The notes below the pieces were generated by a model. The model made no database searches, had not been told where the DNA came from, and saw only the letters and a list, made by a program, of their open reading frames with translations. This document shows, in pieces, positions 1-64,000 of a DNA stretch of 64,000 nt (position 1 is the first letter of the stretch; every line of letters starts with the position of its first letter). A program made the translations under genes and the position numbers. The DNA comes from Streptomyces sp. GESEQ-4 (GTDB lineage: Bacteria; Actinomycetota; Actinomycetes; Streptomycetales; Streptomycetaceae): NCBI RefSeq assembly GCF_017948455.1, contig NZ_JAFFSU010000001.1, positions 186,001 through 250,000 of the forward strand. The letters are read 5' to 3'.

Positions 1-665
1 TTGAGGACGCGGTCGGACTGCGCGGCCAGCTGCTGGGAGTGGGTGACGACGACCACGCATGTGCCCTGCTCGTGGGCGAGTTCGCGGAAGGTGTCGATGA
101 TGCCCTGGGCGGTGTCCTCGTCGAGGTTTCCGGTGGGTTCGTCGGCGAAGAGGATGTCGACGTCGCAGGCGAGGGCGCGGGCGATGGCGACGCGCTGCTG
201 CTGACCGCCGGAGAGCTGCAGCACATTGCGGGTGGCCATCGCCTTGTCGAGGCCGATCTTCTCGAGGAGCCGCAGGGCGTGGGCCTTGCGGCTTCCGGTC
301 GCGGGCTTGGCGCCGGTGATCTCCATGGCGGTGGTGACGTTCTGGAGGGCGGTCATGTAGGTGAGGAGGTTGTACTGCTGGAAGACCGTGGCGGCGTGCT
401 TGTTGCGGTAGCGGCCGAGCCCGAGCTCGGTGAGGTCCTGCCCGTCGAAGCTGATCGTGCCCTTGGTGGGGGTGTCGAGCCCGCTGGCCAGGCTGAGCAG
501 AGTCGTCTTGCCGCTGCCGGAGGGGCCCAGAATGGTGTAGAACGTGCCGCGTTCGAAGGCGTAGTCGATGCCCTTGAGGACCGTGGTCCTGCGGCGTTGG
601 CCGGCGTAGGTGTGGCTGACGTCGGCGAGGCGCAGGACGGGCGGGGTGGTGGTGGCGCTGGTCAT
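1..665 (-). CDS. ABC transporter ATP-binding protein, MacB/LolD type (partial)
   Basis: ATPase subunit that would power the two FtsX/MacB-type permeases transcribed just behind it. Translation from ATG at 665 shows a Walker A GPSGSGKT, a Q-loop region (VFQQYN), the signature LSGGQQQR and Walker B ILFADEPTGNLD followed by the H-loop (VVTHS), all in normal order. The last residues run off the left edge, so the C-terminus is missing from view, not necessarily from the gene. It lies 6 bp upstream of the 2057-672 permease and is the first or second gene of a minus-strand unit. MacB/LolD-like exporters move peptides, lipoproteins or antibiotics; the cargo is unknown here. Family call is secure, substrate is not. 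Confidence 0.93.
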   Translation of the reverse strand, partial: MTSATTTPPVLRLADVSHTYAGQRRRTTVLKGIDYAFERGTFYTILGPSGSGKTTLLSLASGLDTPTKGTISFDGQDLTELGLGRYRNKHAATVFQQYNLLTYMTALQNVTTAMEITGAKPATGSRKAHALRLLEKIGLDKAMATRNVLQLSGGQQQRVAIARALACDVDILFADEPTGNLDEDTAQGIIDTFRELAHEQGTCVVVVTHSQQLAAQSDRVL

Positions 666-671
666 GGCGGG

Positions 672-2057
672 TCACTTGCCCTTCGTGAGGATGGTGCGGG
701 GGCTGAGGCGCAGCACGGCGCCGGCCGGGATGGCGGTGGCGAGGAGGCCGATGCCGAGGCCGATGGCGCCTACGGCGACGAGGTCCGCCGGGTCGAGCGC
801 CACGGTGATCTCGTCGATGGGATCGGCGTTCTCGACCGGCTTGTCGTCCATGTCGATGCCTTCGCCGAGCCCGGTGCTGCCAGGGCCCGGGGGCTGCCAC
901 GAGTCGAGCTTCTGCCGGGCGGCGGAGGCTTCGTCGCCGAGCAGGGACTGGCCGGCGCTCTGGGTCAGGCTCGGGGCGAACAGGGAACTCACCCCGATGG
1001 CGATGGCGGCCACCACGACGATCTCCAGGGCCTGTTGGGCGATGAGCTTGCTCTTCTTCTCGCCCATGGCCAACAGGACGCCGTACTCCTTGCGACGTTG
1101 CTTGACGGCGAGGTTGACCAGGAGGGACAGGACGGCCGCACCGGCGACGGCCATCAGCCACATGGCGACGGTGGCCGTGGAGCGGATGCTCTTGAGCGGG
1201 CCCGTCATCTGCTGGATGGCCTTGTCGTTGGCGTCCAGCCTGAAGCCCTCGAGCGCCGAGCCGGCGATCCGCTTCGCCTCGTCCTTGAACGCGCCCTGCA
1301 CATCGGCGTCCTGGAGGAGGAACGTCGCCTTGCCGACCTGTAGCGACCCCTTCGCTTCGGGCGCGAGTGCGGAGAGGCCGCCCACCGTTCCGTACACCAT
1401 GTTGGCCGGGCTGACGCCGTACTCGGCGTCGGCTTCGGTGGTGGGTCGCGGGTCGCGGTAGATGCCGCCGACGGTGAAGTCGGCCGTGGTCTTCTCGTCG
1501 TTGCCGGTCAGTGTGATTCTGTCGCCGACCTTGAGAGCGTTCTTTCTGGCCAGCCGCTCCTCGATCAGCAGTTGCTTCTTTTCCTTGTCGGCGGCTGTGA
1601 GGTGCTCACCGGACAGGAGCGTGAACTTGCCGCTGCGGAAGTCGGGCAGCAGTGAGGAGTCGAGCATGCCGATGCTCGCGGTGCCGCCGGGGCCCATGGG
1701 GTCGGCCGGGCCGCCCTCGACCAGCTTGTACTTGCCCTTGAGGATGGCGCGGTCCCACATCGAGTAGGTGTACTTCTGCACCTGGGGCAGAGCCCCGAGC
1801 TTGTCGATGGTCGCGGCGTCGATGCGCGGGGCTTGCAGGCCGCCACCACCGGCGCCTCCCATCTGACCCAGATCCATCTCGAGGTTGACCTCGGCGCCCA
1901 CGGAGCGCTTGGCGTCCTGCTCGGCCCCGGCCGTCGCGTCGTTGATCAGGACACCGGCCAGCACCATCACGGAGATGACGAGGAAGGTGGCGAAGGTGAT
2001 CAGGGTGCGGCCCTTGCGGGCCCACAGGCTGAACCCTGCGCGTTTGACGAAGTTCAT
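672..2057 (-). CDS. FtsX/MacB-type ABC transporter permease
   Basis: Permease of 461 residues with the MacB layout: a short N-terminal tail MNFVKRAG, one membrane helix (about residues 20-40, TLITFATFLVISVMVLAGV), a large extracytoplasmic domain, then three C-terminal helices with the FtsX-like segment containing QRRKEYGVLLAMGEKK. I start it at ATG 2057 because the neighbour permease begins with the same MNFVKRA string and the upstream in-frame extension is low-complexity. It sits between the ATPase and a second permease, with 6 bp to the ATPase. The two permeases are paralogues and may form a heterodimer. Substrate unknown. Confidence 0.88.
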   Translation of the reverse strand: MNFVKRAGFSLWARKGRTLITFATFLVISVMVLAGVLINDATAGAEQDAKRSVGAEVNLEMDLGQMGGAGGGGLQAPRIDAATIDKLGALPQVQKYTYSMWDRAILKGKYKLVEGGPADPMGPGGTASIGMLDSSLLPDFRSGKFTLLSGEHLTAADKEKKQLLIEERLARKNALKVGDRITLTGNDEKTTADFTVGGIYRDPRPTTEADAEYGVSPANMVYGTVGGLSALAPEAKGSLQVGKATFLLQDADVQGAFKDEAKRIAGSALEGFRLDANDKAIQQMTGPLKSIRSTATVAMWLMAVAGAAVLSLLVNLAVKQRRKEYGVLLAMGEKKSKLIAQQALEIVVVAAIAIGVSSLFAPSLTQSAGQSLLGDEASAARQKLDSWQPPGPGSTGLGEGIDMDDKPVENADPIDEITVALDPADLVAVGAIGLGIGLLATAIPAGAVLRLSPRTILTKGK

Positions 2058-2137
2058 GGGTATCTCGGCTCTCTCGGTGCGTGCCGGTGAGTGGTCGTGC
2101 GCTGTTGGCGGCTGGTCCATGCGGTGCCGGTGGCCGG

Positions 2138-3412
2138 CTACTCGGTGTCGGTGAGGATGGAGCGGGGGTGCAGACGGAGAATCCCGATGCCCGGGATGAC
2201 GGTGGAGACCAGGGAGATCCCGAGTCCGATGCCGGCGACCCTGCCGACGGTGGCGGGCTCGACCCGCACTACGGGCGGAGCGATCTCCGCGTCCGGCGCA
2301 CCGGCCGACGTGACCGGCTTGCCGCTCTGGCCGCCGAGGAGCGCGTCACCCGCGGACTGCCCGGCGAGCGAGCCGGCCAGAGCGGCGATCGCGACGGCGG
2401 GCAGGGCCACGGCCGCCACCTCCACGGCGTGCTGGCCGATGAGCTTCCACTTCTTCTCGCCCATGGAGAGCAGCACCCCGAGCTCAGCGCGCCGCTCGCG
2501 GATCTGGAGCGTCACGATGAGGCCGAGGATCAGTGCTCCGGCCAGGGCGATCACCCAGACGATCAGTCCCGCGAACGTGCCCACCCGCTGGATGGGGCGG
2601 ACCTGGTCGCGGTACGCCTTGTCGTTGACGCGGAAGTCGAAACCGCCCTTGCCGAGGAGTCGTTCGGCTTCGGCGTGCAGCTGCTTGGCCTGGCCCGGCG
2701 ACGCGATCTTGAACACCGCCTCGCTGACCGTCTCGCTGCCGGTTCCGGCTTTCCGGGCCGTGTTCACCGGTACGTACAGCGCGTTGCCGGGCAGTTCGTG
2801 CGGCGGCGTCCAGTTCGGCGGATCCCGCATCGGGTCCTGGTAGACGCCGACGACCGTCAGCCGTACCGTGCGCTTGCCGTCCGACGACCGCACCCGCAGG
2901 GTGTCGCCGACCTTGAGGTGGTTCTCGTCGGCCAAGCGCTGCTCGATGACGGCGACGTCGCGGGCCGCGTCCTCGGGCGTGATGCCGCGGCCCGCCGTGA
3001 TCTTCGTCGAGCCGTACGAAAAGGGCAGCAGCATGCCCGAGTCACGGACGCCGTTCACGGCCAGCGGGCCCTGTTCCTTCTCCTCGGTTCCGGCGCCGCC
3101 CGGCTTCGGCGCATTCGACGCCAGTGGTGTGAAGTCGCGCGCCCAGGACCGCACCGGAAGCTCCGGGTTGTAGCGGTGCACCAGGTCCGAGGCGCCGAGC
3201 CGGTCGGCGAGGGCCGGGGTGAGGTTCTGCCGCTTGACGGTGACGTCGACGCCGATGGCGCGTTGCGCGTCGGCCTCCTGGCGGGCGGCGGCGGCCTGCA
3301 GCAGGAAGCCGGCGAGGAGCAGGGTGCAGATGACGACGAAGATCGCCAGCAAGGCGGCGGTCCTGGATCTTCTGGCACCAAGGCTCATTGCGGCGCGCTT
3401 GACGAAGTTCAT
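2138..3412 (-). CDS. FtsX/MacB-type ABC transporter permease, second paralogue
   Basis: A 424-residue permease with the same plan as its downstream neighbour: N-terminal MNFVKRAAM, helix at about 20-42, an extracytoplasmic domain, then three C-terminal helices around the sequence RERRAELGVLLSMGEKKWKL. A longer open frame continues upstream but has no membrane-protein character, so ATG 3412 is the sensible start. It is the promoter-proximal gene of the exporter operon (81 bp before the next permease start) and is divergent from the response regulator at 3563, which suggests that the two-component system controls this exporter. Probable role: export of, or resistance to, a peptide or envelope-active compound. 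Confidence 0.87.
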   Translation of the reverse strand: MNFVKRAAMSLGARRSRTAALLAIFVVICTLLLAGFLLQAAAARQEADAQRAIGVDVTVKRQNLTPALADRLGASDLVHRYNPELPVRSWARDFTPLASNAPKPGGAGTEEKEQGPLAVNGVRDSGMLLPFSYGSTKITAGRGITPEDAARDVAVIEQRLADENHLKVGDTLRVRSSDGKRTVRLTVVGVYQDPMRDPPNWTPPHELPGNALYVPVNTARKAGTGSETVSEAVFKIASPGQAKQLHAEAERLLGKGGFDFRVNDKAYRDQVRPIQRVGTFAGLIVWVIALAGALILGLIVTLQIRERRAELGVLLSMGEKKWKLIGQHAVEVAAVALPAVAIAALAGSLAGQSAGDALLGGQSGKPVTSAGAPDAEIAPPVVRVEPATVGRVAGIGLGISLVSTVIPGIGILRLHPRSILTDTE

Positions 3413-3562
3413 GCCCAGACAGAAGCAGCCTGCTGTGAGCAGCGGGATAAGGGTGTTACAGCGGTATAAGGGCCGGTCCGGCCCTGTCCAGCCCCGACAG
3501 GCTTGGAGCACACCGCTCCGCGTCTTTATCCGGCTGAACCGTGATCTTGGTTTCATGTCTGC
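3413..3562. promoter_or_regulatory. Divergent promoter region, exporter / two-component system
   Basis: A 150-bp gap between two divergent transcription units. It is somewhat less GC-rich than the flanking genes (for example around 3450-3475 and 3530-3560), as expected for promoters. The response regulator encoded alongside probably binds here, but I could not see a convincing direct-repeat operator. Confidence 0.5.
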
Positions 3563-4225
3563 ATGAGAGTCCTGGTAGCCGAAGACCACCGCGTTCTCGC
3601 CCGCACCATCGCCACCGGCCTTCGCCGGCAGGCGATGGCGGTCGACATCGCCGCCACCGGGGCGGAGGCCGAGCGGATGTGCCTGCTCACCGCCTACGAC
3701 GTGTTGCTCCTCGACCGCGACCTGCCGGTCATCAGCGGCGACGAGGTGTGCAGGCGGCTGCGTGAACTCTCCGACCCTCCGCGGATCCTGATGCTGACCG
3801 CGGCCGGCGAACTCACGGAAAGGGTCTACGGCCTGACGACGCTCGGCGCGGACGACTACCTCGCCAAGCCCTTCGACTTCGCCGAACTCGTCGCCCGTGT
3901 GCGGGCGCTGAGCCGCCGCGCGCCGAAGCCGCCGCCCGCCGTGCTGCGCTTCGGGAGCATCACCCTGGACGAGACGCGGCGCGAGGTGTCCGTGGACGGC
4001 CGTCCGCTGGAACTGACCCTGAAGGAGTTCGCGGTCTTGCACCGGCTGCTGAGCGCAGGCGGAACGCCGGTGCCGCACGACGAGCTCGTCCGCACCGTCT
4101 GGGACGAGCACCTCGACCCGCGCACCAGCGCGGTCCGCGCCGCCGTCAGCCGGCTGCGCGGCAAACTCGGCGACCCCGGCCTGATCGTCGCCGACAAGGG
4201 AGAGGGATACCGGCTGTGCGACTGA
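3563..4225 (+). CDS. OmpR/PhoB-family response regulator
   Basis: A 220-residue two-component DNA-binding regulator. The receiver domain (about 1-115) has acidic residues in VAEDH, the phospho-acceptor Asp51 in LLLDRDLP and the conserved Lys in LAKPF. The C-terminal winged-helix domain (about 125-218) includes LTLKEFAVLHRLL and the recognition-helix region VRAAVSRLRGKLGDP. It overlaps the kinase gene start by 10 bp, so the pair is translationally coupled. Divergence from the MacB-type exporter suggests it activates that operon in response to an envelope signal; this part is inference. Confidence 0.93.
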   Translation: MRVLVAEDHRVLARTIATGLRRQAMAVDIAATGAEAERMCLLTAYDVLLLDRDLPVISGDEVCRRLRELSDPPRILMLTAAGELTERVYGLTTLGADDYLAKPFDFAELVARVRALSRRAPKPPPAVLRFGSITLDETRREVSVDGRPLELTLKEFAVLHRLLSAGGTPVPHDELVRTVWDEHLDPRTSAVRAAVSRLRGKLGDPGLIVADKGEGYRLCD

Positions 4226-5406
4226 GCCCGCGGGCACTGCTGGGCAGGCTGCCCTTCCGCGCCCGGCTGGCCGCCGCCTTCTGCGGGCTCTTCCTGCTCG
4301 CCGGCATCGCCCTGCTCGCTTTCGTGGTGCTGCTCGCGCGCTACGGAACGGAGCAACAGGTCGAGGGGATCGCGGTCACGTATGGCGATGCGCCGAGCGG
4401 CCCTGCGACGCCCTTCGAGCCCGCGCACCCCACTCGCCCGGATCGCGCACCAACGGCCCTGAACGACGTAGCCATGATCCAGAAGGTCGACCAGACCGTG
4501 CAGGCCGTGCAGGACACCGCGCTGCGCCAGATGGTGCTCTGGTCCGCCGTCGGACTCCTGATCACGGCGTTCCTTGCCGGACTGCTCGGCTGGTGGCTGG
4601 CCGGACGGGCCCTGCGTCCCGTCGCCTCCATGACCGAGGCCGCCCGCCGCATCAGCGAACAGAACATGTACCAGCGCCTCGCGCTCACCGGCCCCGACGA
4701 CGAACTCCACCGCCTCGCCGACACCTTCGACACCATGCTCGACCGGCTCGAGAAGTCCTTCGAGAGTCAACGCCGCTTCGTCGCCAACGCCTCCCACGAA
4801 CTCAAGACACCCCTGGCGGTCCAGCGCACCAGCCTCCAGGTCGGCCTCGCCGATCCCCTGCCCGACGGCCTCGCCGACGTCCGCGAGGACCTGCTCACCG
4901 CCAACCGCGAGGCCGAACAGCTGATCAACGCCCTGCTTCTGCTGGCCCGCAGCGACCGCGGCCTGGAAACGACCGAAAGCGTCGACCTCGCAGCCACCGC
5001 CCGGCTCGTGACCGCCGAACTCGCCCCGCAGGCAGCCGAGAACGGCGTACACCTCGACCTCGACGCCGACACCCCACTGGCCGTCCCCGGTGACCCTGTC
5101 CTGCTGCGCCACCTGCTGACGAACCTGATGCGCAACGCCATCCAGTACAACCACCCCGGCGGCCACGTCCGCGGACGTCTCGATGCCCGCACCGTGACGG
5201 TGACCAATACCGGCCCCCACGTGCCCGCCGAACGGATCCCCGAACTGTTCGAGCCCTTCCGACGCCTGGACAGGGACCGCACCGCCGCTACCGGCCACGG
5301 CCTGGGACTGTCCATCGCCGCCTCCATCGCCGAGGCCCACCACGCCACGCTCACAGCGCACCCCGGCACCGAGGGCGGGCTCGCCCTCACCCTGCGCTTC
5401 CCCTGA
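4216..5406 (+). CDS. Sensor histidine kinase (HAMP, HisKA, HATPase)
   Basis: A 396-residue membrane kinase beginning at GTG 4216 inside the end of the response-regulator gene. TM1 is at about 17-41, a short 60-residue outside loop follows, and TM2 is at about 106-129. The HAMP linker (RPVASMTEAARRI) leads into the H-box ASHELKTPL with phospho-acceptor His194. The N-box (LMRNAIQYN), then a G-box (GLGLSIAASIA), form the ATPase domain. The small extracytoplasmic loop suggests that it senses a membrane perturbation or the exporter itself, as in intramembrane-sensing kinases. It faces the monooxygenase gene tail to tail with a 30-bp gap. Confidence 0.93.
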   Translation: MRLSPRALLGRLPFRARLAAAFCGLFLLAGIALLAFVVLLARYGTEQQVEGIAVTYGDAPSGPATPFEPAHPTRPDRAPTALNDVAMIQKVDQTVQAVQDTALRQMVLWSAVGLLITAFLAGLLGWWLAGRALRPVASMTEAARRISEQNMYQRLALTGPDDELHRLADTFDTMLDRLEKSFESQRRFVANASHELKTPLAVQRTSLQVGLADPLPDGLADVREDLLTANREAEQLINALLLLARSDRGLETTESVDLAATARLVTAELAPQAAENGVHLDLDADTPLAVPGDPVLLRHLLTNLMRNAIQYNHPGGHVRGRLDARTVTVTNTGPHVPAERIPELFEPFRRLDRDRTAATGHGLGLSIAASIAEAHHATLTAHPGTEGGLALTLRFP

Positions 5407-5436
5407 GCGCCGACCAGGGCGCGAGGTGAGTTCAAC

Positions 5437-6531
5437 TCACGCGCGAGGCGCATGATGCTGCGCAAGTCCCGTGCCGAAGGTCTCGGTCGCGAGGTACGGG
5501 TTGAGGTGCGGGTGACGGCTGGCGACGGCGACGTCTCGCCAATACCGCTGGAGTACGTTCGCGTTGTGGAAGCCGCTCGCGCCGTGCAGATCGAGCATCC
5601 GCTCGACCGCGGCCCGGCAGTCCCGGCCGGCGTCGGCGAGAGCCATGTGCAGGCGGGCATTGTCGGCTTCGGACAGTTCGGCCGTGTCCGCCTCCCGGGC
5701 GACCGCGAGCATGGTGTTTTCGGCGCGGTTCACGAGGTGGGTCGCCTCGGCCAGCCAGTGCCGGGCCCCGGGGGACTCGCCCATCCGGGAGTAGGCGGTC
5801 ATGAACGGCTTGCGGTCCGAGGCGAACATCGCGTTGATCGCGTCGAGCGCGCCCTGGGCGGCACCCACCACCGGGCCGAGCGCCGTCATCGCGTACAGCA
5901 TGAGGTCCCCGAAGGCGAAGGGGTTCCCTGCCGCGAGCCGCTCAGCCGACGCGACTCGCTCTTCCGACACCAGTAGGTCCTCGGCGACCAGGGTGTGGCT
6001 GCCCGTGGCGCGCATACCGGCCATGTGCCAGGTCCGCTCGATGGTCAGGTCGGCCGCCGGTACGACGGCGAAGGAGAGCTCGCCGTCGATCAGCAGAGCG
6101 AAGCCGGCCCAGGCCGCGTCCTCGCAACCGGAGACGTTCGGCCAGCGGCCATTGACGCGCACGCCCCCGGGCACGCGCTCGCCTTGGCCTGCGGGGACAC
6201 CCGTTCCGCACAGGAGCGCGTCCGGGTCGGTGAAGATCTCACTCACCACTGCATCCGGGAAACACTTGGCGGTGATGTTCTTCGAGGTCACGCACGTCCC
6301 GGCGATCCAGGCCGTGGACGGACAGGCTCGGCCCAGGTCGGTCAGGCACCGGGCGACGGTCTCCGCATCCGCCCAGGCACCCCCGTACTCCCGCGGTGTC
6401 CGCAAGGCGAAGACCCCGGTCTTGCGCAGCGCCTCCAGGCTCTCCGCGGCGGGCCGATCGTTGTGTTCCGCGTTCTCGGCATGGGCCCGCAGGATCCGGA
6501 GGGTCTCAGCCTCTGTGGAGTAATCGATCAT
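5437..6531 (-). CDS. Acyl-CoA dehydrogenase-fold flavin monooxygenase
   Basis: A 364-residue protein of the acyl-CoA dehydrogenase fold, of the type used by two-component flavin-dependent hydroxylases (HsaA/HpaB-like group D) rather than true dehydrogenases. Visible family features are the N-terminal helical segment with TPREYGGAWAD, a middle beta domain with SGCEDAAWAGFALL and the C-terminal helical bundle ending in LHGASGFHNANVLQRYWRD, the usual end of HsaA-like enzymes. I start at ATG 6531; upstream codons read into low-complexity sequence. No flavin reductase lies next to it. It is divergent from a broken AraC regulator, which may once have controlled it. Substrate unknown, probably an aromatic or alicyclic ring. 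Confidence 0.8.
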   Translation of the reverse strand: MIDYSTEAETLRILRAHAENAEHNDRPAAESLEALRKTGVFALRTPREYGGAWADAETVARCLTDLGRACPSTAWIAGTCVTSKNITAKCFPDAVVSEIFTDPDALLCGTGVPAGQGERVPGGVRVNGRWPNVSGCEDAAWAGFALLIDGELSFAVVPAADLTIERTWHMAGMRATGSHTLVAEDLLVSEERVASAERLAAGNPFAFGDLMLYAMTALGPVVGAAQGALDAINAMFASDRKPFMTAYSRMGESPGARHWLAEATHLVNRAENTMLAVAREADTAELSEADNARLHMALADAGRDCRAAVERMLDLHGASGFHNANVLQRYWRDVAVASRHPHLNPYLATETFGTGLAQHHAPRA

Positions 6532-6595
6532 GGCGTCGACCCAATCACCGACCGCGCGTGCCGGACCATACGTGAGCCGCCCTGGTTCATACGCG

Positions 6596-6904
6596 GTTGT
6601 GCGCCGGACCCGTGAGCGTAGCGTGCGGGTCGGCCGCGCCGGCGGACGCCTGATCAGGCAGTCGGACTCCCGGGGACTCCGGTTCCCCACCTTCGCCGGC
6701 AGCGGATTCCACATCGTCCTGCGCGGCGCGACGTCACCACAGTGGTGGACGCCGGCCACGATCGCCCGCCAGGTCGGATACTCGACCGAGTTCGCCTTCT
6801 CGGCCGCGTTCCGCCGGGAGTACGGCGTGTCGCCGGCGCGCTTTTGCCGGACTCCGACGGCCGTCCGCGTCGCCGGAAACGCCTTGTCCGAACCGGTGGA
6901 GTGA
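6596..6904 (+). pseudogene. AraC-family regulator, internally deleted remnant
   Basis: An open frame covers both ends of an AraC-type regulator but not the middle. Codons around 6677-6727 give GLRFPTFAGSGFHIVLRG, the start of the cupin sensor domain of AraC proteins of this type. The very next residues (about 6746-6850) give TPATIARQVGYSTEFAF and then the SAAFRREYGVSPARF end of the second helix-turn-helix. Intact members are about 300 residues; only about 100 remain and roughly 200 central residues are missing, including the first DNA-binding helix pair. The junction is in frame near 6727-6745. It cannot fold as a complete regulator. It probably once controlled the divergent monooxygenase. 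Confidence 0.7.
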
Positions 6905-6988
6905 CGGTGACTCAGGGCTGATGAGTTCCGTTTCAGGCCGCGAACGCCCGTACAGGGCGGTGAACTTGGCGGCGTGGGAGGCCATGGG

Positions 6989-8509
6989 CTAACGGGCGCC
7001 CGCCAGGACTTCCGCCGCGGCCACCCCGGATGCGGCGGTGGCACCGTGTGTGAAGATCTGGACGGCTCCGGGAACGGGGGCGCCCGGCAGACCCATCTCC
7101 ACGACGATCGCGTCGGGACGGGCGGCGACGAGGTCTGTGAGGGCGTGCGTCATCCACTCGTGCCGGGAGGCGTCCCGGACGACGACGACCAAGGGGCGTC
7201 CCGAGGCCGGTACGAGTGCGTGCGTCTCCAGGGCGGTGGTCCGGGAGCGCAGTTCCAGATGGTGCATCCGGACGCAGGTGGTGCCGGGCAGCCGCTCGCC
7301 CAGCGGGACGGCGACACCCCAAGGGGTCTCCTTGCCGATGGCCAGGTTGGTGGTGGGCACCAGCTCCACCACGTGCGGCGCGGCGGACAGGGGCAGGGTG
7401 TGCTGTGCGGCTCCGGTCAGCCGGATGGCCCGGCGGGCAGCCGCGAAGCCGATGTCGCTGCCATCGGTGTCGGCTGTCTCGACGGGGCCGGACGGGCCCA
7501 GGCCCGCCGACCAGGCCGCGAAATCCCGGACACGGCCGGCCGCCTCGTCGAGTCGCTCCTCGGTGAGATCTCCTGACCCCACGGCGCCGACGAGAGCGTC
7601 GGCAAGCATGGCGGTGGTGCCCGCCTCGGCGTTCTCGCCGCCGACGCAGACGGCGTCGGCACCGGCGGCGACGGCTCTCACGGTGGCCCCGCCTATTCCG
7701 TATCGGTCGGCGACGGCCCCCATCTCGATGGCGTCGGTGACGATCAGGCCGTCGAACCCGAGTTCCTGGCGGAGCAGTTCGTCCAGGATGCGTCGGCTGA
7801 GCGTAGCGGGCAGGTCGGGGTCGTAGGCGGGGACCAGAAGGTGGCCGCTCATCACCGCGCGAACGCCCGCGTCCAAGGCGGCGCGGAACGGAGGCAAGGC
7901 CTGGGTGACGATCTGTTCGCGGTCGGCATCGTAGGTGGGCAGACCGTGGTGGGAATCAACGGCGACGTCGCCGTGGCCGGGGAAGTGCTTGGCGCAGGCG
8001 GCGACCCCGGCAGACTGAAGGCCCCGGATCCACGCGGCGGTGTGCCGGGACACCACCTTCGGGTCGATGCCGAAAGACCTGACCCCGATGATCGGGTTGT
8101 CCGGGTTGGAGTTGACGTCCGCGCTGGGCGCGTAGTCCAGGCTCACCCCGGCGACGCGCAGTTGGCGTCCCAGATCGGCGGCGACGGCTTCGGTCAGCTC
8201 GGTGTCGTCGACAGTTCCGAGGGCGAAGTTGCCTGGCCGGGTGGATCCGGTCGCGGATTCGATCCGGGTGACATCACCGGCCTCCTCGTCGATCGCGATG
8301 ATCAACTCGGGCTTCTCCGCGCGGAGTTGTCCGGTCAGCCGGGCGACCTGTTCCAGCGAGACGATGTTGCGGCCGAAAAGCACGACGGACGCCAGCCCGT
8401 CACCGATCTCGCGCAGCACCCACTCCGGCGCCTCGGTCCCCACGAACCCCGGCTGCAGGACCGCCAGCGCCAGTCGCCGCAACTCCTTGCTGTGCTTGCT
8501 GGAGACCAT
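6989..8509 (-). CDS. GH3 beta-N-acetylhexosaminidase-like enzyme (NagZ-type domain)
   Basis: A 506-residue cytoplasmic glycoside hydrolase family 3 protein with no signal peptide. NagZ hallmarks are present: KHFPGHGD at 174-181 followed by the DSHHGLP loop at 185-191 (His acid/base of the NagZ branch) and the nucleophile Asp259 in LIVTDAIEMG. After the barrel it keeps a C-terminal alpha/beta domain (about 370-506), longer than the 340-residue Gram-negative NagZ but normal for actinobacterial versions. It should remove GlcNAc from muropeptides or chito-oligosaccharides. Two DasR-like operators lie upstream, which fits aminosugar control. Could act on another beta-hexosaminide. Confidence 0.87.
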   Translation of the reverse strand: MVSSKHSKELRRLALAVLQPGFVGTEAPEWVLREIGDGLASVVLFGRNIVSLEQVARLTGQLRAEKPELIIAIDEEAGDVTRIESATGSTRPGNFALGTVDDTELTEAVAADLGRQLRVAGVSLDYAPSADVNSNPDNPIIGVRSFGIDPKVVSRHTAAWIRGLQSAGVAACAKHFPGHGDVAVDSHHGLPTYDADREQIVTQALPPFRAALDAGVRAVMSGHLLVPAYDPDLPATLSRRILDELLRQELGFDGLIVTDAIEMGAVADRYGIGGATVRAVAAGADAVCVGGENAEAGTTAMLADALVGAVGSGDLTEERLDEAAGRVRDFAAWSAGLGPSGPVETADTDGSDIGFAAARRAIRLTGAAQHTLPLSAAPHVVELVPTTNLAIGKETPWGVAVPLGERLPGTTCVRMHHLELRSRTTALETHALVPASGRPLVVVVRDASRHEWMTHALTDLVAARPDAIVVEMGLPGAPVPGAVQIFTHGATAASGVAAAEVLAGAR

Positions 8510-8580
8510 TGAGTGCGCCTTTCGGGTCGGGCTCGCGTGTCCAGGCCGCCGACGACCTCACATCGGCAGAGGACGCCAGA

Positions 8581-8594
8581 TTGGTACGGACCAA
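8581..8594. promoter_or_regulatory. DasR-like operator (dre-like site 1)
   Basis: TTGGTACGGACCAA: perfect TTGGT/ACCAA arms around a 4-bp centre. DasR sites in Streptomyces follow TGGTCTAGACCA; the outer 4+4 bases match exactly while the centre differs. It lies 72 bp before the GH3 start. Related GntR or other regulators could also use it. Confidence 0.5.
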
Positions 8595-8691
8595 TGAGTC
8601 TTCATTCAGGCTAACCGCCCGTGTCAAGAGGGCTCGAACCTCGTCGACTTGATAACGACACGCCCTGAACTGGCCTGTTTGACAGTGCGAG

Positions 8692-8705
8692 TTGGTCTAG
8701 TCCAA
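8692..8705. promoter_or_regulatory. DasR-like operator (dre-like site 2)
   Basis: TTGGTCTAGTCCAA matches TGGTCTAGACCA at 11 of 12 core positions. It lies 8 bp after a TTGACA hexamer (8679-8684) pointing toward the oxygenase operon, so a bound repressor would sit over that promoter. It could control the operon starting at 8913, the GH3 gene, or both. Confidence 0.5.
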
Positions 8706-8769
8706 GTTGGTGGTACGCGAGTTCGAAGAGGGGCTGGTGTGGCACGTGGTGCAGTGACCCTGCGGACAC

Positions 8770-8808
8770 GACCACCACTCCTCAGGCGGGACCACCACCC
8801 TCAGGCGG
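8770..8808. repeat. Tandem 20/19-bp direct repeat upstream of oxygenase operon
   Basis: Two adjacent copies of a GACCACCAC-CTCAGGCGG unit (8770-8789 and 8790-8808); the second copy differs only by the loss of one T and a local substitution. Head-to-tail copies about two helical turns apart are typical of activator sites such as SARP heptamer arrays, although I do not see a classical SARP heptamer. Confidence 0.5.
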
Positions 8809-8860
8809 TGCGGACACCCATCGCGTTCCTGCCAACCACCGCCCGCGCTCTGCGCAGTTC

Positions 8861-8882
8861 GTGACTCCCGGCCGGGAGTCAC
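8861..8882. promoter_or_regulatory. Perfect 22-bp palindrome before the oxygenase operon
   Basis: GTGACTCCCGG followed directly by its reverse complement, ending 30 bp before the ATG at 8913. With no loop it is more likely an operator for a dimeric regulator than a terminator, but it could also form a leader hairpin near the start of the message. Confidence 0.55.
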
Positions 8883-8912
8883 CGGTACGAGATCAAGGCC
8901 TGGAGCACAGCA

Positions 8913-10004
8913 ATGCCGACGCCTGACCGTTATCTCCATCGAGCCCCCTCGGACGTCCCCTACTTCAGTTCGGACGGCGAGACGTACTTAGCCCAGACGC
9001 CCCTGCGGGATCTGAAGAAGACCCGCCCGCTCCGAGTGCTGTCCGAGGAGGACTTCGCCTTCTGGCAGACGTACGGCTACGTCGTGGTGAAGCAGGCGAT
9101 CCCCGCCTCGTCCGCCCGACGCCTGCTGGACTTCTCCTGGGACTTCCAGGGGCTCGACCCCGACCGTCCGGACACGTGGTACGAGGACCGCGAGTACCGC
9201 TCGGACCTGGACCGTGAACTGCACATCTACGGGTTCGTAGAGGCGTACCACCACCAACTCATCTGGGACAGCCGCCAGACGCAGCGGGTCTACGACGCGT
9301 TCGTCGACGTATGGGACTGCGAAGAACTGTGGGTGACCCTCGACCGGCTCAACCTGAACCCGCCCAACATCAAGAACCGTGACCGCGCCCTGATCCCGCG
9401 CACGGAGGAGGGGTTCGACATCGAGCTCCACTGGGATGTCGACACCACGCTCGGTGTGCTGCCGCAGCGCGTCCAGGGGATCATCGCCCTGAACGACACC
9501 ACGCCGGAGCTCGGCGGGTTCCAGTGCTGCCCCGAGCTGTTCCGGCGGTTCGACCGGTGGAAGGCGCTCCAGCCCGACGACCGCGACCCGATCCGGCCCA
9601 GGATCGACCGCGCGGAGTTCCCCGTAGTGCGACCGGAACTCCAGGCCGGCGACCTGTTGATCTTCAACGGCCTGCTGGCGCACGGCGTGGCACCCAACAC
9701 CTCCGAGAACGGCGTGCGAGCGGTCCAGTACCTGTCGATGATGCCCGCGCTCGAGACCCGTCAGGAGCTCAGGCGCTCCCGGGTCGAGTCGTGGCGCACC
9801 CTCAGCACGCCGGACTGGAACGCGACGCTGCTCGGTGACGCCACGCGACACGAATCCCTGAGGTACGGCAGAGCCTCCCTCAACGAACTCGGTGCCAAGC
9901 TGCTGGGCCTCACGTCCTGGAGCGGGGCACCCCTGGAGGAGGCGGACGGGGCTGACGAGGCAGTCGAGCGGGTGGGAGAAGAGACATGCGCAGAATTTGT
10001 CTGA
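8913..10004 (+). CDS. Phytanoyl-CoA dioxygenase (PhyH)-family Fe(II)/2-oxoglutarate oxygenase; TTA codon
   Basis: A 363-residue non-heme iron oxygenase. The metal triad is visible as His173-x-Asp175 in ELHWDVD and His257 in LLAHGVAP, with Arg269 (NGVRAVQY) placed to bind 2-oxoglutarate. PhyH enzymes in actinomycete clusters hydroxylate or halogenate small molecules or amino acids; here Asp175 is kept, so hydroxylation is expected, not halogenation. Codon 26 (8988-8990) is TTA, read by the bldA tRNA in Streptomyces, which makes this first gene a developmental gate for the operon. The SD-like GGAG lies 8 bp before ATG. The next gene starts 19 bp before this one ends, so the two are coupled. Confidence 0.85.
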   Translation: MPTPDRYLHRAPSDVPYFSSDGETYLAQTPLRDLKKTRPLRVLSEEDFAFWQTYGYVVVKQAIPASSARRLLDFSWDFQGLDPDRPDTWYEDREYRSDLDRELHIYGFVEAYHHQLIWDSRQTQRVYDAFVDVWDCEELWVTLDRLNLNPPNIKNRDRALIPRTEEGFDIELHWDVDTTLGVLPQRVQGIIALNDTTPELGGFQCCPELFRRFDRWKALQPDDRDPIRPRIDRAEFPVVRPELQAGDLLIFNGLLAHGVAPNTSENGVRAVQYLSMMPALETRQELRRSRVESWRTLSTPDWNATLLGDATRHESLRYGRASLNELGAKLLGLTSWSGAPLEEADGADEAVERVGEETCAEFV

Positions 10005-11305
10005 CTCTCCCCACCAACAGGCCCTGTTCCCCGACGATCGCGGCCATCGGTGAGGAAGCGGCCTACGCCGCCGAGCACTTCGACACCGAGGTCCACCTGC
10101 TGATCCTCGACTCCTGCGAGGCCCCCGCGTACGCGGAGCACTCCGAGGCCGTGCGCCGCCTCCCCGGCAATCCGCGGATCGTCGTACACCACTTGGGCGA
10201 GGCGGAACAGCGGGACTTCCTCCAGCGAGTGATCGGCCGGTCCGGGGCCATGAAGCCCGACCTGCTGCTGGACCTGATGCTTCCGGCGGCCTCCTCCTAC
10301 GGTGCCTGTACCAACCGCGCATTCCTGATCGCCATCGCGCTCGGCTGCGAATCCGTGCACCGCAGGGACTCCGACAGCCGATACCAGGTCGTGGACGGCG
10401 AGCCCGTCTTCCCCATCCATCACGAGCTCATGACGCTGGGCCGGCGTGCCGCCGACGCCGCGCACGACGTCACCGAGAACGCGCTGGCCGCGCGCCACGC
10501 GGACAAACGCGTCGCGATGGTCGGCAGCTCCTTCGTGGGCGAACTCTCCGTGGACATCGGCGAGATCCTCCGGCTCGACCCCGATGTCTACTACGACATG
10601 GTCAGCCTGTGGGCGCCCGTGCACTGGTCCGGCGAGCAGAAGAAGGCGCTCGTCGCCGAGTCCTTCCGAGGAGCGGGCTCGCAGACGTTCGTCCGCGACC
10701 ACTCGACACTCACCCTGGTCGACCCCATGCGGGTGGACATGTGCAACATCAGCTTCCACGGGGTGCACGAACGCGTGCCGCTGCCGCCCGCGACCGACAC
10801 GATCGGCAGTGACTACTTCCTGATCCACCTGGTCCACGATGCCGCCCTGCCGGGTGTGCTGCACAACCGGGACATCGTGAACTTCTACACCGGTGAACGG
10901 CGGACCGACTCCGGGTTCATGGCGTACCAGACGCGCTATGTCAAGTTCCTGCTGTCGATGCTGTACTTCAACTTCATCTACGACGGAATGGGCCGGGCCG
11001 GAGCGTCGTTGCTCGACGACCGGGGGCAGGTGCGCGCGTCCGTCGTCGCCCGGCTGGCGAGGGAGAGCACACGGCTCGACCGTGGCGAGAACGTCCAGCG
11101 GTTGGACATCCTCGACGCCGCGTACCGGCAACTGGGCGGCAGATACGCCACGTTCGCCGATCTCCTGGCGCGGCACCGCGAACGCCTCCTCGACGAAGCA
11201 CGGAGCGACATCGAGGACTTCGCACTGCTGGTCGAGGCATGGGAGCCGCTGGTGGGGGCGGCCGGACTCACCCCCGTAAACCCGGCACTCGGGCAGCCGG
11301 AATGA
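9986..11305 (+). CDS. GT-A-like protein of the DUF6271 type
   Basis: A 439-residue protein that I recognise only by type: its N-terminus (LTLPTNRPCSPTI) resembles a Streptomyces cluster-associated family labelled DUF6271. The fold looks like a GT-A glycosyltransferase: an alternating beta/alpha start with HLLILDS, then an acidic DxD-like motif Asp128-Ser-Asp130 inside HRRDSDSRYQ where GT-A enzymes bind the metal-nucleotide sugar. No signal peptide or membrane helix. It overlaps the oxygenase gene by 19 bp and is followed closely by the decarboxylase, so it should act in the same pathway. A sugar-transfer or nucleotidyl-transfer role is inference; a non-catalytic role is possible. Confidence 0.6.
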   Translation: MRRICLTLPTNRPCSPTIAAIGEEAAYAAEHFDTEVHLLILDSCEAPAYAEHSEAVRRLPGNPRIVVHHLGEAEQRDFLQRVIGRSGAMKPDLLLDLMLPAASSYGACTNRAFLIAIALGCESVHRRDSDSRYQVVDGEPVFPIHHELMTLGRRAADAAHDVTENALAARHADKRVAMVGSSFVGELSVDIGEILRLDPDVYYDMVSLWAPVHWSGEQKKALVAESFRGAGSQTFVRDHSTLTLVDPMRVDMCNISFHGVHERVPLPPATDTIGSDYFLIHLVHDAALPGVLHNRDIVNFYTGERRTDSGFMAYQTRYVKFLLSMLYFNFIYDGMGRAGASLLDDRGQVRASVVARLARESTRLDRGENVQRLDILDAAYRQLGGRYATFADLLARHRERLLDEARSDIEDFALLVEAWEPLVGAAGLTPVNPALGQPE

Positions 11306-11313
11306 GAAGGGCC

Positions 11314-12498
11314 ATGGCACATGAGCCCGAGTCGTCATCCCTGTTCGCCGCGCTGGCGGCCGCCACCGAGGACCGGATCGTCTTCGACCTGTCCGGAATC
11401 GAGGACCGCTACGAGACGCTGCGGCGCGAACTGCCCGGAGTCGACGTCCGTTTCGCCATGAAGGCCTGTCCGGTGGACGAGGTACTCACGTGCCTGGCGA
11501 GAAGGGGTGCCGGGGTGGACGGGGCGAGCCCCCGTGAACTGGAGCAGGCGCTGCGGGCCGGCGTGCCGGTGGCGAGGATGCACTACGGCAACACCGTCAA
11601 GTCCGACCGGGACATCGCCGACGCCCACCGCCTCGGCATCAGGGACTTCGCGACCGACAGCCTTCAGGACGTGGCGGCCATCGCGGTCCATGCCCCCGGC
11701 GCCCGGGTCTTCTGCAGACTGGCGACCAGCGGGGAAGGGGCGCTCTGGGGCCTCAGCAACAAGTTCGGCTGCTCGCCCGCCGACGCGGTGCGGGTGCTGG
11801 AATCGGCGCGGGACAAGGGGCTGACACCGTCGGGCCTGTCCGTACACGTCGGTTCGCAGCAGATGACCGCCGACGCCTGGCACAGTGCCGTCGAGTCACT
11901 GGCCGACGTCCTGACCGCCCTGGGCCGGCGTGGCATGGTCCTGGACCACGTCAACCTCGGCGGCGGACTTCCGGCGCTCGGGTACCTCGACCGGTACGGA
12001 ACGCCGCTGGAACCCCCGATGGACAAGATCTTCGCCGTGATCCGCGAGGGAATGCGACACCTCAGGGAAGTCCACGGCGGCCACCTCGAGTTCGTCATGG
12101 AGCCGGGGCGCCACCTCGTCGCCGACCACGGAGCCATCCGGGCCCACGTGGCCCGGCTGTCCGAACGGCAAAGACCGAACGGCGAGCGCCAGTACTGGCT
12201 CTACCTGAGCTGCGGCAAGTTCAACGGTCTCTACGAGATGGACGCGCTGCAGTACCGGCTCGTGTTCCCCACACATCGTGACGCCGAGTGCGTCCCCGCC
12301 GTCATGGCGGGTCCCACCTGCGACAGCGACGACTCCTGTCTCCCCGAGCACGGACTCGTCCAGGTACCGAAGGACCTGGCATCCGGAGATCCGGTCTGGG
12401 TGCTGTCCAGCGGCGCCTACGCGATCAGCTACATGACCCGGGGCTTCAACGGTTTCGACCCGCTTCCGTACACCTGCGCGAACGGGTGGCGCCCGTGA
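11314..12498 (+). CDS. PLP-dependent fold-III amino-acid decarboxylase (ornithine/lysine type)
   Basis: A 394-residue alanine-racemase-fold decarboxylase (group IV). PLP lysine is Lys50 in VRFAMKACP; the phosphate-binding GGGLP is at 216-220 and EPGR at 263-266. The substrate loop GPTCDSDD has Cys336-Asp337 as in ornithine and lysine decarboxylases, rather than a diaminopimelate-type loop. It should release a diamine such as putrescine or cadaverine, or a hydroxylated version if the oxygenase acts first. ATG 11314 follows GAGAAGG by 3 bp; ATG 11302, overlapping the previous stop, is an alternative that adds four residues. The GNAT gene overlaps its stop codon by 4 bp. Confidence 0.88.
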   Translation: MAHEPESSSLFAALAAATEDRIVFDLSGIEDRYETLRRELPGVDVRFAMKACPVDEVLTCLARRGAGVDGASPRELEQALRAGVPVARMHYGNTVKSDRDIADAHRLGIRDFATDSLQDVAAIAVHAPGARVFCRLATSGEGALWGLSNKFGCSPADAVRVLESARDKGLTPSGLSVHVGSQQMTADAWHSAVESLADVLTALGRRGMVLDHVNLGGGLPALGYLDRYGTPLEPPMDKIFAVIREGMRHLREVHGGHLEFVMEPGRHLVADHGAIRAHVARLSERQRPNGERQYWLYLSCGKFNGLYEMDALQYRLVFPTHRDAECVPAVMAGPTCDSDDSCLPEHGLVQVPKDLASGDPVWVLSSGAYAISYMTRGFNGFDPLPYTCANGWRP

Positions 12499-13025
12499 GT
12501 GAAGACATACGCGTACGCCACATCACCGAAGCCGACTGGGGCGCGATCGTGGCGATGGAGTCCCGTGCCTACGCCGGACTCGGTCTGTCGGAGGGGCGCG
12601 CGGCGCTGAGGTCCAGAGCGGACGCCTCACCGAGCACCTGTTTCGTCCTGGACGTCGGTGCCCAGCCGGCCGGGTATCTGCTGGCACTGCCGTATCCGGC
12701 CGGCCGGTATCCCGATCTGGAACGGGCGGAAGAGGCGGTGATCCCGTCGCCCTTCTCGCGCAATCTGCACCTCCACGACATCGTTGTCACCGAGCGCCTT
12801 CGCGGCAGAGGACTGGCACGACACCTCCTGAACCACCTCACTCTGACGGCCGGTTCGCGAGGGTACGAGCGGATCTCGCTGATCGCCGTCGGCCACAGCG
12901 AGCCGTTCTGGTCGGCGCGCGGGTTCACGGCGCACCCGGGGATCTCTCCCGGCGGTTACGGCCCGCATGCCGTCTACATGTCCAAGGCGACGAAGCGAGC
13001 TGATCTACTTGTTCCGAGTGCATGA
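12495..13025 (+). CDS. GNAT-family N-acetyltransferase
   Basis: A 176-residue GNAT protein starting at GTG 12495 (GTGA overlap with the decarboxylase stop). The acetyl-CoA pyrophosphate loop is seen as RLRGRGLARHLL at about 98-109, preceded by the beta-4 strand HDIVVTE, and followed by a C-terminal ERISLIAV strand and the SEPFWSARGF motif usual near the GNAT C-terminus. In the operon it could acylate the amine made by the decarboxylase, either as a biosynthetic step or as self-protection. The substrate cannot be read from the sequence. Confidence 0.87.
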   Translation: MSEDIRVRHITEADWGAIVAMESRAYAGLGLSEGRAALRSRADASPSTCFVLDVGAQPAGYLLALPYPAGRYPDLERAEEAVIPSPFSRNLHLHDIVVTERLRGRGLARHLLNHLTLTAGSRGYERISLIAVGHSEPFWSARGFTAHPGISPGGYGPHAVYMSKATKRADLLVPSA

Positions 13026-14172
13026 CCCCTTCTACCGCGGCCAGTTGGCGATCGCCGCACTGTTCTGTTCCCTCGGCTTCCAGTACGCCACCTGGGCCTC
13101 GCGGATCCCCGCCATCAAGGCGGACCTCGGTCTGACCGCGGCCGAGGTGGGTGTGTTGCTGATGGCGGCGGGGATCGGCGCGGTGGCGTCGTTCCCCCTG
13201 GTACCGGTGCTCATGAAGCGGCTGGGCTCCGCGCGGCTGGCGCTCCTGTCGACCCTCGTCCTGACTCTGCTGCTCCTGGCCCTGGCCGCGGCGCCGAACT
13301 ATCCGGTCGCCTTGCTGGTCCTCCTTGCCGACGGAGTGTTCGTGGGATGCCTGAACGTCGGCATGAACGCGCAGGGAGCGGCTCTCGAGACGCGGCACGA
13401 GCGCAATGCCATGGCCAGGCTGCACGCGACGTTCAGCGCGGGTTCCCTGCTTGCGGCGCTCCTCGCCTCCGGTATGAACGCGGTGACCTCGTCGGTCGCG
13501 GGACACTTCGGCGTGGCGGCCGTCATCCTCGTACTGCTGGCTGCCTTGGCCCGCCCCGGTCTTCTCGCCGAGGACGCGCCTGCCGCAGAGAAGGAGGAGA
13601 AGGCGAAGAGCCGTGGCAGATGGACCCTGCCGTCCCGTATGACGTTGTGGATGTGCTGTGCCATGGCGTTCGGCACCGTCACCGAGGGCTCCATGAACGA
13701 CTGGTCCGCCCTTTACCTGAGGGAAGTCGCCAAGGCGTCAGCAGAACTGGCGCCCATGGGCATCGCCGTCGTGTCGGGCATGATGGTGGTGGCCCGTCTC
13801 CTGGCCGACGGCTGGCGCAGCCGCTGGGGCGACGGACGCGTCGTCCTCCTCGGCAGTGCGCTGGCCGCCGCCGGGCTTGTCTTCGCCCTGGTGGGCGGGG
13901 GAGTGGTGACGGCTCTCATCGGGTTCGCCTGTGTCGGACTCGGAAGCGCGGCGGTGACCCCTTGCGTCTACGTGGCCGCGGCGAAACAGGGCTCGGACGC
14001 GCTGGCCCTGGTGGCCGCCATGGGCACGACGGGCCTGCTGGCCGGGCCGCCGCTCATCGGCTTCGTGGCGAATGCGAGCAGCCTGGTGTGGGGCCTGGCG
14101 CTTGTCGCGGCAGCGGCGGCCGCCGTCTCCCTGTGCAGCACGCGCATCCGGTGGACACCCGCGACCGGCTGA
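13018..14172 (+). CDS. MFS transporter, YbjJ/FucP-like (putative exporter)
   Basis: A 384-residue major facilitator with about 12 membrane helices. The region NVGMNAQGAALE in the first half is typical of the YbjJ branch, and the two halves are joined by a charged loop around AEKEEKAKSRGRW. The start is uncertain: GTG 13018 gives an 8-bp overlap with the GNAT gene and places the first helix at about residue 6-25, while ATG 12967 would overlap by 59 bp. As the last gene of the five-gene operon it is the likely exporter of the product. YbjJ relatives are annotated only generally, so direction of transport is inferred. Confidence 0.84.
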   Translation: MHDPFYRGQLAIAALFCSLGFQYATWASRIPAIKADLGLTAAEVGVLLMAAGIGAVASFPLVPVLMKRLGSARLALLSTLVLTLLLLALAAAPNYPVALLVLLADGVFVGCLNVGMNAQGAALETRHERNAMARLHATFSAGSLLAALLASGMNAVTSSVAGHFGVAAVILVLLAALARPGLLAEDAPAAEKEEKAKSRGRWTLPSRMTLWMCCAMAFGTVTEGSMNDWSALYLREVAKASAELAPMGIAVVSGMMVVARLLADGWRSRWGDGRVVLLGSALAAAGLVFALVGGGVVTALIGFACVGLGSAAVTPCVYVAAAKQGSDALALVAAMGTTGLLAGPPLIGFVANASSLVWGLALVAAAAAAVSLCSTRIRWTPATG

Positions 14173-14368
14173 ACCGCGCGTCTGAAGGTTGCCGCGCTCC
14201 GGGGTCCCCTGTCGGTGCGAGTCGCGGTTGCGTCCATGGCGATGGTGTACGGACGCGTATGGAACGGCGTCACCGGAGTATGTGCCCGCCGGCCGATTGC
14301 TGGTTGAGTCGACCCGGCGACCAAACGCATCGTAATCCTCGGTCGTGGTGCGGAGTTGAGCCGTCGAC
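14173..14368. other. Gene-free spacer after the five-gene operon
   Basis: I see no convincing coding sequence or strong terminator hairpin between the MFS stop codon and the DinB remnant. Codon bias is lost in all frames, consistent with decayed sequence. Confidence 0.4.
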
Positions 14369-14480
14369 GTGCTGCCCGACCTGGACGCCCCGTGGTTCAC
14401 CGACGAGCGGTGGTCGGTGCGCCGAGTGCTGACGCACATCGTCGCCGAGACCGCCCAGTACGCAGACCCCGCGGGGGAGA
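14369..14480 (+). pseudogene. DinB/DUF664-family fragment
   Basis: About 37 codons read LPDLDAPWFTDERWSVRRV followed by LTHIVAETAQYA, which matches the mid-protein helix pair of DinB-like DUF664 proteins (normally about 160-170 residues, with WSVRWVLTH as the signature). There is no start and no C-terminal metal-binding helix; the match ends just before the GNAT start at 14490. This is a remnant of a deleted gene. Confidence 0.55.
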
Positions 14481-14489
14481 AGCCCGATC

Positions 14490-15056
14490 ATGAAAGGCAC
14501 ATCGGTGACCAACGACGAGACACTCCGCATCGAAACTCTCTCGCCGGCCCACGCCGACGACTTCGACCTCATGTCAGCCGTGACCGCGCTGATCAACGAG
14601 GTCTACGAAGTGGCCGAGGAGGGCTTGTGGGCTCCTGGCACAACGCGGACCAGCCGCCAAGAGGTTGCGTCGCTCACCAAAGCGGAGGAGATCACCGTGG
14701 CGCGGCTGCACGAGGAGGTCGTCGGCTGCGTCCGGATCCAACAACTCGCCGCCACTGTCTGTGAGTTCGGCATGCTGGCTGCTGCGCCCAAGCGGCGTGG
14801 CACAGGGATCGGCCGAGAACTCGTGCGGTTCGCCGAACAGTACGGTCGGGAAGCCGGACTCGACGTCATGCAGCTGGAGTTGCTCGTTCCGCGCCGGTGG
14901 TCGCACCCTTCCAAGCAATTCCTGGCCGACTGGTACGGACGCATCGGCTACCGGGTGGTCCGCACAGGCTCGATCGACGAGTCGTACCCGGAGCTGGCTC
15001 CCCGCCTGGCCACGACGTGCGACTTCGTGATCTATCAGAAGAATCTGCACGCCTAG
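14490..15056 (+). CDS. GNAT-family N-acetyltransferase
   Basis: A 188-residue acetyltransferase. The acetyl-CoA loop appears as RRGTGIGRELVRFAEQ (about residues 110-125), preceded by the CEFGMLAAAP strand and followed by the LADWYGRIGYR motif common at the end of bacterial GNATs. A GGGGGAG sequence upstream supports ATG 14490; GTG 14505 with AAAGG upstream is an alternative. The gene stands alone between a DinB remnant and the converging GH38 gene. Its codons 145-155 (14922-14954) are repeated exactly at 15189-15221, at the tail of the GH38 gene. Substrate unknown. Confidence 0.85.
   Translation: MKGTSVTNDETLRIETLSPAHADDFDLMSAVTALINEVYEVAEEGLWAPGTTRTSRQEVASLTKAEEITVARLHEEVVGCVRIQQLAATVCEFGMLAAAPKRRGTGIGRELVRFAEQYGREAGLDVMQLELLVPRRWSHPSKQFLADWYGRIGYRVVRTGSIDESYPELAPRLATTCDFVIYQKNLHA
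14922..14954 (+). repeat. 33-bp direct repeat, copy 1 (within GNAT gene)
   Basis: Encodes LADWYGRIGYR in the GNAT. An identical 33-bp copy lies at 15189-15221, 267 bp downstream. Bases either side of the repeat differ, so the identity is sharply bounded. Confidence 0.9.
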
Positions 15057-15179
15057 CCGAGTCCTTCAGCGGTCCTTCTTGGCCCAGAGGGTGGCGGCGG
15101 GCGGGCTGCGAGGTGCCTCCAGAACGTTTCTGTGGGGGAATCTTTGTGACTTCAGTGATGCCACTTGATATGCGTGCGT

Positions 15180-18100
15180 TCACAGTTGCTGGCCGACTGG
15201 TACGGACGCATCGGCTACCGGCTGGAGGGTGACTGCTGCCGTTCCGAAGGCCGGTACATCGACCGGGATGACGCCGTCCGGTTCCGGGGTGAGTTCGCTG
15301 GGGACCAGGCCGAGGTAGTTCGTGCGGAAGGCCTGGGTGAAGGAGAACGGGGTGCTCAGACGGCAGGTGACCGGGACGTCGGCGATGGACTGCAGACGGA
15401 TCATGAGGCTTCCTTCGCTCGGGACGGTCAGGCCCACGAGGCGTACACGGGGATCCTCCACGGTCAGGAACTGCATCTGTGCCGGCGGCTCCGGCTGAGC
15501 CTCGGCACGGGCGCGGACCGCTACGAGCGGGTGGCTGGTGACGGCCGCGGTACGCATGGCCAGCTGCTCACCGAGCCCGCCGGAGGCGAAGCCGACGCTG
15601 TAGCGAAAGACGTGATCAAAGGCCTGCTGAGCGGGGAAGTTCGTGTCCCAGATGTTGTTGTGCACCCAGGAGAAGACGGTGGCCGGTTCCTCTTGCGGCA
15701 ACGACTGCGGATAGGGAACGTAAGGGATCGCGATCCCGCCGAGCTGCACGAGGGGCGCGTCGGCCGTCGCCAGCGCGGCGTGGTGGCGGCCGTCGCTCAG
15801 ACTGGTCCAGCGCCGGATGGCTCGCATGTGAGTGGCGGACCCTGGCACGGTCGCAAGTCCGGTACCCGTGACGCCGCCTGTCGCTTCCATGCGTACGGCG
15901 GGATCGTCCAGGGCGAAGGGGAAGGCGAAGAACGCACTCTCCTTGGTCAGCGTCGCGGTTTTGTCGATGCGGTTCTCTATGTCGATACGAGCCGCGTCGT
16001 GGGGGAGGCGCACCGTCACGCGGAGTCGGCGCGTGCCTGCCGGGGCGCATTCATAGACCAGCGTGTGGCCGGTGGCGTCGGCGCGGCGTTCGACGAGTGC
16101 CGCGGGCGGTGCCGTGTGGCGTGAGGCGAGCAGGTGCATCGAGTCGTCGGCGACGGTCTTGCTGGACTGGTGATTGAACGCCCCGGCGGTGGCGTACTCG
16201 TCGTACACGTAGCCGTTGAAGCCGATGACGGCGTCCTGCCGGACGAGTTCGCGCCCGGTGTGCTTGTCGAGGATGGAGCCGATGCAGGCCCGACTCAGAT
16301 CAACCGTGACGCGCAGGTGATCGTTCTCCAGGACGGCCGGATCCGCGGGCAGGTCGGTGCTGTCACCGTTTTCCGTGGAAGAAGTGGCGGAAGTGGCACC
16401 GGGGAGGATGTCCAGGCGCACGGCTCCGCAGGCCGGCACGTCGGTGAGGGGCACGTGCAGGAATCGGCCGGCCGCCCGGTGGCGGTCGTTGCTCTGGGCT
16501 TCCTCCCTGAAAGGGAGGGACGTGCCGGTACGGGCATCGAGAACCCGCACCGCCTCGCTCAGGGCCACGGTGCTCTCGGGCAGGAACAGCCGTGCCGTCT
16601 CCGTGCGTGGCCAGCTGCAGGTGTTCACGATGTAGTAGCTGGCCAGAGCTCCTGCGGAGAGTGCGAAGGCTTCGCCGAGCAGCGCGGTGGCGGAGTCCAG
16701 CAGGGTCTCCGCCTCGTCGTGGGCGCGCAGGGCCTGCGCGTACTTCCAGTGCCACTGCGTTTCGCCGGAGCCCTGTCCATGATCGCCATGGGTCCAGGGG
16801 TCACCGGCGCCCCAGGTGTGCTCGTTGAACAGGGAGGCCGAACGGTAGACGGCCGGCGCGGTCTCGGTGACGACCGGGCTGCCGGGTACGCCCATCAACT
16901 GAGCGTAACCAGCCACGGTCTGCGCTTCGGCGAGGGCGGCCTGGCCACGGCGCGTGGCTGCGAGCGGGACGGCCCCCGCACCGACCCCGTCGACCCACCA
17001 GTCGCTCCAGTCGCCCTGGTAGGTCTCCAGCCGGTCCCCGACACGTTTTTCGGCGTCCTCGAAGAAGTCCTGGTTCCGGGAGGTCCGCAGCTGCGGGAAC
17101 GCCCACTGCTCGTTCCAACGGCGCACGGTGTCGGAGATGATCCGCCGGGGCGGGCCGTTGTCCGCGAACTTGCCCAGCACCCGCAGGTGCAGCACGTCCC
17201 AGGGATACGGGTCGGATGTGACGGCGTGATCGAGGATGGGGAAGCCTGGGATCCCCCGGCCTTCGTGGGGGTAGGGGAATTCGGCCAGCGCGCTGAGGTA
17301 GGCGGGCAGGAGGTCGTCGACGTGGTGGTAGGACTCGTCGAAGCCCAGGATCGAGCCCTCCATGTACGCCAGTCCGTGCGGTGTGTCCGTGCGCCAGACC
17401 AGGAGGCTGTTGCCGCTGGGTGCCTGCCAGCGGAAGAGCCGTGGCAGGTGTTCCCCGCCGACGAGATGCGGTACGGCGCGTCCGGCCCAGTTGTGCGCCA
17501 CGGAGAGGTAGCGGATGCCGTTGCCCGCCAGGACGTCGGGCAGGCCGACCACTTGGCCGGGCACGTCGGTCTGCATGGCTGTGCGGATGTCGATGCCGTG
17601 CCGGTCGCGCAGGTCCAGTACGGGGCGGAGGAGTTCGTGCAGTTCGTCCGTCGAGCAGGTCTCCGTATGGAGGTTGAACGGCATCGCCGTGAGTTCGATG
17701 CGGCCTTCGCGCACCCGGTCGAGGAAGCTCTCGACCTGGCGGCGAGGGCGGTTGGACTGCCAGTCCTGGAAGGAGTGGAAGCCCTCGACGGCCCACCGGA
17801 ACCGGGCGGGTTCCGGCCAGTCGTCGGTGTCGTGGCAGAGCTCGAGCAGCGAGTCGAGGTAGGCGCGGTGCTCGGCCATCACCCGCCCCTGGGGGTCGGT
17901 GTAGCCGATGTCGAGGTGGGAGTGCTGCACCAGGTGGAGCGTCCAGTGACGCTGCGGGCGCGCCTCGAAGTCGAACCGGGTGCCTTCTTCCAGGTCGGGC
18001 AGCTCGATCAGCAGGCGTGTCGGTGCGTCCACTTCCGGCACCAGGATGCGGGTGTCGGAGCCCGCACCGGGGAGGATTTCGCAGGTGACCGGAGTGCCCC

Positions 18101-18350
18101 CGCTCGTGGTGACCCGGGCCCGGGTGATGCGCGGCAGGGCGTCGTGCGAGCCCGCGCCGCGGCGGCGCAGACGCAGTCGGATGGACTGGAGCAGTCCACC
18201 CTTGCCGTCGCGGCGCAGCAGGGGCTCGCCCGACAGCTGCACCCGCATGTCGCCGATGCCGGCGCTGGTGGTGACCACGCGGTCACGCAGGATGTCGCGC
18301 GCGATGTCGGAGTCCCACCAGGAGGGCCGGGTCAAGGGGGCCTTGGGCAT
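15180..18350 (-). CDS. Glycoside hydrolase family 38 alpha-mannosidase
   Basis: A 1056-residue intracellular alpha-mannosidase. The zinc-site motif HSHLDIGYTD is at 143-152 (His145, Asp147) and the catalytic nucleophile Asp262 sits in MQTDVPGQ; the middle and C-terminal beta domains (about 520-1040) have usual GH38 length. No signal peptide, so it should trim mannosides after import by the ABC system encoded upstream in the same operon (ABC, GH76, GH38). It starts 54 bp after the GH76 stop. The last 13 or so residues come from a GNAT-derived 33-bp repeat in antisense, so the native C-terminus seems to have been replaced; activity is probably unaffected because the change is terminal. Confidence 0.92.
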   Translation of the reverse strand: MPKAPLTRPSWWDSDIARDILRDRVVTTSAGIGDMRVQLSGEPLLRRDGKGGLLQSIRLRLRRRGAGSHDALPRITRARVTTSGGTPVTCEILPGAGSDTRILVPEVDAPTRLLIELPDLEEGTRFDFEARPQRHWTLHLVQHSHLDIGYTDPQGRVMAEHRAYLDSLLELCHDTDDWPEPARFRWAVEGFHSFQDWQSNRPRRQVESFLDRVREGRIELTAMPFNLHTETCSTDELHELLRPVLDLRDRHGIDIRTAMQTDVPGQVVGLPDVLAGNGIRYLSVAHNWAGRAVPHLVGGEHLPRLFRWQAPSGNSLLVWRTDTPHGLAYMEGSILGFDESYHHVDDLLPAYLSALAEFPYPHEGRGIPGFPILDHAVTSDPYPWDVLHLRVLGKFADNGPPRRIISDTVRRWNEQWAFPQLRTSRNQDFFEDAEKRVGDRLETYQGDWSDWWVDGVGAGAVPLAATRRGQAALAEAQTVAGYAQLMGVPGSPVVTETAPAVYRSASLFNEHTWGAGDPWTHGDHGQGSGETQWHWKYAQALRAHDEAETLLDSATALLGEAFALSAGALASYYIVNTCSWPRTETARLFLPESTVALSEAVRVLDARTGTSLPFREEAQSNDRHRAAGRFLHVPLTDVPACGAVRLDILPGATSATSSTENGDSTDLPADPAVLENDHLRVTVDLSRACIGSILDKHTGRELVRQDAVIGFNGYVYDEYATAGAFNHQSSKTVADDSMHLLASRHTAPPAALVERRADATGHTLVYECAPAGTRRLRVTVRLPHDAARIDIENRIDKTATLTKESAFFAFPFALDDPAVRMEATGGVTGTGLATVPGSATHMRAIRRWTSLSDGRHHAALATADAPLVQLGGIAIPYVPYPQSLPQEEPATVFSWVHNNIWDTNFPAQQAFDHVFRYSVGFASGGLGEQLAMRTAAVTSHPLVAVRARAEAQPEPPAQMQFLTVEDPRVRLVGLTVPSEGSLMIRLQSIADVPVTCRLSTPFSFTQAFRTNYLGLVPSELTPEPDGVIPVDVPAFGTAAVTLQPVADASVPVGQQL
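15189..15221 (+). repeat. 33-bp direct repeat, copy 2 (overprints GH38 3' end)
   Basis: Exact copy of 14922-14954. Read on the minus strand it supplies the last codons of the GH38 gene (PVADASVPVGQQL), a sequence that also appears antisense to the GNAT. The mannosidase therefore ends in borrowed sequence. Confidence 0.9.
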
Positions 18351-18404
18351 GGTGCGTTGGTGTCCTTTTCGGGTCGGGCGGTCAGCCGACTGCGGGTGGT
18401 GGTC

Positions 18405-19598
18405 TCAGCGTCTGGTACGGGCCAGAGTGGCGAAGATCTGGATCATGGCGGACTGTTCGAGGGTTTCGGCCGGAATATTGGGGTCGTAGTCGCCGCCGCC
18501 CGACGGCTGGAAGTGGAACAGCCCGGTCGCGGCGTTTCGGTTGGTGGCGTACGTGCTGTCCGCGTAGGTGCTCATGGCCTGCCGGTAGGCGGGGTTGCGG
18601 CGTACGGCGTCCAGCGCGAGCAGGTCCTTGAAGTAGAAGGCGTTGAAGATGGCCGGCTGATCGTGCAGGCGGGTGCCCTGGGTCCAGTACGCCAGGGAGC
18701 CGCGGGCGTCCTCGACGGCCTTGTTGAGGTAGCCGGCGTTGCCGGTGCCGCGGTAGAGGGCGGTTGCTGTGCCGATCATGGAGCCTGAGTTGTAGGTCCA
18801 CAGGGTCGGGTTCGTGCTGCCGTCGTCGCCGCAGTCGTTGGCGTAGAGGCCCGGTTCCTTCCGCATGCACGAGTACACCCAGCCGTACCACTGCTCGGCC
18901 TTGTCCAGGTAGGCGCGCTTGCGGGTGTGCTCGTAGAGCCTGGCGGCGAGCTGGGCGGACAGGGCCGTGACATTGGTGGCGCGGACGTTGTTGTTGGGGG
19001 AGTCGAACCAGTCCATGCCGCCGGGGCAGGGCTTGGCGGGGTCGGCGTCCCAGGCGCGTGTGACGATCGGCACGACCTGCTCGGCCCGGTTCAGGAACTT
19101 GGTGTCGCCGGTGCTCTCGTACTGGTCGAGTTGGCTCAGCGCGACCACGGCGTTGTCGTCGTAGTACACGTCACCGCCCGTTCCCAGCGGGGCCGGCAGG
19201 TAGGACTGGTAGCCCGGCCGGGCGCCGGGTGCGAAGTACAGCTCGACGGTGTCGAAGCGCTCGGCCGCGTCCGGGCGGTAGGCCGGGCCGGTGCCCGGGA
19301 GTCGCTGCATGTCCACGGTGGCCGCGGCGGCCTCGCGCAGCGGCCACAGGTAGGAGTGCTCCCGGTCCGTAGGCTGCCGGGGCGTGCGCTCCAGGTACAG
19401 GCCGTGGTGGTCGGCGCCCTCGTACAGGTGGGTCTGCAGGGCGTCGTAGGCGCTGGTGGCACGGTCGGCCCACACGGCGGAGGACACGGGGTGAGGGCGT
19501 GCGGGAGGAGTGGGCTGGGCGTGCGCGGGGACGGCACTCCACAGCAGGGCTGCGCAGGCGGCGGTCACGGTGGCACGGCGGAGCAGCGATCTCAGCAT
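18405..19598 (-). CDS. Secreted GH76 endo-alpha-1,6-mannanase
   Basis: A 397-residue secreted glycosidase. A signal peptide is clear (positively charged start, hydrophobic TAACAALLW core, cleavage near AHA-QP at about 27). The GH76 catalytic Asp pair is Asp147-Asp148 in YYDDNAV. The rest follows the (alpha/alpha)6 barrel pattern with the motif GGMDWFDS and LWTYNSGSMIGTATAL. It should cut alpha-1,6-mannan backbones (yeast mannan, mycobacterial lipomannan) outside the cell, releasing oligosaccharides for the ABC importer encoded just upstream. It is fourth in the operon, 36 bp after the second permease. Confidence 0.92.
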   Translation of the reverse strand: MLRSLLRRATVTAACAALLWSAVPAHAQPTPPARPHPVSSAVWADRATSAYDALQTHLYEGADHHGLYLERTPRQPTDREHSYLWPLREAAAATVDMQRLPGTGPAYRPDAAERFDTVELYFAPGARPGYQSYLPAPLGTGGDVYYDDNAVVALSQLDQYESTGDTKFLNRAEQVVPIVTRAWDADPAKPCPGGMDWFDSPNNNVRATNVTALSAQLAARLYEHTRKRAYLDKAEQWYGWVYSCMRKEPGLYANDCGDDGSTNPTLWTYNSGSMIGTATALYRGTGNAGYLNKAVEDARGSLAYWTQGTRLHDQPAIFNAFYFKDLLALDAVRRNPAYRQAMSTYADSTYATNRNAATGLFHFQPSGGGDYDPNIPAETLEQSAMIQIFATLARTRR

Positions 19599-19634
19599 GA
19601 TTGCCCTTCGTGGCTGGAAGGAAGCGTGCGGGGG

Positions 19635-20450
19635 TCAGCGGTGGATCTTGAGGCTGCTGATGAAGAAGCGCTGGGCGGAGAAGAACAGCACCAGGGTCGG
19701 CAGGGAGACGAGGAGGGCGCCGGCCAGCACTACCGGGGGCCCGACGTTGGAGTAGTTGCCCTGCAGATCGGCGAGCGCGGCCATGATGGGCCGGATGTTG
19801 CGGCTCGTGGTGAGTGTGATGCCGAACATCAGGTCGTTCCACACGGCCACGAACTGGAACACGAACACGGCGATCATGGCGGATCTGCTCAGCGGGACAT
19901 GGATCTGCCAGAACAGCCGCCACCAGGAAGCACCGTCCACGCGCGCCGCTTCCACGACTTCCCGCGGCAGTGTGAGGGCGTAGTTGCGCATGACGAAGAA
20001 GGCAAAGGGAATCGCGATGGCCGTGTAGATCAGGACGAGCCCGATCTGGGTGTCGTAGAGGGACGTCTCCGCGTAGGAGAGGAACAGCGGCCGGATGAAG
20101 ACCTGCAGAGGCAGGAGCGTGCCTGAGTAGATCACCCAGAACCACAGCACCTGCCGCTTCACGGGCATGATGATGGTGGCGAAGGCGGCGCACGTGGCCA
20201 CCGCGACAGCGGCCAGCGCGCTGACAACGGCGTACAGCAGACTGTTGCCGAGCGCCGGGCCGAGTTGGGCCTTGTCCCAGGCCTGGGACATGTTGTCGAA
20301 CAGTCCGAAACTCTCCGGCAGCCAGTGCGGACTGCCCGAGTAACTCTCGGCCGGCACCAGCGCGTTGACTACCAGGAGCCAGGTCGGAACCAGCCACAGC
20401 ACGGCGAGCACCACGACGGTGCCATTGCGCAGAACTCGGCCCAGAGACAT
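19635..20450 (-). CDS. Sugar ABC transporter permease, MalG type
   Basis: A 271-residue inner-membrane permease with six predicted helices. The EAA loop that docks the ATPase is seen as EAARVDGASWWRLFWQIHVP. It sits 3 bp after its MalF-type partner, giving a heterodimeric channel. No ATPase is encoded in the locus, so it probably uses a shared MsiK-type ATPase, as many Streptomyces sugar importers do (family knowledge). Substrate is inferred to be manno-oligosaccharide from the neighbouring GH76 and GH38. Confidence 0.93.
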   Translation of the reverse strand: MSLGRVLRNGTVVVLAVLWLVPTWLLVVNALVPAESYSGSPHWLPESFGLFDNMSQAWDKAQLGPALGNSLLYAVVSALAAVAVATCAAFATIIMPVKRQVLWFWVIYSGTLLPLQVFIRPLFLSYAETSLYDTQIGLVLIYTAIAIPFAFFVMRNYALTLPREVVEAARVDGASWWRLFWQIHVPLSRSAMIAVFVFQFVAVWNDLMFGITLTTSRNIRPIMAALADLQGNYSNVGPPVVLAGALLVSLPTLVLFFSAQRFFISSLKIHR

Positions 20451-20453
20451 TGG

Positions 20454-21419
20454 TTATTCGCCTTTCACGTCGAGCTGACGGCGCAGATAGAGCCAGGAAG
20501 CCGCCAGCACGATCACGGTGAGAACGACGGCGATGGCCGCTCCCGCACCAGGCCGCAGTTCCAGGAAGGTCTCGTTGTACATGGACACCGCAAGGGTCTC
20601 CGTGGCACGTCCGGGGCCGCCCTGGGTGAGCACCCAGATCAGGTCGAACGACTTGAGGCCGTTCACGAGGCTCATACCGATCACGATGATCGAGACAGGC
20701 CGGAGCTGAGGCAGCACGATGTGGCGGAACTGCTGCCAGCTCCCCGCTCCGTCCAGGGCGCCGGCCTCCAAGGTCTCCGGCGGGATGGATTGCAGGCCGA
20801 CCAGAAAGAGGATGACTGCCACGCCGACGGCCTGCCAGGCGTTGGCGAGGATCATCACGACGGTGTTGCCCGGCCAGGTCAGCAGCCAGCCCTGGGCGAG
20901 TGAGTCCAGATTCAGCGTGGTCAGGACCTGGTTGACGGCACCGTCGGTCGTGAGCATGAAGTTCCAGACCACCGCCACCGCGGAACCCGACAGCGCGTAG
21001 GGAAGCACTACGCACAGCCGCGCCAGACGCGACCAGCGGGTGGCGTTGGTCATGACGGCGATGGCAAGTCCGAGCACGAAGGGGAGCAGGACGGTGCCCA
21101 CCACCCACATCAGCGTGTTCTGGATGGAGCGGGACAACGCCGGGTCGGAGGCGAACAGCGAGTAGTTGTCGAACCAGCTGAAGGTCGAGGTCCGGGTGTC
21201 GCTGAAGAAGCTCCGATAGACGGTCCAGACGAACGGGGCGAGCAGGAAGGCGGTGACCAGGAGTACGGCCGGAGCCATGAACGTCCCGGCCGTCAGGCGC
21301 TCACGCCTCTTGCGCCATGTGTGCGTCGGGGGCGAAGGCGGTGCACTGCCGGGTGAGGGCACACTGGGGAGGCCGCCGCCGGTGGCGGACGTGCGCTGGT
21401 CGGTCGAGAAAGTGCTCAT
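20454..21419 (-). CDS. Sugar ABC transporter permease, MalF type
   Basis: A 321-residue permease with an N-terminal cytoplasmic tail, then six membrane helices. Its EAA loop reads EAGALDGAGSWQQFRHIVLP. The gene overlaps the binding-protein gene by 4 bp at 21416-21419 and is followed 3 bp later by the MalG-type gene, so the three importer genes are translationally coupled. It imports the oligosaccharides produced by the secreted mannanase, by inference from the operon. Confidence 0.93.
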   Translation of the reverse strand: MSTFSTDQRTSATGGGLPSVPSPGSAPPSPPTHTWRKRRERLTAGTFMAPAVLLVTAFLLAPFVWTVYRSFFSDTRTSTFSWFDNYSLFASDPALSRSIQNTLMWVVGTVLLPFVLGLAIAVMTNATRWSRLARLCVVLPYALSGSAVAVVWNFMLTTDGAVNQVLTTLNLDSLAQGWLLTWPGNTVVMILANAWQAVGVAVILFLVGLQSIPPETLEAGALDGAGSWQQFRHIVLPQLRPVSIIVIGMSLVNGLKSFDLIWVLTQGGPGRATETLAVSMYNETFLELRPGAGAAIAVVLTVIVLAASWLYLRRQLDVKGE

Positions 21420-22729
21420 GCTTCGTCACGCCTCCAGGCGGCCCATTCGTCCTGTGCACGCTCCTGCATCCGGCGCAGCGTGGTGGCCGGGGAGGTCTGC
21501 CCGGCCATGAAGCCGCCCAGGTCGTTGCTGTTGCCCTGGATGAGGCTCGGGGGGCTGGCTTCCCAGTACCTGATCAGTGGGAGCCGGCGCTCCCGGGCGA
21601 TGTCCCGCTGCAGCTCCGCCACGACCGGGTTGCTCGAACGCACCGTCGGATTGGCGGAGCTGTCCTGCAGGAAGTCGCTCCACACCCGCTGAACCGACGG
21701 GTCGAGCCAGGCTCCGACATTCCTCATGGCCGCGGCGTGCGACGAAGCGCGGGCGGGCACCGCGAAGACGCCCGACTCGGTGATCACACTCTTGGGGACG
21801 GAGGGCCGCACCGTGGGCAGAATGAAGGCACCGTAGTCGGCGCCCGGTTTCATGCCGACGGCGCTCATTCCCTGCGCCTGCCATGTGCCGTGCAGGAACA
21901 TGCCCACCGTGCCGGCCTTCAGCGCGCCGGGGCCGCGGGCCTGGTCGAAGTCGGGCGATGTCATCCAGCCCTTGCGCATGAAGTCGTGCCAGATGTCCAT
22001 CGCCTGGCGGGCCGCGTCGTCGAGATAGGAGGCCTCGCCTGCCACCAGCTTCTGATAGAAACGCGGGTCGACCTTGGTGACCAGCTCCTGGAACCACTCG
22101 ATCGCGGGCCAGCCCCCGACCTGGCTGGCCAAGAACGGCGTGATCTTGTTCCGCTTGAGAACCTCCGCACAGCGCAGCAGCTCAGCCCAGCTGGACGGGG
22201 CGGACAGTCCCAGCTTCCGGAACACGGGCTTGCTGTAGAACAGCACGTAGTACGACTCGTACAGCGGGACGCCGTAGACCTTCCCGTCGTACGACATCGT
22301 CTCCCGGGTCGCGTCGCGCACCCACCCCTTGGCCGCGTACTGCGCCCAGACGCTCGACAGGTCGGTGAGTCCGCCTGCGCGGGCCAGACGCTTGAGCTGA
22401 TAGCCCGAGGCCCACTTGACCATGTCGGAGGCCTTCGAGGTCTGCAGGGTCATCTGCACGACCTGCTGATACGAGGTCACCGAGGGGTTCGACAGCGGCC
22501 GCAGCGCATACCCGGTGATCTTCTTCAGTTCGTGCCCGGCCGAGCGATACCCCTCGTCCCACGTGGCGTTGTCGTTGGCGATGCTCGTCGTCCCCGGCTG
22601 CGGGGAAGTGCTCGCCCCGCGAGCGCAGCCCGCGACGGCGAGAGTGACCCCGCCTGCGGTCATCCCGGCGAGGAAGCGACGCCGAGCAAGCGGCGCGGCT
22701 GCGCGGCGGGGTGTGCCCGATGCTGTCAT
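21416..22729 (-). CDS. Sugar-binding lipoprotein of ABC importer
   Basis: A 437-residue extracellular solute-binding protein (family 1 type). The N-terminus has a twin-arginine-like RRRFLAGM stretch and then a lipobox AVAGC at about 33-37, so it should be lipid-anchored. The mature protein has the pattern of cluster B/D sugar-binding proteins (GVPLYESYYVLFYSKPVFRK, GTWQAQGMSAVG). It is the first gene of the mannan operon; a LacI-type operator (22781-22792) lies 52 bp before its ATG. Confidence 0.92.
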   Translation of the reverse strand: MTASGTPRRAAAPLARRRFLAGMTAGGVTLAVAGCARGASTSPQPGTTSIANDNATWDEGYRSAGHELKKITGYALRPLSNPSVTSYQQVVQMTLQTSKASDMVKWASGYQLKRLARAGGLTDLSSVWAQYAAKGWVRDATRETMSYDGKVYGVPLYESYYVLFYSKPVFRKLGLSAPSSWAELLRCAEVLKRNKITPFLASQVGGWPAIEWFQELVTKVDPRFYQKLVAGEASYLDDAARQAMDIWHDFMRKGWMTSPDFDQARGPGALKAGTVGMFLHGTWQAQGMSAVGMKPGADYGAFILPTVRPSVPKSVITESGVFAVPARASSHAAAMRNVGAWLDPSVQRVWSDFLQDSSANPTVRSSNPVVAELQRDIARERRLPLIRYWEASPPSLIQGNSNDLGGFMAGQTSPATTLRRMQERAQDEWAAWRRDEA

Positions 22730-22780
22730 TGATCACCTTCACGAACGGGCCACCTGGGATGGCCGGATGTGACCCTGGAA

Positions 22781-22792
22781 GTTAACGACAAC
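22781..22792. promoter_or_regulatory. LacI-type operator 1 (importer side)
   Basis: GTTAACGACAAC, with the GTTA-nCGn-xAAC arrangement of LacI-family sites. Its reverse complement, GTTGTCGTTAAC, differs from site 2 at only one position. It lies 52 bp before the binding-protein start. Confidence 0.6.
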
Positions 22793-22927
22793 ATTCCAGT
22801 GGGGGCAAGGGTTCGGTGCCATGTGATGTCACTTCCGTAGCACCCTCCGGGAAGAACAGCAGGTGAGCGCGTGATGTGGACGAAGAAGCGGTTCGTTGGA
22901 AGGGGTGGGTCGCTCCAGTCATGGACT

Positions 22928-22939
22928 GTTATCGTTAAC
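22928..22939. promoter_or_regulatory. LacI-type operator 2 (isomerase side)
   Basis: GTTATCGTTAAC has perfect GTTA/TAAC arms around a central CG, the usual symmetry of LacI-family operators. It lies 31 bp before the GTG of the isomerase gene, where a repressor would block transcription. The local LacI gene at 25618 is the obvious candidate. Confidence 0.65.
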
Positions 22940-22969
22940 TGAGATGACGGAGCCCAGCGAGGAGATGAA

Positions 22970-24691
22970 GTGCATTCCGCCTCTCGTGCGTACGACCCCC
23001 ACCCCAGCTACGACGCTGTCGACGGGCAGGTGATCGCAGGCTGGCCGGCCGCCGTCGCCACGCTGCCGTCCGGCCCGCTCGCTCTGGCGGTGGACGGTCC
23101 TGCCGCGCTGGACTGGGGTGCGCTGGCCGACGGTCTGGCGACGGCCCTGCGCTCCGCGGGGCGTGAGGTGGAGTTGCTGGATGTGCGCGGCCACTATGCG
23201 CCGTCGGCCACCGAGCGGATCACCGCTCGGCCCGTCCCTGCCGACGACCCGTTCTTCACCCCGCTGTCCCAGGCGCAGGTCGCCGACCTGTTCGACTCCG
23301 TTCAGCAGGCCGAAAGGTCCCTGAACGACGGCGTGCTGGTGGTGTTCGGGCCGGGCGCGGCGCTGTTCGGGACGGACGTGCTGTGGTACGCGGACCTGCC
23401 GAAACGGTACGCCGAGGCTGCCGTGGCCCACGGGCAGCTGCCGGTGGGCGTCAATCTGGGCCGCGCCGGCGAGCCCGGTGATCTGGTGCGGCTGTTCTAC
23501 ACCGACTGGCCCGTCCTGGACCGGCACCGCGACGCGTATGCGGGCCGGATCGACCGGTGGATCGACATGCAGGACACGGCATCGCCCACCTCGCTGGACG
23601 GCACCGCGCTGCGCGGCACCCTGGCCCACCTGGCCGGCGGACCCGTGCGCACCCGCCCGTACTTCAACTCCACCCCGTGGGGCGGCCAGTGGGCGGCAAG
23701 CGAACTGGGCTTCACCCCGCAGGCCGGCAACACCGCTCTCGGCTACGAGCTGATCGCTCCCGAGGCGGGAGTCCTCATCGGCGAAGAGGGCGGGGCGCAG
23801 GTCGAGGTCCCCTTCCAACTCCTGTGCGTCCTGCACCCGATGGACATGCTCGGCCAAGAGGTGCACCGCCGGTTCGGCACGTCCTTCCCGATCAGGTTCG
23901 ACTACCTCGACACGATGCGGGGCGGCAACCTGTCCCTGCACTGCCACCCGCAGGAGCAGTACATGCGGGAGGTGTTCGGCTGGCCGTACACCCAGCACGA
24001 GACCTACTACGTCACGGACAGCGAGGCAGGCGCCCAGGTGCTGCTCGGCCTCACCGAGCACGCGGACGTCGACGCCATGCGCCACCAGGTGGAGGACGCC
24101 ATCACCGACGGCACCCCGCTGCCCGTCGACGACCACATCCAGACCCATCCGGCCACGGTGGGCCAGCTGTTCATGATCCCCGCCGGCACCCCGCACGCCT
24201 CCGGCGCGGGCAATCTGGTGCTGGAGGTGAGTGCGACGCCGTATCTGTACTCCCTGCGCTTCTACGACTGGCTCCGCAAGGACGCCACCGGTGCGTCCCG
24301 GCCCTTGCCCTACGAACACGGATTCGCCAATCTGGACACCGCCCGGCGAGGGGAGGACGTGACGAAGGACCTGATCCAGCGGCCTCGGACGCTGCGCGCG
24401 GGCGAGGGCTGGCGGGAGGAAGTCATCGGCGCCCTGCCGGAGATGTTCTACGCGGTGCACCGCTTGGTCGTAGCCCCGGCCGCCGGCGTCGTCGACGACA
24501 CAGCCGACCGCTTCCACATCCTCAACCTCGCCTCGGGCCAGGGCGCCGTCATCGAGACCAGCGACGGACGCACCCACTTCCTGGCCTTCGCCGAGACCAT
24601 CACCGTGCCCGCCGCGGTCGGCTCCTACCGCGTCCGTGCTGTGGGCGACGACGAGGTGCACCTCGTGAAGGCTCTGGTGGTGCAGCCGTGA
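22970..24691 (+). CDS. Two-domain class I mannose-6-phosphate isomerase-like protein
   Basis: A 573-residue enzyme. The C-terminal cupin half carries the class I isomerase zinc ligands: His324, His326 and Glu329 in LSLHCHPQEQYMRE plus the HETYYV segment at 343-348. The N-terminal 230 residues are not isomerase. They resemble a degenerate uridine-kinase/P-loop kinase fold (PLALAVDGPAALDWGALADG, later WYADLPKRYAEA) in which the P-loop lysine and glycines are missing. GTG 22970 follows GAGGAG by 7 bp. It overlaps the kinase gene by 4 bp. Expected role: convert mannose-6-phosphate, made by the adjacent ROK kinase, to fructose-6-phosphate. The function of the N-terminal half is unknown. Confidence 0.82.
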   Translation: MHSASRAYDPHPSYDAVDGQVIAGWPAAVATLPSGPLALAVDGPAALDWGALADGLATALRSAGREVELLDVRGHYAPSATERITARPVPADDPFFTPLSQAQVADLFDSVQQAERSLNDGVLVVFGPGAALFGTDVLWYADLPKRYAEAAVAHGQLPVGVNLGRAGEPGDLVRLFYTDWPVLDRHRDAYAGRIDRWIDMQDTASPTSLDGTALRGTLAHLAGGPVRTRPYFNSTPWGGQWAASELGFTPQAGNTALGYELIAPEAGVLIGEEGGAQVEVPFQLLCVLHPMDMLGQEVHRRFGTSFPIRFDYLDTMRGGNLSLHCHPQEQYMREVFGWPYTQHETYYVTDSEAGAQVLLGLTEHADVDAMRHQVEDAITDGTPLPVDDHIQTHPATVGQLFMIPAGTPHASGAGNLVLEVSATPYLYSLRFYDWLRKDATGASRPLPYEHGFANLDTARRGEDVTKDLIQRPRTLRAGEGWREEVIGALPEMFYAVHRLVVAPAAGVVDDTADRFHILNLASGQGAVIETSDGRTHFLAFAETITVPAAVGSYRVRAVGDDEVHLVKALVVQP

Positions 24692-25611
24692 CCGATGCCG
24701 AGCGGACCCATGCGCCGATCCCCGTTCTCGACATCGGCGGAACGCACGTCACCGCCGCCCTCGTCGACCCCGCGGCCAACCGCCCCCTCTCTTCCTCGGT
24801 GATCCGCAGACCCCTGGACTCGCACGCCCCGGCCGCCGGCATCCTCGACGCCCTCGCCCTGGCCGCCGTGGAACTGCCCGCAGGGCACCGGCTGTGCTGG
24901 GGCGTGGCCATGCCGGGCCCCTTCGACTACGACACCGGGATAGGCCGGTTCACGGGTATCGGGAAGTTCGAGTCACTGTCCGGTGTCGATGTCGGGGCCG
25001 GTCTGCGTCAGCGGCTGGGCCACCGGGCCGAGCGACTGTGCTTCCTCAACGACGCCGACGCCTTCGCCCTCGGTGAATACCGCGCCGGCGCTGCCGCCGG
25101 GCACGAGCGTGCGGTGTGCCTGACGCTGGGCACGGGCGTGGGCTCCTCGTTCCTGCGCAAGGGCCTGCCCGTGCACGACGGCCCTCAGGTGCCGCCCGGC
25201 GGACATGTGCACCGCCTGACCGTGCGCCACGTCCCGCTGGAGGAAATGGTCTCGCGCCGTGCCATCCGCGCGCATTACGCCCGCCTCGCGACCCTTCCGG
25301 ACGATCGCCTCCTCCCGGATGTCCATGAGATTGCCGCGCTGGCCAGGCAGGGCAGTACGGCGGCTTCGGAGGCTTTCCGCTACGCTTTCGACGCCCTGGG
25401 TCAGGCCCTGGCCCCGTGGATCGCCCGTTTCCATGCCACCGCGGTGGTCGTCGGCGGGTCCGTGGCCCAGTCGTGGGACCTGATTCACCCTGCGCTCTCG
25501 ACAGGGCTGGCTCAGGCCGCCGAGCCCGCTCCGCGCGTCCTGGCGGCCAGGCAGCCCGCGGAGGCGCCGCTGATCGGGGCTGCCCACTGGGCACAGGGCA
25601 GAGGAGGGTGA
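24688..25611 (+). CDS. ROK-family sugar kinase (probable mannokinase)
   Basis: A 307-residue kinase. Phosphate-binding motif LDIGGTHVTAAL is near the N-terminus, NDADAFALGEY gives the catalytic Asp region, and LTLGTGVGSSF is the second phosphate loop. The ROK zinc motif CxCGxxGC is absent; the equivalent stretch reads GGHVHRLTVRHV, so this is a zinc-less variant or one with altered substrate binding. GTG 24688 overlaps the isomerase stop. With the isomerase it forms a mannose-to-fructose-6-phosphate route, so mannose is the likely substrate, but glucose or fructose cannot be excluded. Confidence 0.82.
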   Translation: MTDAERTHAPIPVLDIGGTHVTAALVDPAANRPLSSSVIRRPLDSHAPAAGILDALALAAVELPAGHRLCWGVAMPGPFDYDTGIGRFTGIGKFESLSGVDVGAGLRQRLGHRAERLCFLNDADAFALGEYRAGAAAGHERAVCLTLGTGVGSSFLRKGLPVHDGPQVPPGGHVHRLTVRHVPLEEMVSRRAIRAHYARLATLPDDRLLPDVHEIAALARQGSTAASEAFRYAFDALGQALAPWIARFHATAVVVGGSVAQSWDLIHPALSTGLAQAAEPAPRVLAARQPAEAPLIGAAHWAQGRGG

Positions 25612-25617
25612 AGGAGC

Positions 25618-26649
25618 GTGACTGGTCGCCGAGGCGGCGGGCCGACCATGCATGACGTCGGGAAACTCGCGCAGGTCAGTGCCATGACCGTCTCACGGGT
25701 ACTCAAGAACGATCCCGGCGTGTCCGAAGCCACGCGCGAACGCGTCTTCGCCGCGGTGGACCGGCTCGGCTACCGCCGCAACGAGACGGCGCGCAGCCTG
25801 CGGCTCGGCGGCACCGGAATGATCGGTCTGGTCGTCACCAACCTCGCCAACCCGTTCTACTCGCGTCTCGCGCTAGGAGTCCAGGAAGTCGCCACCGAAC
25901 ACGGCTTGCGGATGATGCTCAGCAACACGGCCGAACAAGTGGAGCGGGAGCCCGGCCTGATCGACGGCCTCATCGATCACCAGGTCGAAGGGTTGATCGT
26001 CGTCCCCGCCGGAAGCCGGCAGCAGCACTTGGCCGACGCCATGCGCCATGTCCCCGTCGTCCTCGCCGCACGGCCGCCGGCCGGACTCGACACCGACTGC
26101 GTGCTGGTCGAGGACTTTCACGGCGCCCGCGAGGCCACCGCGTGCCTGCTCGCCGAAGGGCACACCCGCATCGCCTTCCTCGGCAACCCGCCGGCCCTGT
26201 ATACGGGGGCTGAACGGCTGCGGGGGTTCTGGGCAGCCCACGAGGAGGCCGGCGTCGAGCCCGACAACGCCCTCATCTGCCAAGGCCTCGTCGACGCCGC
26301 GACGGCCGAGCGAGCGGCACTCGAACTGCTCGACCGGCCCGAGGGTCCTACCGCGCTGTTCTGCACGAACAACCGCATCAGCCAAGGTGCGATCCGCGCC
26401 CTCTACAAAGCCGGGATCACCCTTCCCCTGGCAGGCTTCGACGACTTCGAGCTCTCCGACGTCCTCGGCCTCCCCCTGACACTCGTCTCGTACGACGCCG
26501 ACGAGATCGGCCGGCAGGCCGCGCGCCTGCTGGTCGACCGCCTGAGTCACCGGGACGGCGAACCGCCCGCCTCCCGCCGCATCACCGTCCCGACCCGCGT
26601 CATTCGCCACGGCCCGCACACCCAGCGTTGCGCGGAAGGTCTGACATGA
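25618..26649 (+). CDS. LacI-family transcriptional regulator
   Basis: A 343-residue repressor. The helix-turn-helix and hinge are clear at 11-60: MHDVGKLAQVSAMTVSRVLKND followed by the LGYRRNETARSLRLGGT region. The effector domain has the periplasmic-binding-protein fold with PLAGFDDFELSDVLGLP near the end. GTG 25618 is preceded by GAGGAGG; an ATG at 25648 would cut into the HTH, so GTG is preferred. It is third in the isomerase-kinase operon and probably represses both it and the divergent importer operon through the two GTTAnCGnTAAC-like sites. The inducer is likely a mannoside. Confidence 0.92.
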   Translation: MTGRRGGGPTMHDVGKLAQVSAMTVSRVLKNDPGVSEATRERVFAAVDRLGYRRNETARSLRLGGTGMIGLVVTNLANPFYSRLALGVQEVATEHGLRMMLSNTAEQVEREPGLIDGLIDHQVEGLIVVPAGSRQQHLADAMRHVPVVLAARPPAGLDTDCVLVEDFHGAREATACLLAEGHTRIAFLGNPPALYTGAERLRGFWAAHEEAGVEPDNALICQGLVDAATAERAALELLDRPEGPTALFCTNNRISQGAIRALYKAGITLPLAGFDDFELSDVLGLPLTLVSYDADEIGRQAARLLVDRLSHRDGEPPASRRITVPTRVIRHGPHTQRCAEGLT

Positions 26650-26966
26650 GTGCTTTCTTCATTGTTGCCGCCCTTACCGCCGTCATAGCAGTAGTCACCG
26701 GTGCTGTGACGTACCCTCTCGTCCGGCGTGACCTCAGCTCGGCGGGAGCGCTGCTGGCCGTCGCCTGCGTTGCCGTGGCCGTGAGCGTCGGCTGGCTGTT
26801 GACGCTTTTCCATGCGTTGCTCGGTTTCGTGGCCGGGCTCGTGGTCTATCTCGTGGCGCGCCGACGGCTGACGGGTAAGCAGGCCATGGTGGCCGGTGGC
26901 GCAGGTTATGTCGTCGGCACGCTGCTGTCCGTCGGTGCCCTGATGATTGCCCTCAGCGGCATGTAG
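26646..26966 (+). CDS. Small membrane protein of unknown function
   Basis: A 106-residue protein starting with ATG overlapping the LacI stop (ATGA). It has about four hydrophobic segments (FFIVAALTAVIAVVTGAV, ALLAVACVAVAVSVGWLL, ALLGFVAGLVVYLVARRR, and a C-terminal one after GGAGYVVG). No known domain is recognised. Coupling to the LacI gene argues for real translation. Its last 14 bp overlap the end of the converging GH43 gene. Confidence 0.6.
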   Translation: MSAFFIVAALTAVIAVVTGAVTYPLVRRDLSSAGALLAVACVAVAVSVGWLLTLFHALLGFVAGLVVYLVARRRLTGKQAMVAGGAGYVVGTLLSVGALMIALSGM

Positions 26967-28461
26967 AGCATGGCCCGATGGACACGTTGTCGAAGGAGGC
27001 GGCGGAGTCGAAGACGCGGACGCCGTTCGCGCCGCTCAGGTGGGTGCCGTCGCTGACGGAGATCTTGGGGGTCGTCATGTCGTCGACGTACACCTTGATC
27101 GACGGGCCGACGGCGGTGACGCGGATCCGGTGGGTCGAGCCTGGTTTGACGGATGTCAGGGCGGTGCCCAGTTCGGTCCAGGAGTCGTTCGCCCGGCCCA
27201 GGACCACCTTGCCGCTCGGGCTGATGCCCGCGTAATACCCCGAGTAGCTGTCCACGCCGACCGAGGGCCTGGTCGTCCGGAACACCAGCCCGGCGTCCCC
27301 TCGCCCTGAGGCCACCGTGACGTCGGCGTCGTACGTGAAGTCCGCGAAATCGGTGTCGAGGAGGGACTTGCCGCCCAGGCTGCGGCCCACCCGGTACCGC
27401 CCGTCGCCGGCCGACCAGGTCCCGCCGTACGTCTTCCAGCCCAGCGCGTTGCCGTCGGCGAAGTTGTCCTTCACCCGCATCGCGATGCGCCGGATCGTGC
27501 CGTCGGGGTTGAAGTACATGCGGTCGTAGGCCAGTTGACGGTGGTTGCCGTCCGTCTCGCTGAGCGGACGGCGGTGGTAGACGATGTACCAGGTGTCGGT
27601 GCCCGGCACGTTGACGACGGAGTTGTGGCCCGAGCCCTTGGCGACCGCCGGATCCTGGGCGAGTACCTTGTCGATCTTCCGGAAGGGGCCCGTCGGCGAG
27701 TCGGACATGGCGTACGACACCGAGTAGTCGGGGCCGGTCCAGCCGCCCTCCGACCACATCAGGTAGTACTTGCCGTTCCGTTTGAACATGTAGGAGCCCT
27801 CGGTGTAGTTGTCCGGCGTGATCTCCTTGTAGGTCGATCCGTCCTCGAAGGTGCCCAGGCTGGTCATGTCCGGGTTGAGCTTGACGACGTTGGCGTGGCG
27901 CCAGCCTCCGTAGTACATGTACGCCTGGCCGTCGTCGTCGATGAACACGTCCTGGTCGATCGGCTGGGCCCCGTTGTGGAACTGCGAGATCAGCGGTTTG
28001 CCGAGGGCGTCCTTGTAGGGCCCTTCGGGGCGGTCGGCGACGGCCACGCCGATGCCGCCGAGCTGGGAGTTGTTCTGGATGTCGTTCGCGGCGAAGTACA
28101 GGTAGTACTTGCCGCCGCGCTGGACCGGCGCCGGCGCCCACACCGCGTACTTGGCCCAGGAGACGTTCGCCGTTGTGAGGACGTTGCTGTGCTTGGTCCA
28201 GTGGATCAGGTCGGTCGAGGAGAACGCGTCGAGGTAGGTCTGCTCGGCGTACGGCTTCGAGGCGGTGGGAAAGACCCAGTACTTGCCGTCGTAGATCTCG
28301 ATGTCGGGGTCCGCGTACCAGCCGTCGACGAAGGGGTTGCCGGCCTCGGCGGTCGAGTACTCGGGCACCGCTGCGGCGCCGGGCAGGGCCGCGACCTGGG
28401 GAGTCAGGCAGAGCGCGGCGCCGGCGAGCAGGGCGATGAGCGCTTTGAGCGGGGTTCGCAT
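26953..28461 (-). CDS. Secreted GH43 glycosidase with C-terminal beta-sandwich domain
   Basis: A 502-residue secreted enzyme. A signal peptide (MRTPLKALIALLAGAALCL) is cut near residue 29. The five-bladed propeller has the GH43 catalytic residues in order: Asp base in WYADPDIEIYDGKYW, pKa-modulating Asp in IDQDVFIDDDG and Glu acid in YTEGSYMFKRNGKYYLM. A C-terminal laminin-G/DUF1080-like sandwich follows (about 335-495). Expected substrate: arabinan, xylan or a related furanoside. It lacks a ricin domain although both upstream neighbours have one. SD AAGGAGG lies 7 bp before ATG; the gap to the previous stop is 17 bp, so it is cotranscribed. Confidence 0.87.
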   Translation of the reverse strand: MRTPLKALIALLAGAALCLTPQVAALPGAAAVPEYSTAEAGNPFVDGWYADPDIEIYDGKYWVFPTASKPYAEQTYLDAFSSTDLIHWTKHSNVLTTANVSWAKYAVWAPAPVQRGGKYYLYFAANDIQNNSQLGGIGVAVADRPEGPYKDALGKPLISQFHNGAQPIDQDVFIDDDGQAYMYYGGWRHANVVKLNPDMTSLGTFEDGSTYKEITPDNYTEGSYMFKRNGKYYLMWSEGGWTGPDYSVSYAMSDSPTGPFRKIDKVLAQDPAVAKGSGHNSVVNVPGTDTWYIVYHRRPLSETDGNHRQLAYDRMYFNPDGTIRRIAMRVKDNFADGNALGWKTYGGTWSAGDGRYRVGRSLGGKSLLDTDFADFTYDADVTVASGRGDAGLVFRTTRPSVGVDSYSGYYAGISPSGKVVLGRANDSWTELGTALTSVKPGSTHRIRVTAVGPSIKVYVDDMTTPKISVSDGTHLSGANGVRVFDSAASFDNVSIGPCSTCR

Positions 28462-28855
28462 CGTGCGTCGCCTCCTTGTCACGGCAGGGTCCATTTCTGG
28501 TTGGGTCCTGTGTGGCAGGTCCACAGGTGGACCGGAGTTCCGTCGTTCCAGGTGCCGCCGGAGGCGTCGAGGCATTTGCCGGACTGGGGGTTGCGGACGG
28601 TGCCGTCGGGTTGGGCCGCCCACTTCTGGGCGCCGGTGTTGTTGCACGTGTAGAGCTGGATCTTGGTGCCGTCGGTGGTGCCTGCGTTGTCGATGTCGAG
28701 GCACTTGCCGAGTGCTTTGAGGGTGCCGTCGTCGCCGACGGTCCAGCGTTGTGCGGCGGAGGTGTTGCAGGTGTAGATCTGAACCTTGGTGCCGTCGGCG
28801 GTGCCCGCGTTGTCGACGTCCAGGCACTTGCCGTTGACGCCCCGCACCTCACCGG
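28376..28855 (-). repeat. 480-bp duplication, copy 1 (ricin tail + signal peptide start)
   Basis: Nearly identical to 30151-30630 at an offset of 1775 bp. The repeat spans the 3' end of one gene (ricin-B domain), the 17-bp intergenic SD and the signal-peptide codons of the next gene. Only a few scattered substitutions separate the copies. Confidence 0.9.
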
Positions 28856-30236
28856 AACGCGGACCGGGCGAGGTCCCGGCCTGCTTGATCCTGACGTTGC
28901 GGAAGGCCACCTCGTCGCCGTCGCCGTGGTTCTGGAGGCCGATGTGGCCCTGCTTCAGACTGCGCGCCGGGTCGGTGTTGGTGAAGTCGTTGATCTTCCG
29001 GCCGTTCAGGAAGATCTCCAGTCGCTCCCCGGTGACCCGGATCTCGTACGTGTTCCACTCGCCGGGTGGGTTCAGCGCGGCGTCCCGGGCGGGAATGTCG
29101 GCGGACTGGAACCCGTACACGGCTCCCGTCGTGCGGTCCGTGGTGTCGGTGGCGTCGATCTGGATCTCGTAGCCGTTGTTCACCGCCGACCACGGGTCGT
29201 CGGAGGCCGGAAAGCCCACGAGGACACCGGAGTTGTCGTCGCCGCTCGCCTTCCAGTCCAGCTTGAGAGAGTAGCCGCCGGTGAACTCCCGGGCGTTGTA
29301 CCAGAGCATGCCGAGGCCGCCCTGCGAGGTGAGGGTTCCGTCGGCCAGGGTGAAGCCGCCGGGTCCCGCCTGCTTCCAGCCGGTCGTGCCGGTGCCGTCG
29401 AACAGGGACGTGTAGCCGGTCTCCGGGCGGCAGTCGGCCTGGGTGGTGCCGGCGGCCCAGCGGATGCCGCCGAGCAGGTGCCGGCGGAAGGCCGGGTCGG
29501 CGTAGGACTCCTCGGTGTGGCCGCCGCCGGTGTAGAAGGCCCGGCCACCGGCGTAGTCCTTGCACCAGGCGATCGGATGGTCGCCGGACATGGTGCCGCC
29601 GGAGTAGCTGGACTCGTCCAGTGAGGCGAGCACATGGGCGGTGGTGCGGGGGTTGGTGCGGTAGTTGTACCACTCGTCGGTACGCTGCCAGGTGGGGCCC
29701 AGGTGCGCGGTGGCGTCGTGCGCCCGGTCCTCGACCTTGACGGTGGCGGGCTGGATGGCGGGGTGGGAGTGGAAGTAGGCGCCGGCCAGTCCCTCGTAGA
29801 AGGGCCAGTCGTACTCGGTGTCGGCGGCGGCGTGGATGCCGACGTACCCGCCGCCCGAGCCGAGGTACTGCTCGAAGGCCGTCTGCTGGGCGTTGCCGAG
29901 TACGTCGCCCGTGGTCGACAGGAAGACGACGGCCCGGTACTGGGCCAGGTTGGCCGTGGTGAAGGCCTGCGGGTCCTCGGTCGCGTCCACGGTGAAGTTG
30001 TTCGCCGCGCCGAGGTCGCGCAGCGCCGTGATGCCCTCGTCGATCGAGGAGTGGCGGAAGCCCACCGTCCGGGAGAAGACGAGGATCCTGTACGCCGGGT
30101 CGGCCGCCGCCGGTGCGGCGTCGCGCGGGGCGGTGAGCGCGGCCGGTGTGGCGCCGGGGAGGGCCGCGACCTGGGGAGTCAGGCAGAGCGCGGCGCCGGC
30201 GAGCAGGGCGATGAGTGCTTTGAGCGGGGTTCGCAT
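28479..30236 (-). CDS. Secreted ThuA / DUF1080 (3-keto-disaccharide hydrolase-like) / ricin-B protein
   Basis: A 585-residue secreted multidomain protein. It has the same signal peptide as its GH43 neighbour, then a ThuA-like domain (about 48-260: ILVFSRTVGFRHSSIDEGI, YVGIHAAADTEYDWPFY, AGGRAFYTGGGHTEESY). A DUF1080 (3-keto-disaccharide hydrolase) domain runs over about 270-450 with SLFDGTGTTGWKQ and EWNTYEIRVTGERLEIFLNG, then a ricin-B trefoil (about 460-585) with three QxW motifs (AQRWTV, AQKWAA, NQKWTL). ThuA and DUF1080 proteins work on 3-keto-glycosides in other bacteria. Operon position, between a PQQ sugar dehydrogenase and GH43, suggests that it acts on oxidised plant glycosides. Confidence 0.85.
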   Translation of the reverse strand: MRTPLKALIALLAGAALCLTPQVAALPGATPAALTAPRDAAPAAADPAYRILVFSRTVGFRHSSIDEGITALRDLGAANNFTVDATEDPQAFTTANLAQYRAVVFLSTTGDVLGNAQQTAFEQYLGSGGGYVGIHAAADTEYDWPFYEGLAGAYFHSHPAIQPATVKVEDRAHDATAHLGPTWQRTDEWYNYRTNPRTTAHVLASLDESSYSGGTMSGDHPIAWCKDYAGGRAFYTGGGHTEESYADPAFRRHLLGGIRWAAGTTQADCRPETGYTSLFDGTGTTGWKQAGPGGFTLADGTLTSQGGLGMLWYNAREFTGGYSLKLDWKASGDDNSGVLVGFPASDDPWSAVNNGYEIQIDATDTTDRTTGAVYGFQSADIPARDAALNPPGEWNTYEIRVTGERLEIFLNGRKINDFTNTDPARSLKQGHIGLQNHGDGDEVAFRNVRIKQAGTSPGPRSGEVRGVNGKCLDVDNAGTADGTKVQIYTCNTSAAQRWTVGDDGTLKALGKCLDIDNAGTTDGTKIQLYTCNNTGAQKWAAQPDGTVRNPQSGKCLDASGGTWNDGTPVHLWTCHTGPNQKWTLP

Positions 30237-30630
30237 CGTGCGTCGCCTCCTTGTCACGGCAGGGTCCATTTCTGGTTGGGTCCTGTGTGGCAGGTCCACA
30301 GATGGACCGCGGTTCCGTCGTTCCAGGTGTCGCCGGAGGCGTCGAGGCATTTGCCGGACTGGGGGTTGCGGACGGTGCCGTCGGGTTGGGCCGCCCACTT
30401 CTGGGCGCCGGTGTTGTTGCAGGTGTAGAGCTGGATTTTGGTGCCGTCGGTGGTGCCTGCGTTGTCGATGTCGAGGCACTTGCCGAGTGCTTTGAGGGTG
30501 CCGTCGGCGGCGACGGTCCAGCGTTGTGCGGCGCTGGTGTTGCAGGTGTAGAGCTGGATCTTGGTGCCGTCGGCGGTGCCCGCGTTGTCGACGTCCAGGC
30601 ACTTGCCGTTGACGCCCTTCACCTCGCCGG
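30151..30630 (-). repeat. 480-bp duplication, copy 2
   Basis: Partner of 28376-28855. This copy joins the ricin-B tail of the PQQ-dehydrogenase gene to the signal peptide of the ThuA gene. Unequal exchange between the two copies would delete the ThuA gene precisely and leave an intact operon. Confidence 0.9.
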
Positions 30631-33070
30631 TGCGGTCGCCGCCGGTGGCTGTGGTGAAGGAGAAGTCGTCCACGTCGAACAGCGGGCCGCTGCCGCCCTT
30701 GAAGACGAGGTAGAGGGTGGTCGAGGCGGCCGGCTGGTTGACCAGCGACGCCGTGACGTCCTGGAAGGTCTCCCAGTCGCCGGTGACCGGCGCGGTGGCC
30801 GTGCCGAGCAGGGTGCCGGTCGGGGAGCCGGCGCGTACCTCGATGGTGCCGCCGGCGCCCGCCGAGGAGACGCGGGCGGTGAAGGTGCGGGCATTGTCGA
30901 GGCTGTACGGCTTGAAGGAGATCCAGTCGCCGTTGTGGATGTCGCCGGCCGTCTTGCCGCCGTGCGCGGGGGCGTGGCTGATGACCGACACACCGGACGA
31001 GTCGCCGTAGTGCTCGGCCTGCCGGTGGCTGGGCTGGGTGATCCGCTGGTCGTGCGTGGTGAGCGCGGGCTGGCCGTTCGCGCCCTTGTCGGTGTACTCG
31101 GCGTCTAGGACGCCGAATATGTTGGCGTTGGGGTCGTGCTCGCCGTCCGCCAGCGTCTGCAGGGTGCCGGTGCAGCCGGTGGCCGAGGTCTGCGGGTGCC
31201 CGTGGCTGTCGTGGCCGACGATGAAGTTGACCTTCACCTTGGAGCAGTCGATCGCGCCGTCCTCCGGGTCGGTGACCGTCACCTTGAACGGGATGGCGGC
31301 GCCGAAGTCGTAGATCCGGCCGTCGGCGGGCGTGTCGATCCGCACCGTCGGGGCGGTGTTGCCGACGGTGATCCGCACGGAGGCGGTGGCCGACTTGCCG
31401 GTGGGGTCGGTGACCTTCAGCGTGGCGGTGTACTGGCCGTTGGCCGTGTAGGTGTGGGACGGGTCGGCCGCGGTGGAGGTGGCGCCGTCGCCGAAGGTCC
31501 ACTCGTGGGCGAGGGTGCCGCCCTCGGGGTCGGAGCTGCCTGCCGAGGAGAAGGCGACGGCCAGGGGCGCCTTGCCGGAGGTGACGTTCGCCTTGGCCTG
31601 CGCCACCGGGGCACGCCCGCCGGTCACGTGCTCGATGCGGTACAGCGCGGAGTTCTCGTCGCCGTCGAAGTAGCCGGTGCCGTAGTCGAGGACGTAGAGG
31701 GCGCCGTCGGGGCCGAAGGCCATGTCCATCACCTGGGTGCCGCTCCAGGGGAAGGCGTTGATGGACTGCACGGTGCCGTCGCCGCTCGCCTCGATGCGCT
31801 TGATCCAGCGGCGGCCGAACTCGCCGGCGAAGAAGTCGCCGTCGTACTCCTGCGGGAACTTCACGTCCGAGGTGGACGCCGCGTCGTAGCGGTAGACGGG
31901 GCCGCCCATGGGGGACTCGGAGCCGCCGCCGAACTCCGGTACGGAGGTGCCGTCGTACGGGATCCAGGCGGGCTGGGCGGGCGGCAGGTCGGTGAGGCCG
32001 GTGTTGCGCGGCGAGGTGTTCCTCGGTGCCGCGCAGTTGAAGGCGGGGCCCGAGGCGCCGGTCGCGAAGTCGAAGTCGACGTAGGCGTCGTTCTTGCCGG
32101 TGCAGTACGGCCAGCCGAAGTTGCCGGCCTTGGTGATCCGGTTGAACTCGACCTGCCCGCCGGGGCCGCGCGACGCGCTGGCGGTACCCGCGTCGGGGCC
32201 ATAGTCACCCACGTAGACGATGCCCGTGGCCTTGTCGACGCTCATCCGGAACGGGTTGCGGAAGCCCATCGCGTAGATCTCGGGCCGGGTCTTCGCGGTG
32301 CCGGACGGGAAGAGGTTCCCGGACGGGATCGTGTACGAGCCGTCGGCGCCGACCTTGATGCGCAGGATCTTGCCGCGCAGGTCGTTGGTGTTGCCGGAGG
32401 AACGCTGGGCGTCGTACGCGGGGTTGCGCGAGGCGCGTTCGTCGATCGGCGTGTAGCCGTCGGAGGCGAAGGGGTTGGTGTCGTCGCCGGTCGACAGATA
32501 CAGATTGCCCGCGGCGTCGAAGTCGATGTCTCCGCCGACGTGGCAGCACAGGCCGCGGGAGGCGGGCACGTCGAGGATCTTCTTCTCGCTGGCGAGGTCC
32601 AGGGTGTTGTCGGTCTTCAGGACGAACCGGGACAGCCGATTGACCCCGTCGAACGGGGTGAAGTCGGAGGCCGCACCGTCGGACGGGGCGTCGCCGCCCG
32701 GCGTGGTCAGCGCGGGCGCGTAGTACAGGTAGACGAACCGGTTGGAGGAGAAGCCGGGGTCGGCCGCGATGCCCTGGAGGCCCTCCTCGTCGTGGCTGTA
32801 GACGTCGAGCGTGCCCGCCACGGCGGTGTTGCCGGCCGCGTCGGTGCGGCGCACCGTGCCGTCCCGCGACGTGTGCAGCACCGAGCGGTCCGGGAGGACC
32901 GCCATGGTCATGGGCTCACCCGTCTCGGCCACGCCCTTGGCGAGGGTGACCTGCTGGAAGTCCTCGGCCGCCGCGGCGGCGGGGCTCAGTGGGAGCGCCA
33001 GGCCCATGGCACACACCATGGCCGTGAGCAGCGTACTGACACGTCTGTGTCCGAGCAGTCTCGTGCGCAC
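30254..33070 (-). CDS. Secreted PQQ-dependent sugar dehydrogenase with PKD, CBM6-like and ricin-B domains
   Basis: A 938-residue secreted oxidoreductase. GTG 33070 with GGGAG 7 bp upstream gives a signal peptide (LLTAMVCAMGLALPLSPAAAAA). A six-bladed glucose/sorbosone-dehydrogenase propeller follows (about 35-470, with GLCCHVGGDIDFDAAGNLYL and GFRNPFRMSVDKATG). Then come a PKD domain (about 480-565, EWTFGDGATS), a linker, a CBM6-like sandwich (about 680-810, HNGDWISFKPYSL) and a ricin-B trefoil with three QxW repeats. It should oxidise sugars at the cell surface while binding polysaccharide. It heads the three-gene secreted operon. A DasR-like half-perfect site lies upstream at 33218-33230. 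Confidence 0.88.
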   Translation of the reverse strand: MRTRLLGHRRVSTLLTAMVCAMGLALPLSPAAAAAEDFQQVTLAKGVAETGEPMTMAVLPDRSVLHTSRDGTVRRTDAAGNTAVAGTLDVYSHDEEGLQGIAADPGFSSNRFVYLYYAPALTTPGGDAPSDGAASDFTPFDGVNRLSRFVLKTDNTLDLASEKKILDVPASRGLCCHVGGDIDFDAAGNLYLSTGDDTNPFASDGYTPIDERASRNPAYDAQRSSGNTNDLRGKILRIKVGADGSYTIPSGNLFPSGTAKTRPEIYAMGFRNPFRMSVDKATGIVYVGDYGPDAGTASASRGPGGQVEFNRITKAGNFGWPYCTGKNDAYVDFDFATGASGPAFNCAAPRNTSPRNTGLTDLPPAQPAWIPYDGTSVPEFGGGSESPMGGPVYRYDAASTSDVKFPQEYDGDFFAGEFGRRWIKRIEASGDGTVQSINAFPWSGTQVMDMAFGPDGALYVLDYGTGYFDGDENSALYRIEHVTGGRAPVAQAKANVTSGKAPLAVAFSSAGSSDPEGGTLAHEWTFGDGATSTAADPSHTYTANGQYTATLKVTDPTGKSATASVRITVGNTAPTVRIDTPADGRIYDFGAAIPFKVTVTDPEDGAIDCSKVKVNFIVGHDSHGHPQTSATGCTGTLQTLADGEHDPNANIFGVLDAEYTDKGANGQPALTTHDQRITQPSHRQAEHYGDSSGVSVISHAPAHGGKTAGDIHNGDWISFKPYSLDNARTFTARVSSAGAGGTIEVRAGSPTGTLLGTATAPVTGDWETFQDVTASLVNQPAASTTLYLVFKGGSGPLFDVDDFSFTTATGGDRTGEVKGVNGKCLDVDNAGTADGTKIQLYTCNTSAAQRWTVAADGTLKALGKCLDIDNAGTTDGTKIQLYTCNNTGAQKWAAQPDGTVRNPQSGKCLDASGDTWNDGTAVHLWTCHTGPNQKWTLP

Positions 33071-33371
33071 AGAGTTCTCCCGGGGGAGTGGGGGGTGGTG
33101 GCAGGCCGCGGAGGGCCTGCCATGGGGGAGTGACGGCGCGCGCCGTCGCGCCGTCAACACAGAGGCCAGTAGGCCCTGTTGGAGCTCTGACTGCTTCAGT
33201 TCCGGGAAGTTAGCGGGATTGGTCCGTACCCGTAACCCCTTTGACGCAAGATCTCGGAACTTTTTCCCCGCGAGAGACAAAGTGCGTGAGCTGCCCGGCG
33301 TGCGCCCGTATCAGCTAACATAGAACAAAGAGTTAGATGAATGCGCCGCCAGCGCACGCGAGGGAGTGGCC
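33071..33371. promoter_or_regulatory. Divergent region between secreted operon and catabolic island
   Basis: A 301-bp gap. It holds an 8-bp-stem hairpin (33100-33121), a perfect 16-bp palindrome GACGGCGCGCGCCGTC (33132-33147), a dre-like site (33218-33230) and AT-rich sequence with inverted CTAAC/GTTAG arms (about 33314-33335) just before the acyl-CoA dehydrogenase. No ORF seen. Confidence 0.55.
33218..33230. promoter_or_regulatory. DasR-like site upstream of PQQ dehydrogenase
   Basis: ATTGGTCCGTACC is the exact reverse complement of 13 bases of dre-like site 1 at 8581. The right arm is ACCC rather than ACCA. The shared 13-mer upstream of two glycan-related genes 25 kb apart suggests a common regulator. 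Confidence 0.45.
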
Positions 33372-34523
33372 GTGGACTTCGGGCTGACCGACGAGCAGGA
33401 TCTGTTGCGCGCGACGGCACGGCAGTTCGTCGCCGATGTGTGCCCGGCCGAGAAGGCCAAGGGCTGGGACGAGCAGGGTGTCGTACCGCCGGAGCTGTTC
33501 CGGGGTATGGCGGAACTCGGCTGGTTCTCGTTGCCGTTCACGGAGGAGGAGGGCGGCGACGGTGGGGGGCCGCTGGAGCTGATCCTGATCGCCGAGGAGC
33601 TCGGGCGGGCCAGCTTCGATGTCGCCATGTGTTATATCGGTGTGCTCATTCCCGGGATCACGGTGTTCCGCTGGGGCAGTGAGGCCCAGCGCGCCTTCAT
33701 CCGTGAGCAGGTCATGACGGGGCGCCACCGGCTCGCCGTGGGCCTGAGCGAGCCGGACAGCGGCTCCGACGCCGCCGCCCTGCGCACCACCGCCGACGAC
33801 CACGGCGACCACTTCCTCGTGCGCGGCCAGAAGGCCTGGTGCACCGGCGGCGGACTGCCCGACACCACCATCGCGACGTACGTCCGTACCGGCCCCCGCG
33901 AGCCCAAGCACGGCGGCATCAGCCTGCTGCTGGTGGACCCCACCACGGACGGCGTCGAGGTCCGCCGGACACCGACGCTGGCCCGGCACATCCTCGGCAC
34001 CAACGAGGTCTTCTTCAACGACGCCCTGGTGCCCAGGGAGAACCTCGTCGGCCCCCGCGACGAGGGCTGGAAGGTCATGCTCTCCAACATCGAACTCGAG
34101 AAGGTGATCATCACCGGCGGCTATCTGGGCGCCGCCCAGGCCACCCTCGACGAGATGCTGGAGTACTCCCGCACCCGGCACGCCTTCGGACGCCCGATCG
34201 GCAACTTCCAGGCACTCGCCCACGCCATGGCCGACCTCCAGACCGAGATCGACTCCGCCCGGCTGCTCGCCTACCGCGCCGCGTGGCTGCTCGCGCAGGG
34301 CAAGCCGTGTACACGGGAGGGTTCGATGGCCAAGCTGAAGGGCTCGGAGACATATGTGGCGGCCGCCCGGCTCGGGATGCAGGTCTGCGCGGGGCACGGC
34401 TTCTCCACGGAGAGCGTGATGAGCTTCCGCTACCGGGAGTCGATCGTGGCGACGATCTCCGGGGGGACGAGCCAGATCCAGCGGAACGGGATCGCGCGGA
34501 GCATGGGGCTGCGGTCCTACTGA
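33372..34523 (+). CDS. Acyl-CoA dehydrogenase
   Basis: A 383-residue FAD enzyme of the standard acyl-CoA dehydrogenase fold. The FAD/substrate motif GLSEPDSGSDAAAL, the beta-domain WCTGGG segment and the C-terminal CAGHGFSTESVMSFRYRES-TISGGTSQIQRNGIARSMGL signature are all present. GTG 33372 fits a GAGGGA SD; GTG 33366 is too close to it. Should introduce an alpha-beta double bond into an acyl-CoA. It begins the catabolic island and is divergent from the secreted operon. The stop codon is the first base triplet of an 18-bp minisatellite. Confidence 0.92.
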   Translation: MDFGLTDEQDLLRATARQFVADVCPAEKAKGWDEQGVVPPELFRGMAELGWFSLPFTEEEGGDGGGPLELILIAEELGRASFDVAMCYIGVLIPGITVFRWGSEAQRAFIREQVMTGRHRLAVGLSEPDSGSDAAALRTTADDHGDHFLVRGQKAWCTGGGLPDTTIATYVRTGPREPKHGGISLLLVDPTTDGVEVRRTPTLARHILGTNEVFFNDALVPRENLVGPRDEGWKVMLSNIELEKVIITGGYLGAAQATLDEMLEYSRTRHAFGRPIGNFQALAHAMADLQTEIDSARLLAYRAAWLLAQGKPCTREGSMAKLKGSETYVAAARLGMQVCAGHGFSTESVMSFRYRESIVATISGGTSQIQRNGIARSMGLRSY

Positions 34524-34680
34524 GCCCCCGGGTGGCCCTGAGTCCCGCGTCGCTCTGGGCCCTCGCGTGGCTCTGAGTCCCAGCGTGGCTTTGAGTCCCC
34601 GGGCGGCTCTGAATCCCCCGCGTGGCTGAGCCCTCGCGTGGCGCTGAGTCCCCGCGTCGCCCTGACCCCCCAGCGTCGCT
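34521..34680. repeat. Minisatellite, 9 units of 17-18 bp
   Basis: Nine imperfect head-to-tail units with consensus TGAGTCCCCGCGTGGCTC fill the whole gap between two converging genes. The first unit begins with the TGA stop of the acyl-CoA dehydrogenase and the last overlaps the stop of the thioesterase gene. Unit starts are at about 34521, 34539, 34556, 34574, 34592, 34610, 34627, 34645 and 34663. Confidence 0.8.
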
Positions 34681-35200
34681 ACTCCCCTTGGGCGTCCGCG
34701 TCCTGCCCCGCCAGCCACTCCTTGTGCCGCGCGAAGTGCCCCTGGTCCCGTGTCACCCAGATCCCGGACGCGCGGGCCAGGACGGCGCGGGTCGGCAGCA
34801 GCACCATCTCGCCCTGGATGTACCAGCGCCTGCCCTCGCGCTTGTCCACCCAGGCCCGCACCTCCAGCGGCCGCTCCACCGGCACCGGCTTCACGAAGCT
34901 GACGCTGAGCTCCGCCGTCACGCTCAACACGCGGTGCAGCAAGGGGAGATGGCCGAGGCAGTCGTCCAGGACGGCCGCGGTCCAGCCGCCGTGCGCGACA
35001 TCGGGCCCGCCCTCCTGATCGCGCGGGCAGTGCAGCTCGAACAGCGCCGCCCCGTCCTCGTCGAGCCGCTCGTGCTCCACGCCCAGCCGGCAGGAACCGG
35101 CGGCCCGGCACGCCCCGCACAGCGCCACACCGCCCGGTGTACGCGGCGGCTCCTGGAAGTCGGCCCCCGCCCAGGGCCCGGTCGACGGCGTGGCAGACAT
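34679..35200 (-). CDS. Hotdog-fold thioesterase (PaaI-like)
   Basis: A 173-residue protein. An N-terminal Cys-rich stretch (ALCGACRAAGSCRLG) precedes a single hotdog domain: GGPDVAHGGWTAAVLDDCLG resembles the PaaI active-site helix (G-x-x-HGG-x-x-x-x-x-D), followed by SVSFVKPVPVERPLEVRAWV. ATG 35200 has GAGGAG 9 bp upstream and beats the upstream ATG 35224. It probably hydrolyses or rescues acyl-CoA intermediates of the island. It follows the LLM gene on the same strand. Substrate unknown. Confidence 0.78.
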   Translation of the reverse strand: MSATPSTGPWAGADFQEPPRTPGGVALCGACRAAGSCRLGVEHERLDEDGAALFELHCPRDQEGGPDVAHGGWTAAVLDDCLGHLPLLHRVLSVTAELSVSFVKPVPVERPLEVRAWVDKREGRRWYIQGEMVLLPTRAVLARASGIWVTRDQGHFARHKEWLAGQDADAQGE

Positions 35201-35211
35201 GGCGTGACTCC

Positions 35212-35261
35212 TCGTGTCGGACATGCGGGGATCAGATCGTGTCGGACATGCAGTGATCAGA
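35212..35261. repeat. 25-bp tandem duplication
   Basis: Two adjacent 25-bp copies starting TCGTGTCGGACATGC and ending GATCAGA, with two mismatches. The second copy contains the TGA stop of the LLM oxidoreductase gene, and the duplication created a second ATG before the thioesterase. Confidence 0.75.
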
Positions 35262-36231
35262 CGTCGGCGAGCAGCGGACGCAGCTTCCCCGCGATGAGCT
35301 GGACCTGCCGGGCCACCATCTCTTCCGGCATCCCGGCGAGAGACGCCCACAGGAACACCCCCTCGACGGGCAGCCCGGTCACGTACTCCCGGATGGCCGC
35401 CGCGGTGTCCTCCGGTGTGCCGTAGAGAAACTGGCCGAAACCGGTCGAACTCAGCCCCCGCTCCCGCCACTTCTCCGGGTCGATGGGGCGGGGGACGGGC
35501 TGGTCGGTGCCCTCGACCATGTACCGGCGATAGCTGTCCCACTGGTACGACAGATGCTTGCGGACCACCGGCCAGTCGGCGTCGGGATCCTCGGTGACGA
35601 ACGTCGTGAACGAGCCCTGCATCCGGGCCGTCGAGACGTCGTACCCGCTCTCGGCGAGCCCCTCGCGGTAGGGGGACAGCAGGGCCGGGTTGAGCGACAG
35701 CAGTCCCGTGCCGAGCCGGCCGGCTCGGCGGGCGCCCTGCGGGCCCTGGTAGCCGAGCCAGATCGGCAGCGGATCCTGGACCGGACCCGGGGTGACCAGG
35801 GACTCGGCCCACAGGCCGCGGATGTCGCGGACCCGCTGATCGGTGGTGGAGTAGCGCTTGCCGAGGTCGCCGCCGTAGAGCCGGTACTCGGGTACGCGGT
35901 AGCCGGTGCCGAGCCCCAGGTCGAGCCGTCCGTCGCTCAGGATGTCGACGAGGGCGGCCTGTTCGGCGATCTCCGGTGCCGCGTGCAGCGGCGCCGGGAT
36001 GACGGCCGTACCCAGCCGAATGCGGCGGGTGCGGGCGGCTACCGCGGCGGCCATGGTGAGCGGCTGCGGAAGGTACCCGTCCTCGAAGCCGTGGTGCTCG
36101 GAGAACCAGACCGAGTCGAGGCCCAGCCGGTCCGCCTCCTCGCACATCTCCAGCGCGAAGCCGTACACCCGCGACCAACTCTGCCGCCACGGCGGCGGAT
36201 TGCGCAGGTCGAAATAGATGCCCACCTTCAT
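35257..36231 (-). CDS. LLM-class flavin/F420-dependent oxidoreductase
   Basis: A 324-residue luciferase-like TIM-barrel enzyme. Family features include the opening MKVGIYFDLRN strand, DSVWFSEHHGFEDGYLPQPL (flavin/F420 pocket), RIRLGTAVIPAPLHAAPEIAEQ and GRLDLGLGTGYRVPEY. It overlaps the GNAT-ACS gene by 4 bp (ATGA). In catabolic islands such enzymes act as Baeyer-Villiger-like monooxygenases or F420-dependent dehydrogenases; which one applies here is not decided by the sequence. Confidence 0.87.
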   Translation of the reverse strand: MKVGIYFDLRNPPPWRQSWSRVYGFALEMCEEADRLGLDSVWFSEHHGFEDGYLPQPLTMAAAVAARTRRIRLGTAVIPAPLHAAPEIAEQAALVDILSDGRLDLGLGTGYRVPEYRLYGGDLGKRYSTTDQRVRDIRGLWAESLVTPGPVQDPLPIWLGYQGPQGARRAGRLGTGLLSLNPALLSPYREGLAESGYDVSTARMQGSFTTFVTEDPDADWPVVRKHLSYQWDSYRRYMVEGTDQPVPRPIDPEKWRERGLSSTGFGQFLYGTPEDTAAAIREYVTGLPVEGVFLWASLAGMPEEMVARQVQLIAGKLRPLLADV

Positions 36232-38654
36232 GACGGGCTCCCTCCCGGTGAGTTGTCGGTCAGCCTGATCGTCACGTGCGCGACGGCGACTCCGTCCCCG
36301 GGCGGCAGCAGCCGCACCGGACGCAGTTCCAGGGCCTCGATCTCCGGCAGGTCCTCGACCATCGCCGAGATCCGCAGGACGGTCTCCTCCAGCGCCGCCA
36401 GATCCACACCCGCCAGCAGCGGGGCCGCGCGCAGCGACCGGACCATCTCGCGGGCGTCCCGGTCGCTGAGCGGAGTGATGCGGTACGCCACGTCCGCCAT
36501 GAGGTCGGCGTAGTCACCGGTCAGGCCGAAGGAGACCACCGGCCCGAAGACCGGATCGGCGCTGACGGACAGGAACGCGTCGGGGCCCCGGCTCTCGGCG
36601 TCCGCCACCGTGATGCCGTACGAGTCCAGCAGCTCGACCGCGACCTCCGCGGGTACGGAACCGGGGGCACACCCGCCGGCCAGCGACCTGGCCCGGTCCG
36701 GGTCGACTCCGGTCAGGTCCGGTACGACACCGGCGGGCGTACTGCGCCACGCCTGATACGCCGCCGCGTGCCCGAGGGACGCCGCCGCCGATTCCGGGAA
36801 CGTGTAGGTCGGTACGACGAGTTCGCCCCGGCGCAGCAGATCGGCGACGCCCCCGTCACCGAGGAAGCTGGTCACGACCGGCTTGTCCGGGACGGCGGAG
36901 GCCGCGTCGAGGATCGCCGAGGCCACCTCGTCGGCCTTGTCGGCGAGCGGGGGCATGAACAGCACGACGGCGGCGTCGACTTCGTCGTCGGCGAGTACGG
37001 CGGCCAGCGCCTGCCGGTAGTGGTCGGCGGTGGCCATCGGGGTGAGGTCGATCGGGTTGCCGACGTCGGCGCGGGACGGCAGGGCCGAGCGGAGCGCCTC
37101 CCGGGTGGGCTCGCCGAGCGCGGGCACCCGCAGTCCGCTCGCCGCGCACGCTCCGACCGTCAGCGCGGCGGGTCCGCCGGCGTTTGTGATGACGGCGACG
37201 CGGTTGCCGGGCGGCGGAGGCTGGTGGGCGAGCAGCAACGCCACGTCGAACAGCTCCTGGAGGCTGTGCGTGCGGATCACGCCGGACTGGGCGAACAGGG
37301 AGCTCACCGCCGCGTCCTCGTGACCGGGATGGACGGCGACGATCGGCTTGCGCGGCGCGACCCGGCGGGCGATCCGGGCGAACCGGCGCGGATTGCCGAA
37401 GTGCTCGACGTGCAGCAGGATCACCGAGGTCTCGGGGTCCTCGTCCCACCACTGGAGCAGGTCGTTGGTCGACACGTCCACCGCGTGACCGACCGACACG
37501 AAACCGGAGAAGCCGAGGCGCAGCCGCCGCGCGAGGTCGAGCACGGCCAGGCCCAGCGGACCGGACTGGCTGGACATCGCGACCCGGCCGGGAGCGGGCA
37601 GCGCGGGCGAGAAGGTGGCCGCGAGCCGGGCCGCGGACGTCGTGTTGACCACGCCCATGCAGTTCGGGCCGACCAACCGCATACCGGAGGCCCGCGCGAA
37701 CCGGGCCAGCTCCAGCTCGGTCGCCCGCCCGGCCGCCCCGGTCTCCCCGAAGCCCGTGGACACGACGACCACCGCTTTCACCCCGGCGTCCGCGCACTCC
37801 CGTACGACCTCGGGCACCGCCTCCGCCCGCACGGCGACGAGCGCCAGATCCGGCACCTCGGGCAGATCGAGCACGCGCGGATACGCCCGCACCCCCGCGA
37901 CCTGTCCGGCGTGCGGATTCACCGGGAATACGCCGCCCTCGAAGCCGCCGCGCAGCAGGTTGGCCACGATCTCGTGACCGATGGTCAGCGGGCTGCGGTT
38001 CGCGCCGATCACCGCGACCGACCGGGGTTCCAGCAGGGGCCGCAGGGAGCGTCGTACGGCCGTGTGTTCGCGGCGCTCGGCCCGGGCCACGGCATGCGCC
38101 TGGGGGTCGATGGCGATGTCGAAGTGGAGGATCTGGCCGGGCGGCCCGGCCTCGACCCGGTAACCGGAGCCGAGGAACACATTGATCATGCGGGTGTTGT
38201 CCGCGAGGACGTCGGCCTCCAGCACCCGGATGCCGCGGGCCCAGGCGGCGGCAGCGATGTGTTCAAGGAGCAGCCTGCCGAACCCCTCGCTCTGGTGGTC
38301 GTCCCGGATGGTGAACGTGACCTCGGCGTGGTCGGGTTCCTCGGGACCGCGGACGTAGCGGACGAGACCCGCGATCTCGTCCCCGGCCAGCGCGACCAGC
38401 GCCAGCTCGTTGAGGTAGTCGACGTGTGCGCCGCGCCGGATGACGTCGTCGCGCATCCGCACCACCGGGCCGAGGGAGCGGTAGGCCAGCGTCGCCCGCG
38501 ACAGACCGCCCACGAAGGCGACCAGGCGGTCGGCGTCCTCCGGCCGGATGGGCCGGACGAAGGTCGACCGCCCGGTCCGCACCAGCCCGGGCCGCTCCAG
38601 GTCCTCCGGATACGACGGATACGAGGCGTACGAGTCGTACGGGGGAGTGGTCAT
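36228..38654 (-). CDS. GNAT / NDP-forming acyl-CoA synthetase-like fusion (Pat-like), ATP-grasp domain incomplete
   Basis: An 808-residue fusion. GNAT domain (about 20-190, DDHQSEGFGRLLLEHI), CoA-binding Rossmann domain (about 205-330, RSVAVIGANRSPLTIGHE) and succinyl-CoA-ligase-like domain (about 340-650, SSQSGPLGLAVLDL, NAGGPAAL) are complete. The C-terminal ATP-grasp domain is not. Normal Pat-like proteins have about 220 residues there. Here LLDSYGITVADAESRG jumps straight to SADPVFGPVVSFGL, so the N-terminal ATP-binding lobe (with the VALK segment) is missing. Ligase activity is doubtful; acetyltransferase or CoA-binding function may remain. An ACTGAaTCAGT palindrome lies 42 bp upstream. 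Confidence 0.85.
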   Translation of the reverse strand: MTTPPYDSYASYPSYPEDLERPGLVRTGRSTFVRPIRPEDADRLVAFVGGLSRATLAYRSLGPVVRMRDDVIRRGAHVDYLNELALVALAGDEIAGLVRYVRGPEEPDHAEVTFTIRDDHQSEGFGRLLLEHIAAAAWARGIRVLEADVLADNTRMINVFLGSGYRVEAGPPGQILHFDIAIDPQAHAVARAERREHTAVRRSLRPLLEPRSVAVIGANRSPLTIGHEIVANLLRGGFEGGVFPVNPHAGQVAGVRAYPRVLDLPEVPDLALVAVRAEAVPEVVRECADAGVKAVVVVSTGFGETGAAGRATELELARFARASGMRLVGPNCMGVVNTTSAARLAATFSPALPAPGRVAMSSQSGPLGLAVLDLARRLRLGFSGFVSVGHAVDVSTNDLLQWWDEDPETSVILLHVEHFGNPRRFARIARRVAPRKPIVAVHPGHEDAAVSSLFAQSGVIRTHSLQELFDVALLLAHQPPPPGNRVAVITNAGGPAALTVGACAASGLRVPALGEPTREALRSALPSRADVGNPIDLTPMATADHYRQALAAVLADDEVDAAVVLFMPPLADKADEVASAILDAASAVPDKPVVTSFLGDGGVADLLRRGELVVPTYTFPESAAASLGHAAAYQAWRSTPAGVVPDLTGVDPDRARSLAGGCAPGSVPAEVAVELLDSYGITVADAESRGPDAFLSVSADPVFGPVVSFGLTGDYADLMADVAYRITPLSDRDAREMVRSLRAAPLLAGVDLAALEETVLRISAMVEDLPEIEALELRPVRLLPPGDGVAVAHVTIRLTDNSPGGSPS

Positions 38655-38695
38655 GGGCGCCGCATCCCCGGCATGGCTCTCCTTCGGGTCAATGG

Positions 38696-38706
38696 ACTGA
38701 ATCAGT
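38696..38706. promoter_or_regulatory. AT-rich palindrome upstream of the GNAT fusion
   Basis: ACTGA-A-TCAGT, perfect 5-1-5 symmetry, in a locally AT-rich patch (38693-38732) within a GC-rich region. Candidate operator between the GNAT fusion and the etfA remnant. Confidence 0.45.
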
Positions 38707-38744
38707 TAGCTACATTAGATGTATCAGCCCGCGGTACGGAAGCC

Positions 38745-39650
38745 TCAGGCCCCGCGGTTGTCGATCTCCTCCACCAGCTGCGGCAGCACCTGGAAGAGAT
38801 CGCCCACCACGCCGTAGTCGGCCAGCTCGAAGATCGGCGCGTCCTCGTCCTTGTTCACGGCGACGATCGTCTTGGACGTCTGCATGCCGGCCCGGTGCTG
38901 GATCGCGCCGGAGATACCGGCGGCGAGATAGAGCTGCGGGGAGACCTGCGTGCCGGTCTGGCCGACCTGGTGGCTGTGCGGGTACCAGCCGGCGTCCACC
39001 GCGGCCCGGGAGGCGCCGACGGCCGCGCCGAGGGCGTCGGCGACCCGCTCGACCACCGAGAAGTCGCCGTTCACGCCCCGCCCGCCGGAGACCACGATGT
39101 CGGCCTCGGTCAGCTCGGGCCGGTCGCTGCGGGTACGCGGCGTGCGCTCCACCACCTGCGCGGCGGCGGAGGCCGGACCGAAGGCGACGTCCACCTTCTC
39201 CACGGTCGGCGTGCCAGGAGCGGGCTCGGGGGCGGTGGCGTTCGGCTTGACCGTGATGACCGGGACGCCCTGGGTGACATGGGCGGTGACCTGGTACGTC
39301 GCCGCGAACACGGACTGCTCGGTGACCGGTCCGTCCTCGCCCGCGGTGACATCCACGGCGTCGGTGATCAGCCCCGACCCGAGCCGGAGCGCGACGCGGG
39401 CGGCGGTCTCCTTGCCGTCCAGGGTGGACGGCACCAGGATCGCGGCCGGTTCGGCGCTCGCCGCGATCTGGGTGAGGGCGTCGACGGCCGGGGTGACGAG
39501 GTACTCGTCGACCGGCGGCGCGTCCACGACGTAGACCTTCTGTGCGCCGTACCGGCCGAGCGTCTCGGTGGCGGCGTCCGCGCCCGTTCCGAGGAAGACG
39601 GCCGACGGCTCGCCCAACCGGCGTGCCAGGGTGAGCAGTTCGAGGGTCGG
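38745..39650 (-). pseudogene. etfA: Electron transfer flavoprotein alpha subunit, 5'-truncated
   Basis: Codons downstream of 39646 read PTLELLTLARRLGEPSAVFLG and then the full EtfA body, ending with the FAD-binding segment [18 protein letters not shown] and [20 protein letters not shown]. The normal start (about 20-25 residues, MAEVLVYVDH-type) is absent: an in-frame TAA at about 39651-39653 precedes PTLELL, and sequence beyond it is unrelated. The first available start is TTG 39617, which would drop about 30 residues of the N-terminal strand. EtfA passes electrons from acyl-CoA dehydrogenases to the quinone pool. Because etfB is broken too, this copy is probably dead. Confidence 0.8.
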
Positions 39651-40104
39651 TTAACTCGATCGTGTGATGGTCGACTTGGGGGATTGCGATGCCCTTGGGG
39701 AGCCGAAGTAGCATCGCCGTGCGATCTGGGACGCCGAAGCCGGAGTCAGCGTGCGGGGCCCCTGCTCCACCAGCGAGATGGTCCAGGGCCTCCCCGTCGC
39801 CTTTGGCCGGATTCACATGGCCAGGTCGTGAGGGACTCCGCCCTTCCGGGCTCGGACCGCGGACAGGATTCGTGTCGCCCCCCGGAGGCGAAAGCGGACG
39901 ACCAGTGCGCCCAAGACCGTTTGGGGCGTGCCGGTGAGCGGACTTACTTCCGTTCACCGCCCAGGAACGGTAGCGGGCGTCGCCGTAGCGGAGCACATTC
40001 CGGCCTCACGGGCGCCTCGGGCAGTACGGTGCCGGTCGCTCTTACGGCGGTCGGTCACCGTGCAGTCCTCTTCCTTGCCTGCCAACTCCTCGACGTCGGT
40101 GCGG
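39651..40104. other. Unrelated segment between broken etfA and etfB
   Basis: About 450 bp that belongs to neither gene. It replaces the last ~120 codons of etfB, the intergenic gap and the first ~25 codons of etfA. It contains a hairpin GTGAGCGGA/TTCCGTTCAC (39934-39957) but no recognisable transposase, integrase or terminal inverted repeats. I could not identify its source. Confidence 0.6.
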
Positions 40105-40522
40105 CCGGGACGCCCAGCCGCTCGGCCAGCAGTGCGGGCAGTACCCCCATGCCGCCGTCGGTGGAGGCCATCCCGCAGACGACCAGGTCGAAGCCGTGCC
40201 GCTCGATCGCCTTGGCGAGGACGAGCGAGGTGCCGAAGGCGTCGCTGCCCCGGATGTCCTCGTCGCTGACGTGCAGCGCGGAGTCGCCGCCCATGGCGAG
40301 TGCCTTGCGCAGCGCGTCCTTGGCGTCGTCGGAGCCCACCGTGAGGTAGGTGATCTCGGCGTCCTCGCCCGACTCGCCGACCCGCAGGGCCTGTTCGACC
40401 GCGTACTCGTCGAGCTCGGACAGCAGGGAGTCGACCGAGTCGCGGTCGGTGGTGCCGTCCTCGGTGAAGGTCCGGTCCGCCGTCGCGTCGGGCACGTGCT
40501 TCACGCAGACAACGATCTTCAC
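40055..40522 (-). pseudogene. etfB: Electron transfer flavoprotein beta subunit, 3'-truncated
   Basis: GTG 40522 starts a normal EtfB: MKIVVCVKHVPDAT, EYAVEQALRVGES and FDLVVCGMASTDGGMGVLPALLAERLGVP, the conserved AMP-binding half. After residue ~140 the reading changes to PTSRSWQARKRTAR and stops, while intact EtfB has about 260 residues. The break is at about 40105, where the unrelated segment begins. The protein would lack the C-terminal lobe that binds EtfA. Other ETF genes elsewhere in the genome must serve the six acyl-CoA dehydrogenases here. Confidence 0.8.
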
Positions 40523-40540
40523 AGCGGCACCTCCGGGTGG

Positions 40541-40566
40541 CTTAATAAGTTCTAATAGTTAACTAT
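40541..40566. promoter_or_regulatory. AT-rich operator-like palindromes, etf / CoA-ligase divergent promoter
   Basis: CTTA-A-TAAG (40541-40549) followed by the perfect 12-bp palindrome ATAGTTAACTAT (40555-40566), in a region that is mostly A/T. It lies 19 bp before the etfB start and about 100 bp before the ligase start, where a TetR-type repressor would control both. Confidence 0.5.
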
Positions 40567-40668
40567 ATAAGCCGAGGGTTGGCTTCGGTGGAAGTGATTT
40601 AGACGAATTAGTTGACTGATTGCGCTGATAGCTGGAACATCTGAGCAGCCGGGACGCAAGGAGGCGCC

Positions 40669-41976
40669 ATGGTCGGTGACAGGTACTTCGAGCCGCAGGT
40701 GGAGACCATGCCCCGCGAGCAGCTGGGCGCGCTCCAGGAGGAGCGCGTACTGGAGCTCGTGGAGTACGCCTATGCGCACTCCCCCTTCTATCGAGAGCTG
40801 TGGGACGCGCACGGCGTGCATCCACGGGACATCCGGACCCTGGACGACTTCCGGGCCCGTATCCCCTTCATCACCAAGGACATGATCCGCGCGCACCGGG
40901 CCCGCACCGGCGACCCCTTCGGCGGTCTGCTGTGTGTCCGGCCCGACGAGCTGACCTCGGTGTCCTCCAGCTCGGGCACCACCGGTGACCCGGAGTTCTT
41001 CGCGGAGATCTGGGAGGACGCGCCGCCCCTGGTGACCGCGCAGGTGCGGGACCTGTGGGAGCTGGGCCTCAGGCCCGGCGACCGGGTGCTGAGCCCGCCC
41101 GGCACCTTCCGCAACCTGATGGACCCCGGTTTCCAGGCGCTGGGCGCCGTGGTGATCGAGGTGGACACCTGGATCGGCCGGATGCACGAGGTGGTCGAGG
41201 CGCTGCGGAAGTACCGGCCCGCCTATCTGCAGATGATCTATCCGCAGATGGTCGAGCTGGAGCACCTGGCCGAGAAGACGGACCTCAAGGAGGCGTTCTC
41301 CTCTCTCAAGGGCGCCTCCTGTGCCGGCCAGCCGCTCAGCCGGAAGATGCGTGAGCGGATCGTCAACGACTGGGGCATCGAGGTCTACGAGTACACCAGC
41401 GCCGCCGACACCGGCACCGCCTGGGAGTGCCGGGAGCACGACGGCTTCCACCTGTGGGAGGACACGGTCTTCGCCGAGTGCGTCGACGTGAAGGACGACG
41501 GGTGGACCGACGCCGTGGAGGGCGACCTCGGCGAACTCGTCGCCACCGACCTCGACAACCGGGCCGCCCCGCTGATCCGTTACCGCAGCGAGGACCTCGT
41601 CCGGCTGTCCCGGGACCGCTGTGGCTGCGGACGTACCCACGCCCGGATGTGGGTGGCGGGCCGGCGCGGCGACGAAACCCTCGTCCGCGGACGCTCCGTC
41701 GTCCTGCGGGACATCTGGCAGGCGGTGGAGGACCAGCCGGAGACGGGCGCCGGGGTGTTCCAGATCGTCCGGCAGCGCCGCGAGGTGGAGGAACTGCGGC
41801 TGCGCGTCGGATACGACCCCGAGCGCACCGCTGATGTCGACGCCCTGGCGGGGCGGTTGAGCGAAGCCGTGCGCGAGCGGACCGGGGTGAAGCCGGTGCT
41901 CGATCTGCGGACCGAGGAGGAGCTGTTGCGGACCATGCCGAGCGTCGCCAAGTTCCCCCGGGTGGTGAAGAGCTGA
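40669..41976 (+). CDS. Phenylacetate-CoA ligase (PaaK)-family acyl-CoA ligase
   Basis: A 435-residue ANL-family ligase of the short PaaK type. The ATP-binding P-loop is SSSSGTTGDP at about 100-109, then the A5-like YEYTSAADTG and the A7 region APLIRYRSEDLV. A C-terminal subdomain holds VPGRRGDE-like MWVAGRRGDETLVRG and ends with MPSVAKFPRVVKS, where the terminal Lys may be catalytic. It activates an aryl- or alicyclic acid with CoA, starting the pathway. ATG 40669 follows AAGGAGG. The next gene starts at its stop codon. Confidence 0.85.
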   Translation: MVGDRYFEPQVETMPREQLGALQEERVLELVEYAYAHSPFYRELWDAHGVHPRDIRTLDDFRARIPFITKDMIRAHRARTGDPFGGLLCVRPDELTSVSSSSGTTGDPEFFAEIWEDAPPLVTAQVRDLWELGLRPGDRVLSPPGTFRNLMDPGFQALGAVVIEVDTWIGRMHEVVEALRKYRPAYLQMIYPQMVELEHLAEKTDLKEAFSSLKGASCAGQPLSRKMRERIVNDWGIEVYEYTSAADTGTAWECREHDGFHLWEDTVFAECVDVKDDGWTDAVEGDLGELVATDLDNRAAPLIRYRSEDLVRLSRDRCGCGRTHARMWVAGRRGDETLVRGRSVVLRDIWQAVEDQPETGAGVFQIVRQRREVEELRLRVGYDPERTADVDALAGRLSEAVRERTGVKPVLDLRTEEELLRTMPSVAKFPRVVKS

Positions 41977-42701
41977 TGGCACGCGCCGACACCCTCGCCC
42001 GGGCCAGGAACCTCGACCGGCCCCCACTCGCCTACGTCGTACGCTTCCCGGCGGCCACAGGCACCGTCGACACCGAGCTGACCTGGGCCGAACTCGCCCG
42101 CGACACAGCCTGGGTCAGCGACCGGCTGCGCGGCCACGGCCTCGCCGCCGGACAGCGGGCCCTGCTCACCACCTCCGGCTTCGAGGGCTTCTGGTGCCAC
42201 TCGGTCATCGGCGCGCTGCGCGGCCTCAAGGTGACGTACGGCATCGCGGAGGCGATGGGCTGGGACCACCGCCGTACGTCCGTCTTCCACCGTGAACTCG
42301 CACCGCACGCGGTGATCGGCCTGTCCGCCGAGACCCTGGAAGGGCTCAGCGGCACGGCCGACATCGGCGAGATGTTCCGTACGACATCGGTCGTGCTCGC
42401 CCGGCCCGCCGCGGTGCCCGTGCTGCGGGCGGCGGGTGTCGGCGCCTTCCTGATCGCGCCGGTTGGACCGGCTCTGGCGCTGGAGTGCCCGGAACGTTCG
42501 GGGGCGCATGTCAACGCGGCCGAGTGGCGGGTGGGCGAGCGGGACGGGGAGCTGTTCGTGGCCGCGGGGGAGGGGCGCACGTCCACGCTGCCCGAGACCC
42601 CGCTGGGCCTGCCGGGGCGGGTCGAGACCGGCCGCTGCGGATGCGGGAGCGAGGATCCGCGCGTTCTGTTCGCCGACTCGCCGTCATCACATAGGAGTTG
42701 A
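41976..42701 (+). CDS. Unknown protein, distantly ANL-ligase-like
   Basis: A 241-residue protein with no confident family. The segment LRGHGLAAGQRALLTTSGFEGFWCHSVIGALRGLKVTYGIAEAMG resembles the first part of AMP-forming ligases, where the alcohol/acid substrate is recognised, but the P-loop and later core motifs are missing. A short Cys pair (GRCGCGSED) occurs near the C-terminus. It starts at ATG 41976, sharing one base with the ligase stop, so it is translationally coupled and may be an accessory or second subunit of the ligase. Real gene, unknown function. Confidence 0.6.
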   Translation: MARADTLARARNLDRPPLAYVVRFPAATGTVDTELTWAELARDTAWVSDRLRGHGLAAGQRALLTTSGFEGFWCHSVIGALRGLKVTYGIAEAMGWDHRRTSVFHRELAPHAVIGLSAETLEGLSGTADIGEMFRTTSVVLARPAAVPVLRAAGVGAFLIAPVGPALALECPERSGAHVNAAEWRVGERDGELFVAAGEGRTSTLPETPLGLPGRVETGRCGCGSEDPRVLFADSPSSHRS

Positions 42702-42705
42702 AGAG

Positions 42706-43614
42706 ATGTCTGAAGGAGTGGCCGACGGCCGGGTCGTGGTCGTCACCGGCGCCGGCAACGGGATCGGCCGGGCCCACGCGCTGGCCTTCGCCGCACAGGG
42801 AGCCAAGGTCGTGGTCAACGACCTCGGCGGCGCCCGCGACGGAGGCGGTGCCTCGACCGGGCCAGCCCAGGCGGTGGTGGACGAGATCACCGCGGCCGGC
42901 GGCCAGGCCGTGGCCAACACCGACGACATCGCGTCGTGGGACGGCGCCGAGCGACTCGTGCGCCAGGCCGTGGAGACGTACGGCGGGCTGGACGTGCTGG
43001 TCAACAACGCCGGCATCCTGCGGGACCGGACGATCGTGTCGATGACCGAGCAGGACTGGGACAGCGTGATCGCCGTCCACCTCAAGGGCACCGTCGCGAC
43101 CCTGCACCACGCGGCCGCCCACTGGCGCGCCCGTACCAAGGCGGGCGAGGCCAACGACGCCCGGGTCATCAACACGACGTCTCCCTCAGGCGTCTTCGGC
43201 AACCCGGGCCAGTCCAACTACGGCTCGGCGAAGGCCGGAATCGCCGCCCTCACCATCATCGCCGCCGCCGAACTCGCCCGCTACGGAGTGACGGTGAACG
43301 CCATCGCGCCGACCGCGCTCACCCGGCTCACCGAGGACATCGAGGTGATGAAGCAGGCCGCCGAGACGCAGGACCTGACCCCGGAGGCCATCTCGCCCCT
43401 GGTGGTGTGGCTGGGCTCGGCCGCCTCGCGCGAGGTCACCGGCCGGGTCTTCGGAGCCGTCGGCAACCGGATCACCGTGCTCGAGGGCTGGGTCAACGGG
43501 CCCGGCGCGAGCGCCGAGTCCCGCTGGACCCCGGAGGAGCTGACCTCCGTCGTGCCGAACCTGGTCGCCAAGGCGGCACCGAACGCCGACGCGCTCGGCA
43601 ACCGGAGGGGCTGA
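42706..43614 (+). CDS. MFE2-like short-chain dehydrogenase (3-hydroxyacyl-CoA)
   Basis: A 302-residue SDR with the NAD motif TGAGNGIGRAHALAF, the extended VVVNDLGGARDGGG typical of 17beta-HSD4/MFE2 dehydrogenases, NNAG, and the catalytic Tyr-Lys in NYGSAKAG. It probably oxidises a 3-hydroxyacyl-CoA to the ketoacyl-CoA. ATG 42706 has GGAG upstream. The gene overlaps none of its neighbours but lies 2 bp before the DUF35 gene, in a CoA-ligase/SDR/DUF35/thiolase-like/ACAD pair run. Confidence 0.9.
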   Translation: MSEGVADGRVVVVTGAGNGIGRAHALAFAAQGAKVVVNDLGGARDGGGASTGPAQAVVDEITAAGGQAVANTDDIASWDGAERLVRQAVETYGGLDVLVNNAGILRDRTIVSMTEQDWDSVIAVHLKGTVATLHHAAAHWRARTKAGEANDARVINTTSPSGVFGNPGQSNYGSAKAGIAALTIIAAAELARYGVTVNAIAPTALTRLTEDIEVMKQAAETQDLTPEAISPLVVWLGSAASREVTGRVFGAVGNRITVLEGWVNGPGASAESRWTPEELTSVVPNLVAKAAPNADALGNRRG

Positions 43615-43615
43615 C

Positions 43616-44035
43616 ATGACGACCCAGAAACCGGTAGCCGAAGGCCTGTTCACCACCGAGCCCCGTCTCATCGGCTCCGAGTGCACGGCGTGCGGCGAAG
43701 TGGCCTTCCCCGCAACCGAGTTCTGCGTGCGATGCGGCGGCGACGCCTCCAAGGAACGGCTGCTGGCGGACCGTGGCACGCTCTGGACGTTCACCACCCA
43801 GAACTTCCGCCCGCCGTCACCGCCGTACGACGGACCGGAGTCCTTCGAGCCGTACTCCGTCGGCTACGTCGAACTCCCCGGCGAGCTGCTGGTCGAGGCC
43901 CGCCTCACCGAACCCGACCCGGCGAAGCTCGCGATCGGCCAGGACATGCGGCTGACGCTCGTGCCCTACCGGGTCGACGACGACGGTACCGAGGTCCTGA
44001 CGTTCGCGTTCGCCCCGGTCGAGGAGGAGGTCTGA
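43616..44035 (+). CDS. DUF35 OB-fold / zinc-ribbon protein (thiolase partner)
   Basis: A 139-residue ChsH2-C-terminal-like protein. The zinc ribbon has two CxxC knuckles (CTACGEVAF and CVRCGG), followed by an OB fold with LWTFTTQNF and VGYVELPGELLVEARL. DUF35 proteins form complexes with Ltp-type thiolase-like aldolases and are needed for their activity. It overlaps the thiolase-like gene by one base, supporting a joint complex. Confidence 0.9.
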   Translation: MTTQKPVAEGLFTTEPRLIGSECTACGEVAFPATEFCVRCGGDASKERLLADRGTLWTFTTQNFRPPSPPYDGPESFEPYSVGYVELPGELLVEARLTEPDPAKLAIGQDMRLTLVPYRVDDDGTEVLTFAFAPVEEEV

Positions 44036-45180
44036 TGGAAGCGGTCATCATCGGCGTGGGGCTGCATCCCTTCGGCCGGTTCCCGGGCAAGCCGGCGATG
44101 GAGATGGGCACGGAAGCGGTCCGTATGGCCCTCGCCGACGCCGGCGTGACCTGGCCGCAGATCCAGGGTGGCTACGTCGGCAGCTATGAGGTCGCCAATC
44201 CGGACGCGATCGTCGGTGGCCTCGGTCTGACCGGCGTACCCCTGCGCGGTGTCTTCAACGGCTGTGCCACGGCCGGTACGGCGGTGGCGTTGGCCGCCCG
44301 TGCCATCGAGACCGGCGAGCACGACCTCACCATCGCCATCGGCATGGACAAGCACCCGCGGGGCGCCTTCGCCGCCGACCCGTCCGTGGCGGGCATCCCC
44401 TCCTGGTACGGGCAGACGGGGCTCTTCCTGACCACGCACTTCTTCGGCATGAAGATCAACCGCTATATGCACGACCACGGCATCTCCCACGAGACCCTCG
44501 CGCGCGTGGCGTCGAAGAACTTCGGCAACGCGGCGGGCAACGACAAGGCCTGGCGCCGTACACCGCTGTCGGTGGAGGAGATCCTGGCCTCACCGGTCCT
44601 CAACCACCCCCTGCGCCAGTACATGTACTGCGGGCCCGACGAGGGCGCGGCAGCGCTCGTGCTGTGCCGCGCCGACCAGGCCCACAAGTACACCTCGACT
44701 CCCGTCCGGGTCCGTGCCACCGCCCTGCGCAGCCGCCGCCTCGGCGCCTTCGAGGTGCAGAGCCCGTCGTTCCCGGTCGGGGAGCCGACGCCCAGCCCCA
44801 CCGTGGACGCGTCCCGGGCGGCGTACGAGAGCGCGGGCATCGGCCCCGAGGACCTCGACGTCGCCCAACTCCAGGACACCGACGCCGGGTCGGAGATCAT
44901 CCACATGGCCGAGAACGGGCTCTGCAAGGACGGCGACCAGGAACGCCTCATCGCCGAGGGCGCCACCGAGATCGGCGGCCGGCTCCCCGTGAACACCGAC
45001 GGCGGTCTGCTCGGCAACGGCGAGCCCATCGGCGCGTCCGGACTGCGCCAGATCCACGAGATCGTGCTCCAGCTGCGCGGCACGGCCGGATCCCGGCAGA
45101 TCCCCGGCACCCCACGCGTCGGCTACACGCATCTGTACGGCGCCCCCGGCGTGTCCGCGGTCACCATCCTGAGCACGTGA
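44035..45180 (+). CDS. Ltp/SCP2-type thiolase-like protein (probable retro-aldolase)
   Basis: A 381-residue thiolase-fold protein. The nucleophilic Cys77 is present (FNGCATAG), but the usual catalytic motif GHP is GEP in NTDGGLLGNGEPIGASG, and the second Cys near the C-terminus is absent (HLYGAPGVSAV). This pattern is that of the lipid-transfer-protein (Ltp) group, some of which split C-C bonds as retro-aldolases with a DUF35 partner, as in cholesterol side-chain degradation. Start ATG 44035 overlaps the DUF35 stop by one base. Thiolytic activity cannot be excluded. Confidence 0.85.
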   Translation: MEAVIIGVGLHPFGRFPGKPAMEMGTEAVRMALADAGVTWPQIQGGYVGSYEVANPDAIVGGLGLTGVPLRGVFNGCATAGTAVALAARAIETGEHDLTIAIGMDKHPRGAFAADPSVAGIPSWYGQTGLFLTTHFFGMKINRYMHDHGISHETLARVASKNFGNAAGNDKAWRRTPLSVEEILASPVLNHPLRQYMYCGPDEGAAALVLCRADQAHKYTSTPVRVRATALRSRRLGAFEVQSPSFPVGEPTPSPTVDASRAAYESAGIGPEDLDVAQLQDTDAGSEIIHMAENGLCKDGDQERLIAEGATEIGGRLPVNTDGGLLGNGEPIGASGLRQIHEIVLQLRGTAGSRQIPGTPRVGYTHLYGAPGVSAVTILST

Positions 45181-45194
45181 GGACCTGAGCGCAC

Positions 45195-46415
45195 ATGGAC
45201 GACGACATGCAGGACTTCACCGCCGACGTACGCCGCTTCCTCGACGCCCACGCGGCCAAGGCCCCCGACCGCACCGCCTTCACCTGGGGCGAGGGCGACG
45301 ACTCGATGGCGTACTTCAGCAGCCTCCCGCCCGAGGAGGACCGCGAACACGTCCAGCGGGCACGCGACTGGCAGCGCGTCCGCTACGAGAACGGCTTCGG
45401 CTGGATCACCGGACCCGAGGAGTACGGCGGTCGCGGACTGACCCCGATCCATGACGTCGTCTACGACGCGATCGAGGCCGAGTACGACGTCCCCGACACC
45501 GGCACCATCAGCGTGGTCGGCCTGGGCATGATCGGCCCGACGATCCTCGCCCACGCCCAACCGCACCTCAAGGACCGCTGGCTGCCCGCGATGTACCGCG
45601 GGGACGCCATCGCGTGCCAGCTGTTCAGCGAGCCCGGCGCCGGGTCCGACCTGGCGAGCGTGACCACCCGCGCCGTACGCGACGGCGACGAGTGGGTGCT
45701 CGACGGACAGAAGGTGTGGACGTCCGTCGCCCAGCACAGCCAGATCGGCCTCGCCCTGACCCGGACGAACCCGGAGGCGCCCAAGCACCGCGGCATCACG
45801 GCGTTCCTGGTGCCCATGGACGCCCCCGGCGTCGAGGTGCGGCCGCTCCGGCAGATGACCGGCGGCGCTGACTTCAACGAGGTGTTCCTCACCGGCGTAC
45901 GCATCCCCGACGACCACCGCCTCGGCGAGGTCGACGGCGGCTGGACGGTCGCCCTGACCACGCTGATGAACGAGCGGGCGACCGTCGGCAGCGAGGGCGC
46001 GGGCCCCGTGGGCGCCGCCCTCTCCCCGGACCGGCTGGCCGCCCTGATGCGCGCCACCTGGACCGGGGAGGACCGCGCCCTGCGTGCCCGCCTCGCCGAA
46101 CTCCTCGTGGACGTCATGGCCACCGGCTACCTCAACGCACGCGCCACGCGCGCCCTGCGCTCCGGAGTCACGCCCGGCCCCGAGAGGTCCGTCTCCAAGC
46201 TGATGTACGGCCAGAACCTCACCCGGGCCGCCCACTTCGCGTCCGACGTCCTCGGTCCACGGATGATCGCCGACACCGGCGAGTGGGGCACGTACGCCTG
46301 GTCCGAACTCCTTCTGGCCACCCCCGCGTTGCGCATCCTCGGCGGCACCGAGGAGATCATGAAGAACATCCTCGCGGAACGCGTCCTCGGACTGCCCAAG
46401 GAGGCACGCTCGTGA
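45195..46415 (+). CDS. Acyl-CoA dehydrogenase (first of coupled pair)
   Basis: A 406-residue acyl-CoA dehydrogenase with LFSEPGAGSDLASVTT, QKVWTSVAQHSQI and the C-terminal TPALRILGGTEEIMKNILAERVLGL signature. It starts with ATG 45195 and overlaps the following acyl-CoA dehydrogenase by 4 bp. Coupled unequal pairs are the mark of heterotetrameric alpha2beta2 enzymes used for bulky ring or sterol acyl-CoAs in actinobacteria. Confidence 0.92.
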   Translation: MDDDMQDFTADVRRFLDAHAAKAPDRTAFTWGEGDDSMAYFSSLPPEEDREHVQRARDWQRVRYENGFGWITGPEEYGGRGLTPIHDVVYDAIEAEYDVPDTGTISVVGLGMIGPTILAHAQPHLKDRWLPAMYRGDAIACQLFSEPGAGSDLASVTTRAVRDGDEWVLDGQKVWTSVAQHSQIGLALTRTNPEAPKHRGITAFLVPMDAPGVEVRPLRQMTGGADFNEVFLTGVRIPDDHRLGEVDGGWTVALTTLMNERATVGSEGAGPVGAALSPDRLAALMRATWTGEDRALRARLAELLVDVMATGYLNARATRALRSGVTPGPERSVSKLMYGQNLTRAAHFASDVLGPRMIADTGEWGTYAWSELLLATPALRILGGTEEIMKNILAERVLGLPKEARS

Positions 46416-47521
46416 CCGTCGACGACAGCGGACTGCGCGAACTGCGGTCAGCCGTACGGGAGTTCCTGGAGGCCAAGTCGCCCGAGGACGTCGTCCGCAA
46501 GCTCATGGAGAGCGAGCCGCGCTTCGACCCGGCGGTATGGGCACAGGCCGCCGACCAGCTGCGGCTGCCCGCGCTGACCGTCCCGGAGGAGTACGGCGGT
46601 GACGGCTTCGGGATGGTCGAACTCGGCGTGGTCCTGGAGGAGATGGGCCGCGCGCTGCTGTGTGCGCCCTTCTTCGCCACGGTCGTCCTCGCGGTCCCGG
46701 CCCTGCTCGCGTCCGGCGACGCGGAGGCCTGCGCCCGGCATCTGCCCGGTATCGCTGACGGACGGACCACGGCGACGCTTGCTGTCGCCGAGGACGCCGG
46801 ATCCTGGGACCCCGCGCTGGTCTCCGCACGAGCCGTGGGGGACGGCCGATGGCGGCTGACCGGCGGCAAGAGCTTCGTCATCGACGGGACGACGGCCGAC
46901 CTCATCCTGGTCGTCGCCCGTACCGTCGCCGGTCCTTCGCTGTTCGCGGTCGACCGTACGGCCGCGGGTCTGAACGCCGAGCCGATGGAGACGCTGGACG
47001 CCACCCGGGCGATGGCGCGGCTCACCCTCGACGCCGTACCCGCGACGCTCGTCGGTGCGGAGGGCGCGGCCGAGCGGATCGTGAGCCGGGTCCTGGACCT
47101 CGCGTCCGTCGGACTCGCCGCCGAGCAGGCGGGCGGGGCGCGGCGCTGTCTGGAGGAGAGCGCCGCATACGCCCGCACCCGGCACCAGTTCGGCCGGCCC
47201 ATCGGCTCCTTCCAGGCCGTCAAGCACAAGTGCGCCGACATGCTGGTCCAGGTGGAACTCGCCGAGGCCGCGAGCCGGGAGGCCGCGCGGCTCGCCGCCG
47301 AGGGCTCGGACGAGTTCCCGGTCGCCGCCGCGGTCGCCCACGCCTGCTGCTCCCGGGCGTACATGGTCGCGGCGATGGAGAACATCCAGGTCCACGGCGG
47401 CATCGGCTTCACCTGGGAGCACTCGGCCCACCTGTACTTCCGGCGAGCCAAGTCCTCCCAGCTCCTGTTCGGCGGACCGGCGGTGTATCACGAGCGGCTG
47501 CTGGACAAGCTGGGCATCTGA
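46412..47521 (+). CDS. Acyl-CoA dehydrogenase (second of coupled pair)
   Basis: A 369-residue partner of the previous gene, starting at GTG 46412 (GTGA overlap). The N-terminal domain is diverged and the flavin motif region reads LAVAEDAGSWDPALV instead of the usual T/SEPxxGSD, while the C-terminal part retains ENIQVHGGIGFTWEHSAHLYFRRAK. This fits the subunit that contributes only part of the active site in an alpha2beta2 complex. It resembles the gene at 62632-63768. Followed by a strong hairpin. Confidence 0.9.
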   Translation: MTVDDSGLRELRSAVREFLEAKSPEDVVRKLMESEPRFDPAVWAQAADQLRLPALTVPEEYGGDGFGMVELGVVLEEMGRALLCAPFFATVVLAVPALLASGDAEACARHLPGIADGRTTATLAVAEDAGSWDPALVSARAVGDGRWRLTGGKSFVIDGTTADLILVVARTVAGPSLFAVDRTAAGLNAEPMETLDATRAMARLTLDAVPATLVGAEGAAERIVSRVLDLASVGLAAEQAGGARRCLEESAAYARTRHQFGRPIGSFQAVKHKCADMLVQVELAEAASREAARLAAEGSDEFPVAAAVAHACCSRAYMVAAMENIQVHGGIGFTWEHSAHLYFRRAKSSQLLFGGPAVYHERLLDKLGI

Positions 47522-47556
47522 GAGGCATCTGAGACCGCGCCGTCAGTCGCGACGGA

Positions 47557-47583
47557 GGGGCCGCCGGCACAGCCGGCGGCCCC
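47557..47583. terminator. Hairpin terminator, 12-bp stem
   Basis: GGGGCCGCCGGC, loop ACA, then the exact reverse complement. It lies 36 bp after the acyl-CoA dehydrogenase stop, between converging genes, so it likely ends the plus-strand operon. Confidence 0.8.
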
Positions 47584-47592
47584 CTAAGCGGG

Positions 47593-47721
47593 TCCGCCGG
47601 AAGTCCGGTGCGGTTCGGCAGCGCCCCGAAGGGGCGCGGGGCTGTATCAATATGCGGCTCCGCCGCGTGGGCGCGACCAGCCACGACGGACCCGCGGCCG
47701 ACGCACCGGACTTCCGGCGGA
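47593..47721. repeat. Streptomyces-type intergenic repeat with 20-bp inverted arms
   Basis: Perfect 20-bp inverted arms (47593-47612 and 47702-47721) enclose a GCGCCCC-GAA-GGGGCGC hairpin (47621-47637) and the GGGCTGTATC...GACCAGCCACGACGG stretch that recurs between Streptomyces genes. It can fold as a long double hairpin; probably a bidirectional terminator or REP-like element. Confidence 0.75.
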
Positions 47722-47737
47722 GCGCTTAGTGTCTCCC

Positions 47738-48895
47738 TCAGCCGCGAGCGGCCTCCCCGAGCAGCGCCTTGGCGATGATGACCTGCTGGATCTGGCTGGT
47801 GCCCTCGTAGATGCGGAACAGCCGGGCGTCGCGGTAGAAGCGTTCGACCGCGACCCCGCGCATGTATCCCGCGCCGCCGTGGATCTGCACCGCCCGGTCG
47901 GCGACCCGCCACACCATCTCGCTGGCGAAGTACTTCGTACAGGACGGGCCGACCTTCAGGTCAGTCCCCGCGTCGAAGCCCCGGGCCGCCTCCAGGACCG
48001 TGGCGCGTCCGGCGTAGTAGTCGGTCATGGAGTCGGCGATCAGACCCTGGATGAGCTGGAAGGAGCCGATGAGTTTGCCGGACTGCCTGCGGGTGCTCGC
48101 ATACGCGACCGACTCGTCGACCAGCCGCTCGGCCATTCCCACCATCAGGGCCGAGATGTGCACCCGCCCGTGCGCGATACAGCCCATCGCCGTGGCGAAG
48201 CCGCGGTTCAGGCCGTCCTCGCCGCCGACGAGCGCTTCGGCCGGTACGCGTACGTCGTCGAAGTAGACGTCCGCGGTCCAGGCGCCGAGCTGGCCCATCT
48301 TGTGGTCCTTGGGCGCCACGGTGAGGCCGGGCGTGCCGGCCGGGACCAGGAAGGTGGAGATGCCGCGGGTGCGCGGGGCCTCGTCGTCGGTGCGGGCGAA
48401 GACCATGAAGACGTCGGCGAGCGGGGCGTTGGTGATGTACCGCTTGGCCCCGTTGATCACCCACTCGTCGCCCTCCAGGCGAGCCTTGGTCGTGAGCGTC
48501 GACGGATCGGAGCCGGCGTCCGGTTCGGTCAGCGCGAACGACGCCAGTACGTCGCCGGAGGCGATCCTCGGCAGCCAGTGGGCCTTCTGCTCCTCCGTCC
48601 CGCCGACCATCAGCACGTGCCCGGCGATACCGTTGTTGGTGCCGAACATCGAGCGCAGGGACGGCGTCGTATAGCCCAACTCGAACATCAGCTGGGCCTC
48701 TTCGTACATCGACAGCCCCAGCCCGCCGTACTCCTCGGGCAGCGCGAAGCCGAACAGGCCCATCTTCTTGGCCGCCTCGCGGATCTCCGCGGGCATCTCG
48801 TCCTTCTCGTCGATCTCCGCCTCGAGCGGCACGACGCGCTCCCGGACGAAACGCCGGACCTCGGACAGCACCGCGGAGAAGTCGTCCGCGTCCAT
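47738..48895 (-). CDS. Acyl-CoA dehydrogenase
   Basis: A 385-residue acyl-CoA dehydrogenase with FALTEPDAGSDPSTLTT, NGAKRYITNA and the standard C-terminus AVQIHGGAGYMRGVAVERFYRDARLFRIYEGTSQIQ, where the last-helix region is typical of medium/short-chain dehydrogenases. ATG 48895 has GGGAGG 4-5 bp upstream; GTG 48937, overlapping the DoxX stop, is an alternative that adds 14 residues. It ends the minus-strand run CoA transferase, SDR, DoxX, ACAD. Confidence 0.92.
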   Translation of the reverse strand: MDADDFSAVLSEVRRFVRERVVPLEAEIDEKDEMPAEIREAAKKMGLFGFALPEEYGGLGLSMYEEAQLMFELGYTTPSLRSMFGTNNGIAGHVLMVGGTEEQKAHWLPRIASGDVLASFALTEPDAGSDPSTLTTKARLEGDEWVINGAKRYITNAPLADVFMVFARTDDEAPRTRGISTFLVPAGTPGLTVAPKDHKMGQLGAWTADVYFDDVRVPAEALVGGEDGLNRGFATAMGCIAHGRVHISALMVGMAERLVDESVAYASTRRQSGKLIGSFQLIQGLIADSMTDYYAGRATVLEAARGFDAGTDLKVGPSCTKYFASEMVWRVADRAVQIHGGAGYMRGVAVERFYRDARLFRIYEGTSQIQQVIIAKALLGEAARG

Positions 48896-48933
48896 GTCGC
48901 CTCCCTGGCTCACTGCTGCTCTGAACTCGTCGC

Positions 48934-49464
48934 TCACTGCTCTGGCGCGGTCTCGTCGGGATCATCGGGATCAGCGGGAGCCGGCCGATAGCACAGGGCG
49001 AGCAGCGCCGCCGCGCTCGCCACCCCGACCCCGGCGGCCAGCACGGCCGGCCCCGCGCCCGCACGCCCGCGCCTGAGCAACCCGTCCACCGAATACCGGC
49101 CGTTGCCGAGCGCGGCCAACGCCACCGCCGCGCCGCCCACGACACCGACGTACTCCCAGCCGCCCTTGAAGACGAAGAAGCCCTTGCCGCGGTGATCGGT
49201 CCGCGCGGCCACCGTCATCAAGCCCACCGTCGCCGCGGCGGGCAGCGGACCGGCGGCCCCCAGCGCGATGGCCGCGCCCGCCGCCATCTCGGTCCCCGCC
49301 GCCATCCGGGCGTGCACCTCGGCCGGTTTCAGCCCGAGTGCCTCGAACCAGCCTGTCGTCCCCTTGAGCCCGCCCGGCCCGGCGACCTTGTTCCAGCCGT
49401 GCGCGAACAGCATCGGGCCGAGCGTGGCACGCAGGGCCAGCGCGGCGGCGTCCTGGCCCTTCAC
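48934..49464 (-). CDS. DoxX-family membrane protein
   Basis: A 176-residue protein with about four hydrophobic helices and the DoxX motif LFAHGWNKVAGPGGLKG. DoxX proteins are thought to support redox or thiol homeostasis, but function is poorly defined. GTG 49464 overlaps the SDR stop by 4 bp. Placement in a catabolic operon suggests an accessory role in membrane electron transfer, inference only. Confidence 0.8.
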   Translation of the reverse strand: MKGQDAAALALRATLGPMLFAHGWNKVAGPGGLKGTTGWFEALGLKPAEVHARMAAGTEMAAGAAIALGAAGPLPAAATVGLMTVAARTDHRGKGFFVFKGGWEYVGVVGGAAVALAALGNGRYSVDGLLRRGRAGAGPAVLAAGVGVASAAALLALCYRPAPADPDDPDETAPEQ

Positions 49465-50372
49465 TGACCCACTCCGGTGGCGCGTCCGGCGGGGGCGACG
49501 CCGTACAACTGCGGTACTGCTTCGAGGAGTTCGTCGTAGGTGAGGGCCTTGCCGGTCCGGCTGGGGTGGACGCCCGCGACCGTCCAGCCCTGGAGCCGGT
49601 TCAGCCGGTTGCCCTCGATGCGCAGGACCTGACCGGTCAGCCAGGCCGCGCTGTCGGAGGCCAGGTAGACGACGACTCCGGACGCGTTGGCGGGATCGCG
49701 CGGGTCGAAGTCGTCGGTGGCCTGGAGGGAGTCGCCGACCGCCAGTCCGTCCGTCATCCGGGTGGCGGCGATCGGCGAGATGGCGTTCGCGGTGACGCCG
49801 TACCGGCGCATCTCCAGGGCCGTGAGGACGGTGAGCCCGGCGATCCCGGCCTTCGCGGCACCGTAGTTGGACTGCCCCGCGTTCCCGAACAGCCCTGTCC
49901 CCGACGTCGTGTTGATGACGCGCCCGGCGACCCGCTCTCCCCGCTTCGACGCCTCACGCCAGTACGCGCACGCGTGCCGCGTCAGCGCGAACGAGCCCTT
50001 CAGATGGACGGCGATCACCGCGTCGAACTCGGCCTCGCTCATCGAGAACAGCATGCGGTCCCGCACGATGCCCGCGTTGTTCACCACGATGTCGAGCCGC
50101 CCGAACTCCGCGACGGTGTCCGCCACCATGGCTTCGGTGGCCGCCCAGTCCGAGACCGAGCCGTGATTGGCGACGGCCCGTCCGCCGAGCTTGGTGATCT
50201 CGGTGACGACGTCGTCGGCGGGGGAGTCGCCGGTCTGCTCACCGTGCACGCCCGCGCCGAGGTCGTTCACCACCACCGTGGCGCCCGCTTCGGCGAGGGC
50301 CAGACAGTGCGCACGGCCCAGCCCCCGTCCACCTCCGGTCACGATCGCGACCTTGTCGTCGAGGATGCCCAC
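49461..50372 (-). CDS. MFE2-like short-chain dehydrogenase
   Basis: A 303-residue SDR with TGGGRGLGRAHCLALA, VVVNDLGAGVHGEQTG, NNAG and the catalytic NYGAAKAG. It resembles the SDR at 42706, with the same extended MFE2 dinucleotide motif, so there are two such 3-hydroxyacyl-CoA dehydrogenases in the island. GTG 50372 lies 3 bp after the CoA transferase stop. Confidence 0.9.
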   Translation of the reverse strand: MGILDDKVAIVTGGGRGLGRAHCLALAEAGATVVVNDLGAGVHGEQTGDSPADDVVTEITKLGGRAVANHGSVSDWAATEAMVADTVAEFGRLDIVVNNAGIVRDRMLFSMSEAEFDAVIAVHLKGSFALTRHACAYWREASKRGERVAGRVINTTSGTGLFGNAGQSNYGAAKAGIAGLTVLTALEMRRYGVTANAISPIAATRMTDGLAVGDSLQATDDFDPRDPANASGVVVYLASDSAAWLTGQVLRIEGNRLNRLQGWTVAGVHPSRTGKALTYDELLEAVPQLYGVAPAGRATGVGQ

Positions 50373-50375
50373 GAC

Positions 50376-51533
50376 CTACCTCCCGAGCTCGTTGAGTATG
50401 TCGTCCGTGTGCTCGCCGAGTGTCGGCGCACCGGTGCGCGGCTTGTCGTCAACTCCCCAGAAACTGACGGGTGTCGCGACCGTCCGCAGTGGCGGCGCCT
50501 CGCCCATGCCGGGCTGCTCGACGAACGCCCCGACCGCCTCCGCCTGCGGATCGGCCGCCACCTCCGCGAGCGTCTGCACGGGTGCCCACCACACGCCTTC
50601 GGCGTCGAACCGCTCCGCCCACTCGGCCAGCGGTCGCTTCGCGAACTCCTCGTCGAACACGGCGATCAGCTCGCGTACGTGCCCCCGCCGGGCCTTGCCG
50701 GTGGCGAACCGCTCGTCCTCACCCAGGTCCTCACGGCCCAGCGCCTTCAGCACCCCCGGCCAGTGCCGGTTGCCCTCCAGACCGACCAGCCACAACCAGC
50801 GGTCGTCGGCGGCCCGGTAGGAGTTGTAGAGGGGCGACTCGTGCTCGGTGCGCGGGCGGGTACGGCCGCGCTTGCCGAAGAAGTTCTGCAGGGCGAGGTC
50901 GTTGCCGTTGGCGTACGTCCCGGAACGGAGCAGCGATACGTCGACCACGCCGCCCTCCCCGGTGCGCTCGCGTCGCAGCAGCGCGGCCAGCACGCCGGCC
51001 ACGAGGTTCGCCGCGGCCGTACGGTCGCCCAGCCCGGGGCGTATCCCGGGCGGCGGCTCACCGGCGGGGTTCAGCATCGCGGCGATCCCGGGACGGGCCC
51101 AGAACGCGGAGACGTCGTAGCCCGCCCGGTCACGCTCGGCGCCCGTCCAGCCGTACCCGGTCAACGTGCCGACGACCAGGCGCGGATGGCGTGTGCGTAT
51201 CTCGTCGGGGGACAGACCCAGTCGCTCCAGGGCGCCCGGTCGGAGGTTCGTCACGAACACGTCGGCACGCTCCAGGAGTTGCTCCAGGTGCGCCTTGCCG
51301 TCCTCCGCCCGCAGATCCAGCACGATCCCGCGCTTGCCCCGGTTGTCCGTCTCGAACGGGGGCGCGCTGTCGATCTCCTGGCCGACATGGCGCAGGGTGT
51401 AGCGGTTGGGGTCGCCGGTCGGCGCCTCCACCTTGATCACGTCCGCGCCCCAGTCGGCCAGCATGGTGGCCGCGGCCGGTGCCGCCACCCACATGCCCAG
51501 CTCGACGACGGCAATGCCCTCCAGTGGCCGCAC
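50376..51533 (-). CDS. CaiB/BaiF family CoA transferase
   Basis: A 385-residue formyl-CoA-transferase-type enzyme. N-terminal PLEGIAVVELGMWVAAPAAATMLADWGADVIKVE and the nucleophilic Asp in RAGYDVSAFWARPGI are standard. The GTG at 51533 has GGAGGTGG about 6 bp upstream and puts PLEGI near the N-terminus; the longer frame from 51572 would add an unneeded tail. It would activate the pathway acid by CoA exchange, or recycle CoA esters. Confidence 0.9.
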   Translation of the reverse strand: MRPLEGIAVVELGMWVAAPAAATMLADWGADVIKVEAPTGDPNRYTLRHVGQEIDSAPPFETDNRGKRGIVLDLRAEDGKAHLEQLLERADVFVTNLRPGALERLGLSPDEIRTRHPRLVVGTLTGYGWTGAERDRAGYDVSAFWARPGIAAMLNPAGEPPPGIRPGLGDRTAAANLVAGVLAALLRRERTGEGGVVDVSLLRSGTYANGNDLALQNFFGKRGRTRPRTEHESPLYNSYRAADDRWLWLVGLEGNRHWPGVLKALGREDLGEDERFATGKARRGHVRELIAVFDEEFAKRPLAEWAERFDAEGVWWAPVQTLAEVAADPQAEAVGAFVEQPGMGEAPPLRTVATPVSFWGVDDKPRTGAPTLGEHTDDILNELGR

Positions 51534-51578
51534 GACCCACCTCCACTTCGTCAGATCCGCCAAGGCCGCCAACGTGCG

Positions 51579-52358
51579 CTAAAGGCCCCGGAAATCACCG
51601 GGCCGGCGCTCCCGGAACGCCTTCAGCCCCTCCGCGCGGTCCTCGGTCGAGAACAGCACCGTCACGCTCTCGCGCTCGTACGCGATCGCCGCTTCCAGGT
51701 CCATGCCGAGCCCGTAGTCGATCAGCCGTTTGCCCGCGGCGAGCGCCAGCGGGGCGCCGGCCGCCAGTCGGCCCGCGAGCGCCTCGGCCGCCGCGAGAGC
51801 ACCGCCGGGCTCGGCCACCTCGTTGACCAGGCCAAGCTCGCAGGCCCGCGCGGCGTCGATCGGCTCGCCGGTGAGGATCATCTGCTTGGCGATGGCCGGG
51901 GGCAGCAGCCGCGGCAGCCGCTGGGTACCGCCCGCCCCCGGCAGCACGCCGAGCTTCATCTCGGGCAGCCCGAGCAGCGCGCCCCGCTCGGCGACCCGCA
52001 GGTCACACGCGAGCGCCAGCTCAAGACCGCCGCCGTACGCGAACCCGTGCACGGCCGCGACGGACGGCTTCGGAAAGCCCTCAAGCAGCGCGTACGTCTC
52101 CGTCAGGCGCCCCACGAAGGCACGGAACTGTCCGGGCGCGGTGAACGACTCCATCTCCCCGAGGTCGGCACCCGCCGAGAAGCCACGCCCCTCGCCGGCC
52201 AGGACGAGAGCCCGTACGTCGTCGTTGTGGCGCACCTCGGCGAGGGCGTCCTTCAGCAGGCCGACCGTCTCGGAGCCGATGGCGTTGAGCCGCTTCGGCC
52301 GGTCCAGGGTCAACACCGCGATCCGGTCGCGGAGTTCGACACGCAGCACGCTGTCCAC
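51579..52358 (-). CDS. Enoyl-CoA hydratase/isomerase family protein
   Basis: A 259-residue crotonase. The oxyanion-hole motif GFSAGADLGEM and the catalytic-loop segment PEMKLGVLPGAGGTQRLPRL are both intact; GG in this loop matches hydratases. It lies 1 bp after a BadH-like SDR, so it may be the hydratase that precedes it in a ring pathway, as BadK does. GTG 52358. Confidence 0.9.
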   Translation of the reverse strand: MDSVLRVELRDRIAVLTLDRPKRLNAIGSETVGLLKDALAEVRHNDDVRALVLAGEGRGFSAGADLGEMESFTAPGQFRAFVGRLTETYALLEGFPKPSVAAVHGFAYGGGLELALACDLRVAERGALLGLPEMKLGVLPGAGGTQRLPRLLPPAIAKQMILTGEPIDAARACELGLVNEVAEPGGALAAAEALAGRLAAGAPLALAAGKRLIDYGLGMDLEAAIAYERESVTVLFSTEDRAEGLKAFRERRPGDFRGL

Positions 52359-52359
52359 C

Positions 52360-53115
52360 TCATACCATCGTGAGGCCGCCGCTGACCGAGAGCGTCTGCC
52401 CGGTCATATAGGCGGCGTCGTCGGACGCGAGGAAGGCGACGACACCGGCGATGTCGGCCGGCTGCGCGATACGGCGCAGCGGGATCGCGCGGGCAGTCGC
52501 CTCGTACATCTTCTGGCTGTACTCGGCGACTTGGCCGAGCAGCGCGGTGTCGGTCGGGCCGGGGCAGACGCTGTTGACGGTGATGCCGTGCCGGGCGATC
52601 TCGCGGGCCAGTGTCTTGCCGAAGGCGATCACTCCGCCCTTGGTCGCGGAGTACACCGCCTCCCCGGAGGAGCCGACCCGGCCGGCGTCGGAGGCGATGT
52701 GGATGACGCGCCCGCCGCCCCGCTCGATCATCGGGTCGAGAACCGCCCGCGTCATGGTGATCGTGCCGCGCAGATTGACCGCGATGATGCGGTCCCAGTC
52801 CGCTTCGCGGCTGTCGGTGAAGCGCGCGATGACATCGACGGCGGCGTTGTTGACGAGGATGTCCACCGGCCCCAGCTCCGCGGTCACCCGCTCCACCGCG
52901 ACCCGCACCGAAGCGCTGTCGGAGATGTCCGCGCCGACTCCCGTGGCGCGGACCCCGTAGCGCTCGGCGAGTCCGGTGGCGACCTTGGCGGCGGCCTCCG
53001 TGTCCAGATCGCAGACGGCGATCGAGCATCCCCCGGCCGCGAGCCGGTCGGCGATCGCCTCGCCGATACCGCGTCCCGCTCCGGTGACGAGTGCCACCCT
53101 GTCCCGTTCGCTCAC
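52360..53115 (-). CDS. SDR, BadH-like (2-hydroxycyclohexanecarboxyl-CoA dehydrogenase type)
   Basis: A 251-residue SDR with TGAGRGIGEAIADRLA, NNAAVDVIARF, and GSSGEAVYSATKGGVIAFGKTLA containing the catalytic Tyr/Lys. The GSSGEAVYSATKGG string is a feature I associate with BadH of cyclohexanecarboxylate degradation. With the adjacent hydratase and the upstream dehydrogenase it supports oxidation of an alicyclic 2-hydroxyacyl-CoA. FabG-like activity is the alternative. Confidence 0.83.
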   Translation of the reverse strand: MSERDRVALVTGAGRGIGEAIADRLAAGGCSIAVCDLDTEAAAKVATGLAERYGVRATGVGADISDSASVRVAVERVTAELGPVDILVNNAAVDVIARFTDSREADWDRIIAVNLRGTITMTRAVLDPMIERGGGRVIHIASDAGRVGSSGEAVYSATKGGVIAFGKTLAREIARHGITVNSVCPGPTDTALLGQVAEYSQKMYEATARAIPLRRIAQPADIAGVVAFLASDDAAYMTGQTLSVSGGLTMV

Positions 53116-53166
53116 GCGCCCTCCCTGTCCCGGCCGTCGATACAGCGCTATCGTATAACTACTTCA

Positions 53167-53177
53167 GCTTAATAAGC
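53167..53177. promoter_or_regulatory. AT-rich palindrome GCTTA-A-TAAGC
   Basis: Perfect 5-1-5 palindrome in the 88-bp divergent gap between the SDR (53115) and acyl-CoA dehydrogenase (53204). The inner CTTAATAAG is the same 9-mer as at 40541-40549, so one regulator may act at both promoters. Confidence 0.5.
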
Positions 53178-53203
53178 GAGATGTGTGAGTTGGGGAGCCG
53201 AGC

Positions 53204-54346
53204 ATGCGCCGTACGATCTTCACCGCCGAGCACGAGATGTTCCGGGAGACCGCTCGCTCCTACTACCTGCGCGAATGTGCCCCGCACGCGGAGGAGTGGG
53301 AACGGGACGGACAGGTGAGCCGGGTCGCCTGGACGGCCGCGGGAAAGGCCGGACTGATCGGCTGGCAGTTCCCGGAGGAGTACGGCGGCCAGGGCATCCG
53401 GGACTTCCGCTACAACGCCATCATGGCGGAGGAGATGCACGCCACGGGGTCCGTCGGCATCGGGCTCGGGCTGCAGAACGACGTCATCCCGCCGTATCTG
53501 ACGCACCTCACCAGCCCGGAACAGAAGGCGCGCTGGCTGCCCGGCGTGACCAGCGGCGAGACGATCTGCGCCCTCGCTCTGTCCGAACCGGCCGCCGGAT
53601 CCGACCTCAAGGGCATCCGCACCACCGCCCGCCGCGACGGCGACGAGTGGGTGATCGACGGCTCGAAGACCTTCATCACCAACGGCATCCTCGCCGACCT
53701 GGTCATCGTCGCCTGCAAGACCGACCCCGAGGCCGGGCACAAGGGCATCAGTCTGATCGTCGTCGAGCGCGGCGCCGAGGGCTTCGAGCGCGGGCGCAAG
53801 CTCGACAAGGTCGGCATGAAGGCGCAGGACACCGCCGAGCTGTTCTTCCACGAGGTCCGCGTTCCGGCCGAGAACCTCATCGGCCAGGAGGGGCGCGGTT
53901 TCTACCACATGATGGGCAACCTGCCGACCGAGCGGCTGGCCATCGCGGTCGCCGCCCTCGCCTCGGCCGAGCGGGCCTTCGAACTCGCCCTGGAGTACGC
54001 CAAGACACGCGTCGCCTTCGGCCGGCCGATCGGCGAGTTCCAGGCCAACCGCTTCGCGCTCGCCGACATCAAGGCGAAGCTCGGCGCCGCCCGGGTCTAT
54101 CTGGACGGCTGCATCATGGCGCTCTACGAGGGCGAGCTGACCGCCGAGGAGGCCGCCGCCGCCAAGTACTGGACCACGGAGACCGGCTGGGAGGTCATCG
54201 ACCGCTGTATGCAGCTCTTCGGCGGCTATGGCTACGTCAACGAGTACGAGATCGCGCGGATCTGGCGCGACAGCCGGGTCCAGCGGGTGTTCGGCGGGAC
54301 CTCGGAGATCATGCAGGAGATCATCGGGCGCTCGCTGGGGCTGTGA
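53204..54346 (+). CDS. Acyl-CoA dehydrogenase
   Basis: A 380-residue acyl-CoA dehydrogenase with ALSEPAAGSDLKGI, DGSKTFITNGIL, and the C-terminal signature QLFGGYGYVNEYEIARIWRDSRVQRVFGGTSEIMQEI, typical of the short/medium-chain branch. ATG 53204. It is divergent from the BadH-like SDR and hydratase, so the three enzymes probably act in one beta-oxidation round. Confidence 0.92.
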   Translation: MRRTIFTAEHEMFRETARSYYLRECAPHAEEWERDGQVSRVAWTAAGKAGLIGWQFPEEYGGQGIRDFRYNAIMAEEMHATGSVGIGLGLQNDVIPPYLTHLTSPEQKARWLPGVTSGETICALALSEPAAGSDLKGIRTTARRDGDEWVIDGSKTFITNGILADLVIVACKTDPEAGHKGISLIVVERGAEGFERGRKLDKVGMKAQDTAELFFHEVRVPAENLIGQEGRGFYHMMGNLPTERLAIAVAALASAERAFELALEYAKTRVAFGRPIGEFQANRFALADIKAKLGAARVYLDGCIMALYEGELTAEEAAAAKYWTTETGWEVIDRCMQLFGGYGYVNEYEIARIWRDSRVQRVFGGTSEIMQEIIGRSLGL

Positions 54347-54374
54347 GTGTGTCACGCGCATTGATTACCTTCGA

Positions 54375-54393
54375 TAAATAGGTTATCTATTTA
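54375..54393. promoter_or_regulatory. 19-bp palindromic operator candidate
   Basis: TAAATAG, 5-bp spacer GTTAT, CTATTTA: perfect 7-bp arms 35 bp before the aldehyde dehydrogenase start. Such AT-rich symmetry is unusual in this genome and suggests a TetR- or GntR-type binding site. Confidence 0.55.
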
Positions 54394-54427
54394 AGCGGTA
54401 AGGGTGGGGCGGCTCGAGGAGGCATCC

Positions 54428-55918
54428 ATGGTCACGGTCGATGTGAAGCTGCACCAGGACAGGGCCGAGCGGGACCTCCCCCGGCCGCGGCTGGTCATCG
54501 GCGGCAAGGACGTCACCGACGGCAGCGGGGGAGCGTACGAGCACCGGAACCCCGCGACCGGTCTCATCCAGGCGTACGTCCCGCTCGCGGGCGCCACCGA
54601 GGTGGACCAGGCGGTGGCGGCCGCCCGGGGAGCCTTCGAGGTGTGGGGCCGGATGCGTCCCGCCGAGCGGCGCCGGCTGCTCACCCGGTTCGCCGGGCTG
54701 ATCCGCGACCACATCGCGGACTTCGCGGCGATCTGCCCGCTGGAGAACGGCGTCTGCATCGGCGGCTGGGCGGAGAACGTCGGGCCGCATGTCGCCGAGT
54801 GGACCGAGTACTACGCCGGCTGGGCCGACAAGATCGAGGGCATGGTCGGCGCGGCCTACAGCCCGCACGAGAACGTCGAGTACACCATCGCCGAGCCGTA
54901 CGGCGTGATCGGCCACATCATCACCTGGAACTCACCCGCGCTGTCGCTGGCGATGAAGGTCCCGCCGTCGCTCGCCGCCGGGAACACGGTCGTGATCAAA
55001 CCGGCCGAGTCGACGCCCTTCTCCGCGCTGCTCTTCGCCGACCTCGCGCACGAGGCCGGAATCCCGGAAGGCGTCATCAACGTCGTCACCGGGCTCGGCG
55101 ACGCTGGCGAGGCCCTGGTCTCGCACCCCGGCATCGACAAGATCTCCTTCACCGGCGGCCCCGCCACCGCCCGCCGCATCATGGCGACCGCCGCCCAGAG
55201 CCTCAAGCCGGTCCTGTTCGAACTCGGCGGCAAGTCCGCCAACCTCCTCTTCGCCGACACCGACCTGGACGCCGTCGTGCCGTACTGCGCGGCCTTCGCC
55301 ATGAGCAACACCGGCCAGGGCTGCGCGCTGCCGACCCGGCTGCTGGTCGAGCGGCCGATCTACGAGGAGGTCGTCCAGCGGGTGACCGGCGTCGTGGCGC
55401 ACTTGCCCGTCGGCGACCCGCTCGACCCGGCCACCTACATCGGCCCGCTCATCAACGCCACCGCCCGCGACCGCGTCCAGAGCATGATCGACAAGGCCGT
55501 CTCGGGCGGCGCGGGACGGCTCGTGCACGGCGGCGAACGCATCGACTCCGAGGGCTACTTCGTCACGCCGACCGTCTTCGCGGACGTCGACAACCGCAGC
55601 GACCTCGCCCAGCAGGAAGTCTTCGGCCCGGTCCTGGCCATCACGCCCTTCGACACGGAGGACGAGGCGGTCGCGCTGGCCAACGACACCGAGTACGGAC
55701 TGTCCGCGTACATCCAGTCCCGTGACATCGGACGCGTCAACCGACTGGTGCCGCGCCTGAAGGCCGGGACGGTCTACGTCAACCCCGGCCCCAACCCGAT
55801 CAGTTCGCCCACCACGCCCTTCGGCGGCGTCGGCATGAGCGGGTTCGGGCGGGAAGGCGGACGGGCCGGGCTCGACGAGTTCATCAACGTCAAGGGCGTC
55901 GGCGTCGGCCGCGTCTGA
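54428..55918 (+). CDS. Aldehyde dehydrogenase (NAD-dependent)
   Basis: A 496-residue aldehyde dehydrogenase. NAD-binding ITWNSPALSLAMKVPPSLAAGNTVVIKPAE, the Glu motif FELGGKSANLL and the catalytic Cys in NTGQGCALPTRLLV are present. ATG 54428 follows GAGGAG by 7 bp; longer starts are unnecessary. It probably oxidises an aldehyde released in the pathway, for example by retro-aldol cleavage by the degenerate thiolase-like proteins, feeding the following CoA ligase 6 bp downstream. Confidence 0.92.
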   Translation: MVTVDVKLHQDRAERDLPRPRLVIGGKDVTDGSGGAYEHRNPATGLIQAYVPLAGATEVDQAVAAARGAFEVWGRMRPAERRRLLTRFAGLIRDHIADFAAICPLENGVCIGGWAENVGPHVAEWTEYYAGWADKIEGMVGAAYSPHENVEYTIAEPYGVIGHIITWNSPALSLAMKVPPSLAAGNTVVIKPAESTPFSALLFADLAHEAGIPEGVINVVTGLGDAGEALVSHPGIDKISFTGGPATARRIMATAAQSLKPVLFELGGKSANLLFADTDLDAVVPYCAAFAMSNTGQGCALPTRLLVERPIYEEVVQRVTGVVAHLPVGDPLDPATYIGPLINATARDRVQSMIDKAVSGGAGRLVHGGERIDSEGYFVTPTVFADVDNRSDLAQQEVFGPVLAITPFDTEDEAVALANDTEYGLSAYIQSRDIGRVNRLVPRLKAGTVYVNPGPNPISSPTTPFGGVGMSGFGREGGRAGLDEFINVKGVGVGRV

Positions 55919-55924
55919 CCGAGC

Positions 55925-57532
55925 ATGGGGAGCAACGACGTGCAGACCTTTCCTGGGGGATTCCCCCCAGACCCCCGCGCCCGCCGCCTGACCTTCGGTG
56001 ACCTCGTCCGCGAGCACCGCCGGTCCTTCCCGGACGCCCTCGCCCTGGTCGACGGTGAAACCCGCCTGACCTGGCCGGAGTTGGACGAACGCACCAACCG
56101 GCTCGCGAACGCGCTCAGCGTGACCGGCGTCGGCCCCGGCGACCGCATCCTCTGGCTCGGCCAGAACTCCTTCCGCATCTGGGAACTGCTCGGCGCCGCC
56201 GCGAAGCTCGGCGCCATGGTCTGCCCCGGCTACTGGCGCTGGGCCGTCCCCGAGATGGCGTTCGCGGTGCGGGACTTCGATCCGAAGGTCGTGGTCTGGC
56301 AGGACGAGGAGATCGGCGAGACGGTCGGCAAGGCGCGGGCCGAACTCGGCGACGGACAGCGGGCGTTGTGGCTGCGCCACGACACCGAGGGCCCGGGCTC
56401 CTACGAGGACTTCCTGGCCTCGGGATCGGCCGACGACCCGGACAACGACGTCGACCCCGACTCCGCCCTCCTGGTCATCTACACCGCCGCGATCACCGGA
56501 CGCCAGTCCGGCTCGATGCTCTCCCACCGCAACCTGCTCGCGATGGGCGCGAGCGCCGCCTGGATGGGCGACATCGGCCACGAGACCGCCTTCCTCAGCG
56601 CCGGACCCATGTTCCACATCGGCAACTACCAGTTCTGGGGCGTCCCCGCCTTCGTGCACGGCGGCAAGAACGTGATCGTCCGCCGCGTGGTCGCCGAGGA
56701 GCTCCTGCCGCTGCTGGCCGCCGAGCAGTGCACCCACGCCTATCTGATGCCCCCGACCATCGCCCAGCTCGTCGCCCTCAACCGCGAGGCCGGGCACGAC
56801 CTGTCGCACCTCCGCGCCAGCGTCGCCGCCCAGGTCTGGGAGGGCATGGTCCCCACCGACGTCAGCCGCTTCACCCGCAACGGCGGCGGCGAGGGCCGCG
56901 GCTACGGCCAGACCGAGGTCACCGGCTTCGCCGTCACCGGCGCTTACGGCGGCATGGGCGCCGGCAACGCGGGACGCCCCGGCCCCTTCACCGCCGTACG
57001 CATCCTCGACGAGCGGGGTGCGGAGTGCGAGGTCGGCGAGATCTGCGTCCGCGGCGACCTCGTCCACCTCGGCTACTGGAACCGCCCCGAGATCAACGAG
57101 GAGCGCTTCCGCTTCGGCTGGTGGCACACCACCGACCTCGGACGCCGCGAGCCCGACGGCACGATCAGCTTCCTCGGCACGACGACCCGCATGCTCAAGT
57201 CGGCGGCCGAGAACATCTTCCCCGCCGAGGTGGAGAACTGCCTCGAAGCCCACCCGGCCGTGAAGGAGGCCGCCGTGATCGGCGTGCCCAACCAGCGCTG
57301 GTCGCAGGACGTCAAAGCGGTCGTGGTCCTCAAGGAAGGGGCGGCGGCCACCGCGGAGGACATCATCGACCACTGCCGGTCCCGGATCGCCTCGTACAAG
57401 AAGCCGAAGACGGTCGAGTTCATCGACGCCCTGCCCCGCACGGGCGGCTACGCCAAGGACTACGAGACCCTCGACACCCGCTTCGGCGGCGGCGGTTACC
57501 CGGGCGGCGACACGCTCGGCGCGGGACGATGA
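55925..57532 (+). CDS. AMP-dependent acyl-CoA ligase with altered P-loop
   Basis: A 535-residue ANL ligase. The A3 loop, normally TSGTTGxPKG, is TAAITGRQSGSM, so the usual Pro-Lys and Thr-Thr are missing. A5 (GYGQTE), A7 (WWHTTDLG) and the hinge KSAAENIFPAEVE are intact, and a C-terminal Lys near GGYAKDY could be the A10 catalytic lysine. The altered P-loop may slow or change the adenylation chemistry. ATG 55925. It overlaps the thiolase-like gene by 4 bp. Likely substrate: an acid from the aldehyde dehydrogenase. Confidence 0.87.
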   Translation: MGSNDVQTFPGGFPPDPRARRLTFGDLVREHRRSFPDALALVDGETRLTWPELDERTNRLANALSVTGVGPGDRILWLGQNSFRIWELLGAAAKLGAMVCPGYWRWAVPEMAFAVRDFDPKVVVWQDEEIGETVGKARAELGDGQRALWLRHDTEGPGSYEDFLASGSADDPDNDVDPDSALLVIYTAAITGRQSGSMLSHRNLLAMGASAAWMGDIGHETAFLSAGPMFHIGNYQFWGVPAFVHGGKNVIVRRVVAEELLPLLAAEQCTHAYLMPPTIAQLVALNREAGHDLSHLRASVAAQVWEGMVPTDVSRFTRNGGGEGRGYGQTEVTGFAVTGAYGGMGAGNAGRPGPFTAVRILDERGAECEVGEICVRGDLVHLGYWNRPEINEERFRFGWWHTTDLGRREPDGTISFLGTTTRMLKSAAENIFPAEVENCLEAHPAVKEAAVIGVPNQRWSQDVKAVVVLKEGAAATAEDIIDHCRSRIASYKKPKTVEFIDALPRTGGYAKDYETLDTRFGGGGYPGGDTLGAGR

Positions 57533-58680
57533 CCGACCGGACGCCCGTCGTCGCGGGCGTGTACGCCACCGAGCAGGCCCTGTCGCTCCCCCACCGGGAC
57601 GCCATGGACCTCGCCCTGGAAGCGGTACGCGGCGCGATCGAGGACGCCGGTCTCACCCCGGCCGACGTGGACGGCGCCCAGGTCGACTGGCCGGGCCCGG
57701 GCGGCGTACCCGGCGAGGGCAGCTCCTGGGCGCGGATGCTCGGCCGGGATCTGCGGTGGACCAGCGACTCGATGCTGGACAACGCGGGATCGAGAGGCCT
57801 GCTGAAGGCGGCGGCCGCCATCAGGTCCGGATACGCGGACACCGTGGTCGTCGGCGGCTGCAAGCTCGTCTCCCGCGGCACCGGACCGGTCGGCGCCGGC
57901 GTGCCGCTGGAGTTCGCGGACGTGTGGGGCAGCTACGTCGTCGCCCAGTTCGCCCTGGTCGCGGCCCGGCACATGCACGAGTACGGCACGACCTCCCGCC
58001 AGCTCGCGGAGGTCGCCGCCACCATCCGCAACAACGGCACCACCAACCCGGAGGCGATGATGTACGGCCGCGGCCCGTACACCGCCGACGACGTCCTCGC
58101 CTCCCGCATGGTGGCCACGCCCTTCCACCTGCTGGACTGCTGCATCGTGGGGGAGGGCGGCGCGGCACTCGTGGTGACCACCGCCGAACGGGCCCGGTAC
58201 CTCAGCCAGCCGCCCGTCGCCGTGCTCGGCGGCGGCATGGAGTACCACCAGGCCGCGTACGCCAACCCCGCACTCCACCGGGAGGTCGGGCAGCTCGGCC
58301 GGGACGCGGCCACCCGCGCCTACGCGATGGCGGGCGTGAGCCCTCACGACGTCGACGTGTTCTCCCTCTACGACCCCAACTCCTTCGAAGTCATCCGCCA
58401 GTTGGAGATCCTCGGTCTCTGCGGCGAGGGCGAGGGCGGCCCACTCGCCGCGAGCGGCGCCATCGCCGTCGGCGGCAAGCACCCCGTCAATCCGGACGGC
58501 GGCTGCCTGGCGTACGCGTGGAACGGGACGCAGCAGATGACGCTCAAAGTCGTCGAGGCCGTACGGCAGTTGCGCGGCACCGCCGTGCATCAGGTCGAGG
58601 GCGCCGAGCTGGCCGTGGTGGGCAACGCCGGGTCGGGAGCCCAGCATTACGAGATGAGCGTGCTGGGGAGGATGCGATGA
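57529..58680 (+). CDS. Ltp2-like degenerate thiolase (probable retro-aldolase)
   Basis: A 383-residue thiolase-fold protein that lacks all classical thiolase residues: the nucleophile position reads DNAGSRG with no Cys, the GHP motif is replaced (NPDGGCLAYAWNGTQQM) and the second Cys is absent (GNAGSGAQHYEM). The conserved FSLYDPNSFEVIRQLEILG resembles the Tyr-containing active site of Ltp2, the retro-aldolase of sterol side-chain degradation. It overlaps its DUF35 partner by 4 bp. Expected reaction: C-C cleavage of a beta-hydroxyacyl-CoA to a ketone or aldehyde plus a shorter acyl-CoA. Confidence 0.86.
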   Translation: MTDRTPVVAGVYATEQALSLPHRDAMDLALEAVRGAIEDAGLTPADVDGAQVDWPGPGGVPGEGSSWARMLGRDLRWTSDSMLDNAGSRGLLKAAAAIRSGYADTVVVGGCKLVSRGTGPVGAGVPLEFADVWGSYVVAQFALVAARHMHEYGTTSRQLAEVAATIRNNGTTNPEAMMYGRGPYTADDVLASRMVATPFHLLDCCIVGEGGAALVVTTAERARYLSQPPVAVLGGGMEYHQAAYANPALHREVGQLGRDAATRAYAMAGVSPHDVDVFSLYDPNSFEVIRQLEILGLCGEGEGGPLAASGAIAVGGKHPVNPDGGCLAYAWNGTQQMTLKVVEAVRQLRGTAVHQVEGAELAVVGNAGSGAQHYEMSVLGRMR

Positions 58681-59081
58681 CCGGCAGACCTGTGCCCCAG
58701 CCGACGGAGTTGTCGAAGCCGTTCTGGGAGGCGGCCCGGCGCGGCGATCTCGTCGTCCCGCACTGCCCCAGCTGCGACCTGCGCTTCTTCGTCCCCGAAC
58801 CCGCCTGCCCGGGCTGTATGGCGAAGGACTGGCGGTACGCCCCGAGCGCGGGCCGGGGCACCGTCTACTCGGTGACCGTGGTCCACCGCGCCCCCGGCCC
58901 GGGCTTCGACGGGCCCTTCGCGCTCGCCGTGGTCGACCTGGACGACGGGGGCACCCTGCTGACCCACGTCGACGCCGGCGACCCCGACAACGTCGTCATC
59001 GGCATGCGGGTCCGAGTCGACTTCCGCCCGCTCACCTCGGAGATCACCCTGCCGTACTTCGTACCGGACTCCGGTCACTGA
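58677..59081 (+). CDS. DUF35 OB-fold / zinc-ribbon protein (Ltp2 partner)
   Basis: A 134-residue DUF35 protein with CxxC zinc knuckles (CPSCDLRFFV and ACPGCMAK) and an OB fold (GTVYSVTVVHRAPGPGF, PFALAVVDLDDGGTLLTHV). It is the second DUF35 protein of the island and pairs with the degenerate thiolase just before it. The complex is probably required for retro-aldol activity and for docking acyl-CoA. Confidence 0.9.
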   Translation: MTGRPVPQPTELSKPFWEAARRGDLVVPHCPSCDLRFFVPEPACPGCMAKDWRYAPSAGRGTVYSVTVVHRAPGPGFDGPFALAVVDLDDGGTLLTHVDAGDPDNVVIGMRVRVDFRPLTSEITLPYFVPDSGH

Positions 59082-59086
59082 AGGAG

Positions 59087-59845
59087 ATGGACGCCGTGAC
59101 GAACACGCCGGTACGGGTGCCCAAGATGGCCGAGCTGGTCGCGGCGCAGCTGCGGCGGATGATCGTACGCGGGGAACTCGCCGAAGGAGACGCGCTGCCC
59201 GCCGAGACCGCGCTCATGGAGGAGTTCGCCGTGTCGCGGCCGACGCTGCGCGAGGCGTTCCGGGTGCTGGAGTCGGAGGCGCTGATCAGCGTGCGCCGGG
59301 GAGCCCGCGGCGGGGCGCGGGTGCAGGTTCCGGAGGGCACGGTGGCCGCCCGGTACGCGGGCGTGGTCCTGGAGTACCGGGGCACGACCCTGAAGGACGT
59401 CTACGACGCGCGTACGGTGATCGAGGCGCCCTGCGCCGGGCTGCTGGCCCAGCGCCGCACGGACCAGGACCTTCAGCGGCTGCGGTCGGCGGTCGCCGAG
59501 GCCGAGCGGCTGATGGACGATCCGTCGGCGTTCATCCGCGCCCATATGGAGTTCCACGCCCTCGTCGTCGAACTCGCCGGCAACCAGACCCTGACCGTCC
59601 TCAACGGCATGGTCCGGCACATCATCGACCAGGCCAACTGGTCCCATGTCGACCTCGACGCGGGCAGTGCCGAGAACGTCCGGGCCAACCGGCGGGGCTT
59701 CCGCGCGCATGTCGCCCTCGTCGACCTGGTGGAGTCCCGGCGGTCCGAGGACGCGGAGGAGCTGTGGCGGGTGCACCTTCAGGAGGCCGAGGACTATCTG
59801 TTGCAGAACAGGTCCATGACGACCGTCCTTGACCTGCTCGGCTGA
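59087..59845 (+). CDS. GntR/FadR-family transcriptional regulator
   Basis: A 252-residue regulator. The winged HTH is at 15-75 (LPAETALMEEFAVSRPTLREAFRVLESEALI) and an FCD all-helical effector domain follows (about 95-225: YDARTVIEAPCAGLLA, HMEFHALVVELAGN, HIIDQAN), which usually binds organic acids or acyl-CoAs. It ends the ALDH-ligase-thiolase operon, 5 bp after the DUF35 gene, and is the only regulator in the island window, so it may control these promoters. Which palindrome it binds is not known. Confidence 0.9.
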   Translation: MDAVTNTPVRVPKMAELVAAQLRRMIVRGELAEGDALPAETALMEEFAVSRPTLREAFRVLESEALISVRRGARGGARVQVPEGTVAARYAGVVLEYRGTTLKDVYDARTVIEAPCAGLLAQRRTDQDLQRLRSAVAEAERLMDDPSAFIRAHMEFHALVVELAGNQTLTVLNGMVRHIIDQANWSHVDLDAGSAENVRANRRGFRAHVALVDLVESRRSEDAEELWRVHLQEAEDYLLQNRSMTTVLDLLG

Positions 59846-59867
59846 GCCGGGCCCCTCATACGGGGCC

Positions 59868-60326
59868 TCATACGGGGTCGGTGGGCGGCGGCGGGGGAAA
59901 GGCCGTGCCGCCCAGCCACACCGGAGTCACCCGCACACCGCTGATGCGCCACTCGCCGCCCTCGCGGAGGTAGGTGTTGTCGTACCAGCCGCCGACCGAC
60001 CACCAGTGCGTGGGATCGGCCTCTTCCGGCAGGTGAACGGCTTGGAGGTACGAGCGGGAGGCCGCCTCGTCATCGTCCACGGTGATCTGGTGGTTCGTGC
60101 TGATGTGGTGGGTGCGGTGGTAGCGGCCGAGGTCCCTGGCCACCAGATCGGCGAGTCCCGCGCGCCCCTGGTGCACGAGGCCGGGCAGTTCCAGCGTCCC
60201 TTTCTCGGTGAACAGGGCCGCGTAGCCCTCGAAGTCCTTCTCGTCCAGGCGACTTGCGAAAGCCACCAGCAGGTCGCCGATGGCCATACGGTCGAGGAGC
60301 AGGCGCACGTCAGCGTCGGAGGGCAT
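59868..60326 (-). CDS. SnoaL-like / NTF2-fold protein
   Basis: A 152-residue cone-fold protein with the pattern DEKDFEGYAALFTEKGTLELPG and THWWSVGGWYDNTYLREGGEWRISGV of SnoaL/NTF2-like proteins. Members are polyketide cyclases, isomerases or dehydratases. It follows the type III polyketide synthase on the same strand with a 66-bp G-rich gap, so it may act on its product, or it may be an unrelated isomerase. Confidence 0.8.
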   Translation of the reverse strand: MPSDADVRLLLDRMAIGDLLVAFASRLDEKDFEGYAALFTEKGTLELPGLVHQGRAGLADLVARDLGRYHRTHHISTNHQITVDDDEAASRSYLQAVHLPEEADPTHWWSVGGWYDNTYLREGGEWRISGVRVTPVWLGGTAFPPPPPTDPV

Positions 60327-60355
60327 CGTCAGCGAGACCTTTCGTCAAGGTTGAT

Positions 60356-60385
60356 GGGGAGATGGGGAGATGGGGAGATGGGGGG
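60356..60385 (+). other. G-quadruplex-type repeat
   Basis: Four runs of at least four G separated by AGAT: 60356-60359, 60364-60367, 60372-60375 and 60380-60385. This is a canonical G4 motif on the plus strand, in the spacer between the polyketide synthase stop and the SnoaL-like gene. It is also a short tandem repeat of period 8. Confidence 0.8.
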
Positions 60386-60392
60386 CGCGGGG

Positions 60393-61451
60393 TCAGGCGC
60401 CGCGGAGCAGGACGGCGTAGAAGGTCAGCCCGGGGCCGAAGGCCATCGCCAGGCCGTACTGGCCGGCGGCCAGTGGTGTGCGGCTCTGCAGTTCCCGTAT
60501 CACCAGGGGCAGGCCGGCGGAGGCGCAGTTGCCGTACTCGCGCAGGACGGACCGGGAGGCGGCGACCGCGTCGGGGGTGAGGCCGAGGCTGCTTTCCACG
60601 GCGTCGATGATGCGCCGCCCGCCCGGGTGCACCGCCCACCAGCGGACGTGGGTGAGGCTCAGCGAGTGGCGTGCCAGCAGCTCGCCGACCGCGTCCGGCA
60701 CCAGGCGTTCGAGGACGTCGGGCACCTCCGGGGACAGGCCCATCCGGAACCCGTGATCTCCCACGGTCCACAGCATGTGGTCCTCGTGCTCGGTGTCCGT
60801 GTGTGCCAGCACGTCCACGATCCGCAGACCGGCGCCGCCGTCGGCCGGCGCGTCCGGATGGACGACGGTGGCGGTGACCGCGTCGCCGAACAGGACGTGC
60901 ACGACGATCTGGTCGCCGTCCCACGGCGGGGGTTGCAGGTGCAGCGACGACAGCTCCGCGTTCAGCAGCACGGCCGGGCGCCGGTGGAGGCGTACGTAGT
61001 TGGCGCAGGCGGCCAGCGCGGGCAGCGCCGCGAAGCAGCCCATGTGGCCCACGAGGAGCCGCTCCACCTGCGGTGACATCCCGACGTCCCGGGCGACCCG
61101 GGTGTCCAGGCCGGGCGCCGCGTAACCGGTCGAGGACGCCACGCACAGCAGGCCCACGTCGGCCGGGTCCACCCCGGTGGCGTCCAGGGCCGAGGCGACG
61201 GCGTCCTTGCCCAGCGGCAGCGCTTCCTGCAGATAGCGGCGCATGCGCGCGGCCGTGGACCAGTCGCTGATGTCCTCCAGCAGCGGGCTCACCGCCAGGT
61301 GACGCCGTGCGACGCCGGAGTGCGCGGCGATCCGGGCGGCGACCCGCTGGTTCGGGCTGCTGGCCCGCAGCAGGTCGACGACGTCGTCCTGACGGCAGGC
61401 GATCGCCGGCAGCGCGGCACCGAATCCGGCGATCACCGATGACTCAGACAT
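60393..61451 (-). CDS. Type III polyketide synthase (chalcone synthase-like)
   Basis: A 352-residue ketosynthase. The catalytic triad is visible: Cys139 in LLVGHMGCFAA, His275 in WWAVHPGGRRII and Asn308 in YGNCASAGLP. The C-terminus GPGLTFYAVLLRGA is the type III PKS loop. These enzymes condense a starter CoA with malonyl-CoA to pyrones or aromatic polyketides. It stands alone in a 160-bp gap after the LLM oxidoreductase, so it probably has its own promoter. Product unknown; unusual to find it inside a catabolic island. Confidence 0.9.
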   Translation of the reverse strand: MSESSVIAGFGAALPAIACRQDDVVDLLRASSPNQRVAARIAAHSGVARRHLAVSPLLEDISDWSTAARMRRYLQEALPLGKDAVASALDATGVDPADVGLLCVASSTGYAAPGLDTRVARDVGMSPQVERLLVGHMGCFAALPALAACANYVRLHRRPAVLLNAELSSLHLQPPPWDGDQIVVHVLFGDAVTATVVHPDAPADGGAGLRIVDVLAHTDTEHEDHMLWTVGDHGFRMGLSPEVPDVLERLVPDAVGELLARHSLSLTHVRWWAVHPGGRRIIDAVESSLGLTPDAVAASRSVLREYGNCASAGLPLVIRELQSRTPLAAGQYGLAMAFGPGLTFYAVLLRGA

Positions 61452-61612
61452 GCGCACCAGGTCCTTCCGCCGGCGACTGATCGAACAGCCTAGGGCGAGT
61501 GATCGCGGTGGCGGAGAGGCGCGCGGGGGCACTGTCGATCAGGGCGCAGGGGGCGCGAGCCGGAGTGAAGGGCGTGCTTCCGGCGTGCGGGCGGATCACC
61601 GCGCCCGGCCGG

Positions 61613-62635
61613 TCAGCTGTCGCGCAGCTCCTGCACGATCGGCTCCCATACCTCGGCGTCGATCTCGTACGCCGTGTAGAACGACACCCGGTCGACCAGC
61701 GCGCCGTACCGCCGCCGGATCTCCGCCGCCACCCGATCCGGCTCGGCCACCACCGAGAAGGTGTGCAGGACCTCGTCGTCGACCAGCCCGCCCATCGCCT
61801 CCCACTTGTCGTCGCGTGTGCTCTTGGACAGCGCGTGCAGTTCGTCGCCGAGGTCGCCCCAGCCGTGCAGTTCCAGGACGCCGCGATAGGCGGGGGTGCT
61901 GCCGTAGAAGGCGATCTGGCGGCGGGTGCCGGCCACCGCGCGGGCCATTTCCTCCTCGGTGCGGCCGGTGGCGGTGAGGAGGAGATGGCTGACGGAGAAG
62001 TCCTCGCGGCTGCGGCCGGACTGGGCGAGCCCGGCTTCGGCGGTCGGCAGTGTGACCTCGCGCAGATACCGCTCGGTGGTGAAGCCGTGGGCCAGGAGGC
62101 CGTCCGCCACCTCGCCTGCCACCCGGGTCATCGCCTCGCCGACGGCGGCCACGAACACCTTCGGCGCGCCTCCCGGTGCGGGCGGCGGGGAGAAGAAGGG
62201 GGCCATCAGGGTGTGCGTGTAGAAGTCGCCGCGGAAGTCGAGTTTCGTGCCGTCGTTCCAGGCCGCCCAGATGGCGTGCAGCGCGCTCACGTACTCGCGC
62301 ATCCGGGCCGCGGGCCTGCTCCACGGCATCGAGAACCGCCGCTCGATGTGCGGCTTGATCTGGCTGCCGAGGCCGAGACAGAAGCGGCCGTCCGCGTAGG
62401 TCTGGAGGTCGTGCGCCGTGTACGCGAGCTGCATGGGGGAGCGGGCGAAGGCCACCGCGATGGCGGTGCCGACCTCGAGGCGGTCGGTGTGCTCGGCCGC
62501 GAGCAGCAGCGGCAGGAAAGGGTCGTGCTTGGACTCCGAGGCCCACAGGCCGTCGTAGCCCGCCTTCTCGTGGTGCCGGGCCTCCTCGACGACCTCGCTG
62601 GTGCGCCATACGTTGAGTTTGCCGTCGACCTTCAT
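61613..62635 (-). CDS. LLM-class F420-dependent oxidoreductase
   Basis: A 340-residue luciferase-like enzyme. Family motifs: GYDGLWASESKHDPFLPL, LEVGTAIAVAFARSPMQLAY, GRFCLGLGSQIKPHIERRF and PKVFVAAVGEAMTRVAGEVADGLLAHGF. It resembles the F420-dependent oxidoreductases annotated TIGR03617. It overlaps the upstream acyl-CoA dehydrogenase by 4 bp. Second LLM enzyme of the island; not close to the one at 35257. Confidence 0.88.
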   Translation of the reverse strand: MKVDGKLNVWRTSEVVEEARHHEKAGYDGLWASESKHDPFLPLLLAAEHTDRLEVGTAIAVAFARSPMQLAYTAHDLQTYADGRFCLGLGSQIKPHIERRFSMPWSRPAARMREYVSALHAIWAAWNDGTKLDFRGDFYTHTLMAPFFSPPPAPGGAPKVFVAAVGEAMTRVAGEVADGLLAHGFTTERYLREVTLPTAEAGLAQSGRSREDFSVSHLLLTATGRTEEEMARAVAGTRRQIAFYGSTPAYRGVLELHGWGDLGDELHALSKSTRDDKWEAMGGLVDDEVLHTFSVVAEPDRVAAEIRRRYGALVDRVSFYTAYEIDAEVWEPIVQELRDS

Positions 62636-63768
62636 GCCGCTCCCTGGACTCGGATGACGCGCTGTGCGAGGCGTTCCCGGTGGTAGGCCGGGTCGCCGAA
62701 CAGCAGTTGTGAGGTCTTGGCCCGTTTCAGATAGAGGTGGGCCGGGTGCTCCCAGGTGAAGCCGATGCCGCCGTGCACCTGGATGTTCTCGGCGGTCGCC
62801 TGGAGACAGGCGTCGGAGCAGAAGGCCTTGGCCAGGCTTGCCACGGCGGGCAGTTCGGGGTCCTCGGCGTCGGCGGCGAGCAGCGCGTAGTGGGCGGCGG
62901 CCCGGGCCGACTCCACCTCCAGGAGGACATCGGCCAGCAGGTGCTTGACCGCCTGGAAGGAACCGATGGGCCGCCCGAACTGGTGCCGCACCTTCGCGTA
63001 CTCCACGGCCATGTCGAGCGCCTGCCCGGCCACCCCGACCTGCTCGGCGGCCAGGGCGACGGCGGCCCGGTCGAGCACCTCCGCCACCAGCCGCCACCCG
63101 TCGTCGCCGTGCGCCCGCAGCAGGGTCGCCGGTACGTCGTCGTAGTCGAGGCGGGCCTGGCGGCGGGTCGGGTCCATGGTGGGCAGAGGGGTGCGGGTCA
63201 GGCCGGGTGCGTCACCGTCCACGCAGAAGACGCCGATGCCGTCGTCGCCGGTGCGGGCGACGGTGAGGACGACGTCGGCACTCGCGCCGTCCAGGACGAA
63301 GGTCTTGTGGCCGCTCAGACGCCAACTCCCCGCTGATTCCCGCGCGGTGAGACACACCCCTGCGGCGTCCCACCGCGCGGAGTCCTCGGTCAGGGCGAGC
63401 GTCCCGACCAGTTCGCCGGAGGCCAGTCCGGGCAGCAGGCGCTTGCGCGCGTCCTCGTCGTCGCAGCGCAGCAGCGTGGTGGTGGCCAGGACCGCAGAGG
63501 CGAGGAACGGCGCGCACAGCAGTGCGCGGCCCGACTCCTCCATGACCACGCCCATTTCGACCGGTCCGCACCCGGCGCCGCCGTACTCCTCGGGCACGGC
63601 GAGCCCTTGAAGGCCCAGCTCCGTCCCCATCCGGCGCCACAGCGCCCGGTCGAAGCCCTCGGGGGTCTCCATCAGCCGCCGCACCTCCGTCTCCGGCGAG
63701 GTGTCCGCCAGGAACGCCCTCACGGTGCGGCGCAGTTCCTCCTGCTCCTCGCTGAATGCGAAGTCCAC
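62632..63768 (-). CDS. Acyl-CoA dehydrogenase (diverged subunit type)
   Basis: A 378-residue acyl-CoA dehydrogenase starting at GTG 63768. Its C-terminus ENIQVHGGIGFTWEHPAHLYLKRAKTSQLLFG is the same form as the coupled subunit at 46412, and the flavin motif is diverged (LALTEDSARWDAAG), so it is probably a partner subunit; its catalytic partner is not seen in this window. It starts 19 bp after the enoyl-CoA hydratase stop. Confidence 0.9.
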   Translation of the reverse strand: MDFAFSEEQEELRRTVRAFLADTSPETEVRRLMETPEGFDRALWRRMGTELGLQGLAVPEEYGGAGCGPVEMGVVMEESGRALLCAPFLASAVLATTTLLRCDDEDARKRLLPGLASGELVGTLALTEDSARWDAAGVCLTARESAGSWRLSGHKTFVLDGASADVVLTVARTGDDGIGVFCVDGDAPGLTRTPLPTMDPTRRQARLDYDDVPATLLRAHGDDGWRLVAEVLDRAAVALAAEQVGVAGQALDMAVEYAKVRHQFGRPIGSFQAVKHLLADVLLEVESARAAAHYALLAADAEDPELPAVASLAKAFCSDACLQATAENIQVHGGIGFTWEHPAHLYLKRAKTSQLLFGDPAYHRERLAQRVIRVQGAA

Positions 63769-63787
63769 GTGCCTGCTCCTGTTCCGC

Positions 63788-64000
63788 TCAGCGGGCGCCG
63801 CGCGCGGCGATGATCTTCTCGACGGCCGCGATGTGCTCCGGGTCGGTCATGCTGTCCTGCTCGGCGAGCAGAGCCGGTTCCAGTACGGCGGCGATCGCCT
63901 GCTCCAGATGGAGGTTCACCGCCCGCTTGGTCTGGCGCAGCGCCTTGACGGGCAGCGTGGCCAGGCGCTGGGCGAGGTCCATGGCCTCGGTGAGGATCTT
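63788..64000 (-). CDS. Enoyl-CoA hydratase/isomerase family protein (C-terminal part)
   Basis: The last 70 residues of a crotonase-fold protein (ATLPVKALRQTKRAVNLHL, LLAEQDSMTDPEHIAAVEKI), the usual C-terminal helices of an enoyl-CoA hydratase. The gene continues to the right of the window, so start and active-site loops are not seen. It is 19 bp upstream of the acyl-CoA dehydrogenase gene and shares its operon. Confidence 0.8.
   Translation of the reverse strand, partial: KILTEAMDLAQRLATLPVKALRQTKRAVNLHLEQAIAAVLEPALLAEQDSMTDPEHIAAVEKIIAARGAR

Follow-up and report, generated by a model that had tools for sequence, protein, structure and literature searches.

The locus examined here raises the question of what five tightly packed genes of Streptomyces sp. 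GESEQ-4 make together, and under which signal. The window, i.e. the whole stretch of DNA analysed, comprises 64,000 nucleotides, and a preliminary description had placed in it, at 8913–14172, an undescribed operon of the specialised-metabolism type, encoding a PhyH oxygenase, a DUF6271-like protein, a decarboxylase, a GNAT enzyme and an MFS transporter.

Gene organisation

The five ORFs were found at these positions and their families were borne out by Pfam matches, as listed below together with the neighbouring features.

6989..8509, − strand: GH3 beta-N-acetylglucosaminidase, divergent, conserved sixth gene (PF00933, E = 3e-72)
8582..8593, no strand: second dre-like palindrome TGGTACGGACCA, upstream of the GH3 gene (TGGTN4ACCA pattern)
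8693..8704, + strand: DasR-type operator core (dre) TGGTCTAGTCCA, upstream of the operon (pattern match)
8913..10004, + strand: PhyH-type Fe(II)/2-oxoglutarate oxygenase (PF05721, E = 2e-9)
9986..11305, + strand: DUF6271 protein, predicted GT-A sugar-nucleotide enzyme (PF19787, E = 1e-236)
11302..12498, + strand: fold-III PLP decarboxylase (PF02784, Orn_Arg_deC_N, E = 1e-40)
12495..13025, + strand: GNAT N-acyltransferase, start GTG (PF00583, Acetyltransf_1, E = 6e-10)
13018..14172, + strand: MFS transporter, probable exporter, start GTG at 13018 (PF07690, MFS_1, E = 3e-24)

From the first gene to the fifth, the ORF calls overlap by 19, 4, 4 and 8 bp, in agreement with the tight coupling described before. 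Alternative starts were noted for the decarboxylase (ATG 11314, which gives an 8-bp gap and the numbering Cys336-Asp337) and for the MFS gene (ATG 12967); some wrong-frame ORFs called over the operon by the simple gene finder (clusters c4, c6, c7, c16 and c17) were ignored. The stretch 8913–14172 is a true five-gene operon. As an account of the whole unit it was incomplete, the GH3 gene and two DasR-type operator sites having been overlooked; since these belong to the unit, its extent was widened to 6989–14172. They also point to chitin/GlcNAc as the probable physiological setting.

Conservation and distribution

The five genes occur in identical order in 75 of 80 related loci from other genomes, and the 19-bp PhyH/DUF6271 overlap was preserved in 60 of 79, so that the arrangement goes beyond chance. 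Gene order is therefore conserved outside a single species, a point on which the preliminary description had made its proposal depend. Of 296 Streptomyces genomes, 88 have an ortholog of PhyH (at least 72% identity), and precisely these 88 also have one of DUF6271; neither ever occurs alone. This tightly coupled and widely conserved unit is in keeping with one operon of the specialised-metabolism type, and we consider a role in making a specialised small molecule likely.

In a phylum-wide sample of 396 genomes DUF6271 was confined to Streptomyces, and outside that sample it was also found in Actinacidiphila, Streptantibioticus, Embleya and Actinokineospora. Some copies sit on giant plasmids; the full unit of Streptantibioticus cattleyicolor NRRL 8057 (S. 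cattleya) is on pSCAT. The GESEQ-4 genome carries a second, partial copy without PhyH and without the dre core. Variant loci (sister clusters) encode an amino acid:carrier-protein ligase together with a condensation domain, and those of S. clavuligerus were found to have no GH3 and no dre. Distant DUF6271-like genes (~26% identity) were seen in unrelated settings.

Roughly 30% of the sampled Streptomyces genomes carry the compact unit, yet no product, no published cluster with this five-gene set and no related description were found in the open-access literature searched, which did not mention DUF6271 either. The operon may thus be called undescribed within these sources, as had been claimed.

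DasR-type operator sites and the GH3 gene

DasR is a regulator responsive to GlcNAc, the sugar of chitin. In a pattern search of the 9.2-Mb genome, the dre core TGGTCTAGTCCA was located at four places, the other three, all at GlcNAc/PTS loci, being dasR/dasA, crr-ptsI and a position near nagB; between dasR and dasA of the same genome, the 12-mer is identical to that of the operon. Measured against the dre consensus A(G/C)TGGTCTAGACCA(G/C)T (PMC4398421), the site at 8693–8704 provides the operon with an upstream operator that agrees with the core TGGTCTAGACCA at 11 of 12 positions and with the consensus at about 11 of 16 overall, its flanks departing from the 16-nt sequence. Among the relatives, 65 of 78 have a close match within 1 kb and 13 have none, and of the 41 intergenic regions between divergent GH3 and PhyH genes, 38 contain the pattern TGGTN4ACCA, versus 12 of 1575 control windows. 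These sites make DasR control of the operon a highly probable prediction. According to PMC6167110, GlcNAc-6P and GlcN-6P release DasR, chitin/GlcNAc uptake and use are under its control, and DasD is an N-acetyl-beta-D-glucosaminidase; term searches within PMC6167110 and PMC4398421 did not show the operon as a known DasR target.

The best solved relative of the divergently encoded protein is a GH3 beta-N-acetylglucosaminidase, and the GH3 domain with the KHFPGHG...DSHH signature is present; the match to the NCBIfam beta-N-acetylhexosaminidase model (E = 1e-53, 182 bits) lies under the cut-off of 207. A GH3 gene was located within 3 kb of the operon in 53 of 75 loci and is not indispensable, because the remaining 22 have none nearby. 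Identity to this genome's own DasD is 58% for the GH3 type of the window and 73–77% for a das-locus type, and at least two separate recruitments of GH3 to the operon are indicated on sequence grounds. In some loci an ABC importer of the das type and a further DasR are added; in 4 of 5 genomes with such das-type loci that were checked, a canonical DasR (94–98% identical) was accompanied by a second copy (67–74%).

Predicted enzyme functions

In the PhyH protein, the HxD...H triad and the 2OG-binding arginine are in place, with H173, D175, H257 and R269 invariant across 39 aligned relatives. Sequence searches against the PDB gave nothing solid. The nearest folds were DUF1479/YbiU and GIG2 (Z 16.6–18.7 versus at most 16.4 for other oxygenases), a result taken as a lead and not as a test because the model is only moderate (pLDDT 66). 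Distant PhyH homologs (45–50%) lie within a different conserved operon, whose parts were assigned by eye as radical SAM-like, carbamoyltransferase, MFS, thioredoxin-reductase-like and GDSL proteins; this operon gave no clue to the PhyH substrate.

For DUF6271, a profile search against PDB sequences returned chance matches only, so that fold comparison was needed. The predicted model (pLDDT 91) resembles many GT-A enzymes (Z 14–23), the nearest solved fold being MtdL (Z 22.8, 312 of 371 residues aligned, C-terminal helical domain included), followed by rice UAM2 (Z 20.0) and the best glycosyltransferases (17.8). The DxD motif is invariant (Asp128/Asp130, 44 of 44 aligned proteins). Model and alignment hence support the earlier notion of a sugar-transfer-type DxD enzyme and provide a first structural class for DUF6271: the prediction of a GT-A enzyme is a high-confidence one, and the GT75 NDP-sugar mutases are its closest relatives in fold. 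Action on a nucleotide sugar is very likely, and we favour a transferase, a mutase being the other possibility.

The decarboxylase has the fold-III PLP Lys/His/Glu/Arg set and the catalytic Cys/Tyr, with K54, H182, E267, R270, C340, D341 and Y373 invariant among 36 aligned relatives, and its nearest solved relatives are lysine/ornithine decarboxylases. Trypanosome ODC holds the distal amine of its substrate by Asp332 and Asp361. Of these two acids, D341 supplies one, while the segment of the other, equivalent to Asp332, is removed by a conserved three-residue deletion in all 36 relatives, the ODC/LDC acid loop being replaced by a GKFNG-type loop with a near-invariant lysine. The Cys-Asp loop of the ornithine/lysine-type assignment made earlier was therefore recovered, but ornithine or lysine as substrate was not supported as proposed, since the ODC loop with the second amine acid is absent. 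That an amino-acid substrate is decarboxylated and N-acylated remains somewhat more probable than the contrary.

Proposed pathway and alternative explanations

As a whole, a DasR-controlled, GlcNAc-responsive specialised-metabolite operon is the best explanation, held tentatively and at slightly under even chances. With abundant chitin or cell-wall GlcNAc, GlcNAc-6-P would lift DasR off both sites. The PhyH enzyme would then hydroxylate an amino-acid substrate, DUF6271 would add a sugar to it (most simply of the GlcNAc type), the decarboxylase would strip the carboxyl group, the GNAT enzyme would acylate the amine and the MFS protein would export the product. GH3 would act later, either by trimming or recycling the amino sugar, which would be beta-linked, or by setting free the active aglycone. 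For product, sugar and step order we infer, in sum, an exported, hydroxylated, glycosylated, decarboxylated and N-acylated amine. PhyH and DUF6271 may form a core that makes a common intermediate, with a decarboxylase/GNAT tail that could be swapped, as in the sister clusters, for an amino acid:carrier-protein ligase, a carrier protein and a condensation domain. A GlcNAc origin of the sugar is conceivable but doubtful, and the fullest version, in which a GlcNAc-derived exported molecule of a new class is chitin-switched via DasR, DUF6271 founds a new glycosyltransferase/mutase family beside GT75 and GH3 serves activation or recycling, must be regarded as rather speculative. The operon would link DasR chitin/GlcNAc sensing to a biosynthetic pathway, and GlcNAc or chitin is therefore the predicted inducer of an unseen metabolite.

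Alternatively, DUF6271 could be a GT75-like NDP-sugar pyranose/furanose mutase that makes a furanosyl donor within an otherwise unchanged pathway, as the Z scores of MtdL and UAM2, which exceed those of the best glycosyltransferases, would suggest; it is unlikely, since the operon has no separate glycosyltransferase to use such a donor and, judged by sequence position only in 44 proteins, the glycosylated arginine (R159) and Asp87 of MtdL (PMC9937993) have no invariant counterpart, there being no invariant Arg between 131 and 294 and G106 standing at the D87 position. Similarly improbable is the hydroxylated-polyamine pathway of the preliminary description, in which hydroxy-ornithine or hydroxy-lysine would give a hydroxy-diamine that is acetylated, exported and sugar-decorated: the nearest solved relatives and the invariant Cys340-Asp341 loop speak for it, and the deleted loop with its GKFNG-type replacement speaks against it.

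The operon could also serve catabolism or salvage, with a GlcNAc conjugate being imported by the MFS protein and GH3 as entry step. This would suit the control that DasR otherwise has over chitin/GlcNAc uptake and use (PMC6167110) and the das-type importer and second DasR of some loci. It is quite improbable, because oxygenase, nucleotide-sugar enzyme, N-acyltransferase and the variant condensation domain and ligase are biosynthetic parts, and because patchy occurrence (88 of 296) and giant plasmids fit specialised metabolism. Least probable of all is that the dre-like sites are incidental or bound by another GntR-type regulator, so that the GlcNAc link is not real; the divergent flanks and several DasR-like regulators in the genome (36–38% identical) are compatible with it, but the 12-mer shared with dasR/dasA, its restriction to four genomic places and its close retention by 65 of 78 orthologous operons argue for DasR.

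Comparison with known systems

The decarboxylase shares all PLP and Cys-Asp catalytic residues with lysine/ornithine decarboxylases, from which it differs by the three-residue deletion and by a conserved WLYLS-GKFNGLYEMD motif of its own. The PhyH protein, on the basis of its moderate model, is closest in fold to DUF1479/YbiU and Candida GIG2 oxygenases; GIG2 carries the name GlcNAc-inducible, and the Gig2-like Pfam score of the PhyH protein is below the cut-off (24.5 versus 27). With the mannosyl-3-phosphoglycerate and glucosyl-3-phosphoglycerate synthases (GT55, GT81), which attach sugars to small hydroxy-acids, DUF6271 has the GT-A fold in common (Z 14–18), whereas identity is 9–14% and the operon context is another. 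With the GT75/MtdL NDP-pyranose mutases (reversibly glycosylated polypeptides) it shares the GT-A fold, C-terminal helical domain and DxD, and its invariant H293 has a position comparable to that of His287, which binds the metal in MtdL, at an identity of only ~13%. The DasR regulon and DasD system, finally, is alike in the operator core, in the GH3 paralog of DasD and in the dasR-dasABC-type operon that adjoins in some species, whereas the operon described here consists of biosynthetic and export genes.

Five-gene operon and its conservation

The five open reading frames of the preliminary description were recovered where it had placed them, and each was assigned to its family, the third as an Orn/DAP/Arg decarboxylase; successive genes overlap by 19, 4, 4 and 8 bp.

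Features of the window
6989–8509 (−), GH3, divergent beta-N-acetylglucosaminidase gene
8693–8704, dre core TGGTCTAGTCCA, DasR-type operator core upstream of the operon
8913–10004 (+), PhyH
9986–11305 (+), DUF6271
11302–12498 (+), decarboxylase
12495–13025 (+), GNAT
13018–14172 (+), MFS

The source genome, assembled into 75 contigs totalling 9.24 Mb, has Streptomyces as nearest relatives. We retrieved 80 related loci from named genomes of Streptomyces, Actinacidiphila, Streptantibioticus, Embleya and one Actinokineospora; 75 of them have all five genes, in unchanged order and all on one strand. The other five are two variants (L108, L114), a locus where no MFS matched (L110), one truncated by the end of its contig (L080) and one whose MFS is rearranged (L079). 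Of 79 loci, 60 preserve the 19-bp PhyH/DUF6271 overlap. When 296 genomes from the same genus as the window were sampled, orthologs of DUF6271 (E < 1e-100) and PhyH (identity ≥ 72%) turned up in exactly the same 88. The possibility raised earlier, that gene order might not be conserved outside one species, was therefore answered in favour of the operon.

Just past the operon, outside the conserved cassette genes, lies a second GNAT gene (14490–15056, same strand), and downstream a minus-strand sugar-use block (15180–22729) with a large alpha-mannosidase-looking protein, a GH76 protein, and ABC sugar transporter permeases and binding protein.

GH3 gene and das-type neighbourhoods

The GH3 protein was identified as a beta-N-acetylglucosaminidase by its signature and best solved relative. 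A GH3 gene was found no more than 3 kb away from PhyH in 53 of the 75 loci whose upstream sequence was long enough; 40 of these genes are divergent and 13 codirectional. The remaining surroundings of the cassette differ from species to species, and the linkage is therefore not general synteny; GH3 is a conserved sixth gene of the unit. Identity to the source genome's own DasD separates two GH3 groups, a window type (58%) and a das-locus type (73–77%), and the same activity was therefore recruited at least twice.

At several das-locus-type loci the cassette lies downstream of a DasR-like regulator and ABC sugar-transporter genes, and a das-type block (regulator, sugar-binding protein, permease, GH3) with dre cores precedes it in L098, L100, L104, L106, L107, L109, L112 and L113. 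One such regulator was tested and proved to be related to DasR. Of five genomes that were checked, four carry a second DasR copy alongside a canonical DasR (94–98% identity); this paralog (67–74%) occurs in the genomes of L085, L096, L107 and L109.

Predicted DasR operators

DasR sites have been published as A(G/C)TGGTCTAGACCA(G/C)T, with crr-pts, dasA and dasR included among the reported targets (PMC4398421). A pattern search of the whole genome returned TGGTCTAGWCCA at four places. Besides the window site, these are the region between dasR and dasA, a position upstream of crr-ptsI and one roughly 1.7 kb away from nagB. Among 78 related loci, 51 have a strict dre core no more than 450 bp from PhyH, versus 9 of 3299 control windows; with near variants counted, 65 of the 78 have one within 1 kb. 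Where GH3 and PhyH are divergent, the region between them usually holds a second palindrome, TGGTN4ACCA (38 of 41, versus 12 of 1575 control windows). Given this rarity, conservation and enrichment, DasR control of both the operon and GH3 is thus strongly predicted.

PhyH and decarboxylase

Alignment of relatives showed that PhyH retains the HxD...H triad and the 2OG arginine; the closest folds to its model, of moderate quality, are DUF1479/YbiU and Candida GIG2. The decarboxylase retains every fold-III catalytic residue. Unlike ODC/LDC, it lacks three residues of the loop holding the second amine-binding acid, a loss seen in 36 of 36 aligned relatives; the ornithine or lysine substrate proposed earlier is therefore not to be assumed.

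DUF6271

An AlphaFold2 model built with 40 sequences (pLDDT 91, pTM 0.91) is nearest among solved folds to MtdL, a GT75 NDP-pyranose mutase (Z 22.8, rmsd 3.5, 312 aligned), followed by plant UAM2 (20.0), mannosyl-3-phosphoglycerate synthase (17.8) and glucosyl-3-phosphoglycerate synthase (~15). This modelled likeness would fit a mutase, which we keep as a rival reading. GT75 enzymes, however, carry a glycosylated arginine (PMC9937993), and the DUF6271 alignment, with its invariant DxD (D128, D130), D276 and H293, shows no invariant residue matching this arginine in sequence position; a transferase is favoured for that reason.

Variant and partial clusters

PhyH-DUF6271 pairs without decarboxylase and GNAT matches occur in L134, L108, L114 and L120, accompanied by an MFS gene in L108 and L134. 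L114 and L134 also have, nearby, genes encoding a condensation-domain protein, a phosphopantetheinyl transferase, a small carrier-like protein and an amino acid:carrier-protein ligase. The ligase matches PRK07080 (E = 2e-28) in L114 and is annotated 'hypothetical' in L134. These alternative partners suggest that PhyH and DUF6271 may build a common amine-bearing intermediate completed by different routes.

Variant and partial loci
L134, 8000–16787, variant cluster, S. clavuligerus plasmid pF1D18A
L135, 10937–15445, further PhyH-DUF6271 pair, S. clavuligerus plasmid pF1D10B
L115 (G000:C4:52000-70000), 5645–9696, second, partial copy in the source genome (DUF6271, decarboxylase, GNAT, MFS)

The L135 pair has no decarboxylase or MFS match; its annotated neighbours include an MBL-fold hydrolase and an N-acetyltransferase. 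In L115, close to transposase- and integrase-like genes, PhyH, GH3 and the TGGTCTAGWCCA site are all absent. More distantly, 45–50% identical PhyH homologs (L138–L142) belong to another conserved operon with, by eye, carbamoyltransferase-like, MFS, thioredoxin-reductase-like and GDSL-like genes, and a DUF6271-like gene of 26% identity (L119, 9149–10582) lies in a different putative cluster (by eye asparagine-synthase-like, aminotransferase-like and GT2-like genes).

Proposed pathway and comparison with known systems

The genes present, their conservation, the invariant catalytic residues, the predicted class of fold and the operator sites allow a pathway to be proposed, for which we infer substrate, sugar, step order, GH3 role and transport direction. 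GlcNAc-6-P would free the operators of DasR; PhyH would hydroxylate an amino acid, DUF6271 glycosylate it, the decarboxylase form the amine, GNAT acylate it and MFS export the product, and the GH3 enzyme may trim or recycle the amino sugar.

The open-access literature searched returned no mention of DUF6271 and, by text search, no description of related gene combinations. On pSCAT of S. cattleya the five genes are all present together with GH3 and a dre core, and tests there are therefore straightforward. We would place the unit among small specialised-metabolite operons and, by prediction, among DasR targets, rather than in a category of its own.
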